A DNA stretch of 42,988 nt from Pseudobdellovibrionaceae bacterium (lineage in GTDB: Bacteria > Bdellovibrionota > Bdellovibrionia > Bdellovibrionales > Bdellovibrionaceae), in assembly GCA_013359135.1 (NCBI GenBank), contig JABWCN010000036.1:1-42988 (forward strand), read 5' to 3'. The notes beneath the pieces were generated by a model that made no database searches, was not told where the DNA came from, and was given only the letters and a program-made list of their open reading frames with translations. Positions within the stretch are counted from its first letter, which is position 1; each line of letters starts with the position of its first letter. A program made the position numbers and the translations under genes. Below are positions 1 through 42,988 of the stretch, piece by piece.

Positions 1-764
1 ATTTCTACTGCCAAATCTTCATCTAATGTCTCAAAAACTTTAGCTGCTTGAGGTGCTTTCATTTGGCTATAAACTTGAACTAGTGTATCAATTTTTTGTT
101 CATCAGCTTTAACTCTATCGTCTAATTGCTGAGTAATCTGCTTTCTAATATTTTCAACATCTTCAAGTTTTTTATCAATACTTGTCTTTTGCAGATTAAT
201 TTCTGCTTCTAATTTTTTTAACTCTTCTTCTCTTAGATCAAGTTGCTTTTTTCTTTCTTGAAAGTCTTTGATAAAGTTAAAATCGACAGCATCGGTTGAG
301 CCTTCACTAGCAGAATCTAAAGTCTTAACATTCTCAGTTTGATTTAAACTATCACGAGTTTCTTTTTCTTTGTTATTAACTTTTGCAGCCTTTTCAGCCG
401 ATTGTTCATTTGCGGAAGAAGTTGTAAAAAAAGAAAATTCAATTTTACTTGACCACTTTAATAAACTTTTCTCTAGAGTCTCAAAATTTTCATAACCCCA
501 ATAAGTTACACTGAATCCTACAAGACAAAACAGAGTCGCAAAAACTGGAAATTTTTTACGCGTTTTGGCCCTTTGCTCTTTTCTTGAATTACCCAGTGCT
601 TGTAAATAATCTTTATTGGAAACTTTCTGTTGGTTTTTATCTATTGGAAAACGGGCTTGAGTTTTGCGCTGTTGACTCTTTGCAACTGAACTACGCAATT
701 GTAATCGATCACCTTGATTAGCTGAAGATTCTGCCTGTTTTAAGTATCTATCATATCCGTTCAT
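1..764 (-). CDS. MotE-like flagellar protein (partial, C-terminus outside window)
   Basis: Open reading frame of about 254 codons running off the left edge. Its ATG overlaps the fliJ stop codon as ATGA, so the two are translationally coupled. The N-terminal 90 or so residues are basic and polar, followed by one hydrophobic segment (about residues 91-105) and then a polar linker. A charged coiled coil leads into a segment reading YSQMKAPQAAKVFETLDEDL just before the edge. That segment resembles the start of the MgtE N-terminal-like domain of MotE/FlbB proteins, which help stator assembly in other bacteria. Position directly after fliJ fits. The domain identity rests on a short visible part; the missing C-terminus would settle it. 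Confidence 0.72.
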   Translation of the reverse strand, partial: MNGYDRYLKQAESSANQGDRLQLRSSVAKSQQRKTQARFPIDKNQQKVSNKDYLQALGNSRKEQRAKTRKKFPVFATLFCLVGFSVTYWGYENFETLEKSLLKWSSKIEFSFFTTSSANEQSAEKAAKVNNKEKETRDSLNQTENVKTLDSASEGSTDAVDFNFIKDFQERKKQLDLREEELKKLEAEINLQKTSIDKKLEDVENIRKQITQQLDDRVKADEQKIDTLVQVYSQMKAPQAAKVFETLDEDLAVE

Positions 765-1225
765 TTACTTCTTCCTAAAGCTTGTCTAAGAACCACAATC
801 TCATCTATTTCAGATTGTTCTTTTTTCTTCAGTTCATCCTTGAACTGTTCCATTTTTTTTTCCTTAAACTTATCTATTATCTTATACTCAATAGCTCTAT
901 TTTTCAAAATTTCCCGTTTAGACTCGACTTCTTTTTCTAAAATTTTTATAATCTCTTTTTGTTTCTCTATGCGAATGTCCTGCAATCCTTGAAAAGAATC
1001 AGCTTGAGAAAATATAAATTTTTTTTCAGAGGCAGTACTTTGAACTGTGTCTACCTGAGCTTCATAAGTCAAAAGACGAGATCTTTTTTTTAAATCAATC
1101 ATATCTTGCAATATCTCTATTTCTTTATTGAGCTTGGCTTGCGAAGACTCAAGATCAGCTTTAGCTATATTTTCAAGAGTTTTTCGATGCTCTAGAACTT
1201 TTTGCATTCTAAACTTAAACTTCAT
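761..1225 (-). CDS. fliJ: FliJ, flagellar export chaperone/stalk of the export ATPase
   Basis: 154 residues, almost entirely charged coiled coil, starting MKFKFRMQKVLEHRK, which matches the usual FliJ opening (a basic F-rich start, then VL..R). FliJ is the central stalk of the FliI ATPase ring and links it to the export gate. It lies 18 nt after fliI and overlaps the MotE-like gene by 4 nt. An AGGAA element precedes the ATG. Sequence conservation in this family is low, so the call rests on the opening, the length, the coiled coil and the position after fliI. Confidence 0.88.
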   Translation of the reverse strand: MKFKFRMQKVLEHRKTLENIAKADLESSQAKLNKEIEILQDMIDLKKRSRLLTYEAQVDTVQSTASEKKFIFSQADSFQGLQDIRIEKQKEIIKILEKEVESKREILKNRAIEYKIIDKFKEKKMEQFKDELKKKEQSEIDEIVVLRQALGRSK

Positions 1226-1243
1226 CTTTTATTCCTGTGGCAC

Positions 1244-2602
1244 TTATTGACCGATAAAAATTTGCTGTAAAGAACGTAAAGTTTGTGAATAGTTAGTTCC
1301 ATCTTCGACTCTTTGTCTTAAAAAATCGATTACAGGATCAATTAATTTAACGGCTTTATCAATTTTTGGATTGGCTCCAGCCTTATAAGCTCCAATATTG
1401 ATAAGATCTTCTGCATCTTTATATACCGCTAGTGTTTCTCGTAATTTTTGTGCTAATTTTTGGTGTTCACTTTGAGTCACATTTTTCATTACACGCGAAG
1501 CACTTGCTAATACATCTATTGAAGGAAAATGTCCCTTTTGTGCTAATTGTCTTGATAAAACAATATGCCCATCAACTATAGATCTTACGGAATCCCCGAT
1601 AGGATCATTCATGTCATCACCTTCAACTAAAGTTGTATACAAACCAGTTATACTACCTTGATTCTCAAAATTACCAGCACGCTCTAATAGTTTCGGAAGC
1701 TGCGCAAACACACTTGGAGTATATCCCTTTGAAGATGGTGGTTCACCCGTACTTAATCCTATTTCTCTTTGAGCCATGGCAAACCGAGTGATCGAATCCA
1801 TCATCAATAAAACATTTTTCCCTAAACCACAAAAATACTCAGCAATTGCTGTTGCTACATAAGCTCCACGCATACGAATCAAAGGGCTTTGATCACTTGT
1901 GACACAAACTACAATTGATTTCTTCATACCTTCAGGACCCAGATCATTTTCAATAAACTCTCGAACCTCACGACCACGCTCACCAATCAACGCAATCACG
2001 TTAACATCCGCATTAGTGTATCTTGCCATCATACCGAGCAAAACCGACTTTCCAACCCCAGAACCAGCCATAATAGCTACCCTCTGTCCAACACCAACAG
2101 TTAAGCAGGAATTAATTGCCCTGACTCCCAAATCTAGTGGTTGATGAATCGGTTTTCTTAGCAGTGGATTGACTACTTCTGCGTATAATGATCGTTCTTC
2201 AAATTCTTCTATTGCTGGCAAACCATCTAGAGGTTTCCCTAATCCATCAACAACTCTTCCAATTAGATCTTTCCCAACTCTGATGGTCGCTATTTGCTTT
2301 GAAAGAATAATACGTGATCCAAGACCAACACCACGCATATCATCAAGTGGCATCATTAATACATCTTTATCTTTAAACCCAACAACTTCTGCTAAAAAAG
2401 ACTTTTCAAGACCATTAGGAAAAATTTCAACTATACTACCTACGGCGGCACCAGGTAAATACCCCTTAATAATCATTCCTACAACTTCTCTGACTTTACC
2501 ACTATCCTTTGAAAGATGAATATTAGAAATAATCTGATGATACTTTTCAAAGTTAATACTGCCAACATCGTTTGAAGAGGACTCAAGATTCACTTGATTC
2601 AT
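1244..2602 (-). CDS. fliI: FliI, flagellum-specific export ATPase
   Basis: 452 residues, the normal length. It powers and assists unfolding and export of rod, hook and filament subunits at the cytoplasmic face of the basal body. Walker A is GSGVGKS at residues 180-186. The catalytic glutamate is in GERGREV (E208). Walker B is NVLLMMD ending at D269, followed by SITRFAMAQRE. The tail includes the family segment SEHQKLAQKLRETLA. The start overlaps the end of fliH by 20 nt, implying coupled translation of the FliH-FliI pair. No key residue is missing. Confidence 0.97.
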   Translation of the reverse strand: MNQVNLESSSNDVGSINFEKYHQIISNIHLSKDSGKVREVVGMIIKGYLPGAAVGSIVEIFPNGLEKSFLAEVVGFKDKDVLMMPLDDMRGVGLGSRIILSKQIATIRVGKDLIGRVVDGLGKPLDGLPAIEEFEERSLYAEVVNPLLRKPIHQPLDLGVRAINSCLTVGVGQRVAIMAGSGVGKSVLLGMMARYTNADVNVIALIGERGREVREFIENDLGPEGMKKSIVVCVTSDQSPLIRMRGAYVATAIAEYFCGLGKNVLLMMDSITRFAMAQREIGLSTGEPPSSKGYTPSVFAQLPKLLERAGNFENQGSITGLYTTLVEGDDMNDPIGDSVRSIVDGHIVLSRQLAQKGHFPSIDVLASASRVMKNVTQSEHQKLAQKLRETLAVYKDAEDLINIGAYKAGANPKIDKAVKLIDPVIDFLRQRVEDGTNYSQTLRSLQQIFIGQ

Positions 2603-3374
2603 ACTTTAATTCTTCTTTCACTTTTGGTAGTGATTCTTTTAAATTATCCCACAGTTTTTCTAAGCGCTGCTCAGTTCTAGAGTCAACTTCCCCATAATTA
2701 GTTTGAACAATGCACCCACCAGGAGTTATCTTGTTATTTGATTCTATATTAATCTTTTTTAAAAATTCAAATTCTCTGGAGGTCTGCTTTTTTATTTCTT
2801 CTATGAAATCAAGTTGTTGTTCAGAAACTAAAACTGTAACATTTTCTTCATCTTGGGCTAGACTCAATGCCTGCCTCATGACATCAATTAAAATACCATT
2901 ATCCATCTCTACATGGCGAAGAGAAACTCTTTCGACCATATGATAAATAAGCTGAATCAAATGAGTTTCGTTCTGTAGTTCAAGGTCTTTTTTTAATTGT
3001 GAAATATTTTTCAACAAACTATCAAACTGTTCAAACTTATAGTTGAGTTCTGACATTTTTTCTGAATAGGCTTTAGATAGTCCTTCATCAAAACCCAAAT
3101 CATAACCTTCTTTATAAGCACTTTCCTGTATTTCTTTGACTTTATCCAGTGCTAAATCCTCTGCAATATTATCAATGTTATCATTTTGGAGCTGTTCTAC
3201 TCCTGTTTGAACTTGAATCACTGGATTCATCAAAAATTCAGAACCTTTTTTTCGTTCTTCCAAATACTCTAAAGCTTGCAAAGGAGTTCCTAAGTCAAAT
3301 TTAGCAGGTGTAAACTCCATAACTTTTGAATCTGCAACACTTTTTTTAAGAACTGAACGATTATACCATGGCAT
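2583..3374 (-). CDS. fliH: FliH, negative regulator/stator of the export ATPase
   Basis: About 263 residues if it begins at the ATG at 3374 (MPWYNRSVLKK), which has an AGAGGCGG element 8 nt upstream. A TTG at 3395 would add seven residues (MLEAVLK) and is less likely. The middle is charged coiled coil with a FliH-type repeat-like helix (GYDLGFDEGLSKAYSEK, a GxxxG-like pattern). The C-terminal third (VRQ..SLAQDEENVTVLVS, then GGCIVQTNYGEVDSRTEQRL) matches the FliH/YscL C-terminal domain that binds the FliI N-terminus. The gene overlaps fliG by 14 nt and fliI by 20 nt. Confidence 0.92.
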   Translation of the reverse strand: MPWYNRSVLKKSVADSKVMEFTPAKFDLGTPLQALEYLEERKKGSEFLMNPVIQVQTGVEQLQNDNIDNIAEDLALDKVKEIQESAYKEGYDLGFDEGLSKAYSEKMSELNYKFEQFDSLLKNISQLKKDLELQNETHLIQLIYHMVERVSLRHVEMDNGILIDVMRQALSLAQDEENVTVLVSEQQLDFIEEIKKQTSREFEFLKKINIESNNKITPGGCIVQTNYGEVDSRTEQRLEKLWDNLKESLPKVKEELKYESSES

Positions 3375-4395
3375 CTTCAGAACCGCCTCTAGCAATTAAA
3401 ATTTTTCCTTCTGCTTCTAGTCTTCTAGCTACATTTACAATTTCTTGCTGTGCTCCTTCTACATCAGACAAACGCGAAGGTCCCATGCTTGATAAATCCT
3501 CACGTAACATCTCTGCCGCACGACCTGAAAGATTTTTAAAGACTTTATTTTTAATATCTTCGTTAGCTGTTTTAAGAGCCAGAAGAAGTTTATCATTTGG
3601 AACTTCTTTAAGTAATGTCTGAATTCCTCGATCATCAATTTTACTAATATCTTCAAATACAAACATTAATTTTCTAATCTCTTCTGCAAGTAATGGATCT
3701 TTTTCCTCTAAACGTGACATGATTGAAGTCTCAGTGTTTTTATCCATGACGTTAAGCATTTCAGCTACAGGTTGAACGCCTCCCAGTGTTGACTGCTCTA
3801 CACTTGCAGTATTGGCTAGTTGATTTTTAAGAACTTTGTCTATTTCAGCGATTAACTCAGGATCAACATGCTCAAGATTTGCCATCCTTAAAACCACTTC
3901 AGCCTGAAGTGTTTCTGGAAGCCTTTTCAAAACCTCTCCTTTTTTTTCTGGTTCTAAATGAGCTAAAATGACAGCTACAGTTTGCGGATGTTCATTAACC
4001 AGAAAGTTTGCCAAAGACTTAGCATCTACCATCTCTAAAGACTCCAATGATCTTGAATTTCCAGAGGCAATGTTTAAACCTCCCAAAATTCCTCGAGCTC
4101 TATCTTCACCAACAGCATCAACTATAGAATCTTTACTTGAAATAGTTTCAGAAAAAATATAATCATCTGTCTCACTAACCATTTCATAGAACTCTTCTAA
4201 TACTTTCTTTGTTACATGCACAGGAACAACTCTAAATTTATTCATGACATTAATAAGCTTCCTAATATCTGCATCTTCCATTCTTTTAAGTAAAATTTTA
4301 ACTGCGTCTTTACCCAAGTAATTAAGTAATATAGCAGCCTTATCGAAGCCTTTTAATGAGTCATACTCAACATTTTCTGGCTTATAAACCTTCAT
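3361..4395 (-). CDS. fliG: FliG, flagellar motor switch protein
   Basis: 344 residues, typical length. FliG forms the part of the C ring that meets the stators and generates torque. The armadillo middle domain carries the hallmark EHPQTVAVILAHL at residues 135-147. The C-terminal domain has the charged torque helix region (LSGRAAEMLREDLSSMGPSR) ending in AEGKILIARGG. The N-terminal domain (about 15-100) would bind the FliF tail encoded just upstream. The start overlaps fliF by 4 nt. Confidence 0.97.
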   Translation of the reverse strand: MKVYKPENVEYDSLKGFDKAAILLNYLGKDAVKILLKRMEDADIRKLINVMNKFRVVPVHVTKKVLEEFYEMVSETDDYIFSETISSKDSIVDAVGEDRARGILGGLNIASGNSRSLESLEMVDAKSLANFLVNEHPQTVAVILAHLEPEKKGEVLKRLPETLQAEVVLRMANLEHVDPELIAEIDKVLKNQLANTASVEQSTLGGVQPVAEMLNVMDKNTETSIMSRLEEKDPLLAEEIRKLMFVFEDISKIDDRGIQTLLKEVPNDKLLLALKTANEDIKNKVFKNLSGRAAEMLREDLSSMGPSRLSDVEGAQQEIVNVARRLEAEGKILIARGGSEDAMV

Positions 4396-6047
4396 GCCTT
4401 TTCATCCTTTCTGACTAACCACATTCCAAAAGCATTAGCGGCTTTTTCTTCATCTTTTTGCATGATATTGATAATACGATCTTTAAGTAACTCAGACTCG
4501 GCCTTTTCTGGATCAATAGACTCCTGCAATACAGGTAGGGCTGCGCTCATACCAGGTAAGGTACTATCAACAGCTTGAAGCTCTTCTAATTCTTCAATAG
4601 TTCTTGGAAGCATCTCATCAACAGAATCTTGAAACGAATCCGTAATCCATTGCATAAATGGTCTGATGACAATAAGAAAGAATAACACCAAAGAAAAAGC
4701 TAACAAAGCCCACTTAAATACGGCTTGAAGCAACTTTCTTTTTTCTAAATTGGTAAGTAGTTTCTCTGCTTCGGAAAAATCTTCTGGTTGAAACTGAATG
4801 TTTTCAATTTTAACTGAATCACCTCTTGAAGCATTAAAACCAATCGCATTTTTTACAATAGTTTCATACTTCTGAAGTTCTTCCTGGGTTCTTGGGACAT
4901 ATTTTGTTTCCTCTTCACCTTTGTCATTTTTTGTAGTTTGAAAAATACCATCAACCACAACAGCTACAGAAATTTTTTCTAAGTTTCCAGCAGCCTCTTT
5001 GACATTCCTTACCGTCTTCGGCACCTCATAATTAGTTGTCTTGATCTCTTTTTTTACATCCTGCTTAAAGCCAATTTGTCCAGAGTTTTCAGCTCCTGGC
5101 AAATTACTTCTAGATCCTGGCACACCCGATGGATTCACACGAGATCCATCCAAAGATTCTTCTTCACTTTGCTGAGCACGAATAGCTGTTTTTTCTGGAT
5201 CTACAATCTCTTCTACAGAAGAAATAATTTTATTATTTAAAGTTGCATTCACTTTTGCTACAACTTTAGTTTGTCCGACAACTTTTGATAAAATACTCTC
5301 AATTCTGGATTCATACTCTTTTTCAATTTTACTTTTAAGTTCCAATATTTCACTGGAGCCGGCTGTTGTTCCATCACTATGCCTGGTCAAAACTTTGCCT
5401 TTTTCATCAAGAACAGTGACACTTTCTGGATCCATTCCCTCTACGGCATTTGACACTAAATATCTAATACCACGTATCTGATCTGCATTAAGCTCTTTTC
5501 CCTGATGTAACTCAACAACAACGGAAGCAGATGGCTTACTTCCTTCTTCTAAGAAAGTTTTCTTATTTGGCAAAGCAAGTATCACTTTTGACTGCTTCAC
5601 AGCTGTTAAGGTATTAATGGCTCTTATCAGTTCTCCCTGAAGAGCTCTTTGGAAATTAATTTTTTGCGCATAAGAATTAATTCCAAAATCTTGTTTATCA
5701 AATATCTCTAGTCCAATACTCCCCATCTTAGAAGAGCCAATCTCTGACATCAAAGTCATCTGAGTAGAATGTAGCAACTCTTTTGGAACACTGATCGTTT
5801 TTCCATCTTCGTTTAGCCTGAAAGGAACATTTTTTTCATTCAATTTTTGAACAATCAATGGCATCTGTTCTGAAGGAATTTGAGTAAGCAAAGGAACATA
5901 GTCTTTTCCAGAGATAATAAAAAACATAGCAATCACTGCAATAACTGCTATGAATGTAACTACTATGACTGAAACCCTCTTTGTCGGTCCTAAATTTTTG
6001 AAAAATTCTCTGTACTGAAGTAACAAACCAGCAAAAAGTTTATTCAC
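4392..6047 (-). CDS. fliF: FliF, flagellar MS-ring protein
   Basis: 551 residues. One membrane segment lies near the N-terminus (about residues 25-46) and a second near residues 440-465. Between them is the large periplasmic part with the secretin-like ring-building motifs, including FQRALQGELIRAINTL and KVILALPNKKTF. The cytoplasmic tail ends in a short acidic/hydrophobic helix (EEKAANAFGMWLVRKDEKA), the FliG-binding end. The order fliE-fliF-fliG is the standard one. Nothing appears missing. Confidence 0.97.
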   Translation of the reverse strand: MNKLFAGLLLQYREFFKNLGPTKRVSVIVVTFIAVIAVIAMFFIISGKDYVPLLTQIPSEQMPLIVQKLNEKNVPFRLNEDGKTISVPKELLHSTQMTLMSEIGSSKMGSIGLEIFDKQDFGINSYAQKINFQRALQGELIRAINTLTAVKQSKVILALPNKKTFLEEGSKPSASVVVELHQGKELNADQIRGIRYLVSNAVEGMDPESVTVLDEKGKVLTRHSDGTTAGSSEILELKSKIEKEYESRIESILSKVVGQTKVVAKVNATLNNKIISSVEEIVDPEKTAIRAQQSEEESLDGSRVNPSGVPGSRSNLPGAENSGQIGFKQDVKKEIKTTNYEVPKTVRNVKEAAGNLEKISVAVVVDGIFQTTKNDKGEEETKYVPRTQEELQKYETIVKNAIGFNASRGDSVKIENIQFQPEDFSEAEKLLTNLEKRKLLQAVFKWALLAFSLVLFFLIVIRPFMQWITDSFQDSVDEMLPRTIEELEELQAVDSTLPGMSAALPVLQESIDPEKAESELLKDRIINIMQKDEEKAANAFGMWLVRKDEKA

Positions 6048-6093
6048 GATTTTTCCTTTCTCTCTTCACAAATCAAAACTAAACTCAAATAAA

Positions 6094-6477
6094 TTACACT
6101 TGCATTTTCATTATTTCACTATAAGCATCAACAATTTTATTTCTCACTTGCACCATCACTCTAAGAGCGATATCCGCTTTCTCTGCGGCAATCATAACAT
6201 CTGCGACATTATCCGTTTTCCCTGTAGCTAAATCTTGTGCCGCTTTATCACTACTCTTTTGTAACTGATTTACAGAATTAATCGCATCATTCAAAGTATC
6301 TGAAAAAGATTTACCGGCAACTTGTGAGTCTCCAGTAACTGAACCATTAAGATCTTTGGTTTTTGAAATCGACGAACTAGAATCTAATCCCGTATTATCT
6401 ACTCGAAGCGATTTCTGATCTAGATAGGAACCACTATTTAAGAACTGGCTGGCATTTTTGACTGTAAATCCGTCCAT
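6094..6477 (-). CDS. fliE: FliE, rod-MS ring junction protein
   Basis: 127 residues, slightly longer than usual (about 100-110) because of a polar, Ser/Asp-rich N-terminal half. The C-terminal half is diagnostic: SFSDTLNDAINSVNQLQ, then TGKTDNVADVMIAAEKADIA, and LRVMVQVRNKIVDAYSEIMKMQV at the end. FliE connects the MS ring to the proximal rod and is an early export substrate. An AGAGGG element lies 3 nt before the ATG, and a GGA-loop hairpin lies 16 nt upstream. Confidence 0.95.
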   Translation of the reverse strand: MDGFTVKNASQFLNSGSYLDQKSLRVDNTGLDSSSSISKTKDLNGSVTGDSQVAGKSFSDTLNDAINSVNQLQKSSDKAAQDLATGKTDNVADVMIAAEKADIALRVMVQVRNKIVDAYSEIMKMQV

Positions 6478-6492
6478 GGACCCTCTCTTTTC

Positions 6493-6513
6493 AGCTCTGC
6501 ATCCTGCAAAGCT
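6493..6513 (-). promoter_or_regulatory. 9-bp hairpin with a GGA triloop upstream of fliE
   Basis: In the mRNA the sequence AGCUUUGCA GGA UGCAGAGCU forms a 9-bp stem (one G-U pair) with loop GGA, ending 16 nt before the fliE ATG. GGA in a hairpin loop is the core motif bound by CsrA/RsmA proteins. The structure is seen; its function is inference. Confidence 0.45.
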
Positions 6514-6561
6514 CTCTTTTAGATTTTAAACTAAATTCCTAATCACTTAAAGTTCCTATGT

Positions 6562-6588
6562 TAAAATCTAGCCTATTTTTGCCGATTT
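6562..6588 (+). promoter_or_regulatory. Sigma-28 (FliA)-like promoter facing flgC antisense
   Basis: TAAA (6562-6565), a spacer of exactly 15 nt, then GCCGATTT (6581-6588), compared with the sigma-28 consensus TAAA-N15-GCCGATAA. It points along the plus strand, so a transcript from about 6595 would run antisense through flgC and flgB. No plus-strand gene follows. Confidence 0.4.
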
Positions 6589-6640
6589 CATCTCAAATTT
6601 AGACTAAAATCATAGCTAGACTTCATACTCGAACATCCCA

Positions 6641-7084
6641 TCATCTTCCAATTTCTAAAGCGCTTAAAGCCATATCTTTTGATGCTTGCATAGCCGAAAC
6701 GTTAGCCTCATAGGCCCTAGTAGCTTGAATCATATTTGTCATCTCTTCCATCATATTGATATTTGGATACGCCACATAGCCATCAGCATTGGCATCTGGA
6801 TGATCCGGTTCATACTTCAACAAAGGAGCCTTAGTATCAGAGATAACATCAGAGACTTGAACTCGTTGTAATGAAGACTTAGGATTAGAAGAAGTAAGAA
6901 TCTCGCCAAAATTTCTAGAATCAGGCATGGCTTCAAACACCACATCTTTACGACGATAAGGTCCTCCCTCTGGAGTTTGAGTTGTATTAACATTAGCAAT
7001 GTTTGACGAAATAGTATTTAGACGAGCTCTTTGAGCTGACATACCACTACTAGAAATTCGCATTCCCGAAATAAAATCTGCCAT
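6641..7084 (-). CDS. flgC: FlgC, proximal rod protein
   Basis: 147 residues, normal length. The N-terminal rod/hook motif (SSGMSAQRARLNTISSNIAN) and the C-terminal motif (MIQATRAYEANVSAMQASKD) are both present. VAYPNINMMEEMTNM in the C-terminal part is also typical of FlgC. It lies 8 nt after flgB; the two proteins assemble the proximal rod on FliE. Confidence 0.96.
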   Translation of the reverse strand: MADFISGMRISSSGMSAQRARLNTISSNIANVNTTQTPEGGPYRRKDVVFEAMPDSRNFGEILTSSNPKSSLQRVQVSDVISDTKAPLLKYEPDHPDANADGYVAYPNINMMEEMTNMIQATRAYEANVSAMQASKDMALSALEIGR

Positions 7085-7092
7085 AACAACCC

Positions 7093-7497
7093 CTATCTAC
7101 CTTCACTCGCAGCATATTTAAGAGCTGCCATTTTCTTGTTAATCAATTGTAAAGCGGCTTTGTACATGATCGCATTTTCAGAAAGAGCTGACATCTCCTT
7201 TTCTAAATCAACAGTATTACCATCATTATTTATGGCACCCTCAGGATTTTCATAAATATCAGGACTTACTTTCGCTGTTTTGCCTCCGACAATCATATGG
7301 TCACCATGAGTTGTGGACATATTTCTCATTCCCTCAAGATCAAGAGAGCGAGACAAAGCCTCTTCAAAATCCATTTTTTTTGCGTGGTAACCTGGAGTTT
7401 CAGCGTTGGCAACATTAGCAGAGGTTAGATTATGACGCAATTGCCTCATTGCCAAAGATGTCTGAAGAGCACTTGATGTTTTATCAAACAAGCTCAT
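7093..7497 (-). CDS. flgB: FlgB, proximal rod protein
   Basis: 134 residues. The N-terminus carries the rod-protein signature (LRHNLTSANVANAETPGYHAKK). The C-terminus has the FlgB pattern NTVDLEKEMSALSENAIMYK, followed by AALQLINKKMAALKYAASEG. Its start overlaps the stop of the NtrC-like gene by 4 nt, placing it as the first structural gene of the operon. Confidence 0.95.
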   Translation of the reverse strand: MSLFDKTSSALQTSLAMRQLRHNLTSANVANAETPGYHAKKMDFEEALSRSLDLEGMRNMSTTHGDHMIVGGKTAKVSPDIYENPEGAINNDGNTVDLEKEMSALSENAIMYKAALQLINKKMAALKYAASEGR

Positions 7498-8354
7498 ATT
7501 AAACCTGCCTCTTTATATTCATTTAATTTATTTCTCAAAGTTCTAATGCTAATTCCCAAAATATGGGCAGCCTTAGTCCTATTGTTTTCTGTATGCTCAA
7601 GGGTTTGTAAAATTAAACGCCTCTCAACTTCAGATAAAGACATCCCCAAACTTAAATCTAAAGTAGTATGCTTTTGAAACTCATCAAAGCGAATGTGTTT
7701 ATCTTGAACAGTTTCATCAGATGCTAAAATTACAGCTCTTTCTAATACACTTTCAAGTTCAGAAAAGTTTCCTGGCCAAAAATACATCTGCAGTTTTGCC
7801 ATTGCCTCTGAAGATAATTTTAATTTCTCTTTTTTGTAAGCAACACAAAAAGACCGCATGTAAGATTCGGCGACAACAGGAATTTCATCAGTGATATCTT
7901 TTAAAGAAGGCAATTCAACTCTAAAAACCGTTAATTTATAGTATAAATCTTGCCTCAACAATCCTTGCTGAGCCAATTCCGCAAGTCCTCTCACCGAAGT
8001 CGAAATCACTACCGACTTAGAAATGATCGCATTTTTTTGAAGATACTGGGCTAATACAGCCTGATTTTCTTTATGAAGATACTCAATATTTTCAAGCAAC
8101 AGGTGACGAAATTTATTTTTCTCAAGATAGGATTTAAAATTTTCTTCATCAATTTCTTTTATGTCCAATCTTAAAATTCTGTCCTGTAACTGAGATTGCT
8201 CAATAATATAATTGGCCCAAGATGTTTTACCACTTCCTGATGGGCCAGAAATATTCAGACTTGACTCTAAAGGAATGAGTGAATTTACTAAATTCGTTAT
8301 TTGTCTCATTCGTTCTGAGTGGAATTGAATTCCCTTTAAGCCTTCTTGATTCAT
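7494..8354 (-). CDS. NtrC-family AAA+/Fis protein lacking the GAFTGA motif
   Basis: 286 residues with no receiver domain. The AAA+ domain has an intact Walker A (GPSGSGKT, residues 37-44), an arginine-finger region (RQDLYYKL, 134-141) and WPGN (193-196). The last 45 residues are a Fis-type helix-turn-helix (NNRTKAAHILGISIRTLRNK). Two features are off-consensus. Only about 40 residues separate Walker A from the Walker B position, with no GAFTGA loop. The Walker B equivalent reads LLLENI instead of FLDEI. By family knowledge GAFTGA contacts sigma-54, so this protein should not open a sigma-54 promoter itself. It may repress, modulate a partner activator, or act structurally. It lies between the TPR gene (9 nt) and flgB (4-nt overlap). 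Confidence 0.85.
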   Translation of the reverse strand: MNQEGLKGIQFHSERMRQITNLVNSLIPLESSLNISGPSGSGKTSWANYIIEQSQLQDRILRLDIKEIDEENFKSYLEKNKFRHLLLENIEYLHKENQAVLAQYLQKNAIISKSVVISTSVRGLAELAQQGLLRQDLYYKLTVFRVELPSLKDITDEIPVVAESYMRSFCVAYKKEKLKLSSEAMAKLQMYFWPGNFSELESVLERAVILASDETVQDKHIRFDEFQKHTTLDLSLGMSLSEVERRLILQTLEHTENNRTKAAHILGISIRTLRNKLNEYKEAGLI

Positions 8355-8363
8355 TCTTTCTCC

Positions 8364-11168
8364 TTAGGGTTTAGCCGTTGATGACGGCATCCTATTTATA
8401 AACTTTTTATTTTCGTTTTGCCATTCGTGTGAACGCAGCTGTTCTTTAGACATTTTTTTCCAAATATCTGAATTTTCTCCTTTGAAAGAACTCCAGACCT
8501 CGGAAGCTTTTTGAATTTTTCCAATATCAAAATAAATCTGTCCAACACGATAACGAGCTGAAGCCAGGGGTATTTTATCTTCATAATTTTCTAGTAGTTT
8601 TTCATACCACAACAAAGCTACGTCATAATTTTTATCATCATCATTTAATTTAGCTAACTTCTCTAAAGCTTTCTTATGGATATCGAAATTAACTAACTTT
8701 GTGTCTTCCATAAGTTGGTCAATTTTTTCTAGTGACTTTAAGGCTTGATTCTTTTTATTTTGCTTTAGTTCTAATTCACTTAATTTCAAATAAGGCTCAG
8801 CAATTAACTCGGGCTTACCACTCCAGTATTTTAGTAACTCCGTTAGGTATAGTTCTGCAGTCTCCAGATCACCACGTCTTTCATTCAAAGCCGTTGCCAA
8901 AAGCACTCTTTCAATTTGTTGAGCTTCCGACAACTGATGTGGATCTTTAATAGCCTTCAAATATTCAAAAGCTTTTTTATAATTTTTGTTTTCATTTTCT
9001 ACAGCCGCCAATCTAAGATTGAGCAAACTTTCAGGAGGCAATTTTTCCTTAAGAAGACGTTCTTTTCCCTCTTTACTTCCTTTATATGAATATATTTTAT
9101 TTAAAACTTCATTATAATACTTAATCGCAGGTTCAAAAACTCCACCTTGCTCATAAGCTTTTCCAACTTGATATTTAATATCCATACGTGTAGATGGTTT
9201 TAACCAGTTATCAAAATAAGAATTATAAATTTTTAAGCCTTCAAGAAAATTACCTTTATCCACAGCTGATTCAATTTTATCATAAATATTAGAAACAATT
9301 CGTTTTGAAAACAGATTTCTATCAACAATAGTCGGATTTGCTTTATAGTAGTCAATTAATAAATTTAAAGCTTTATCAAAATCCTTGCGTTGTTGATACC
9401 CTTCGGCAATTAAAACTGTGGCGAACTGTTGAATTCCAGAAAGTTCTGATTTTTTTGCTAAGTCAGCAATTTCTTTAACAGTACTCTGAACTTCTTTTTC
9501 TTTCATTCCTTTCATTTTAGCTGTCATCAAACGAAGCTTAGCAACGATAGCATATGGATTATCTCCATTACGAAAATTAGTTTCAAGATAAGCACCTACG
9601 ACTTTAGTTTTATCAGCTCCAAGAATCTCTAACAACTCACCAACTCTTGTCATAGCAAAGGGAGTAAATTTATCTTGTGGAAATTTTTTAATAAAGTCTC
9701 TGTATGTATTAAGACTCTCCTTGTATTCCTCTAATAAAAACTCTGCTTGGGCTTGATTGTAATAAGCATTTGGAAAACTATACTCACTTTTAGGATATTT
9801 TTTTATTGCTGCTTTATATTCATTGATAGCATTATCAAATTTTCGTTCATTAAACTTCACGTCTCCTTTTCTGTAACAAGCTTCAGCTTTAATATCATCG
9901 TAGATCGTGGCTTGTTCCAATTTTTCTAATGATTTATAAGACTCATCGAATTGTTTAAGCTTTAAATAACTTAACGCCACTCCCAGTGAAGCTAAATCCG
10001 CAGAAAAAGAACCTTTTTTATTCCAAAGTTCTTGTTTATTATGGTTTTGAAAAAGCCTCAGTGAGTTAAAATAATCTTTCTTATCAAAAGCATAGATGCC
10101 CAATAGCAAAGAATAACGTTCACTCATAGGATGCTGAGGATTTTTCTCTACAGTTTCTCTCATCATCTGGGTTGCTATATCATAATCATGAACCTGGTTC
10201 TTATTTTTCCACTCTTCAATATGAATTTTTATTTTCATATTTTTTACCAAATCAAGATACTCAGACTCAGGATACTTTTCCATAAACCAGTCATAAGTTT
10301 TAAAAAAAACTTGGTATCGTTTATTATCTAATAAAGTTTGTAAAAGCCTGACATGCTTATTTTCTGGAGTGTCTTTAGGAATCACTTCAAAAACACTCTC
10401 TGCTTTTTTTACTTTATTCCACTCCTCCACTGGTAAATCCAAATCAGGATATGGGATATAATAGTTTTCTTTACTTAAAATAATTGCTTCTTCTTTAATC
10501 TCGTAATCTTTAAGCGTAAATCTCTCATAAAAAGGATCAGCTCCATCATAAATACCAGCAAATGTATTTTTTGAATTTTTTATTTCTCCCGATGTACTCC
10601 CAGACGAACTAATCTCCATGAAATCAGCCGTAGCTGGTTTTCTTATTGAGCTAATCTCCTTGCTATTTTTTTGTTCAGCCTTGTTAAGTGCCTTTGCTTT
10701 TAAATCTCTTGTTTTTAAAGGTTCAGCTGAATTTTTAGCAGGAGAGGCCGTTGGGGTTTTTTGGTACAAATCAATCACTAATCTTGAAGGATTCTCAACA
10801 AGGTAATCAAAAGACTCTAATGCCTCTTTTAGCAGTAACCGAATGAGAGTTTTATTATTTTCAGCCTTTTCATTAATTTCTACTTTTTGAATAAAATTAG
10901 ATTTAAAACTCAAAAAACTTTTGATTGTCTCTTGATCCATTGGATCAATAAGTATATCAATGGAGTAATTTTTTTTATCGGCTTTAGTTTGTAGATCATA
11001 TTGCCAATTTTCCTTGCCTGAAAACTCTAAGTGAATAGTTTCATCCTGATAAGATATTTTACCTTTAACTCGACTTTCAGCCCTAACCTGTGATAAGAAG
11101 GCCACTGAAAATAAAATACTGATGATAAAAAAATGCATTTCATTTTTAGGTATGTTAAATTTCTTCAT
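8364..11168 (-). CDS. Large exported TPR protein with AMIN-like N-terminus, first gene of the flagellar operon
   Basis: 934 residues. A signal peptide spans about residues 1-30 (cleavage near QVRA-ES). Residues 32-140 form a beta-rich AMIN-like region ending RLVIDLYQK, a domain known from cell-envelope proteins. After a Ser/Lys-rich linker, residues 270-900 are helical tetratricopeptide repeats, with units such as YNQAQAEFLLEEYKESLNTY. It is probably periplasmic or envelope-attached and may scaffold flagellar assembly through the wall; this is inference from location. Two starts are possible: ATG at 11168, which lies about 4 nt after a sigma-54 start site, or the internal ATG at 11138. Neither has a clear Shine-Dalgarno sequence. 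Confidence 0.8.
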   Translation of the reverse strand: MKKFNIPKNEMHFFIISILFSVAFLSQVRAESRVKGKISYQDETIHLEFSGKENWQYDLQTKADKKNYSIDILIDPMDQETIKSFLSFKSNFIQKVEINEKAENNKTLIRLLLKEALESFDYLVENPSRLVIDLYQKTPTASPAKNSAEPLKTRDLKAKALNKAEQKNSKEISSIRKPATADFMEISSSGSTSGEIKNSKNTFAGIYDGADPFYERFTLKDYEIKEEAIILSKENYYIPYPDLDLPVEEWNKVKKAESVFEVIPKDTPENKHVRLLQTLLDNKRYQVFFKTYDWFMEKYPESEYLDLVKNMKIKIHIEEWKNKNQVHDYDIATQMMRETVEKNPQHPMSERYSLLLGIYAFDKKDYFNSLRLFQNHNKQELWNKKGSFSADLASLGVALSYLKLKQFDESYKSLEKLEQATIYDDIKAEACYRKGDVKFNERKFDNAINEYKAAIKKYPKSEYSFPNAYYNQAQAEFLLEEYKESLNTYRDFIKKFPQDKFTPFAMTRVGELLEILGADKTKVVGAYLETNFRNGDNPYAIVAKLRLMTAKMKGMKEKEVQSTVKEIADLAKKSELSGIQQFATVLIAEGYQQRKDFDKALNLLIDYYKANPTIVDRNLFSKRIVSNIYDKIESAVDKGNFLEGLKIYNSYFDNWLKPSTRMDIKYQVGKAYEQGGVFEPAIKYYNEVLNKIYSYKGSKEGKERLLKEKLPPESLLNLRLAAVENENKNYKKAFEYLKAIKDPHQLSEAQQIERVLLATALNERRGDLETAELYLTELLKYWSGKPELIAEPYLKLSELELKQNKKNQALKSLEKIDQLMEDTKLVNFDIHKKALEKLAKLNDDDKNYDVALLWYEKLLENYEDKIPLASARYRVGQIYFDIGKIQKASEVWSSFKGENSDIWKKMSKEQLRSHEWQNENKKFINRMPSSTAKP

Positions 11169-11180
11169 TCAGGAATTTTA

Positions 11181-11199
11181 ATTGCACATTAAATGCCAA
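11181..11199 (-). promoter_or_regulatory. Sigma-54 (RpoN)-like promoter for the flagellar operon
   Basis: On the minus strand the sequence reads TTGGCATTTAATGTGCAAT. The GG and GC elements are separated by exactly 10 nt, as the -24/-12 sigma-54 promoter requires. It matches TGGCAC in five of six bases and TTGC in three of four. The predicted start site is near 11172, only a few nt before the TPR gene ATG. Confidence 0.5.
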
Positions 11200-11254
11200 G
11201 GAATTGATTACCGACCTAGTGCTGGATTAATTAGTCCAACAAGTCTGAAAAATG

Positions 11255-11281
11255 AAAAATGCTTTAGTGGTTAGCCGAAAA
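11255..11281 (+). promoter_or_regulatory. Weak sigma-28-like promoter upstream of the mla operon
   Basis: GCCGAAAA (11274-11281) matches the sigma-28 -10 element in seven of eight bases. Fifteen nt upstream is AAAA instead of TAAA. It points to the lipoprotein gene 87 nt downstream of a predicted start near 11288. The weak -35 makes this tentative. Confidence 0.25.
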
Positions 11282-11374
11282 CTTTTGACTGACCCTTGGA
11301 AAGTGACATTTTTATGACGGTCTGGTTTTTGATTTTGACGTTATTTTTTTTCAAAAATTGACGATAGGAGTTAC

Positions 11375-11875
11375 ATGAAAAACCACAAACTATTTTCTTT
11401 GATTATTCTCTTTCTAATTCCATTTTGTCTGACTGGTTGTATTAGTATTGGCATTTCTAGCTCTCCTGAGCCTGCTAAAAATTTAAGTTATGAATCACCC
11501 AAAGCTCCTTTTAGCGCCCACAAGATCAAAACCGGCGATAAAATTTGGTTATCTGAAAAGACTGGAAACTCTATCTCATTTATTTCTGATTGTTCTCTAA
11601 ATTCTGACCCTAGCTTAGAGGCTCTTGAGATTGATGCTCTTTCTGGAATTGAAAATATAGAAGTTCAAGAAACAAATACTTTAGAATATAATCAAAGAAA
11701 AGCCAAGAAGACGGTTGCCAAAGGTTCTGTCGATGGCATCAAAATAAAAGTGAAAGTTATTTCTTTCAAAAAAAATTCCTGTAACTACAATCTCCTTTTT
11801 GCTGGAAAACAAGAACGATTTGAAAGTGAATTATCAGACTTTGATAAATTCGCAGAAAGTTTTAAGGCACCTTGA
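11375..11875 (+). CDS. Small lipoprotein of unknown function, first gene of the mla operon
   Basis: 166 residues with a lipoprotein signal peptide and lipobox LTGC (Cys22). No domain is recognised in the mature part, which is polar with a KVKVIS..KN beta-rich C-terminus. A GATAGGAG element precedes the ATG. Its stop overlaps the mlaE ATG (TGATG), so it is co-translated with the transporter. It could be an outer-membrane or inner-membrane partner of the MCE protein; that is inferred only from the operon. Confidence 0.75.
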   Translation: MKNHKLFSLIILFLIPFCLTGCISIGISSSPEPAKNLSYESPKAPFSAHKIKTGDKIWLSEKTGNSISFISDCSLNSDPSLEALEIDALSGIENIEVQETNTLEYNQRKAKKTVAKGSVDGIKIKVKVISFKKNSCNYNLLFAGKQERFESELSDFDKFAESFKAP

Positions 11876-12666
11876 TGGAATTAATCCTTAATTCTCCATT
11901 GATTCTCTTTTTCCATGAAATGGTCTACTTTTTTGGTGGAATCGGAGTTTTATCCTATCAAATTATTCGTGATTTATTTAAAGGACCCTTTTATTGGCGT
12001 CTGACTTTAGATCAAGTTTTCCATGTAGGAAATCGCTCTTTACCTCTGATCGTCATTACAGCCATAAGCACAGGAATGGTTATGTCACTTCAGTTTGGTT
12101 TAGGACTAGAAAAATTTGGTGGTAAACTTTACGTTCCAAAATTAGTTTCCATCACTGTCCTCAGAGAGATGGGCCCCGTTTTCACCTCTTTAATGGTTGC
12201 AGCAAGGGTAGGTGCTGGTTTCGCATCAGAAATAGGCAGCATGGTCGTAACTCAACAAATCGATGCTATAAGAGCTTTGGGTACCTCACCTATAAAAAAA
12301 ATTGTTATTCCTAGAGTCCTGGCAACTTTCATTTCTTTGCCAATTTTAGTGGCCCTTTCTAATTTGATTAGTAATTTCGGAGGACTTCTAGTTGGTTATT
12401 CAGAGCTTAAACTTGACCCTAATTTTTATATTCTTAAAATTTTAACCACAGTCACCCTGACAGATTACTTTTCTGGTTTTGGAAAAAGCTTCTTTTTTGC
12501 CATTTTCATAGCTGTACCTTCTTGTTATTTTGGACTTACGGTTAAGAATGGAACTAAAGAAGTTGGGATTGCAACAACCAAAGCCGTGGTCGTTTCTTCT
12601 ATTTTAGTCCTTGTTGGGGACTTCTTTTTATCTAAATTATTTTGGATATTAGAAAAGATGACATAA
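11875..12666 (+). CDS. mlaE: MlaE-type ABC transporter permease
   Basis: 263 residues from the ATG at 11875, which shares a base with the previous stop. A TTG one codon upstream is possible but unnecessary. Several membrane helices are visible, with the family motif REMGPVFTSLMVAARVGAGF followed by ASEIGSMVVTQQIDAIRALG. It is the integral membrane part of an MCE/Mla complex that moves phospholipids between the inner membrane and the outer membrane. Confidence 0.94.
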   Translation: MELILNSPLILFFHEMVYFFGGIGVLSYQIIRDLFKGPFYWRLTLDQVFHVGNRSLPLIVITAISTGMVMSLQFGLGLEKFGGKLYVPKLVSITVLREMGPVFTSLMVAARVGAGFASEIGSMVVTQQIDAIRALGTSPIKKIVIPRVLATFISLPILVALSNLISNFGGLLVGYSELKLDPNFYILKILTTVTLTDYFSGFGKSFFFAIFIAVPSCYFGLTVKNGTKEVGIATTKAVVVSSILVLVGDFFLSKLFWILEKMT

Positions 12667-12680
12667 ATGGATAATTATTT

Positions 12681-13406
12681 ATGATTGAAGTTAAAAATTT
12701 TAGAAAATCTTTCGGAAAAAAACTGATTCATGCCGACGTTTCATTTAACGTTAAAAAGGGCGAATGCATGGGGCTTATTGGCGGTTCAGGAGCCGGCAAA
12801 AGTGTTATCTTACGTAGTCTAATAGGTCTGGAAAAACCAGATAGTGGTGAGATTCTAATTGATGGTGAAAATATCGCTAAACTTAGAGAAAACCAACTCG
12901 TTTCCATCAGAAAAAAAGTGGCTTATGTCTTCCAAGGTGGTGCATTGTTTGACTCTATGACGGTGTTTGAAAATCTGGCTTATCCACTAAAAGAACACAC
13001 GCAACTTAATGAGTCTGAAATGAGAAGCATGATCATAACTCAGTTAGGTGAATTTGGCCTAGCAAATAGTGAACATCTTTTCCCTGGAAATTTGTCAGGG
13101 GGAATGCAAAAAAGAGTGGGCTTAGCAAGAGCTTTGATGATGCATCCTCAAGTAGTTTTATATGATGAACCTACGGCAGGATTAGACCCCTACAACACTA
13201 AAAAAATTCAAGAACATATTTTGAAACTCAAAGCACAAGGTATGACTTCTATCTTGGTTACTCATGATATGCCCACCGCCTTTGCAGTGTGTGATCGTAT
13301 GTGCTTTTTACTTCACGGTAAAATAGAATTTCAAGGGAAAGTTGAAGAAATTCAAGAAGACAAAACTGGAATTGTACATAAATTTATCAATGGTGAGGAA
13401 CATTAA
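12681..13406 (+). CDS. mlaF: MlaF-type ABC transporter ATPase
   Basis: 241 residues. Walker A is GGSGAGKS (about 34-41), the signature is LSGGMQKRVGLARAL, Walker B is VVLYDEPTAGLDP, and the switch histidine is in VTHD. The signature with MQKR and the position between mlaE and mlaD identify the MlaF type and not a generic importer. It drives the lipid transporter. It begins 14 nt after mlaE and its stop overlaps mlaD by 1 nt. Confidence 0.94.
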   Translation: MIEVKNFRKSFGKKLIHADVSFNVKKGECMGLIGGSGAGKSVILRSLIGLEKPDSGEILIDGENIAKLRENQLVSIRKKVAYVFQGGALFDSMTVFENLAYPLKEHTQLNESEMRSMIITQLGEFGLANSEHLFPGNLSGGMQKRVGLARALMMHPQVVLYDEPTAGLDPYNTKKIQEHILKLKAQGMTSILVTHDMPTAFAVCDRMCFLLHGKIEFQGKVEEIQEDKTGIVHKFINGEEH

Positions 13407-14221
13407 TGGAATCAAGTTTAAAGAATCAACTTAAAGTAGGAATTTTCGTTACTGTTGGAATCATTGCCATCATGGGTAGTATTTTCATGCTTGGAGCCAA
13501 TAAAGCACTTTTTTCTAACTTTGCTCACCTTTATGCTGAGTTTGAAAATGTTCAAGGGCTTGCTAGAGGTAGTGTGGTCTCACTTTCTGGAGTCGTGATT
13601 GGAAATGTAGAAAAGATAGAATTTGTTTCAGAGAAAAATGCTCTCAAAGTTGATATGAAAATTGAAGATGGCTTTTTAGAGCGCGTTTTCGAAGGTTCAC
13701 AAGTTGAAATTCGAACTCAAGGCGCACTAGGAGATAAATACATTTACGTCATTCCTGGAAATCCTAAAAGTAAAAATGTCGTCAATGGCTCCACCTTACC
13801 CGTAGCTAAATCCACTGATTTACTTAATGTTCTGTCGGAACGAGGTAAAGAAAGTGAAAAAATATTTGATATTATTAATGAGGTCTATAAGTTAACTAAG
13901 ACTTTAAACCAGGACAATAAAATTGGTACCTTAATAAATAACTTAACGAATAGCTCTGAAGACATGAAAAAAGTAAGTGAGAAATCTTTAAAGCTTGTCT
14001 CTGAGTTTTCCGATGGAAAGTCGACGGCTTTACAGTTTAAAAACTCTGTAGACAAAATGAATAATATTTTGACAAAAATTGATAAGGGAGAAGGTACTCT
14101 GGGAGCTTTAATTAACGATTCTACACTCCACGAACAACTAAAATCTCTAGTTGGAGGAAGTCAAAGAAAGAACCACGTCAAATCTGTGATTAGAAGTTCA
14201 ATAGAAAAAGCTGAAGATTAA
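13406..14221 (+). CDS. mlaD: MlaD-type MCE-domain lipid-binding protein
   Basis: 271 residues. One N-terminal membrane helix (about 9-30) is followed by an MCE domain (about 38-120; FENVQGLARGSVVSLSGVVI). A helical tail follows (SSEDMKKVSEKSLKLV and GEGTLGALINDSTLHEQL). This single-MCE architecture forms a hexameric ring on the periplasmic side of MlaE. No mlaC (periplasmic shuttle) or mlaB (STAS) gene follows, so those parts are elsewhere or replaced. Confidence 0.92.
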   Translation: MESSLKNQLKVGIFVTVGIIAIMGSIFMLGANKALFSNFAHLYAEFENVQGLARGSVVSLSGVVIGNVEKIEFVSEKNALKVDMKIEDGFLERVFEGSQVEIRTQGALGDKYIYVIPGNPKSKNVVNGSTLPVAKSTDLLNVLSERGKESEKIFDIINEVYKLTKTLNQDNKIGTLINNLTNSSEDMKKVSEKSLKLVSEFSDGKSTALQFKNSVDKMNNILTKIDKGEGTLGALINDSTLHEQLKSLVGGSQRKNHVKSVIRSSIEKAED

Positions 14222-14244
14222 CAACGACGGACAAGGAGATAGTC

Positions 14245-14658
14245 ATGGCTAATAATTTTTTTCAGTGGGATCAAGGAAAATACAGTATCGAAGTACCTAC
14301 AATGGATAAGGAGCATCAACAGCTAATTGCCATCATGAACAAACTTTATGAAAAACATAGCCTCAAAGCAAGTAAACAGGAACTTGCAACGACTCTTAAA
14401 GAGCTAGGCGACTTTGTTGTCAAACATTTCAAAGATGAAGAAGAATATTTTTCTAAAATTCCTGAATACAGTAAAAAAGAAGTACATAAAAAAATTCATC
14501 AAGAGCTGATCAGTAAATTTACTGGACATGTAAAACAATTTGAAAAAGAAGGTGTTTTAAAAGATGATTTCTTTACCTTCCTCAAGGTTTGGCTAACAGC
14601 ACATATTGCTGGCGTAGACATGAACTATGGTAAGGGACTAGTCAAAAAAGCAGGTTAA
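14245..14658 (+). CDS. Bacteriohemerythrin
   Basis: 137 residues, a single-domain hemerythrin. The di-iron ligands can be read off: His24 in DKEHQQLI, His61 and Glu65 in HFKDEEEYF, His81 and His85 in HKKIHQELI, and His120 and Asp125 in TAHIAGVD. These proteins bind O2 (or NO) in the cytoplasm and are often linked to aerotaxis or O2 supply. It starts 23 nt after mlaD with an AAGGAGA element, so it is probably in the same transcript, without an obvious functional link. Confidence 0.95.
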   Translation: MANNFFQWDQGKYSIEVPTMDKEHQQLIAIMNKLYEKHSLKASKQELATTLKELGDFVVKHFKDEEEYFSKIPEYSKKEVHKKIHQELISKFTGHVKQFEKEGVLKDDFFTFLKVWLTAHIAGVDMNYGKGLVKKAG

Positions 14659-14670
14659 TACTTACGTTTA

Positions 14671-14710
14671 TTTTAAATCTTAATTTGCTGCAGCAACTTA
14701 AGATTTAAAA
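14671..14710. terminator. 40-bp near-perfect palindrome between hemerythrin and livJ
   Basis: A perfect 13-bp inverted repeat (TTTTAAATCTTAA at 14671-14683 and its complement at 14698-14710) encloses TTGCTGCAGCAA, itself a perfect 12-bp palindrome. The whole 40 bp is symmetric except one T/C pair. As RNA it forms a long stem. The tail after it has no strong U-run, so it may be a terminator for the upstream operon or a symmetric protein-binding site. Confidence 0.55.
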
Positions 14711-14764
14711 TTGACCCTCTCTTTAAATCTAGGGACAGTGTTTGATTGTAAGGAGAAGGTAACA

Positions 14765-15895
14765 ATGCGTATATTAAAATTTCTTAACCTCTTAATTTTA
14801 TCCATCACTTTTGTTGTTTCATGTACAAAAAAAGAGGATGTAATTCTTGTTGGTGAATATGGTTCCCTCACTGGGGACGATGCCACTTTTGGAATTTCAA
14901 CTAACAAAGGTATTAAAATGGCTTTTGATGAAATTAACGCTAAAGGCGGCATCAAAGGAAAAAAAATCAAATTGATCACTGAGGACAATCAAGGGAAAAA
15001 TGAAGAAACAGCTAAAGTTGTAAATCGTCTCATCACTCAAGATAAAGTAGTTGCTTTGTTAGGCGAAGTGGCGTCTGCTCGATCCTTAATAGCTGGCCCT
15101 ATAGCTCAAAAAAATGGCATTCCTATGGTTTCTCCAAGCTCTACTAATCCTGATGTGACTGAAAAGGGAGATTTCATCTTTAGGGTTTGTTTCATTGACC
15201 CTTTCCAAGGTTTTGTGATGGCTAAATTTGCCTCGCAAAATTTGAATGTAAAAAAAGCAGCCATTCTTCGTAAAACAGGAGATGCTTACAGTGAAGGTCT
15301 AGCAAATGTTTTTTCAACTGAATTTAAAAAAATGGGTGGAGAAATTGTAGCTGACCTTAGTTATCAAAATAAAGATATCGACTTTAAAGGCCAACTCACC
15401 GAATTTAAAGCTAAAAAACCTGAAGTTATTTTCATACCAAGTTACTATGGCGATGTTGGTATGATAGCCCAACAGGCACGACAACTAGATGTAAAGTCAA
15501 CTCTGCTAGGGGGGGATGGCTGGGACTCTCCGAAGTTACATGAAATAGGTAAAGAAGCCATCAATGGTAGTTACTTTTCAAATCATTATACCACTGAATC
15601 TACAGATCCTGTCGTTGTCGAGTTCATTAAAAAATTTAAAGAAAGATATAATAACGAAACTCCAGACGGTTTGGCTGCCTTAGGCTACGATGCTGCAAAA
15701 ATTTTGGCTGAAGCTATGGAAAGAACAAAAGATGTTTCTTCAATTCAAATTCGCGATGAACTTGCTAAAACAAAAGATTTTGTTGGCGTTACTGGAAAGA
15801 TAACTATCAATGAAAAACGAAATGCAGTGAAAAGTGCAGTTGTAGTTCAAGTTGAAAATGAAAAAAGAAAATATGTGACATCCGTCGCTCCCTAA
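14765..15895 (+). CDS. livJ: Branched-chain amino-acid binding protein, lipoprotein form
   Basis: 376 residues from the ATG at 14765, chosen because AAGGAGAAGG lies just upstream and the protein then begins with a lipoprotein signal (lipobox VVSC, Cys20). An upstream in-frame start at 14711 would spoil the signal. The mature part is a type I periplasmic binding protein: VGEYGSLTGDDATFGISTNK near the start, then INAKGGIKGKKIKLITEDNQ. It captures branched-chain amino acids or related amides for the downstream permease. Gram-negative LivJ is usually soluble, so the lipid anchor is notable. Confidence 0.9.
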   Translation: MRILKFLNLLILSITFVVSCTKKEDVILVGEYGSLTGDDATFGISTNKGIKMAFDEINAKGGIKGKKIKLITEDNQGKNEETAKVVNRLITQDKVVALLGEVASARSLIAGPIAQKNGIPMVSPSSTNPDVTEKGDFIFRVCFIDPFQGFVMAKFASQNLNVKKAAILRKTGDAYSEGLANVFSTEFKKMGGEIVADLSYQNKDIDFKGQLTEFKAKKPEVIFIPSYYGDVGMIAQQARQLDVKSTLLGGDGWDSPKLHEIGKEAINGSYFSNHYTTESTDPVVVEFIKKFKERYNNETPDGLAALGYDAAKILAEAMERTKDVSSIQIRDELAKTKDFVGVTGKITINEKRNAVKSAVVVQVENEKRKYVTSVAP

Positions 15896-15909
15896 TACAA
15901 AATGGAGTT

Positions 15910-16812
15910 ATGGAAGAGTTATTACAGCATTTAATAAATGGATTAAGCCTAGGAAGTATCTACTCGCTCATTGCCCTAGGCTACACGATGGTTTACGGTA
16001 TTTTACAAATGATCAACTTCGCTCATTCAGAAGTTTATATGATGGGCGCTTTCTTTGCCTACTATTCTGCTAAACTACTTAAACTAGAAAATTCTCCTAG
16101 TTTCACTACTCTGCTTATTATTTTATTTATAACCATGGCAATGTGTAGCTTACTTGCACTTTCTATTGAAAAATTCGCCTACAGACCTCTTCGAAAACAA
16201 CCAAAGCTTAATGTTCTTATAACTGCTATTGGCGTAAGTTTATTTTTGCAATATGTCGCTCAAATTATATTTGGTGCTGACCCAAAGGTATTCCCCACCC
16301 TGATTAATGATCAATTGCTGTTTGAAGTTGCTGGCGTTCCAGTTAAGTCATTTGATGTCACCATTCTTGGAGTTAGTGTTACGGCTATGTTTGCTCTACA
16401 CTTTTTGGTTTATCATACAAAACTAGGTCAAGCTATGAGAGCTGTAAGTCACAGTCCTGCTGTTGCTTCAATTCTTGGAATCAATGTGAGTCGAACTATC
16501 GCCTTCACATTTGTTGCTGGGTCATCCCTTGCGGGGATTGGAAGCATTTTAGTAGGAATTAAGTATCAAAAAATTGAGCCCATGATGGGAACTATGATTG
16601 GATTAAAAGCATTTGTAGCTGCAGTTCTTGGAGGGATCGGGAGTATTGCTGGGGCTGTTGTTGGCGGTTTAGTTCTTGGAGTTTCAGAGGTCCTAGTAGT
16701 TGTTTACGGGTCTTCTCAGTACAGAGACGCTTTGGCATTTGGAATTTTAATATTCATTTTGTTGTTTAAACCAGCAGGCATTTTTGGCAAAAACACAATA
16801 GAGAAAGTTTAA
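15910..16812 (+). CDS. livH: Branched-chain amino-acid ABC permease LivH
   Basis: 300 residues, hydrophobic throughout. Family segments include GLSLGSIYSLIALGYTMVYG near the N-terminus, MRAVSHSPAVASILGINVSR in the middle cytoplasmic loop, and KAFVAAVLGGIGSIAGAVVG. It is one half of the membrane channel of the transporter. It begins 14 nt after livJ with an AATGGAG element. Confidence 0.95.
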   Translation: MEELLQHLINGLSLGSIYSLIALGYTMVYGILQMINFAHSEVYMMGAFFAYYSAKLLKLENSPSFTTLLIILFITMAMCSLLALSIEKFAYRPLRKQPKLNVLITAIGVSLFLQYVAQIIFGADPKVFPTLINDQLLFEVAGVPVKSFDVTILGVSVTAMFALHFLVYHTKLGQAMRAVSHSPAVASILGINVSRTIAFTFVAGSSLAGIGSILVGIKYQKIEPMMGTMIGLKAFVAAVLGGIGSIAGAVVGGLVLGVSEVLVVVYGSSQYRDALAFGILIFILLFKPAGIFGKNTIEKV

Positions 16813-16850
16813 CATCACTTTTAATTAACTAAAGTAAAAAGAGAAACTTA

Positions 16851-17855
16851 ATGAAAACATTTAAAATCCCGATTGTCGCTAGTTTGGTAATTATTCTTAT
16901 TGCTGGTTCCGTTGGAATGTTAGCAAACAGTTATATCCAACTGATACTCCTATTTTTGTTCGTCAATTCAATCATGGGCATGAGTCTTAATTTGATTAAT
17001 GGATACACAGGACAATTCTCCCTAGGACATGCCGGATTTATTGCCATTGGAGCCTACTTTACTTCAATAATCTCAACCAGTGTACCCTTCCCTTCTGGGC
17101 TAGGAGCACTACCAGTTGCTGGATTTATTACGATTGGCAGTGGTCTTGTTGCCGGTTTAGTTGGCTACTTTGTTGGATTACCCTCTTTACGTTTAAAAGG
17201 GGATTATCTTGCAATTGTAACTCTGGGCTTTGGTGAAATCATTCGTGTCAGCTTGAACAACATTCCTTTTTTCGGTGGTGCGATTGGTATTTCGAATATT
17301 CCTTCTTTTCCAGAACTGAACTTTGGAGGTTTTATCATCGATCGCTTTTTAGTGGCTTTGATTTTTGCCACATTTTGGGCAGTAACCTGTTTCTTTTTTA
17401 TTTGGCGCTTACTTAACTCAAGCCCAGGTCGAGGTTTTTTAAGTGTCAGAGAAGATGAAATTGCGGCTGAAGCAATGGGCATAAATACTACCAAGATGAA
17501 AGTTCAAGCCTTTGTTATTTCAAGTTTCTTTGCGGGGGTAGCAGGTTCACTTTATGCCTACTTTACTAACTATGTAAGCCCAGCAAGTTTCACTTTTTTA
17601 ATGAGTATTGATGCTGTCATTATGGTAGTTCTTGGAGGAATGGGCAGCATGACAGGTTGTCTAGCATCTGCTTTCTTCATCACACTTCTTCCCGAAATCC
17701 TAAGGTCTTTAAAAGATTACACCTACGGTATTGATTTAAGAATGGTCATCTACTCTTTGGCTTTAATTTTAATTATGATCTTAAGACCTCAAGGGCTTTT
17801 TGGGGAAAAAGAAATTTTTCATCACTGGAGAAAAAATGACAAGTCCACTACTTGA
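16851..17855 (+). CDS. livM: Branched-chain amino-acid ABC permease LivM
   Basis: 334 residues, multi-spanning. NLINGYTGQFSLGHAGFIAI is the LivM hallmark. Later segments SVREDEIAAEAMGINTTKMK and MVVLGGMGSMTG also fit. It ends in LRPQGLFGEKEI. It pairs with LivH, and its 3' end overlaps livG by 20 nt. Confidence 0.95.
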   Translation: MKTFKIPIVASLVIILIAGSVGMLANSYIQLILLFLFVNSIMGMSLNLINGYTGQFSLGHAGFIAIGAYFTSIISTSVPFPSGLGALPVAGFITIGSGLVAGLVGYFVGLPSLRLKGDYLAIVTLGFGEIIRVSLNNIPFFGGAIGISNIPSFPELNFGGFIIDRFLVALIFATFWAVTCFFFIWRLLNSSPGRGFLSVREDEIAAEAMGINTTKMKVQAFVISSFFAGVAGSLYAYFTNYVSPASFTFLMSIDAVIMVVLGGMGSMTGCLASAFFITLLPEILRSLKDYTYGIDLRMVIYSLALILIMILRPQGLFGEKEIFHHWRKNDKSTT

Positions 17856-18615
17856 TGTTCAAAATATCACCATGCAGTTTGGTGGTCTGAAAGCCGTCGA
17901 TAGTTTTTCAATGCAAATTTCTAAAGGACAGCTTGCTGGTTTGATTGGTCCCAATGGGGCAGGAAAGACAACTGTGTTTAATATGTTGACTGGGGTCTAT
18001 CAACCAACCTCAGGGCAGGTAGTTTTTAATAGCAAGTCTCTGACGGGATTAAAGCCTTATCAAATTTCTCATCATGGTCTAACTCGTACTTTTCAAAATA
18101 TTAGATTATTTAAAAATCTAACTGTTCTAGAGAACGTTCTCATAGCTGGTCACCAGCATATTAAGTACACGTGGTGGGACATCATGACCCTAAACAAGTC
18201 CTTCTCTTTAGAAGAGAAAGCTCTGAATGAAAAAGGAAAACAAATCTTAAATATTTTTGGTCTTTACGAAAAATGGAATGAAAAAGCAAGCAGTTTGCCT
18301 TATGGTGAACAAAGGAAGCTAGAAATTGTCAGAGCTCTTATGACATCACCTGAAATGATTTTATTGGACGAACCTGCGGCCGGAATGAATCACTCTGAAA
18401 CCCATAATCTTATGGAGCTAATTGCGAAAATAAGAAAAGAATTTAACCTTACAGTTCTTTTGATTGAGCATGATATGAAATTGGTGATGGGTATTTGTGA
18501 GAATATTTTTGTTCTTGATCATGGTGTGAAAATTGAAGAAGGTATTCCTTCAAAAATTCAATCTTCACCTAAAGTAATTGAAGCGTATCTTGGTGTTGAT
18601 AGTGAAACTCATTAA
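17836..18615 (+). CDS. livG: Branched-chain amino-acid ABC ATPase LivG
   Basis: 259 residues from the ATG at 17836 (MTSPLLDVQNITMQF), preceded by a GGAG element. A start at 17800 would add 12 residues that overlap livM more deeply. Walker A is GPNGAGKT, the signature region is LPYGEQRKLEIVRALM, and Walker B is MILLDEPAAGMN. The ending VIEAYLG is typical of LivG. Confidence 0.95.
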   Translation: MTSPLLDVQNITMQFGGLKAVDSFSMQISKGQLAGLIGPNGAGKTTVFNMLTGVYQPTSGQVVFNSKSLTGLKPYQISHHGLTRTFQNIRLFKNLTVLENVLIAGHQHIKYTWWDIMTLNKSFSLEEKALNEKGKQILNIFGLYEKWNEKASSLPYGEQRKLEIVRALMTSPEMILLDEPAAGMNHSETHNLMELIAKIRKEFNLTVLLIEHDMKLVMGICENIFVLDHGVKIEEGIPSKIQSSPKVIEAYLGVDSETH

Positions 18616-18635
18616 ATTTAAATATTAGGAATATT

Positions 18636-19352
18636 ATGATTCAAAAAACAATTCTTAAAGTTGAAAATCTTTTTGTTTCTTATGGAGCCATACAAGCTAT
18701 CAAAGGTATTTCATTTGAAATTCAAAAGGGCGAAATTGTATCTCTGATAGGGGCCAATGGAGCCGGTAAAACTTCTACTCTCAGAGCTATATCTGGAATT
18801 GTAGAATCTCAAGGGAATATTATATTAAATGACATCAACCTTGGCAGTATACCAACTCATGAAAGAGTAAAACATGGATTGGCTCAATCACCCGAAGGAC
18901 GTGGTATTTTTCCTCAAATGACTGTAAAAGAAAATTTAGAGTTGGGCTCATATTCTCGTTCAGATAAAGAACAAATTGAAAAAGATTTAAATTACTGCTT
19001 TAAGCTTTTCCCACGACTAAAAGAAAGACTTAGTCAGTTTGCAGGAACACTTTCTGGTGGAGAACAGCAAATGCTGTCCATAAGTCGAGCTATTATGTGT
19101 AAACCTGAATTATTACTTTTAGATGAACCTTCACTTGGATTGGCCCCAATTATTGTCAGTCAAATCTTTGATATTATTAAAAATCTAAACGCTTCGGGAA
19201 TGACAGTTCTTTTAGTTGAACAAAATGCTAAACAGGCATTAAGTATATCTGACAGAGCTTATGTTTTAGAAACTGGTAAAATCACTTTGACAGGTAAGGG
19301 CAAGGAACTTTTAAATAATGATGATGTTAGAAAATCATATCTTGGTGTTTAA
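18636..19352 (+). CDS. livF: Branched-chain amino-acid ABC ATPase LivF
   Basis: 238 residues. Walker A is GANGAGKT, SPEGRGIFPQMTVKENLELG is typical of LivF, the signature is LSGGEQQMLSISRAI, and Walker B is LLLLDEPSLGLAP. It forms the ATPase heterodimer with LivG, completing the transporter. It begins 20 nt after livG with an AGGA element. Confidence 0.95.
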   Translation: MIQKTILKVENLFVSYGAIQAIKGISFEIQKGEIVSLIGANGAGKTSTLRAISGIVESQGNIILNDINLGSIPTHERVKHGLAQSPEGRGIFPQMTVKENLELGSYSRSDKEQIEKDLNYCFKLFPRLKERLSQFAGTLSGGEQQMLSISRAIMCKPELLLLDEPSLGLAPIIVSQIFDIIKNLNASGMTVLLVEQNAKQALSISDRAYVLETGKITLTGKGKELLNNDDVRKSYLGV

Positions 19353-19381
19353 AAATTTTATCTTGTAAGAAAGAGAATCCT

Positions 19382-20194
19382 ATGAAAAGAAAACCGTGGC
19401 CATTGATCGTTCTTGCTATCCTTCACGTTCTTTCACCGATTGGAAATATTCTAGCCAATACTTTTTTAGCTCAAGTTTCCTTGTCAACTTATCTTCAAGT
19501 GTTATTTGGTCCTCAGGAGCTAATTAGAACTAGTATTTTTCTATTGGTACCAGTGATTTGTGGGGTTTTAATCTACATTTGTAAAAAGTGGAGTTATTAT
19601 CTGTACCTTGTATTAATGCTAGTTCCATTTATTTATAGTTACTACTCGTGGAAAAAACAAGCCATGAACACTCCTAACTTAGGTTTGTATTTGATTTTAT
19701 TTTATATTGTGAATTTGGCTATTGTTGGATACTTCATTATTCCACAAGTGAGAAAAGTTTATTTTGATCCAAGTCTAAGATGGTGGGAAACCAAACCTCG
19801 ATATACGGCTGAATTTGAAGCCGATGTTACGTGGATGGATAAAAAGGAAAAAGCAGAAATTAAAAATATTTCTGAAGGTGGTATCTTTATAAAAACTCCC
19901 ATGAAAATCAATACTCATGGTCGTATTACCGTAAGTTTTAAATTTGCAGAAAAACTTTTCGATTTTACGGGGGAAGTTGTTTATATAAACAAAAATTCAG
20001 ATCCTTTTGGATATGGAATTAGTTTTTCCCTTAATGACGAAGAAAAAATTGAACTAAAGGAAGTCATTCAAGTTCTATCCGAAAAAGGAACTCTTGTGTT
20101 TTCAAAAATCCCAACACCTGAGGATACTTTCGTTTATTGGATCAAAAAAGTCCTTACCACTCGCAAAGGCATTGTCCCAGAAGTAAAAAACTAA
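19382..20194 (+). CDS. Membrane-anchored PilZ-domain protein
   Basis: 270 residues. Four hydrophobic segments fall at about residues 8-30, 50-67, 71-88 and 101-122. They are followed by a cytoplasmic PilZ-like domain (about 135-240) with NISEGGIFIKT (162-172), the second c-di-GMP motif (D/N-x-S-x-x-G). The first motif (RxxxR) is not clear; only R140 lies at about the right place, so c-di-GMP binding is uncertain. It starts 29 nt after livF and is probably on the liv transcript, an unusual partnership. Confidence 0.8.
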   Translation: MKRKPWPLIVLAILHVLSPIGNILANTFLAQVSLSTYLQVLFGPQELIRTSIFLLVPVICGVLIYICKKWSYYLYLVLMLVPFIYSYYSWKKQAMNTPNLGLYLILFYIVNLAIVGYFIIPQVRKVYFDPSLRWWETKPRYTAEFEADVTWMDKKEKAEIKNISEGGIFIKTPMKINTHGRITVSFKFAEKLFDFTGEVVYINKNSDPFGYGISFSLNDEEKIELKEVIQVLSEKGTLVFSKIPTPEDTFVYWIKKVLTTRKGIVPEVKN

Positions 20195-20204
20195 AACATG
20201 TGCT

Positions 20205-20236
20205 ACTAACTAAGATGAAAATACATCTTAGTTAGT
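20205..20236. terminator. Bidirectional terminator between convergent genes
   Basis: Perfect 13-bp stem (ACTAACTAAGATG, 20205-20217; complement 20224-20236) with a 6-nt loop AAAATA. It lies between the PilZ gene (plus) and the DUF2802-like gene (minus). The stop codon of the latter (20228-20230) is inside the stem. Confidence 0.75.
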
Positions 20237-21070
20237 CTGCTCAATTCTTTTAAAAGCAAATGGCTTTACTGTAACCACTTTTCCTTTTTGATTAACAGCT
20301 TCTTGCTGGATAGCATCTTTTTTCTGAGGTTGATTCATAGGAATACTCGCTATCTTTGAACCCATAGCAGCCTCTGTTGCTATCGTTGAGTCATGAAGAT
20401 TTTTTTCATTCGCTTGATGAACTGCTTCTTTAAACCTATCACCTAATCTTTTTAAATTTTCCTTATCTACTTTTGGTAACTCAAAGGCTTTTTCAAAATC
20501 AACCCATTGATTCTGCACTAACTTGCTATCTATGTTTTGATCATTCATACTGTTTACATTTATCCATTCTGGTAGAGAATCCTCTTCAAACATTAAGTTC
20601 TCTTTATTAAGCTTAAGAATGAGATCAATTTCTCCTGGAGTTAAATCAACCTCTTTGGAAATATCCTCTATTGACAAGCCCTGGTGAGCCAATTTGGCAG
20701 CTTTTACATACTTTATAGTATGTTGACGTTCCATAATTTCTTTATGTGGTATTTTGTCCTGAAAAATTTTAGCTACTTCTAAACTCTTATGAATATTCAT
20801 TTCGATAGCGTTTATAATTTTATCAGCTTCAATAACTTTAATCTGAATCTCCTTTATTTTATTTTCCATTAATGCTGTTAATTGATTAACTTGAGTTTCT
20901 GTTCTGTCTGAAAGATCTTCTAAAACAGAAATTTTACTTTGTAGCAGTTGAAGTCCCCTAGTTAAACGTGGATCATCACCTTGTGGCTTATGAAACTTAA
21001 TCCACAGAATATAAAGACCAGCAAACATAAAGCACTGAAGTACAAGCAAAATAAGTAAACTCAAACTCAC
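20228..21070 (-). CDS. DUF2802-like membrane protein, probably motility-linked
   Basis: 280 residues starting at the GTG at 21070, which has AAGAGG 6 nt upstream and puts the hydrophobic helix (about 2-23) at the N-terminus. A TTG at 21130 would add 20 residues. After the helix comes coiled coil (about 40-105), then a helix-turn-helix-like segment (about 118-154; VKAAKLAHQGLSIEDISKEV) that resembles DUF2802, a family often encoded beside flagellar and chemotaxis genes. The C-terminal third is polar and low in structure. The function of this family is not established. Confidence 0.65.
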   Translation of the reverse strand: MSLSLLILLVLQCFMFAGLYILWIKFHKPQGDDPRLTRGLQLLQSKISVLEDLSDRTETQVNQLTALMENKIKEIQIKVIEADKIINAIEMNIHKSLEVAKIFQDKIPHKEIMERQHTIKYVKAAKLAHQGLSIEDISKEVDLTPGEIDLILKLNKENLMFEEDSLPEWINVNSMNDQNIDSKLVQNQWVDFEKAFELPKVDKENLKRLGDRFKEAVHQANEKNLHDSTIATEAAMGSKIASIPMNQPQKKDAIQQEAVNQKGKVVTVKPFAFKRIEQTN

Positions 21071-21282
21071 GGATAACCTCTTATCTGATATCTTTATAAT
21101 GATTATAGAATTGCATGGAGTTGTGCTCAAGACCGGATCTTTAGATTTCCCAACCTCCTAGCTTTTAGTATTGTTTCAATTTAATACAGTCCTTTTGTCC
21201 TAAACACATATTCTTTTTTGTGAGGTTTTAAAAAAAAATGTTATTCTATTTAAGTATTTATAAACTTCTTCGATAAACTATA

Positions 21283-21291
21283 TGTGATAAT
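21283..21291 (+). promoter_or_regulatory. Extended -10 promoter candidate for the VWA lipoprotein
   Basis: TGTGATAAT combines TG-N with GATAAT (five of six to TATAAT), about 23 nt before the ATG at 21314. No good -35 element is seen 17 nt upstream. Confidence 0.3.
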
Positions 21292-21313
21292 ATCGCTAGA
21301 ATGAAAGGCCTGA

Positions 21314-22540
21314 ATGTTTATGAAATTCATTTATGTTATTTTCTCTTTTTTACTTTTGAATTTATTTTTAATTTCGTGTGGACCTGTTAAGTTTTCATCT
21401 AGTTCGAACACTGAGGCTACAGGGACAGGTACAGATACCACTCAAGGAACTGGAACTGGTAATGGAACAGACAACAATAATAACTCTACAACTAGTACTA
21501 AAAATGTCAAAACAACCTATACAGTAACATCACAACAGAACAAAGTAGATATTATTCTGATTTTAGATAATTCTAGCTCTATGGCAGAAGATAATTCTAA
21601 ATTAGCAAGTCGCTTGACGACATTTGTATCTCAACTTGAAAGTTCTGCAATTGACTGGCAGATGTGTATGACGGTCACTTCATATATCCCTTATAATGGA
21701 TCCAATTATTGGGGAATGTCGATAAACTGGTCTGATTATAATGGATCTAAAAGATGGTTATTAAATAAAGGCACTTCAAACTTATCTACCATTTTTCAAA
21801 ACACAATTAATAACAACTTAGCTACAGGTGGATCCGGCACTAATGACGAGCGTGGTATTAAGGCAGCTTACTGGCATGTAAACTACAAAGATTATAATTC
21901 TTGTTATCGCAATGGTGCAGCTTTAGCTTATATTTTTATTTCTGACGAAGATGAAAGAAGCATTGGTGGCAAAGAATCAGAAAAATACTATTCTGACGAA
22001 ACAACTCTACTAGAGCAAGATGACCTGCCTAGCAGCCTTGTTGACAAAATCAAAGCCTCACTTGGGAATAATATCAGGTTAAGAGCTAACTCTATTATCG
22101 TTAAACCTGAAGATAGCAATTGTCTGCAAACTCAAGATAACCAAGGAACTAAAGCTCACTATGGAACTCTTTATAAAGAACTCTCTACATTAACGGGAGG
22201 TGGCGTTGGTTCCATCTGTGATACCGATTACGCTAATAACTTAAACTACTTCAATGAAGTGATTAATGACTCTTTAAGCTCTATGGCTCTTGAATGTAAC
22301 CCTGTAGGAAATAATGTTTCAGTGACAATAACTCCAACAAATTCAGCTATAACTTCCACAGTCCAAGGGCAGAGTTTAGTTTTTAATCCTAGTGTACCGT
22401 CTGGGTCGACTATTGTAGCTGAATACAAGTGCGCAATTTCAACTAACAATCGATTACCTAATTCTGTACCAGAAGAAATATCTATTTTATCTAAACTGTA
22501 CACTTGGATTGTAGCACCTATCTTAGGTTTATTTAAATAA
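21314..22540 (+). CDS. VWA-domain lipoprotein
   Basis: 408 residues. The signal peptide ends in lipobox LISC (Cys22). A Gly/Thr/Asn-rich linker (about 35-62) leads to a von Willebrand A-like domain with the MIDAS start DNSSSM (85-90; D-x-S-x-S). A later IFISDEDERS (about 214-223) is a candidate for the domain's acidic metal-binding loop. Paired cysteines and a short hydrophobic C-terminus (LYTWIVAPILGLF) follow. VWA lipoproteins usually mediate protein-protein adhesion at the cell surface; the partner is unknown. AAAGG lies 5 nt before the chosen ATG. It is a single-gene unit. Confidence 0.78.
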   Translation: MFMKFIYVIFSFLLLNLFLISCGPVKFSSSSNTEATGTGTDTTQGTGTGNGTDNNNNSTTSTKNVKTTYTVTSQQNKVDIILILDNSSSMAEDNSKLASRLTTFVSQLESSAIDWQMCMTVTSYIPYNGSNYWGMSINWSDYNGSKRWLLNKGTSNLSTIFQNTINNNLATGGSGTNDERGIKAAYWHVNYKDYNSCYRNGAALAYIFISDEDERSIGGKESEKYYSDETTLLEQDDLPSSLVDKIKASLGNNIRLRANSIIVKPEDSNCLQTQDNQGTKAHYGTLYKELSTLTGGGVGSICDTDYANNLNYFNEVINDSLSSMALECNPVGNNVSVTITPTNSAITSTVQGQSLVFNPSVPSGSTIVAEYKCAISTNNRLPNSVPEEISILSKLYTWIVAPILGLFK

Positions 22541-22562
22541 ATTCCTAAAATAGAAATGTTAC

Positions 22563-23771
22563 TTACTTTAATTGAGAAATGAATTCAACCATTCGATCAA
22601 TAGCTTTTTTCATTTTTTCTTCCGTCGTAGCGAAACTCAACCTCAAATATCCTTGATTACCACATTCAATACCAGGCACAGTTGCTACATAAAATTTTTC
22701 AAGAAGAATATCACCAACCATTTTATCATTTTCTATCACCAAATCTTGAAACTTTTTACCAAATAGTTCCTTGACGTTAACCCAAAGATAAAAAGCACCT
22801 TGCGGTTCACTGATTTTAAAAAGAGGGATACGTTTAAACTCTGATAAAGCTAGCTGTTTACGATGAGACAGTTTTTCATTTACTTTTTCAATATCAGTAT
22901 CACATTCATTCAAGGCTGACAAAACTGCATGCTGTGAAATACTTGAAGCCGATCCTGTTGATTGAGACTGATAATCGGCCATGGCAGTGATGATCTTCTG
23001 TGGTCCCAAAGCCCAACCAATTCTCCAACCTGTCATTGAAAAAGCCTTTGAACCACCATTAATAAGAATAACTCTCTCTTTCAAATCGGGAGCTACATGT
23101 AATAAATGAGGGGCAACATTATTAACTCGTTGTGCTTTATCAAAAACCAAAGAGTTATAAATATCATCACTGATAACAACGACCTGAGGAAATTTTCTTA
23201 GAACTTCAGCGAACGCTTTTAACTCTTCCGTTGTATACATTAAACCAGTAGGATTGCTTGGAGAACAAAATAAAAAGGCTTTAGTTTTTGAGTTGATAGC
23301 TTTTTCTAATTTTTCAGGTGTCAGCTTAAAACCTTCTTTTTCATCACAATGAACAATATGAGGAACTCCATCTGCTAACTCAACCATTGTTGGATAACTC
23401 ACCCAATAAGGCGAATGAATAATCACTTCATCCCCTGGATTACAAATCATCTGCAAAGCAGCAAAAATAATAAATTTAGCACCTGATCCTACGGTAACCT
23501 GATTGGGAGTGTAATCTAGGCCAATTTCTTTTTTTACTTTTTCAGCAATTCTTTTCCTTAACTCAATAGTTCCATTAGCTGGCGTGTATTTTGTGATGTT
23601 TTTTTCAATTGCTTCAATTCCAGCTTTTGAAGGAGCTTCAAAAGTATTCCAATCTGGCTCCCCAACAGTTAAAGAAATCACATCAAAACCTTTTGCTTGA
23701 AGATCCTTAGCCTTAGCTACTAGCGAAAGGGTTGGGGAGGGTTTTAAATTAAGTGCTCTTCGGGATAACAT
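22563..23771 (-). CDS. aspC: PLP-dependent aspartate-type aminotransferase (class I, fold type I)
   Basis: 402 residues. The PLP lysine is K242 in NGGSKAFSMTGWRIG. Other active-site residues are N173 in SPSNPTG, and D202 and Y205 in SDDIYNSL. The sequence SLVAKAKDLQAKGFDVISLT near the start and the length match the I-gamma aspartate aminotransferases. It interconverts aspartate and oxaloacetate, but specificity for other amino or keto acids cannot be excluded. Its start overlaps coaD by 23 nt. Confidence 0.92.
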   Translation of the reverse strand: MLSRRALNLKPSPTLSLVAKAKDLQAKGFDVISLTVGEPDWNTFEAPSKAGIEAIEKNITKYTPANGTIELRKRIAEKVKKEIGLDYTPNQVTVGSGAKFIIFAALQMICNPGDEVIIHSPYWVSYPTMVELADGVPHIVHCDEKEGFKLTPEKLEKAINSKTKAFLFCSPSNPTGLMYTTEELKAFAEVLRKFPQVVVISDDIYNSLVFDKAQRVNNVAPHLLHVAPDLKERVILINGGSKAFSMTGWRIGWALGPQKIITAMADYQSQSTGSASSISQHAVLSALNECDTDIEKVNEKLSHRKQLALSEFKRIPLFKISEPQGAFYLWVNVKELFGKKFQDLVIENDKMVGDILLEKFYVATVPGIECGNQGYLRLSFATTEEKMKKAIDRMVEFISQLK

Positions 23772-24321
23772 AATGACCTTTCTCTTTAATTAATTGAAGT
23801 TTTTTTAATAATGGTTTTTTAACACAACTAGGGACAAGGTCCCTCAAAGAGCCTCCATTCAAAGCTACTTCTTTGACACTTCGAGAACTGATGTAATAGT
23901 ATTCTGGACTAGCAAAAACAAGCAAGGTTTCAATTTCTGGCTCTAATTTTCTGTTTATATTAGCCATCGTCATTTCATACTCAAAATCGACAACAGCTCT
24001 TAATCCTCTGACTATTTTATCAATACCATGTTTTTTCATATAATTGACGGTCAAACCATCAAAAATATCCACAGAAATATTATGATACCCTTTTACTGCC
24101 TCGATAATTAAACCTTTTCTTTCTTCAGCAGAAAAAAGAAAATTCTTTTGTGCATTATTGGCCACTAACACCACTACTTCATCAAAAGACTTAGATAATC
24201 TTGTTATAATATCAACATGTCCCATTGTGATTGGGTCAAAACTTCCAGGGTAGATCACACGACTAATAGTTTTTTTTCTATTCTTTTTGCTATAGCTTTG
24301 ATTTAAGGATTTTTTTTTCAT
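23749..24321 (-). CDS. coaD: Phosphopantetheine adenylyltransferase (CoaD)
   Basis: 190 residues, about 20 longer than usual because of a Lys/Ser/Asn-rich N-terminal extension before the conserved start (VIYPGSFDPITMGHVDII). The nucleotidyltransferase TxGH motif (TMGH) and ISSRSVKEVALNGGSL near the end are intact. The enzyme adenylates 4'-phosphopantetheine in coenzyme A synthesis. The extension may be real or the true start may lie downstream at a non-ATG codon; no better ATG is available. It sits 17 nt after rsmD. Confidence 0.95.
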   Translation of the reverse strand: MKKKSLNQSYSKKNRKKTISRVIYPGSFDPITMGHVDIITRLSKSFDEVVVLVANNAQKNFLFSAEERKGLIIEAVKGYHNISVDIFDGLTVNYMKKHGIDKIVRGLRAVVDFEYEMTMANINRKLEPEIETLLVFASPEYYYISSRSVKEVALNGGSLRDLVPSCVKKPLLKKLQLIKEKGHYVIPKST

Positions 24322-24338
24322 TTTAACCCATCTCTTAT

Positions 24339-24890
24339 TTATATTTGTTTTTTAAAAAATGAAAGAACTTTATCACCAAAATCCTTATGGTCGAATCTAA
24401 AGAGTTCACCATAAGCATCATCGATTCGCTCCTGCTTTATTGATTCAATAGTAATAATTGTATTTTCATGAAATAACTTTGAGCCCGAAAGTTGAGTCAT
24501 TACTTCATGAGCCATTTTTTCAGTAAAAGGTGGATCGATAAAAATAACATCAAAGCTTTGATCACTATAATTTTTTATAAAAGTAAAAATATCTATTTTT
24601 GAAATCTTAATTTCACTTTTATTAATTTTTAATTTCTCTAGATTTTTATTTACTATTTCTAATGACTTGTGATTTTTATCAACAAAATGAACATATATGG
24701 CTCCCCTAGAGTAAGCCTCTAAGCCTAAATTTCCAGTTCCGCAAAATAAATCTAAAACTTTTGACTCTGGAATATCAAACTGAATTTTATTGAACAATGT
24801 TTCTTTTACTTTATCAGTCGTTGGACGTATGTGGTCAGCTTGAAACGAGACAAGGTGGTGTCCTTTAAATTTACCTGAAATTATCCTCAA
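24339..24890 (-). CDS. rsmD: 16S rRNA guanine-N2 methyltransferase RsmD
   Basis: 183 residues. MRIISGKFKGHHL and RPTTDKVKETLFN are the RsmD opening. SAM binding is at VLDLFCGTGNLGLEA and the catalytic motif is DPPF. RsmD methylates G966 (E. coli numbering) of 16S rRNA. The rsmD-coaD pairing is common in bacteria. It begins 1 nt after the stop of the receiver gene. Confidence 0.94.
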   Translation of the reverse strand: MRIISGKFKGHHLVSFQADHIRPTTDKVKETLFNKIQFDIPESKVLDLFCGTGNLGLEAYSRGAIYVHFVDKNHKSLEIVNKNLEKLKINKSEIKISKIDIFTFIKNYSDQSFDVIFIDPPFTEKMAHEVMTQLSGSKLFHENTIITIESIKQERIDDAYGELFRFDHKDFGDKVLSFFKKQI

Positions 24891-24891
24891 T

Positions 24892-25245
24892 CTATGCCCC
24901 CAAAATTTTTAAAATTTTATCACAAACTTTTACAATATCCTCGAATGGCTTGGCTATAAATAAATCTACTCTTTTTAAAATTTGAGTTTCAGTCTCTGTA
25001 TCTCCAATGTATGCAGATATTAAGCAAACTTTTGCCTTGGAAAAAGGTTTCACTTTATCTAACAACTGCTCTGCATTCAAACCAGGCATAATAAAATCAA
25101 GAATAACCAAATCTGGCTGAAAATCGATCCACTGTTTAAGGCCATCTGTACCATCGATAGCTACTCTTACCTCATGAGATTTAGAAAAAAATCTAGAAAA
25201 AGTTCTTCCAATGAGAACTTCATCGTCAATGATTAGTATTTTCAT
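24892..25245 (-). CDS. Single-domain response regulator (receiver only)
   Basis: 117 residues, a complete receiver domain with no output domain. The acidic pocket is D7-D8, the phospho-acceptor is D50 (LVILD50), the switch Ser is S77 and the conserved Lys is K99 (IAKP). Its start overlaps the sensor kinase gene by 20 nt, making it the likely phosphorylation partner. The target could be a motility or relay protein; nothing in the sequence says which. Confidence 0.9.
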   Translation of the reverse strand: MKILIIDDEVLIGRTFSRFFSKSHEVRVAIDGTDGLKQWIDFQPDLVILDFIMPGLNAEQLLDKVKPFSKAKVCLISAYIGDTETETQILKRVDLFIAKPFEDIVKVCDKILKILGA

Positions 25246-27268
25246 AGATGGGCCATTCTATAATAAAAGTAGCTCCCTGAGGATGATTAGGTTCAAATCT
25301 AATACTTCCTTGAGAATTTTCAACAACACTTTTCACTATACTCAAGCCCAGCCCTGTGCCTTCTCCTTCAGGCTTAGTTGTAAAGAAGGGTTCAAAAATA
25401 AGACTTTGATTTTCCAATGCAATTCCCTCACCAGAGTCAGAAATTTTAAGTGAAATCTTTTTCTTACTTACATCAGTACTCACCAAAATAGTTCCTTTTT
25501 CTTTCATCGCCTGAGTTGCATTTTGAATCAAATTAAAAATAACATGCTGAACCAGAGATGGATCCGCTAAAATTTCTACGTTCTGACTTGCTAATTGTAG
25601 ATCTAATTGATGACTACGTAATGGGACTTTCAAAAGTGGAATTGTTTTTTGAATAATTTCATCCAAATTCATAGCAACAAAATTGGTATTTTTTGGATTT
25701 GAAAACTCAATAAAATTATTCATTACCTTAAAACAACGTTCCGTCGCCTTCTCTATTTCTACTAAATCTTTTGCTGCAGTCGTTTCAGCTGCCACCTGAG
25801 TTTTAAGATATTGAACCATAGAACGTATTCCAGTCAGAGGATTATTTAACTCATGAGATAGATGACCTGCTAGTCGTCCAATAGACAGCATTTTTTCAGT
25901 TTGCAAAAGACGAGAGTATAGTTTTTTCTCTTGAGTTCTATCAATGTAATTATGAACTACCGAGCGTAAACTAAAAGTAGACTTCATAGGGTAACTGTAG
26001 AGTTCAAAGTTTGACTTGGTTATATTTAAATCTCGTTTTTGCGCTGAGTTTGACTCTATAGTTTCTTTCAGTGGACAGCCCAAGCACACCGAAGTCCTCT
26101 GGGCAAACATTTCGTAACATTTTAATGAGTGAAGATTTTTTTCAAAAAATGAGTTTGACCTTAATACCTGATAGTTTTCATCAATAATTGCAATTGGCTC
26201 ATCTATCAAATCAAAAGTCTTCTCCCAACGATTAGAGAACTGAACCATAGTAATTTCTAAAAAAAGTTTTTCATGAGCCATATGAATAACTTCAATACGA
26301 TCATGTAGAAATTCTTCAAAATCAACTTTGTGAATATCTGAAAGTTGATTCTCAAAACCAATAAAACTCTCATTACTAAGCTGAGATAACTTTAATTTTC
26401 CAAAAGGACGGGAGAGGGAATTTGCCAGTTGAATTGAAATTAAACTATGAATGATTTTATCATTTAATGATTCTTCACTCAATGCATGGGAAAATGGAAT
26501 CTCTTTCCATTGAAAATAATTTTTTGAAAAAAGAACTTTAAATAATTTATCAGTTTTCTTTTGAAATAATAAAATTTCACCAATTTCGTGAAAAACTTTG
26601 AATTCATTTTTAATAACCCGTAAAAAATCTTCAAAAGAATTTACCAAGGCCATATCTTTTATAAATCTTAAAATGACTCGTTCTTTTTTTAGCTTTTTGT
26701 CTTCTTCTTTAGTTGAATGAGAAATATCTTGTGTTTTTTCATTAACAATAACTTCTTGTTTTAGAATAAGTTCATCGAGCTGTTTTTTTTGAACAGAAAT
26801 ATCTTTAATAATTTTATTTTTAATATGTTTAGCATTTATTTTTTTAAAAATAGGCGCAAGCATAGCTACAGAAATTTTACTAAAATCTTCAAATGAAATG
26901 ATTTTTTTTACATTCCATTCGTTAATTACGACTTTCAAATTAATATCTTCATCATGATGAATAAGAACAACTTCTATCTTATGCTTTATCTCACTGATCA
27001 TTTTGATGAATTCTTCTGAATAATGTTTTTCATAAATCAAGAACAAGACATCAACTTTTTCTAGTTCAGAATAGAACTGCCGTTGAGGATCATCTTGGAG
27101 CGATGATAATACCGTTCGATAACTAACTTGACTAACAAAGTGAAAAACATCTGAACTATTTTTTTGAGCCCTAAAAGCTTCAATTTGCCATTCGGCCCCT
27201 AGAAGTAAAAGACGGTATGATTTTAAATTCTCTACTTCCATTGGCATTATCAACTGTTTTCTCTCCAT
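25226..27268 (-). CDS. Sensor histidine kinase with divergent N-terminal receiver-like and PAS regions
   Basis: 680 residues with no membrane helices, so cytoplasmic. Residues 18-130 look like a receiver-type Rossmann fold without the phospho-acceptor pocket (RLLLLGAE; VDVLFLIY; VVLIHHDE). Coiled coil runs to about 200, then a GAF-like region (200-330) and a PAS-like region (345-430) containing CLGC (C395, C398). The kinase core has phospho-acceptor H472 (HLSHELNNPLTG), N583 in IQNATQAM, DSGEGI (611-616) and GEGTGLGLS. The last part resembles NtrB-type kinases. The start overlaps the preceding gene by 89 nt; later in-frame ATGs at 27247 and 27241 shorten this but lack clear ribosome-binding sites. 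Confidence 0.88.
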   Translation of the reverse strand: MERKQLIMPMEVENLKSYRLLLLGAEWQIEAFRAQKNSSDVFHFVSQVSYRTVLSSLQDDPQRQFYSELEKVDVLFLIYEKHYSEEFIKMISEIKHKIEVVLIHHDEDINLKVVINEWNVKKIISFEDFSKISVAMLAPIFKKINAKHIKNKIIKDISVQKKQLDELILKQEVIVNEKTQDISHSTKEEDKKLKKERVILRFIKDMALVNSFEDFLRVIKNEFKVFHEIGEILLFQKKTDKLFKVLFSKNYFQWKEIPFSHALSEESLNDKIIHSLISIQLANSLSRPFGKLKLSQLSNESFIGFENQLSDIHKVDFEEFLHDRIEVIHMAHEKLFLEITMVQFSNRWEKTFDLIDEPIAIIDENYQVLRSNSFFEKNLHSLKCYEMFAQRTSVCLGCPLKETIESNSAQKRDLNITKSNFELYSYPMKSTFSLRSVVHNYIDRTQEKKLYSRLLQTEKMLSIGRLAGHLSHELNNPLTGIRSMVQYLKTQVAAETTAAKDLVEIEKATERCFKVMNNFIEFSNPKNTNFVAMNLDEIIQKTIPLLKVPLRSHQLDLQLASQNVEILADPSLVQHVIFNLIQNATQAMKEKGTILVSTDVSKKKISLKISDSGEGIALENQSLIFEPFFTTKPEGEGTGLGLSIVKSVVENSQGSIRFEPNHPQGATFIIEWPIYENTNH

Positions 27269-27869
27269 TTAAAACACGTAACAGGTCAATTAAAAGCTTT
27301 TCCCATTCAACAAGACTTGAAACCAGTTCATATTCTATGATATCAGCTAAACAAACAAAATCTTTTTTTTCAACTGCTAGTAAAGCCTCTTCTAACATCG
27401 CTTTAGTTTTGTCCTCAGCTTTGCAAAGCCCAGAAAGACCCGCCGCAGCAGAGTCACCTAATAAGTTTTTTATAGAAATGATGCTCGAGATTAAATAATC
27501 ATAATTTTCGATTAAAACTTGAATTTTTGAGAATACACTTTGAACGCCAGAGAACCTTATCTGCCCTGCAATCAGCTCTGTATTTTGAATCATTTCAGGA
27601 AAAGCATCAACCCACCCCTGAATCACATCTATAATCAGCTCATTAATATTTTCAGATAAGTATTCTAATGTATCTACCTCTGAAATGGTCATTGAGAAAT
27701 AACTTTCCTCTTCCATTTCACCAAGTTCTCTGCCATTAACGATATACTGACATACCACTTGATTTGACTTTTTTAAATCTGCTTCTATATCTGAAAACAC
27801 CTGTTGCAGAGTTGTATTAGTCGCGTAAAAATCAAATAGTTTGCTACCATTTATCTTGAATCTATCCAT
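27180..27869 (-). CDS. Unknown 229-residue protein in the flagellar glycosylation region
   Basis: No family recognised with confidence. The N-terminal 75 residues appear beta-rich (CQYIVNGRELGEMEEES), the rest is helical and acidic (NELIIDVIQGWVDAFPEMIQ). It has no signal peptide and no membrane helix, so is probably cytoplasmic. It overlaps the upstream glycosyltransferase by 8 nt and the downstream kinase by 89 nt in another frame, so all three should be expressed together. It could be a partner of the kinase or a flagellin-modification accessory protein; this is inference from position alone. Confidence 0.7.
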   Translation of the reverse strand: MDRFKINGSKLFDFYATNTTLQQVFSDIEADLKKSNQVVCQYIVNGRELGEMEEESYFSMTISEVDTLEYLSENINELIIDVIQGWVDAFPEMIQNTELIAGQIRFSGVQSVFSKIQVLIENYDYLISSIISIKNLLGDSAAAGLSGLCKAEDKTKAMLEEALLAVEKKDFVCLADIIEYELVSSLVEWEKLLIDLLRVLNGEKTVDNANGSREFKIIPSFTSRGRMAN

Positions 27870-29307
27870 GATTCTTTTCCTCTTCCTGAGTGTTTGTGTC
27901 TTCTAATAAGTAAGGTCGCAATAGAAGCTTTAGTTCATTATGAACTTTCAAATAAGATTCGACAATTTTATTTTCGGTTAATGGGGGTACTTTTATTTTT
28001 TCAGCTAGACACCAGTCTATATAAATACTGGCCTTTGAGCTTATTCTAGCGATTCCACGCATGACAATATCTTGCGCCTCTAAAATTTTTACAAACTTAT
28101 CTGTTCCCTCGCTTTGGCAAGCCAACAAAATTTCGATAATATGATTATTAATGTCATTAAGTCTTTCTATAGCTCTAAAAAAAACAAGATCCTCAGTCAT
28201 AGGGAAAGCCTCTCCCAAATAAATAGCTTTGACTAGTGACCATTCGAAATCGTTTACTAAATTAAATCTTAAACTATAACAAGGGATCCCTTGAATATAA
28301 GAAATGAGTTGAGGTAAAGGTCTCTGTACTAGAACTGACTTAATCGCTTGAGCTACCTCTGTTGACTCAACATTTGCAGGCAAAATATTAAGCAATACGT
28401 AACTACCTTTAACTCTAGGACCTGTTTCCCAAAACTTTACCGACTCAAATGACAAGTTTAAGCATGGCGTTTGGGTCAAATTACACATATGCAAAAAAAC
28501 ACTATCTCCACCTACATGTAATGTAGCATTTTTAAGAATAGGAAATACTTCTTTCAAAGATGTTTTACCTACAAGATTAATAATATCTTTATGTGAATTA
28601 AATGCAAAAATTTCCTCTGTATACTTTTCTTCCGCCTTTGAACCTAGCAAAACCACCTTATATCCTAGATCAAAACTAAGAAGTTTCTTTATCACTCTAG
28701 ACCAAATAAATGGTGACAATGTCTTGTCTTCAGAACTAGCTCCTAGTTGCAAAGTTATATAATTATCTTCAATAGAACCTGTTAAACTAAAATCGTGAGG
28801 ATAGTTAAAGTCAGAAGCAATTAAATCAACATCACAAAGACTTGCAAAAACATCAATCAAGTGAAATCTGTTATATTTATCAATTCCAACTTGTGAATAA
28901 AAATAGGCAGAAATTGAATCCTGAATTGAGAATGAAGAATCTGAAAATCTATTATAGCCAAAAACTTGAGTATCACTTTCAGATAAATAATAAGCTAAAT
29001 AACTCGAAAGAGGTGAAAATGTAAGATTGTAAATTGTATCATAGTTTTTATTTTTCAAAGAAACTAGCTCTCGCTCTAAAAAATCTGTTGGATTTTCTAT
29101 ATTATTCAATGCAAAAGAAATAATATCTTTGCTATTCAATGAAAAACATTGATCAACTTCAGCTAACCCTTGAGTTGCTTCATGAAATTTTTCGCGAACT
29201 ATTATATCAATTTCAGCAGAGGGAAATTTTCTTTTCAAGGCCCTAACAATGGGCCAAGACATATAGATATCACCTAGTCTTGCTAGTTGTATTATCAATA
29301 TTTTCAT
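27862..29307 (-). CDS. GT9-family (heptosyltransferase-like) glycosyltransferase with C-terminal extension
   Basis: 481 residues. The first 330 resemble ADP-heptose:LPS heptosyltransferases: the N-terminal motif ILIIQLARLGDIYMSWPIVR and the sugar-nucleotide site VGGDSVFLHMCN (265-276; the usual form is GGDTGPMH). The family cysteine cluster is absent here. The final 150 residues are helical and unrecognised, making it longer than standard GT9 enzymes. With a second GT9 enzyme and FliD/FliS genes nearby, a flagellin or surface glycan role is plausible. AAGGAG precedes the start. Confidence 0.82.
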   Translation of the reverse strand: MKILIIQLARLGDIYMSWPIVRALKRKFPSAEIDIIVREKFHEATQGLAEVDQCFSLNSKDIISFALNNIENPTDFLERELVSLKNKNYDTIYNLTFSPLSSYLAYYLSESDTQVFGYNRFSDSSFSIQDSISAYFYSQVGIDKYNRFHLIDVFASLCDVDLIASDFNYPHDFSLTGSIEDNYITLQLGASSEDKTLSPFIWSRVIKKLLSFDLGYKVVLLGSKAEEKYTEEIFAFNSHKDIINLVGKTSLKEVFPILKNATLHVGGDSVFLHMCNLTQTPCLNLSFESVKFWETGPRVKGSYVLLNILPANVESTEVAQAIKSVLVQRPLPQLISYIQGIPCYSLRFNLVNDFEWSLVKAIYLGEAFPMTEDLVFFRAIERLNDINNHIIEILLACQSEGTDKFVKILEAQDIVMRGIARISSKASIYIDWCLAEKIKVPPLTENKIVESYLKVHNELKLLLRPYLLEDTNTQEEEKNHG

Positions 29308-29467
29308 GGTTTTTTTGCTCCTTAAACAATTCTAATAAAATTTTTTGCAACTGATTAAGTCTACTATAACCTTCTTCAATAAATGTTTTCTGAGACTGTT
29401 CTAATAGAGTTTTTTCTAATTTTTGAAACTCTATATGCAAATCTCTTTGGACTTTTTCTTTATCCAT
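29270..29467 (-). CDS. 65-residue coiled-coil protein between two glycosyltransferases
   Basis: A short charged helix (MDKEKVQRDLHIEFQKLEKT, then a Gln/Leu/Glu-rich helix). AAGGGG lies 5 nt before its ATG. It overlaps both neighbouring GT9 genes (37 nt upstream, 38 nt downstream), and no other frame is used in the 123 nt between them. Its length and coiled-coil nature suggest an adaptor, but there is no recognisable family. The ribosome-binding site and the otherwise empty stretch are the main support. Confidence 0.62.
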   Translation of the reverse strand: MDKEKVQRDLHIEFQKLEKTLLEQSQKTFIEEGYSRLNQLQKILLELFKEQKNHENIDNTTSKTR

Positions 29468-30528
29468 AAATCCCCTTTTTGAAACTTCAAATTTTTTTCT
29501 GATACTAAAGTTTTAAATGTAAATTGATTACAAAGTTGTTTTTTCTCTAACCAAAATGAAACAAAATCATAAATAGATTTCTCAGTTATCATATCTTGAC
29601 AAAGATTTCTTTCAAACTGACATGCACTATGATGCGAACAAGGGCGACATTCACTATTTGAAGAAAGAATAAAATTACCTTCTTGATAGCCAGAGGTTTT
29701 TTTTGGATGACTGCTGCCAACAGATATTTCTAAAGTTGGAGTCCTTGAATAGACAGCTAGATGTTTTATGCTTGTATCTAAAGTTACTAGTAAATTACTT
29801 TCTTCTAAAAGTCTTTTTGATTCATGAAAATTGGCTACAAGCATATCTGACTTAGCAAAATAGAATGTCATTTTCTTGAAATCATCTTTCCCTAGTAAAA
29901 TCTTAAATTTTTTTGTCGGAAACTTTTCTTTTAACAATTCAAGTGTTTTTTTCCATTTGATCAAATCCAAATTTTTTTTGCTATCACTCGTTTGAATTTG
30001 AAAAAGAACTAAGTCATGATTATTTATACTTGCTGAATGTATATCAATATTTACTTTTAAAAGTTTTTTTAAAAGATCCAGATAGTGAATATCATTATGA
30101 GGATCAAGCATTTGGGTGATGAATTTTAAATTTAAATCGTTATTGTGCGACTCAAACTGATCCCAATTATAAACACCTACCTTATAAGGGGAACTTAATA
30201 GAGATAATATTTTTGCTGAAAATTTTTGATATGTTAAATCTATAACTTTATCAAAATTCATTTCATTCAACTGAGTAATAATTTTTTTGCCATGAAGAAG
30301 AGGATAAAGTAATGGTTGCTCAAAACTATTAATCTGCTTTTGCATCGTATATCTGTAAAAATAGTGAAACTCTATCCAAGGAAATAGCTTACAAAACTCG
30401 TAAGGTATTAGGTCATATACTAAAATATGTATTTCAGCTTTAGGGTTTTGTTGGCGATACCCTTCCAAAAGTCTAATATGCATCAACAGATCACCAATTC
30501 TTAAAAGAGACAAAAACAGAACTTTCAT
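29431..30528 (-). CDS. GT9-family glycosyltransferase with four-cysteine cluster
   Basis: 365 residues. Opening MKVLFLSLLRIGDLLMHIRL matches the GT9 N-terminal fold. LVTLDTSIKHLAVYS (about 247-261) replaces the usual nucleotide-sugar motif GGDTGPMHLA. Cys294, Cys297, Cys303 and Cys310 form a C-x2-C-x5-C-x6-C cluster like the one seen in many heptosyltransferases, including enzymes that modify autotransporters and bind a metal there. It overlaps the methyltransferase-like gene by 4 nt. A donor such as an ADP-heptose is inference from the family. Confidence 0.84.
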   Translation of the reverse strand: MKVLFLSLLRIGDLLMHIRLLEGYRQQNPKAEIHILVYDLIPYEFCKLFPWIEFHYFYRYTMQKQINSFEQPLLYPLLHGKKIITQLNEMNFDKVIDLTYQKFSAKILSLLSSPYKVGVYNWDQFESHNNDLNLKFITQMLDPHNDIHYLDLLKKLLKVNIDIHSASINNHDLVLFQIQTSDSKKNLDLIKWKKTLELLKEKFPTKKFKILLGKDDFKKMTFYFAKSDMLVANFHESKRLLEESNLLVTLDTSIKHLAVYSRTPTLEISVGSSHPKKTSGYQEGNFILSSNSECRPCSHHSACQFERNLCQDMITEKSIYDFVSFWLEKKQLCNQFTFKTLVSEKNLKFQKGDLWIKKKSKEICI

Positions 30529-31139
30529 TTAATTATCTCATCAAAAAGGTGTAATATTTTTCCATCAAAGCTACTAAAAGAATCTGTTGCATTTAGCAAA
30601 TTTTTTAAAGTTAAAAAGTTCTTTTCTTCATGTAACACATTCCAGTTAAAATCTAATTCCAAACTCATGCTCTTCCACTGATCTTGTAAAGCTTTCGCTT
30701 CCCTTTGAGTCATCTTTAGTAATAAATTAGAGTATAATTCTTCTTTCCCTTGCCATCCTGGACGAAATGGCATCAAAGTAGGCATTTTTTCCAAAAGAAG
30801 TTTATAAATATTCTTAACCGGATGAAATTGTGTCTGAATATCTACAGAATCAAAATGAATAAACTCTATCTGTGAATTTTTAAACTCATTAGAAAGCGCC
30901 TCGATAAGATCTAAATTACAATCGATCACTGTGATTCTTTTATTTGGATAGAGCAAATGCAAATACTTGATATGATACCCACCTCCTGCACCTAAAATGC
31001 AAAACTCGGAAACATTTTTAATTTCAAAAAGTTTAATCCAATTTTGAGCTTCCGACAAAGGTCTTTGAAATGAGCATAAAGCCTTTCCTTGAAAGAAAGG
31101 AATGGCTTTACCATTTTTATTATTTATGAACTGTAGCAT
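30525..31139 (-). CDS. Rossmann-fold (SAM-type or MAF-like) protein
   Basis: 204 residues. The segment CILGAGGGYHIKYLHLLYP followed by RITVIDCN gives a G-x-G-x-x-G nucleotide-binding loop with a downstream acidic residue, as in SAM-dependent enzymes. The same pattern, with GYH after the glycines, appears in the N-terminal part of motility-associated (MAF/DUF115) proteins implicated in flagellin glycosylation. No catalytic motif of a specific methyltransferase is visible, so both readings stay open. It overlaps the GT9 gene by 4 nt and the TPR gene by 20 nt. Confidence 0.65.
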   Translation of the reverse strand: MLQFINNKNGKAIPFFQGKALCSFQRPLSEAQNWIKLFEIKNVSEFCILGAGGGYHIKYLHLLYPNKRITVIDCNLDLIEALSNEFKNSQIEFIHFDSVDIQTQFHPVKNIYKLLLEKMPTLMPFRPGWQGKEELYSNLLLKMTQREAKALQDQWKSMSLELDFNWNVLHEEKNFLTLKNLLNATDSFSSFDGKILHLFDEIIK

Positions 31140-32130
31140 CAGTTTGCCCTTTCAAATAATCAGATAGTTGTTTGAAAATCTTACTATTTTCTTTATTCTC
31201 AGGATTCCATAGTAGATTTTTGTAACTCTCTAAATAAGCATTTTGATAATCACCCGATTTGATTAAAGAATTAATTAATAATAAAGAAATTTCTTCATCA
31301 AAGTTTTCAATCTCTAAATACTTAATTAAGTATTGCTGACACTGACTATTCATTTCTGAAGAATAGACATTTTGTGCCAGTAAGATTAGAGCTGTCTTAT
31401 TCATTGGGTTATTATCCAATGCTTTTACTAAATTTCCCCAACTAAGTTCCTTATCACCAAATTCTAAATGTACCATTGCTAATCCCACCCATGCTTTGTC
31501 ATTTTTGTTGTTTAATTCAATAGCTTTACGAAAACAGAATAGACTTTTTTCTATGTCTTTTTTTTGATACTCAAGAACACCTATATTAATAAGAAGTACA
31601 TCAGATGAGTTGTTCAGCTGATAAGCTTTAAAAAAATATTCCTCAGCTAAATCAAACTCTCTTTGTTTTAAATAAATATTGGCTATGTTTTTGTATATTT
31701 CAAAGAGTATCTTATCATCTTCAATGAACTGAGATAGGCAATCAAAATACAACTTAAATGCATCATCTTCTTTTTCGTTAAGATAGTATATTTTTGCCAA
31801 CTCTAAAGTTCTTAACAATGAATAATTGTACTGTTGATTATTCAAAATGACAATTTCGGCTTCAGTCAAACGATTAAATTTAACTAAAATATTGTAAACT
31901 TCATCTAAAATAATCTCATTTTTTGAATCTCTATTACATGCTTCTTGAAGTAAAATAAGTGCTAAATTCAGTTCGCCATTTTTTTCTAAAACTTTAGCAT
32001 TTAGAAAAAGGGTCGCGATTTCTGTACTAGAGAATTTTTTTTTGTTTATCTTGACTGCAGTTTTTGAAATATTGTCATCCACGCTCAGTGTTTGACTGAT
32101 ATTTGAAACTGGATTCATTTCTTGTAACAA
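31120..32130 (-). CDS. TPR protein of the flagellar glycosylation region
   Basis: 336 residues. The TTG at 32130 is preferred over the ATG at 32118 because AGGAG lies 6 nt before the TTG. Residues 35-320 are tetratricopeptide repeats (AEEYFFKAYQLNNSSDVLLI; FRKAIELNNKNDKAWVGLAM). No catalytic domain is present, so it is probably a protein-interaction scaffold. TPR proteins often accompany protein glycosyltransferases, here encoded in the same run. Confidence 0.82.
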   Translation of the reverse strand: MLQEMNPVSNISQTLSVDDNISKTAVKINKKKFSSTEIATLFLNAKVLEKNGELNLALILLQEACNRDSKNEIILDEVYNILVKFNRLTEAEIVILNNQQYNYSLLRTLELAKIYYLNEKEDDAFKLYFDCLSQFIEDDKILFEIYKNIANIYLKQREFDLAEEYFFKAYQLNNSSDVLLINIGVLEYQKKDIEKSLFCFRKAIELNNKNDKAWVGLAMVHLEFGDKELSWGNLVKALDNNPMNKTALILLAQNVYSSEMNSQCQQYLIKYLEIENFDEEISLLLINSLIKSGDYQNAYLESYKNLLWNPENKENSKIFKQLSDYLKGQTDATVHK

Positions 32131-32211
32131 CGATCTCTCCTAGCTAAAAGTTTGAAATTAATTTTTAAAAAAATTTAATTTCTTATCTTCTAACTATAAG
32201 GAGCAAGTTAA

Positions 32212-32328
32212 ATGCCATTTTTAAATGCTTTCTCTTTGAAAAGAATGCGATCGCCTGCAGTTTCCTTGACAAACCCTATGAAGGGCTTGTCAATTTTCTT
32301 ACTAGACTTTAATCATACTTCTTCTTGA
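32212..32328 (+). other. Candidate 38-codon ORF or small RNA on the plus strand
   Basis: AAGGAG lies 8 nt before an ATG that opens 38 codons (MPFLNAFSLKRMRSPAVS...), ending TGA at 32326, overlapping the end of the FliT-like gene by 16 nt. A plus-oriented hairpin with U-tract lies inside the reading frame, so the transcript may stop before the stop codon. Surrounding genes are all on the minus strand. A small protein, a regulatory RNA or a fortuitous match are all possible. Confidence 0.3.
32266..32300 (+). terminator. Plus-strand intrinsic terminator candidate in a minus-strand gene run
   Basis: TTGACAA-A-CCCT (32266-32277) pairs with AGGG-C-TTGTCAA (32282-32293) around a 4-nt loop, with one A/C mismatch. 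TTTTCTT (32294-32300) follows on the plus strand. In the minus-strand RNA the mismatch becomes a G-U pair, but no U-run follows, so the orientation looks plus. Confidence 0.45.
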
Positions 32329-32723
32329 TTAGCAAACTGAGGTACCTTGTAGGCCGAAATAACTTTTTGGCCTTTTTTTAGATCTTTCAAATCTCTAATT
32401 ATCTGATTTTTAGCTGCCTCGATACAAGATAAAATAGCGACATCCTGCTCGATGATTTTTTGTACGAATAAATCTTTATCGCTCAGATGCTTTTTTAAGC
32501 TTTCTAACTGATAGGCCGTGCCATGTTCTGATTGAGAAGATATATGAAGTAGCTCACGATCTATATATTTTAGTATCTCTAAAATACTTTCTCTTTGGTT
32601 GTAAAACTCGTTAATCTCATTATAATTATCATTCAAAAAATTCTGAAGTGATGTCTCATTAACTGTATAAAATTTCTCAAGATAATGATTTTTTTGCTCC
32701 ATGAGTTCTAAAACTCTTTTCAT
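32313..32723 (-). CDS. FliT/FlgN-like flagellar export chaperone
   Basis: 136 residues, all helical and charged, with no signal or membrane segment. The pattern (LMEQKNHYLEKFYTVNETSL at the start; LKDLKKGQKVISAYK near the end) and size fit the FlgN/FliT chaperone group. It is directly downstream of fliS (22 nt). FliT proteins bind FliD, encoded two genes up. The family is poorly conserved, so the call rests partly on context. Confidence 0.68.
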   Translation of the reverse strand: MKRVLELMEQKNHYLEKFYTVNETSLQNFLNDNYNEINEFYNQRESILEILKYIDRELLHISSQSEHGTAYQLESLKKHLSDKDLFVQKIIEQDVAILSCIEAAKNQIIRDLKDLKKGQKVISAYKVPQFANQEEV

Positions 32724-32745
32724 AACCCCTCCTAGGTATTAACTT

Positions 32746-33138
32746 TTACTTTTGTGATTCCTGATCTTTTTTTAGTTTTTCAACAGCCCCTATCCATCCT
32801 TGATAGAGATTCTCTAAAACTTTTAAATTATTTTTTAATGGTTCAACTTGATTTTTAAAGTTTGCTTGAGTGTACTGATCCATGAGATACACATACAGGG
32901 CCTCTAGTTTCTGAGAAATTTCACCACCCACTTTATGGTCTAGTGTATTGTTTAATTCCATAATAATATCGTAAGCTCTTCCTATGTTATACCCTTTATC
33001 TGCTATTTTTTTTTCATCCATCGCTTTAATAGCAAGTTTTGTAAACTTTATGGCGCCTTCATATAGCATTAAAAGAATTTTTTCTTTGCTTGCCGTTTGA
33101 ACTGAATTTGTCTTATACTTCTGATATGCGTTTTTCAT
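32746..33138 (-). CDS. fliS: FliS, flagellin export chaperone
   Basis: 130 residues. The opening NAYQKYKTNSVQTASKEKIL followed by LMLYEGAIKFTKLA is the FliS signature. FliS binds the flagellin C-terminus and prevents polymerisation before export. It lies 63 nt after fliD with an AGGA element near the ATG. Confidence 0.96.
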   Translation of the reverse strand: MKNAYQKYKTNSVQTASKEKILLMLYEGAIKFTKLAIKAMDEKKIADKGYNIGRAYDIIMELNNTLDHKVGGEISQKLEALYVYLMDQYTQANFKNQVEPLKNNLKVLENLYQGWIGAVEKLKKDQESQK

Positions 33139-33201
33139 TTATCCTATAACTCCTGCTTTCCTCATTCGGTTAATTTTTTTTAATATTAAGTCCATATTTT
33201 A

Positions 33202-34572
33202 TTATCCCTTAAGTCCAGCGCCAATTCCTTGGACCGCAGCTCCCTGACTTTGAATTGCTGACATTTTTGACTCTAGATCAGCAAATTTTTTTCTTAAAGA
33301 ATCTTCTTTTTTTTCTAATTGTCGCTCTTTTTGTTCAATTTGAGTGTTATATCTATTTATTTTTTCTTGAATTCCTTTTTTTCTATTAGCAAGAACACCA
33401 AACGAAGGGTTTTGCATATTTGAAAGTTCTCTTTTAAGATTATTGACAAAACCAGTAGTTAAGCCATCTCCTTTAAAAAACTCTGCAACTGAAGCGGGAT
33501 TTGAATTTAAGACTTTATTAAACTTCTCCTGATTGAAGTTTAAAGTTCCGTTTCTATTAAATTCGATACCTAATTGATTCATTGTCTGGATGTCAGAGTT
33601 AATGCCAAATTGAGGAGCCATAATTATTCGACGTAAGACATTCTCTACTTGTCTAGTTAGCGAATCACCCCCTAATGGTCCCAATGATTCTTTACCGCTA
33701 GCTCCTTTTTGTAACTTTTGTTGATTCTGTAAAAATGAAAGTGCACCATTATAAGCATCTACAAAAGCTTTTATTTTACCACTGATTGCTTCCATATTTT
33801 CTTTTACAAAAACTCGTATCTCTCTTCCTGGAGATGCTTGTTTCAAATTTAAAGTAACTCCTGGAATCAAATCATTGACCACATTATCGGGAACCTCAAC
33901 TTCAAAGCCATCCATTTTTAACTTCGCGTTTTGAGCAGGACGAGCTTCATCAAAAAACATGTCCTGATCTCCATCTAGCATGTAGATTGTAGGGAATTTA
34001 ATTTGTTTATCATCACCGGTTTTTAAGCCAGACACTATTAGTCTAAAAGGATTCTCTCGATCTTTTTTGTCTTCTATAACGGTTGCTCGCATACCAATAT
34101 TTGCTGAATTAATTTGAGCAGCAACACCACTCAGTGTAGAGTTTTCTCCTTTGATATAAACTTCTTTTAGTCCTTGAGAAGTTTCAAATTTTATATAGCC
34201 AACACCCATCTGAGTTTTATCTTTATCTGGAAACCCATTGGAAATAGCTCCCGGTTTTTGAGCCAACTGCATGACTTCAATAGAGTACTCACCATTCACC
34301 ACAGCACCAGGGTCAACTACCCCATCAATGGTGTTTGGATCACCAGAGATTAACTTCGTATCTATAAAACCTTTCGTATTTGTCAGTTCGCCAAGATTCT
34401 TAGTTATCTCGCTGACCTTTGTTTCTAGATCAGTAACTATTTTTAGAACATCTTCTTGTTTATTTTTTTTAGTTTCAATTTGCTTTAATGGAACGCGCTC
34501 AGCCTCAACCAACTGGTCGACGATATTTGGCGGTAATCCTGAGGCCATGCCGGTCATCCTAATCGCTGGCAA
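33202..34572 (-). CDS. fliD: FliD, flagellar filament cap
   Basis: 456 residues, normal length. The start is a TTG at 34572 with AAGGA 6 nt upstream; the in-frame ATG five codons later has no spacing for a ribosome-binding site. The N-terminus (MTGMASGLPPNIVDQLVEAE) matches the FliD D0 region. The C-terminus ends in a long coiled coil (RYNTQIEQKERQLEKKEDSL). It caps the filament and folds incoming flagellin. It is the first gene of a long minus-strand run, opposite lysC. Confidence 0.95.
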   Translation of the reverse strand: MPAIRMTGMASGLPPNIVDQLVEAERVPLKQIETKKNKQEDVLKIVTDLETKVSEITKNLGELTNTKGFIDTKLISGDPNTIDGVVDPGAVVNGEYSIEVMQLAQKPGAISNGFPDKDKTQMGVGYIKFETSQGLKEVYIKGENSTLSGVAAQINSANIGMRATVIEDKKDRENPFRLIVSGLKTGDDKQIKFPTIYMLDGDQDMFFDEARPAQNAKLKMDGFEVEVPDNVVNDLIPGVTLNLKQASPGREIRVFVKENMEAISGKIKAFVDAYNGALSFLQNQQKLQKGASGKESLGPLGGDSLTRQVENVLRRIIMAPQFGINSDIQTMNQLGIEFNRNGTLNFNQEKFNKVLNSNPASVAEFFKGDGLTTGFVNNLKRELSNMQNPSFGVLANRKKGIQEKINRYNTQIEQKERQLEKKEDSLRKKFADLESKMSAIQSQGAAVQGIGAGLKG

Positions 34573-34611
34573 TACTCTTCCTTTACTAGATAAATCCTTT
34601 TATCTTTATTA

Positions 34612-34620
34612 ATCATAGCA
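34612..34620 (-). promoter_or_regulatory. Extended -10 promoter for fliD
   Basis: On the minus strand TGCTATGAT gives TG-N-TATGAT (five of six to TATAAT), about 40 nt upstream of the fliD start. The -35 region is not recognisable. No sigma-28 motif is seen in this gap. Confidence 0.4.
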
Positions 34621-34650
34621 GAATTTTTTCATTAACCACAGGTCAATAAT

Positions 34651-34678
34651 TTGACTTTTAAAATTTGGGCTTTATTCT
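34651..34678 (+). promoter_or_regulatory. Sigma-70 promoter for lysC
   Basis: TTGACT (34651-34656), a 16-nt spacer and TATTCT (34673-34678). The ATG begins only 8 nt after the -10 element, so the predicted start site falls at or within about 2 nt of the start codon. Confidence 0.5.
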
Positions 34679-34686
34679 AGATAACT

Positions 34687-35937
34687 ATGTCTATCATTGT
34701 AAAAAAATTTGGTGGAGCCACAGTCTCTACCCCTGAAAAAATTAAGGAAATTGCCTTAAAAATGAAGATGGAAATGAGTCCAAATGACCATTTAGTCATT
34801 GTTGTTTCCGCTATGGGGAAAACCACCAACAATTTGATTGAGCTAGCCCATCAAGTGTCTAGTCATCCCTCTCGAAGAGAAATGGATATGCTTCTGTCGG
34901 TAGGGGAAAGAATTTCCATGTCTCTTTTGTCTATGGCACTCCTTGATCTTGGCCTAGAAGCCATCAGTTTTACAGGAAGCCAAGCCGGAATTTTGACGAC
35001 AGAATCCCACGAAAATGCTTTTGTTGTTAATATCAAACCACAGCGACTACAGGAAGAACTTAAAAAAAATAAAATTATTATCCTAGCTGGATTCCAAGGA
35101 GTCAGTGAGCAAAAAAAAGAAATTACAACACTCGGTCGTGGTGGCAGTGATACATCTGCTGTTGCGATGTCAGCAGCTTTAAATGCCAAACACTGTGAGA
35201 TTCTAAAAGATGTTCCTTCTATTTTTTCAGCAGATCCAAATCTAATTCCCGAATCAAAACCAATTTCGACTCTTTACTATGAGCCACTAATGGAAATGAC
35301 ATTTTGGGGAGCTAAGGTTTTACACTATCGCTCGGTAGAATTAGCTGCTGTTAAAAAAGTTAAAGTTTATATTGGACCATCAAGAGCACAAAATCAAATA
35401 AAAGGCACTTGGGTTACTCAGTTTGCCTCAAAGGAAATGGAAATGACATTTACCAAGAACACTAAAATCGAAAAGTCTGACAACAATAGCAACTCTTTTG
35501 AAAGATCGGCCTTACTGTCTATTAATGTTCATAAAAAAGTGTTACAAATCAAAATTAAAAGTAAAACAATACAAGAAGCTCTTTCAATTTTAAAAAAAGA
35601 ATTTGTCGATAAAGAAATCATATTTCCACAGATGCTTCACATAGATAATTCTGAAGATAAGGAACAAGTGACACTTATCCTTACAGCTCCTAATGAGGTT
35701 GTTGAACAAATATTAAATACTTCGTTTTCTTTTTATGTCGATGGAAATATATTTGCTACCATAACCATTACAGGTACAGGATTTTTAGAGTTTGAAATTC
35801 AAGATAAAATTCTAAATTCCTTAAAATCTTCTGATGTTGAACTATTCAAAGTATTTTACAGTGCTTTTAGTATTACACTGCTAATAGATAGTAAATGTGC
35901 AGACCAATCAGTCAAAATTTTGCATACTTTAATATAG
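34687..35937 (+). CDS. lysC: Aspartate kinase
   Basis: 416 residues. The kinase domain carries KFGGATVS (7-14; consensus KFGGTSV), VIVVSAMGKTTNNLIEL and TTLGRGGSDTSAVAMSAAL. The C-terminal 140 residues are the tandem ACT regulatory domain, which is more divergent than the kinase domain. It makes aspartyl phosphate for lysine, methionine and threonine synthesis. No Shine-Dalgarno sequence precedes the ATG, consistent with leaderless translation. It is flanked by flagellar and exported-protein genes on the other strand. Confidence 0.93.
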   Translation: MSIIVKKFGGATVSTPEKIKEIALKMKMEMSPNDHLVIVVSAMGKTTNNLIELAHQVSSHPSRREMDMLLSVGERISMSLLSMALLDLGLEAISFTGSQAGILTTESHENAFVVNIKPQRLQEELKKNKIIILAGFQGVSEQKKEITTLGRGGSDTSAVAMSAALNAKHCEILKDVPSIFSADPNLIPESKPISTLYYEPLMEMTFWGAKVLHYRSVELAAVKKVKVYIGPSRAQNQIKGTWVTQFASKEMEMTFTKNTKIEKSDNNSNSFERSALLSINVHKKVLQIKIKSKTIQEALSILKKEFVDKEIIFPQMLHIDNSEDKEQVTLILTAPNEVVEQILNTSFSFYVDGNIFATITITGTGFLEFEIQDKILNSLKSSDVELFKVFYSAFSITLLIDSKCADQSVKILHTLI

Positions 35938-36001
35938 TGTAAACCAAAAATGAATAGCAAAATAAGACAATAAAAAAACAATCAGTTTACAACAATATTT
36001 T

Positions 36002-37822
36002 TTAAAAAGGTTCATAAGCCCTGAATCTATTTTGTTTAGGATCGCCAAAGTCAATAATTTCTAAAGACTTTCTTGTCGCATTCACTGACTTTTGAGCTAA
36101 GATATCACCTAAATCTACCAACTGAGCTGGTAAAAGACTAATACTCCAATTCAATTTTACTGGAATCAATATTCCTTTTTTTTCATAGAAAAAATCGTTT
36201 AAATATTTTAAAGTGTACTTATCCCACGTTAGAAAAGAAAAAATGTTTTTTTCATTTTGATTAAACTTATTTAGTGTTTTTCTAATTTGTTGTATGGCAA
36301 ATTGTCCAGGATCATCAGACTCTAGATCTTTTTTTAATGTAAAATGTACAGATTTATATTGAATTTGTTTTTCTGACAGCAAATCTTCATCACAAGCTTT
36401 CAAATAAATAACTTGTAAATAAGATGTCATAGACGAGTAGGGAAATCCTCCAATAAAAATAGCACTAAAATCTGTATACTTGCTATCAGAAAGATCTTGT
36501 AAAACAAACTTTTTGTATTGATCCATAATAGGGTCATAAATTTTTCTGACACGAAGATCTGAAGAAGCAAGACGTCCAGACAACTCATTTAGTAGCTGAG
36601 GTTCTCGAATACTTGGATTCATAGCTGCCCAACGTTGGTCAACTACAGCTATTACATATTTCTTAATAAAAGGCTCTTCCTGCAAAACCAAATGTTGATA
36701 TGCTTTTGAATTTAATATCACTCGCGCAGTCTCTTCTGTCATAAAAACAACTGCTCTTAGTTCGGAAAAATCAACTTTTGAGTTAGTCTGTAAATCTTCT
36801 TTCAAAATCTGGTATCTAGGATAAGTTTTAGCCAAGCTAATTGTAAAAAATCCAGGTAGTGGTTTTTCAAATAAAACTTGCTGCAAAGAATTTGTCATTT
36901 TCAGACCCAAATCATTAGGTAGAGAAGTGGTTCCCCATCTTCTGAAAAAATCTGCATAGGTAGAAATTTTTTTCTTAATTTCAGTTTCAATAACTTTTTT
37001 CATTTGATCCTCTAGCATCTCCATGATTTTTTTCATGATTCTAGATAGATCCTTATAACTTCTTGGATTATGTACTTGCTCAAAACTCAAAGCTCTAGGA
37101 ATATCGTATACATATCTCAAACTTGAAAAGAATTCTAATGCATTTTCATCCTGAGAGGCTATTTTTCGTAAGCTTATAAACTCAGGTAAATTTTTTACCT
37201 CTACTTGCAGTTTATTAAAATCTATATTCCTAACAAATAAAAGCATTCTGCCAAAGTCTGAAAGAACCACATTTCCGTCCATTTGATGTATCCATAACTT
37301 ATTTGGACGAGATTCTAATAAAGGAATCAATTCTGTAATAGGTTTACTACCCTTCAAAGCTAATGATTTAATCTGTTCTCCTGCCACTCTTACAAATGTA
37401 GAAATATTTTCACTAGGAGTAAAATCTGTAGCTCTAGATACAAATTGAATTAAAATTTGTAACTTACTGAGTTCATCTATTGATAGTAAATTATCTTTCC
37501 ATTTCAATGCTCTAATGGAAGGATTATTTAGAGCTGCATCCAAAAGCATAGCCACACCAGAACCAGAGCTTCCTCCAGCAAAAGATGAAATCATCACTTT
37601 AACATCAACATTTTTATTATTTTCAATTTTTTTTGCTTCTTCTAGAGTGGCTTTTAGAGACTCTGCTAACCATGCTATGGTTGCAGCCCAATTATAGCCA
37701 TTGCCTTGTGCTGTTGCAGAATAAAGAATGACAACCTCTTCTTTGCTATGGACTTTACAGCAAGAAAAAAAAATACCAACTAAAACATTAGTAAATATTA
37801 AAATTTTAAAAGTAGATTTCAT
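36002..37822 (-). CDS. Exported protein with patatin-like nucleophile elbow, unknown function
   Basis: 606 residues from the ATG at 37822 (MKSTFKILIF), which has AAAGG upstream and starts a signal peptide ending near FFSC (possible lipobox, Cys21). An ATG at 37876 would bury the signal peptide behind 18 residues. After the signal comes a beta strand and glycine turn, then SSFAGGSSGSGVAMLLDAAL. GGSSG fits G-x-S-x-G (Ser85) as in patatin-like lipases, where a DG motif supplies the Asp; MDGNVV is a candidate. The rest is not recognised. A lipase role is possible but unproven; no classic oxyanion-hole motif is obvious. Confidence 0.6.
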   Translation of the reverse strand: MKSTFKILIFTNVLVGIFFSCCKVHSKEEVVILYSATAQGNGYNWAATIAWLAESLKATLEEAKKIENNKNVDVKVMISSFAGGSSGSGVAMLLDAALNNPSIRALKWKDNLLSIDELSKLQILIQFVSRATDFTPSENISTFVRVAGEQIKSLALKGSKPITELIPLLESRPNKLWIHQMDGNVVLSDFGRMLLFVRNIDFNKLQVEVKNLPEFISLRKIASQDENALEFFSSLRYVYDIPRALSFEQVHNPRSYKDLSRIMKKIMEMLEDQMKKVIETEIKKKISTYADFFRRWGTTSLPNDLGLKMTNSLQQVLFEKPLPGFFTISLAKTYPRYQILKEDLQTNSKVDFSELRAVVFMTEETARVILNSKAYQHLVLQEEPFIKKYVIAVVDQRWAAMNPSIREPQLLNELSGRLASSDLRVRKIYDPIMDQYKKFVLQDLSDSKYTDFSAIFIGGFPYSSMTSYLQVIYLKACDEDLLSEKQIQYKSVHFTLKKDLESDDPGQFAIQQIRKTLNKFNQNEKNIFSFLTWDKYTLKYLNDFFYEKKGILIPVKLNWSISLLPAQLVDLGDILAQKSVNATRKSLEIIDFGDPKQNRFRAYEPF

Positions 37823-37887
37823 GGAGCTAAAACCTTTATTCAAAACAACTGGGCCACTTATAACACTGTTAAACATGTAAATGCTAT

Positions 37888-37932
37888 TGAAAAATAGCAG
37901 AAGACATACCCTATCAATAAGATATCTTCTGC
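37888..37932 (-). terminator. Intrinsic terminator of the Cys/Gly-rich protein gene
   Basis: On the minus strand GCAGAAGATA pairs with a TCTTCTGC-containing arm (37925-37932 and 37897-37904, extended with one bulge). It is followed directly by TATTTTTC. It lies about 40 nt after the stop at 37974. Confidence 0.65.
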
Positions 37933-37973
37933 CAAAGGTTCACCTCGGATAAGTCGTCTGAACAGACTTCTAA

Positions 37974-39815
37974 TTACTTTTTAATATTATAGTCTTCAGG
38001 AAGTAATGTAGACTTTTTTCCTTCATAACGCATTTTTACAATTTTGAAAATATTTTCGGATGACATATTGATGTATTCAGCTTTTCCTCCAAGTCCCGTA
38101 ATATATTTTCTTGGATCAAATTTAGCTATATCACGCCTTCCTGTTGTTGGTGGCAAAGCTCCGTTGGTTCCGCCGCCACTTGAAGTTTTGCCAAAATAAC
38201 CTGCTCCAAAACTTCCTCCTTGAGTTCCTCCATAGCTTCCTGAGTTCACTTTTAATGGATCTTTCCCTGCTCCTGCGCCATGAGACGCAGCTGAACCTTG
38301 TGATCCTCCTGCATTATTACCATTAGCGCCTTTTCCTGCAGAACTGGCATCACCTTGTTTTCCACCAATACCTTGCCCATCTCCACCTCCTCCACCAATA
38401 CCAAGTCCTTGTGAAGCATAGCCTCCATTTCCATTAGAATCAGTGCCACCAATTACTCCTGGAATACTTCCACCTGATGTTTTAACTCCAGGAATAGATC
38501 CCCCACCCGAGGTACCTGGGGAATTTGATTTATTCATAGCTGTCAAACAAGCCGATCCTGTAGGATCAGCATAGCAACTACAAACCTGATTTTTAGCAGC
38601 ATAGGTGGGATCAGAGCATTTTTGTTTATCAACACAATACTGTGAGGTAGGATTTTTAGTGCAATCATTAACGCTATTGGTTGTTAATGAAGTGTCATCT
38701 TCACACTGCTTTGCCACCTGCTGCTGTGCCACTGCTGCAAGAGCATGCTGAGCTGCTTCTTGGATTTGCTTTTTAAAAGCAATACACTGATCAGTTTTTC
38801 CCTTCAAATCATTGGCATAACTTAACTGTAACTGTGACCTTTCTGGTTCGCTGAAACAATCACTATTCAAAATAGCTTGAGCCTGAGAACAAGTTTTCTC
38901 ACACCCACCTTGGAAAGTAGCACAAACACCTTGAAATGCAGCTAAGGCACCATTTGCTATCTTTGAGATTTCTCCTATTTTTGAACAAGCTAACTTAACA
39001 CTAGCAACACTTCCTGCCCCAACTACTTTTACAGCGTTAGCTGCTTGCTGCATACTTTGGTTTTCTTGATTACAAGCATCTATTGCACTTGTATTTTCTT
39101 GCTGACATTGATTCACTAATTGCTGAAATTGCTGCTTACAAGCTGAATCTTTAGCTCCACTAGACTCAGCCGGAGGACATATAGTTAGCTCTCCTGCCTC
39201 AGGTCCTTTGGCATAAACATTAATATTTTTTTGCTGCTCCGGAGGAAAAGAATTATAAGAACTCTCAGAAATAATAGTACATCCAGCAGGGACACTAGCT
39301 GTTACTTGAGTATCTTCTTTTGATTCTACAGGGGCTTTTGAGCATGATGGATCCTTTGAATCCAGGCATTGGTTTCCAACATTTTCCTGCGCTGGTCCAC
39401 CACCTTCACATTCACCGTTCCATGTACCACCCCTATCTTCACAAGCCTTTTCATCCTCTGACTTAGCATAGGTGCCATCATCTTTTTTTGCCTTCGTATC
39501 TCCCGAACTTTTTTTAGTCGATGGTTTCACAGTTGATTTTCTAACTACGCGTGCTGCGCCAGATGAACTTGAAGATACTCCTGAAGCACCAGACGATAAA
39601 GCATTTGATAGTGTTGAGTTGCGTACACACTGAAAGCCATTTGAAGTAAAACCCGTAGGACAAACAACAGCCTGTGGAGTCTGCGTAACCGCAGTGGGTG
39701 GCTTAGAAACAGATCCATAATTAATTGCAGTTGCAGAACCAGCGTAACCTTTGCTCTGTAGTAAAACTAGTGTTATCAACAAATACAATAAGAATGTGAA
39801 ATTCAATATTTTCAT
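37974..39815 (-). CDS. Large secreted Cys-rich, Gly/Ser-rich protein, unknown function
   Basis: 613 residues from the ATG at 39815; a GTG one codon upstream is less likely. The signal peptide ends near KGYAG-SA. After it come a Cys-containing stretch (VVCPTGFTSNGFQCVRN), a Ser/Lys-rich linker, a Cys- and Gln-rich helical middle, and a Gly/Ser/Asn-rich region (about 435-560) with GGSIPGV repeated twice. The C-terminus is ordinary. Many cysteines suggest disulfides in the periplasm or outside. There is no catalytic motif or anchor; a structural or surface role is a guess. It is monocistronic, with its own terminator. Confidence 0.75.
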   Translation of the reverse strand: MKILNFTFLLYLLITLVLLQSKGYAGSATAINYGSVSKPPTAVTQTPQAVVCPTGFTSNGFQCVRNSTLSNALSSGASGVSSSSSGAARVVRKSTVKPSTKKSSGDTKAKKDDGTYAKSEDEKACEDRGGTWNGECEGGGPAQENVGNQCLDSKDPSCSKAPVESKEDTQVTASVPAGCTIISESSYNSFPPEQQKNINVYAKGPEAGELTICPPAESSGAKDSACKQQFQQLVNQCQQENTSAIDACNQENQSMQQAANAVKVVGAGSVASVKLACSKIGEISKIANGALAAFQGVCATFQGGCEKTCSQAQAILNSDCFSEPERSQLQLSYANDLKGKTDQCIAFKKQIQEAAQHALAAVAQQQVAKQCEDDTSLTTNSVNDCTKNPTSQYCVDKQKCSDPTYAAKNQVCSCYADPTGSACLTAMNKSNSPGTSGGGSIPGVKTSGGSIPGVIGGTDSNGNGGYASQGLGIGGGGGDGQGIGGKQGDASSAGKGANGNNAGGSQGSAASHGAGAGKDPLKVNSGSYGGTQGGSFGAGYFGKTSSGGGTNGALPPTTGRRDIAKFDPRKYITGLGGKAEYINMSSENIFKIVKMRYEGKKSTLLPEDYNIKK

Positions 39816-39818
39816 CAC

Positions 39819-40231
39819 TCCCCCTATATCTTTAATATATCGTAAAAATTAGTTATTTCTAAAATTTTTAAACTGAAAAATTAACTCACTTATAGTTCAG
39901 TTCATACCTAATATAGACAGAAATTACTCTTTGTTTTGGTTAAGGTGTCTCGAATTGGGACAAATATTCTTTAATAACTATACTCTTTGTAATGATAATT
40001 TTAAACTTAGTCCCTTGATCTAGCTGACTAGTAGCTTATATGTTTTTTTCCATAAATTGAAAAGTGGATTCAAAAAAATGTAACAAACTTTATATTCTCT
40101 ACTGATTTACCTACCCTCAAGACCCCAGAGAACTCATTAAAATTCTCTGGGTAGGTTGGTCCGCAGAAAGAAACGGAGGACTCTTTCTGCTAGAACATTA
40201 TATATAAAATTAATTTTTATAAAATTTATTA
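39819..40231. other. 413-bp intergenic region between flagellin and the Cys/Gly-rich gene
   Basis: Very A+T rich. The right part holds two hairpins downstream of flagellin (40124-40190). The left part should contain the promoter of the minus-strand gene starting at 39815, but no convincing -35/-10 pair or sigma-28 motif was found. No coding sequence with a ribosome-binding site is seen. Confidence 0.5.
40124..40190 (-). terminator. Two tandem hairpins downstream of the flagellin gene
   Basis: In flagellin mRNA order, GCAGAAAGA pairs with TCTTTCTGC (40182-40190 with 40163-40171, 9 bp, 10-nt loop). Then CCCAGAGAA pairs with TTCTCTGGG (40143-40151 with 40124-40132, 9 bp, 10-nt loop). Neither is followed by a U-run. 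They may terminate by another route or protect the 3' end. The first loop contains CCUCC in the RNA. Confidence 0.55.
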
Positions 40232-41065
40232 TTAACCAATCAACTTCATAGCCGCAGCAGGAATTTGATTAGCTTGTGCCAATGTAGCTACTGAAGCCTG
40301 CAGAAGGATGTTGTTTCTTGTTAACTCACTACTTGCCTGAGCCACATCTGTATCACGTATACGAGAATTTGCAGCTGATAAGTTCTCATGCATAGTTTGA
40401 GTATTATCAAACGTCGCTTGTAACCTATTTTGAATAGCACCTAAATTCGCTCGAAAACCATTCACTGTAGATTGTGCTTCATCTAATACCGACAATGATT
40501 CCTGTGCGCCTTCTTTCGTTGAAAAATCAAAACCATCTATTCCTAAATTAGATGCTGTTGCATCAGACATACTTGAATCAAACTTAATTCTATCCGCTTC
40601 AGGATTATTATTAATACCTACCTGAAATTCATATACTTTACCATTACCGTTGATTAGCTCTTGATTACCAAATTTAGTTGTTTGAGCAATACGTTGAACC
40701 TCTGACTTTAGCTGTTGTACCTCTTTATCCAAAAGCCCTCTCTCTTTATCAGAGACAGAATCTGATGAAGATTGAATACCCAACTCTCTCATACGAGTTA
40801 AGATATTTGAAATTTCTCCAAGGCCCCCCTCAGCAGTTTGAATGAGCGATATTCCATCATTAGAGTTTCTACCTGCCTGTGCCACACTTCTTAAATTCGA
40901 TTTTAAGTTTTCACTAATGGCTAATCCCGCAGCATCATCAGATGATTTGGTTATTCTTGATCCTGATGCTAATTGTGTAAATGACTTTTGAATCTCTCTT
41001 TGTGATCCAGTCATTGACTTTTGTGCACTCAGTGACGCTACGTTTGTTGAAATTCTCATTCCCAT
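40232..41065 (-). CDS. fliC: Flagellin, flagellar filament subunit
   Basis: 277 residues, a short flagellin made of the D0/D1 core with little variable region. The N-terminus (RISTNVASLSAQKSM; DDAAGLAISENLKSNLRS) and C-terminus (RNNILLQASVATLAQANQIP, ending KLIG) are fully conserved. The ATG at 41065 has AGGAGG 5 nt upstream. It is monocistronic, driven by a sigma-28 promoter about 200 nt upstream, and depends on FliS for export and FliD for assembly. Ser/Thr- and Asn-rich D1 stretches could be glycosylated. Confidence 0.98.
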   Translation of the reverse strand: MGMRISTNVASLSAQKSMTGSQREIQKSFTQLASGSRITKSSDDAAGLAISENLKSNLRSVAQAGRNSNDGISLIQTAEGGLGEISNILTRMRELGIQSSSDSVSDKERGLLDKEVQQLKSEVQRIAQTTKFGNQELINGNGKVYEFQVGINNNPEADRIKFDSSMSDATASNLGIDGFDFSTKEGAQESLSVLDEAQSTVNGFRANLGAIQNRLQATFDNTQTMHENLSAANSRIRDTDVAQASSELTRNNILLQASVATLAQANQIPAAAMKLIG

Positions 41066-41070
41066 GGGGA

Positions 41071-41139
41071 CCTCCTGTTGGTGCTCCTAAAAGGAGCGGT
41101 TAAGGCCTAGGCTTTATAACCTACATAAAGACAAGGCCT
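41071..41139 (-). promoter_or_regulatory. Structured flagellin mRNA leader with two GGA motifs
   Basis: A nested hairpin (AGGCCT at 41103-41108 and 41134-41139; CTTTAT at 41112-41117 with ATAAAG at 41125-41130) is followed by GCUCCU-UUU-AGGAGC (41097-41083) and the Shine-Dalgarno AGGAGG (41076-41071). The GCUCCU arm can pair with AGGAGC or, in five bases, with the Shine-Dalgarno. Both AGGAG copies contain GGA. Confidence 0.5.
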
Positions 41140-41273
41140 GTTATACATGTTGGCAAACTCGACTTAAGTCAGGATCAAAAAACTTCTTCGAATTGATTCC
41201 CGGCAGTCACTCCAGAAACCCTTCTCCATTTTTTGGTTCACTACTTTAGTCAGTGTTAACCCGTGTGATTATT

Positions 41274-41300
41274 CTTTCGGCGAGGTCTTGGAAGGCTTTA
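41274..41300 (-). promoter_or_regulatory. Sigma-28 (FliA) promoter of flagellin
   Basis: On the minus strand TAAA (41300-41297), exactly 15 nt, then GCCGAAAG (41281-41274), against consensus TAAA-N15-GCCGATAA (-10 six of eight). Upstream of a flagellin gene this is the expected class of promoter. The start site is near 41267, giving a leader of about 200 nt. Confidence 0.82.
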
Positions 41301-41338
41301 GTCCTGTTGATTAAAACTAGACTAAAGTCATTGACATT

Positions 41339-41376
41339 CTAGACCATGATCTAGCAAAAACTCGATCATGGTCTAG
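41339..41376. repeat. Perfect 13-bp inverted repeat upstream of the flagellin promoter
   Basis: CTAGACCATGATC (41339-41351) and its exact complement (41364-41376) are separated by 12 nt. It lies 39 bp upstream of the sigma-28 -35 element. Neither strand shows a U-run after the stem, so it may be an operator or a readthrough-limiting stem. Confidence 0.55.
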
Positions 41377-41394
41377 GGAAAAGCAAACAAAAAT

Positions 41395-41447
41395 CCAGTT
41401 TCAACTAGACTTTGATCCTGATTTAAAAAGTTAATTTAAGAAACTGG
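41395..41447 (-). terminator. Weak terminator candidate downstream of the deacetylase
   Basis: On the minus strand CCAGTTTC (41447-41440) pairs with GAAACTGG (41402-41395), followed by ATTTTTGTTTGCTTTT. The 37-nt loop is long for an intrinsic terminator. Confidence 0.3.
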
Positions 41448-41523
41448 AGTACATGTCTTTGGTCAAGTCGAGGGCTTAAGACTTAGAACCTGCTTCAAAT
41501 GATATGCAAGAGTTATATAAATT

Positions 41524-42417
41524 TTATAATTGAATTTTTGGTTTATTTTTCAGCAAACATCGACCTTTGTATTGGCTATTCTCTATAGAATCAACTTGTG
41601 GCTGGTAAATTAAATCTCCAGTTTCGTATTCGTATTTCTTTAGTTCTTGAATTTGCTCAAGAGTCACAAAAGAGTACCCTTGCTGAATAAGCTCAGGTAA
41701 AAGAATTTCGAGCATATCTGCTGTTTTTAAATGAATATCATGCATCAACGCCACTCCACCCTTGAGATTATCAAGAGCATTGAAGTATCCACTCGCACAC
41801 TCTTTAGGTGTAAATCTATGATTCTTATCCCAGCACTCCCAATCAGCAGCATCGATAAATTGATCCTCATAAATTTCAATTTTTCTTCCAACGTCCCAAC
41901 AAATTGGCCCTATATATTTTCTCAGCTCGGGATCTTGATTTAAAATTTTTGCGTTAGCTTCAAACCATGAGGCATAGGGAGCTCTGAAGTAATAATCATT
42001 TTTATGATCCAAATAGGGCTTAATCAAAGCATGAGTTTTTTGTAATTCCTGAATCAACAATTCTGGATGCAATCGATAAGTGTTCTTGGCCAGCTGAGGA
42101 TGAGTGTATGAATGGTTTGCCAACAAATGGCCCTCGGAAACTATTCTATTAGTTAAATGAGCATGGGTTTTTACCTGACTACCTAAAACAAAAAAAGTCG
42201 CTTTGATATTATATTTTTTTAGGAGATTTAAAATTTTTTCTGTTCCCTTCCCTGGACCATCATCAAACGTTAAGGCTATATTATAAGTCTTGTCCAAAGA
42301 AAAATATTCAATATTATACTGTTGAAATTCTGTGCTCTGAAAACTATTGAAACCTTTAAAAGCCAACACTCTCAACCCCAAAAAACAAATCAAGACTAAT
42401 ATTTTAATTATATTCAT
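41524..42417 (-). CDS. Secreted polysaccharide (peptidoglycan/chitin-type) deacetylase
   Basis: 297 residues. The signal peptide ends near VLA (about residue 19). The NodB-type CE4 domain has TFDDGP (50-55), metal ligands in NHSYTHP (H102, H106), RAPYAS (R145 onward) and LMHD (H226). The segment ICWDVG with DAADWECWDK is typical of a subgroup of bacterial deacetylases. It removes acetyl groups from N-acetyl sugars, probably of peptidoglycan, in the periplasm or outside. If the host is a Bdellovibrio-like predator, prey-wall deacetylation is a known role for related enzymes. It is monocistronic. Confidence 0.9.
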   Translation of the reverse strand: MNIIKILVLICFLGLRVLAFKGFNSFQSTEFQQYNIEYFSLDKTYNIALTFDDGPGKGTEKILNLLKKYNIKATFFVLGSQVKTHAHLTNRIVSEGHLLANHSYTHPQLAKNTYRLHPELLIQELQKTHALIKPYLDHKNDYYFRAPYASWFEANAKILNQDPELRKYIGPICWDVGRKIEIYEDQFIDAADWECWDKNHRFTPKECASGYFNALDNLKGGVALMHDIHLKTADMLEILLPELIQQGYSFVTLEQIQELKKYEYETGDLIYQPQVDSIENSQYKGRCLLKNKPKIQL

Positions 42418-42530
42418 GATTGAGAAGGCTTATCATTAAATCAATAAATTAACGATAGAAGAATAGGAAAAATTGCAGATGTTTTTATTCTTTATTAAAA
42501 TAAAAAGATTGACCAAATAAAGCTATAGCT

Positions 42531-42558
42531 TTGACTACAAAAACAACAACAATATAAA
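42531..42558 (+). promoter_or_regulatory. Sigma-70 promoter for the SDR gene
   Basis: TTGACT (42531-42536), a 16-nt spacer, TATAAA (42553-42558). The predicted start site near 42565 gives a leader of about 27 nt that contains the TAGGAGGT ribosome-binding site. Confidence 0.65.
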
Positions 42559-42591
42559 ATTGACAAAAGCCACTAAAAAATAGGAGGTCAC

Positions 42592-42988
42592 TTGAAATCA
42601 TGGGCTCTAATTACCGGTGCTTCTACTGGAATTGGTAAAGAACTTTGTTATCTCTTTGCTAAAGACAATATTAATCTTATTCTTTGTTCAAGGAATGAAA
42701 TGAAATTAAGTATCTTGGCAAAAGAACTATCTGAAAACTTTTCAATAGAAGTCTTTATCTTTCCCTGCGATCTGGCTTCAGAAAATGGAGCATTTAATTT
42801 AGTTCAGTTTATTCAGCAAAAAAATCTATCACTTGATTTTCTTGTAAACAACGCAGGTGTCGGAACTCATGGAGCTTTTCATTCTATACCTTGGTTCGAA
42901 GAGCAACGAATGATTCAACTTAACATCACAAGCCTAACTTATGTGTTAAAAAGTTTTATACCAGAGATGCTGAAAAGAAAAAAAGGAA
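42592..42988 (+). CDS. Short-chain dehydrogenase/reductase (partial, C-terminus outside window)
   Basis: About 132 codons visible. The start is a TTG at 42592 with AGGAGG just upstream; the nearby ATG at 42600 is in another frame. The cofactor motif is TGASTGIG (residues 8-15), followed by CDLAS and NNAGVG, all classical SDR features. The arginine shortly after the second strand (CSRNE) suggests NADP(H). The substrate cannot be told, and the catalytic YxxxK lies beyond the edge. Confidence 0.92.
   Translation, partial: MKSWALITGASTGIGKELCYLFAKDNINLILCSRNEMKLSILAKELSENFSIEVFIFPCDLASENGAFNLVQFIQQKNLSLDFLVNNAGVGTHGAFHSIPWFEEQRMIQLNITSLTYVLKSFIPEMLKRKKG

Follow-up and report, generated by a model that had tools for sequence, protein, structure and literature searches.

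A candidate flagellar glycosylation module with a predicted sigma-54 promoter alongside fliDST in Bdellovibrionota

A block of eight ORFs alongside fliDST in a Pseudobdellovibrionaceae bacterium is probably a dedicated flagellar glycosylation module with its own sigma-54 promoter, as judged from its gene families and their conservation. The window, that is, the whole 42,988-nucleotide stretch of DNA analysed, carries the block as co-directional ORFs of the minus strand, in the order TPR, Rossmann, GT9b, cc65, GT9a, p229, histidine kinase (HK) and response regulator (RR), with fliD, fliS and a FliT-like gene immediately upstream:

40232..41065, minus strand: flagellin, 277 aa, the probable substrate (Flagellin_N 4.5e-37, Flagellin_C 1.9e-21; adjoins fliD in relatives)
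33202..34572, minus strand: fliD, flagellar cap, upstream context (Pfam FliD_C 1e-53, FliD_N 2e-15; linkage)
32746..33138, minus strand: fliS, flagellin chaperone, upstream context (Pfam FliS 1.5e-37)
32313..32723, minus strand: FliT-like gene, upstream context (Pfam FliT 2e-5, below the curated cut-off; position conserved)
32266..32293, minus strand: palindrome TTGACAAGCCC-TTCATA-GGGTTTGTCAA, candidate activator site (TGAC-N8..22-GTCA; strong stem)
32202..32217, minus strand: predicted sigma-54 promoter TGGCATTTAACTTGCT (carried by 48 of 56 TPR genes)
31120..32130, minus strand: TPR protein, candidate flagellin or chaperone adaptor (Pfam TPR matches; conserved)
30525..31139, minus strand: predicted stand-alone Maf N-terminal (Rossmann) domain protein, MafN (PF20157 in orthologues; hhalign to Maf N-domain)
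29431..30528, minus strand: GT9b glycosyltransferase with Cys4 motif CRPCSHHSACQFERNLC (PF01075 1e-7)
29270..29467, minus strand: cc65, 65-aa coiled coil between GT9b and GT9a (conserved small ORF)
27862..29307, minus strand: GT9a, 481 aa, helical C-terminal domain, without Cys4 (PF01075 2e-14)
27180..27869, minus strand: p229, 229 aa, small alpha/beta domain and four-helix bundle (alignment; model pLDDT 86)
25226..27268, minus strand: histidine kinase, start codon uncertain (HATPase_c 1e-23, HisKA 1e-10)
24892..25245, minus strand: receiver-only response regulator (Response_reg 2.6e-12)

The genes named in the preliminary description are all present at their coordinates, in a single direction on the minus strand, and the tight overlap it reported for the TPR, Rossmann, two GT9 and coiled-coil genes, followed by kinase and receiver, is borne out by overlaps of 4 to 89 nt between all neighbouring ORF pairs from TPR to RR. 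It overlooked, however, an eighth gene, p229 (27180-27869), which is overlapped by the HK gene by 89 nt and is conserved to the same degree as the other cluster genes. A comparison of the p229 model with known folds returned generic four-helix bundles only and no specific match. In the case of cc65, residues E46, E50 and Q51 are invariant in the orthologue alignment.

The cluster does lie downstream of fliD, fliS and the FliT-like gene, as had been described, with a gap of 182 nt between fliT and TPR. Since this gap holds a predicted sigma-54 promoter, the TPR-to-RR block appears to be its own transcription unit, apart from fliT. The promoter is near-perfect ahead of TPR in 48 of 56 loci. Of the background windows, 0.8% reach a sigma-54 score of at least 10, no other gene of the cluster is preceded by such a site, and the TGAC-N8..22-GTCA arrangement occurs above the promoter in 21 of those 48 loci versus 19 of 1860 background windows. 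A riboswitch or other RNA in the gap was considered and rejected, as no Rfam family was matched and the stem is the palindrome above the sigma-54 promoter. A scan for sigma-28 promoters gave 69 matches against 53 expected, barely above chance, and pointed to no specific site.

A possible link to two-component signalling, also part of the preliminary description, holds to the extent that HK and RR belong to the sigma-54-driven unit, but its specificity for glycosylation does not. In the genus of G007, HK and RR stay with TPR while all glycosylation genes are missing, and because the pair persists where those genes are lost, it is not a specific glycosylation readout. HK and RR would thus not be confined to glycosylation, but would act for the flagellum or for the TPR protein. 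The closest NCBIfam families of the kinase are AtoS and ZraS.

Conservation of the linkage was surveyed in the phylum Bdellovibrionota, where GT9a lies 0.9-6.8 kb from fliS (median 4.05 kb) in 77 of the 82 genomes compared; the proposed fliDS-GT9 neighbourhood is therefore conserved, and the linkage of GT9a to fliS is more than chance. Within the order, FliS is found in all 55 genomes with GT9a, and GT9a is absent from all seven genomes that lack FliS (Fisher 2.8e-5 for joint occurrence, not tree-corrected). Gene order is kept throughout the order and reduced forms occur throughout the phylum; for instance, in the split genome G022, GT9b remains with fliDST-TPR-MafN. MafN, GT9b, cc65, GT9a and p229 are jointly absent in one genus, and the absence of the module from one genus that retains its flagellar genes means that it is dispensable there. 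No fliS relatives were found in the viral contigs searched.

The Rossmann/MAF-like protein of the preliminary description was rightly guessed, and appears to be a stand-alone Maf N-domain. PF20157 is matched by 13 of 25 orthologues (best 3.5e-6); the window copy itself falls below the PF20157 threshold, and the assignment rests on the family profile, which aligns to the Maf N-domain with hhalign E-values of 3e-9 to 3e-10, with null controls. In a whole-genome Maf_N search of 241 genomes, the short-ORF matches, 16 in number, are this cluster's gene. The central Maf transferase domain, PF01973, is absent from the bacterium's own genome and from 39 of 40 genomes searched, and no canonical Maf was found in 39 of 40 relatives. 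Neither p229 nor the C-terminal extensions of the GT9 proteins could be taken as a Maf C-terminal domain, the hhalign comparisons being not significant. An active SAM methyltransferase, by which the module would methylate as well as glycosylate flagellin, is suggested by weak Pfam methyltransferase matches and by a GxGxG motif and an acidic position following strand 2, both retained in most orthologues. This reading is quite unlikely, as the Maf N-domain is matched at E 2.6e-10 versus 0.04 for the methyltransferase RsmD (hhalign), and bona fide Mafs score no higher on PF20157 than the best orthologues.

Two different GT9 proteins had been described, one with a cysteine cluster and one without but extended, and these are confirmed as GT9b and GT9a, which score 31.9 and 53.8 bits, respectively, against PF01075 (Pfam cut-off 22 bits). 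Both open directly with the GT-B fold. GT9b matches WaaC at E 7.5e-20 in a profile comparison, the GT9a model matches WaaC/WaaF with a Z of 27, and the C-terminal extension of GT9a is helical (model helices 353-466, mean pLDDT 91). In the orthologue alignments D13, K195 and D268 of GT9a are invariant and D13, K185, D251 and H256 of GT9b are conserved; the Asp, Lys and Asp of each protein align to the WaaC active site (Asp13, Lys192 and Asp261). That this triad is invariant or nearly so in 24 and 21 diverged orthologues argues against GT9a and GT9b being catalytically idle scaffolds for flagellin export or for the histidine kinase. A structural role for the fold has a precedent in a GT9-fold plant NDH subunit (Z of 21 to the GT9a model), and f6 genomes carry a 450-aa protein without a Pfam match in place of the GT9s, yet such a role is very unlikely here.

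The metal-type cysteine cluster, in contrast to its earlier emphasis, is ordinary for GT9 and was rejected as a special feature, because three other GT9 genes elsewhere in the same genome carry Cys4; GT9a is the odd one. LPS-type GT9 genes are located elsewhere in this genome. With WaaC and WaaF the cluster enzymes share fold and donor-site residues, but they adjoin fliDST, GT9a has its helical extension, and their scores lie far under the curated equivalog cut-offs for LPS heptosyltransferases I, II and III (TIGR02193/02195/02201; best 69.5 vs 185.3 bits).

The GT9 family is that of the LPS heptosyltransferases and Bdellovibrio flagella are sheathed, so the two enzymes could instead make a special LPS for the sheath, the fliDS linkage coupling sheath and filament production. 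Sheath and outer-membrane LPS of B. bacteriovorus do differ (PMC7175336), but what is reported to differ is the fatty acids rather than the sugars of the core. LPS core synthesis is not known to involve either a Maf N-domain or a TPR protein, the genome has further GT9 genes at other sites (three of them with Cys4), and f18, a sister family without GT9a, has a full-length Maf; sheath LPS is thus an unlikely product. In f18 genomes L221 and L224 this Maf lies directly upstream of flagellin-fliD-fliS.

Conserved in Bdellovibrio-like bacteria, the operon follows the cap and chaperone genes and pairs a detached Maf domain with two GT9 proteins, and so very likely acts in flagellum glycosylation. 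Gene families and comparative genomics give good support to the dedicated flagellin or cap glycosylation proposed earlier, with the substrate an extrapolation: the genes are linked to fliDST and absent together with FliS, a Maf-N domain is present, the GT9a-less sister family has a full-length Maf where flagellin and fliDS lie, and LPS-type GT9 genes are sited elsewhere. Modification of FliD, hook-associated proteins or a chaperone rather than flagellin would fit the nearest genes, which are fliD, fliS and fliT, with the window flagellin ~8 kb away from the block on its upstream side. In many relatives, however, the flagellin gene immediately precedes fliD, and Maf homology points to flagellin, making such a target improbable.

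The best reading is a cytoplasmic module for flagellin (or cap), with GT9 catalytic in place of Maf's own domain. Tentatively, and at somewhat less than even odds, this would be a split Maf, in which the recruitment domain has parted from its catalytic domain and now works with two GT-B enzymes of the heptosyltransferase family, so that flagellin would be O-glycosylated by GT9 (probably with heptose) throughout Bdellovibrionota, with sigma-54 and a two-component system in control. Maf (PF20157 plus PF01973) has an N-terminal Rossmann domain homologous to the cluster protein, and both types occupy flagellin/fliD/fliS loci within one phylum, whereas the cluster replaces the PF01973 domain with separate GT9 (GT-B) proteins.

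Substrate, sugar, order of action and adaptor roles we infer as follows. The TPR protein and/or p229 would hold flagellin (or FliD) in the cytoplasm, where Maf acts prior to FliS binding (PMC4065374). Assembly of GT9b and GT9a, the two GT-B enzymes, would fall to the detached Maf N-domain together with the coiled coil; the enzymes would transfer one or two sugars from the nucleotide-sugar pool to Ser/Thr, and FliS would then carry the modified subunit to export. In FlmG of Caulobacter, a flagellin-binding TPR domain is likewise joined to a GT-B domain (PMC7591256), both systems presumably acting on cytoplasmic flagellin, but FlmG is one polypeptide, whereas TPR and GT-B are separate ORFs in the mapped loci here, the catalytic part is GT9 and a Maf N-domain protein is added. 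The BAHT enzymes (TibC, Aah) have a GT9-like fold and glycosylate proteins with ADP-heptose; TibC carries a Cys4 motif as in GT9b, although at Cys339/342/358/370 rather than as C-x2-C-x5-C-x6-C, and the N-terminal beta-barrel of BAHT is missing from the cluster GT9s, whose substrate is presumably no autotransporter.

ADP-heptose drawn from LPS synthesis may be the donor, since NeuB, the synthase for the nonulosonic acid donors of Maf, is mostly absent; a nonulosonic donor was rejected on finding a full-strength NeuB match in just 4 of 40 relatives and none in the own genome. The HldE kinase family is found in 40 of 40 relatives, but is universal because of LPS and so gives no pointer to the donor. 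Flagellin Ser/Thr positions showed no clear difference between genomes with and without the module.

The literature search found no paper on glycosylated flagellin in Bdellovibrio and none on genes downstream of fliDST; flagellin glycosylation is not known for the phylum in the literature searched. If true, the module would represent an undescribed flagellin glycosylation route in a phylum of predatory bacteria with a sheathed flagellum, in which the recruiting Maf-N domain has been put to use with another family of catalytic enzymes. B. bacteriovorus HD100, with bd0611 as fliD and bd0612 as fliS (PMC9140294), offers a ready genetic test of the module, and the predicted sigma-54 promoter makes its regulation directly testable.

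The tight overlap of the block and its position behind fliD, fliS and a FliT-like gene, both noted in the preliminary description, are borne out by eight consecutively overlapping minus-strand ORFs that run from the TPR gene (32130) to the receiver gene (24892) on contig 80 of a 3.84-Mb genome, the relatives of which are Bdellovibrionales MAGs. An additional ORF, absent from the first list, encodes the 229-aa protein p229 (27180-27869). As called, the histidine kinase (HK) ORF shares 89 nt (27180-27268) with p229, and the true HK start codon is probably further downstream; the receiver (RR) is without an output domain. At 21314-22540 on the plus strand, a conserved gene encodes a lipoprotein-like product that has a stretch rich in Thr and Gly and weakly matches VWA; in many relatives, too, this gene points towards the end of the block. 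Flagellin and fliD are not adjacent in the window genus: between them (34687-39818) lie a homologue of aspartate kinase and two large proteins that have no clear Pfam family. In other genera, flagellin is immediately upstream of fliD.

Across this phylum, the scope of our whole-genome mapping, 43 mapped loci give the order fliD-fliS-fliT-TPR-MafN-GT9b-cc65-GT9a-p229-HK-RR-rsmD-coaD-aminotransferase, where MafN is the Rossmann protein, GT9a and GT9b are the two glycosyltransferases and cc65 is a 65-aa coiled coil. Many of these loci carry flagellin and a ~125-aa gene ahead of fliD. Other forms are fliD-S-T-MafN-GT9-GT9-p229-HK-RR (family f17) and fliD-S-T-TPR-GT9-p229 (f16 and f26). GT9a was matched at full coverage in most of 40 relatives from the order. 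The survey of fliDS-GT9 neighbourhoods that had been proposed as a check finds the linkage conserved, with GT9a 0.9-6.8 kb from fliS (median 4.05 kb) on one contig in 77 of the 82 genomes with listed positions; in the remaining five, fragmented assemblies place the two genes on separate contigs. Within the order, FliS is present in all 55 GT9a-positive genomes and missing from 7 of 19 GT9a-negative ones (Fisher 2.8e-5, without tree correction). One genome without FliS and GT9a, G027, yet retains matches to an HldE-family kinase and an ordinary GT9, which argues that the module accompanies the flagellum rather than LPS.

In the genus of genome G007, loci readable throughout contain fliDST-TPR-HK-RR, and MafN, GT9b, cc65, GT9a and p229 are jointly missing. 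This joint absence identifies the five as the glycosylation core, without which TPR, HK and RR can stand. In the case of G022, the block is divided over two contigs, GT9b and MafN remaining with fliDST-TPR. Several genera carry a ~400-aa gene between fliT and TPR (L048:9971-11164; same place in L045, L046, L049, L051, L059, L062 and L066); the L048 copy is lipoprotein-like, has no Pfam match and, with its CxxCH motif, is perhaps haem-binding. In family f6, a 450-aa protein occupies the GT9b/GT9a place before p229 (L092:10617-11981, L094:7285-8637); the L092 copy has no Pfam match, and judged by eye the protein looks like a degenerate GT9 with a helical tail.

The 182-nt fliT-TPR gap contains a -24/-12 promoter, TGGCATTTAACTTGCT, within the following feature:

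32202-32293, minus strand: sigma-54 promoter with upstream palindrome, before TPR, conserved in the order

With the start codon left loose and a score of at least 9 of 11, the site precedes 48 of 56 TPR genes. A stricter 260-nt test (score at least 10) retains 67% of TPR genes versus 0.8% of background windows, and in this test none of the other cluster genes has such an upstream score. A TGAC...GTCA palindrome lies above the promoter in 21 of the 48, versus 1% of background windows. The genus that lacks the glycosylation genes has the promoter too, and thus the regulated unit is TPR-...-HK-RR. The HK resembles AtoS and ZraS, which are partners of sigma-54 activators.

The Rossmann protein, previously described as MAF-like, is by its family profile a Maf N-domain, an assignment that rests on the family, the window copy alone falling below the Pfam threshold. 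Pfam Maf_flag10_N matches 13 of 25 orthologues (best 3.5e-6), and a six-frame search of 241 genomes returned 26 matches, comprising 10 long ORFs (535-710 aa) and 16 short ones (197-266 aa). The short ORFs are the block's Maf-N gene and, where positions are listed, adjoin fliS or GT9 partners. Those of the long ORFs that were inspected proved to be genuine Mafs, with PF01973 matches of 1e-31 to 1e-36 and PF20157 scores of their own of only 2.5e-5 to 4.6e-7. The Rossmann-protein profile matches these Mafs at 96-97% probability (E 3e-9 to 3e-10, 118-165 columns), and nothing was found with reversed and shuffled profiles, RsmD or other Maf domains as controls.

By profile, both GT9 enzymes match WaaC/WaaF, and the fold of GT9a, which has a helical C-terminal domain, matches WaaC/WaaF with Z 27 over ~300 residues and TibC with Z 17. 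Catalytic Asp13 and the donor-site Lys and Asp positions, important in WaaC, are conserved in both families. The cysteine cluster noted earlier in one of the two enzymes is nothing unusual, the Cys4 motif being standard in GT9. Many GT9b orthologues span 500-600 aa and include a tail missing from the window genus. Since HldE-family kinases are universal in the genomes examined and NeuB is rare, ADP-heptose or a common hexose donor is favoured over nonulosonic acids.

In Aeromonas, flagellin is modified in the cytoplasm by Maf1 and then taken over by a FliS homologue (PMC4065374), and in FlmG a TPR domain binds flagellin while a GT-B domain carries out transfer (PMC7591256). By analogy with these systems, the likeliest working order is that flagellin would be recruited by TPR and/or Maf-N, modified by the GT9 pair and handed over to FliS. 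In this scheme we infer how flagellin is recruited, which sugar is added and where, and what p229 and cc65 do. For the HD100 genes downstream of bd0612 (fliS), no report was found in the open-licence literature.

Family f18 genomes with a full-length Maf have FliS and no GT9a. Ahead of the flagellin-adjacent maf lies a GNAT acetyltransferase gene (L221:1719-2723, L224:7340-8380), the product of which perhaps modifies the Maf sugar. One f17 genome, G060, carries both the GT9 module and, elsewhere, a 548-aa Maf_N-matching ORF. At the f18 loci L221 and L224, Maf is immediately upstream of flagellin, a ~135-aa gene, fliD and fliS, and this placement in a family lacking GT9a indicates that the GT9 module and Maf fill the same niche in sister families.
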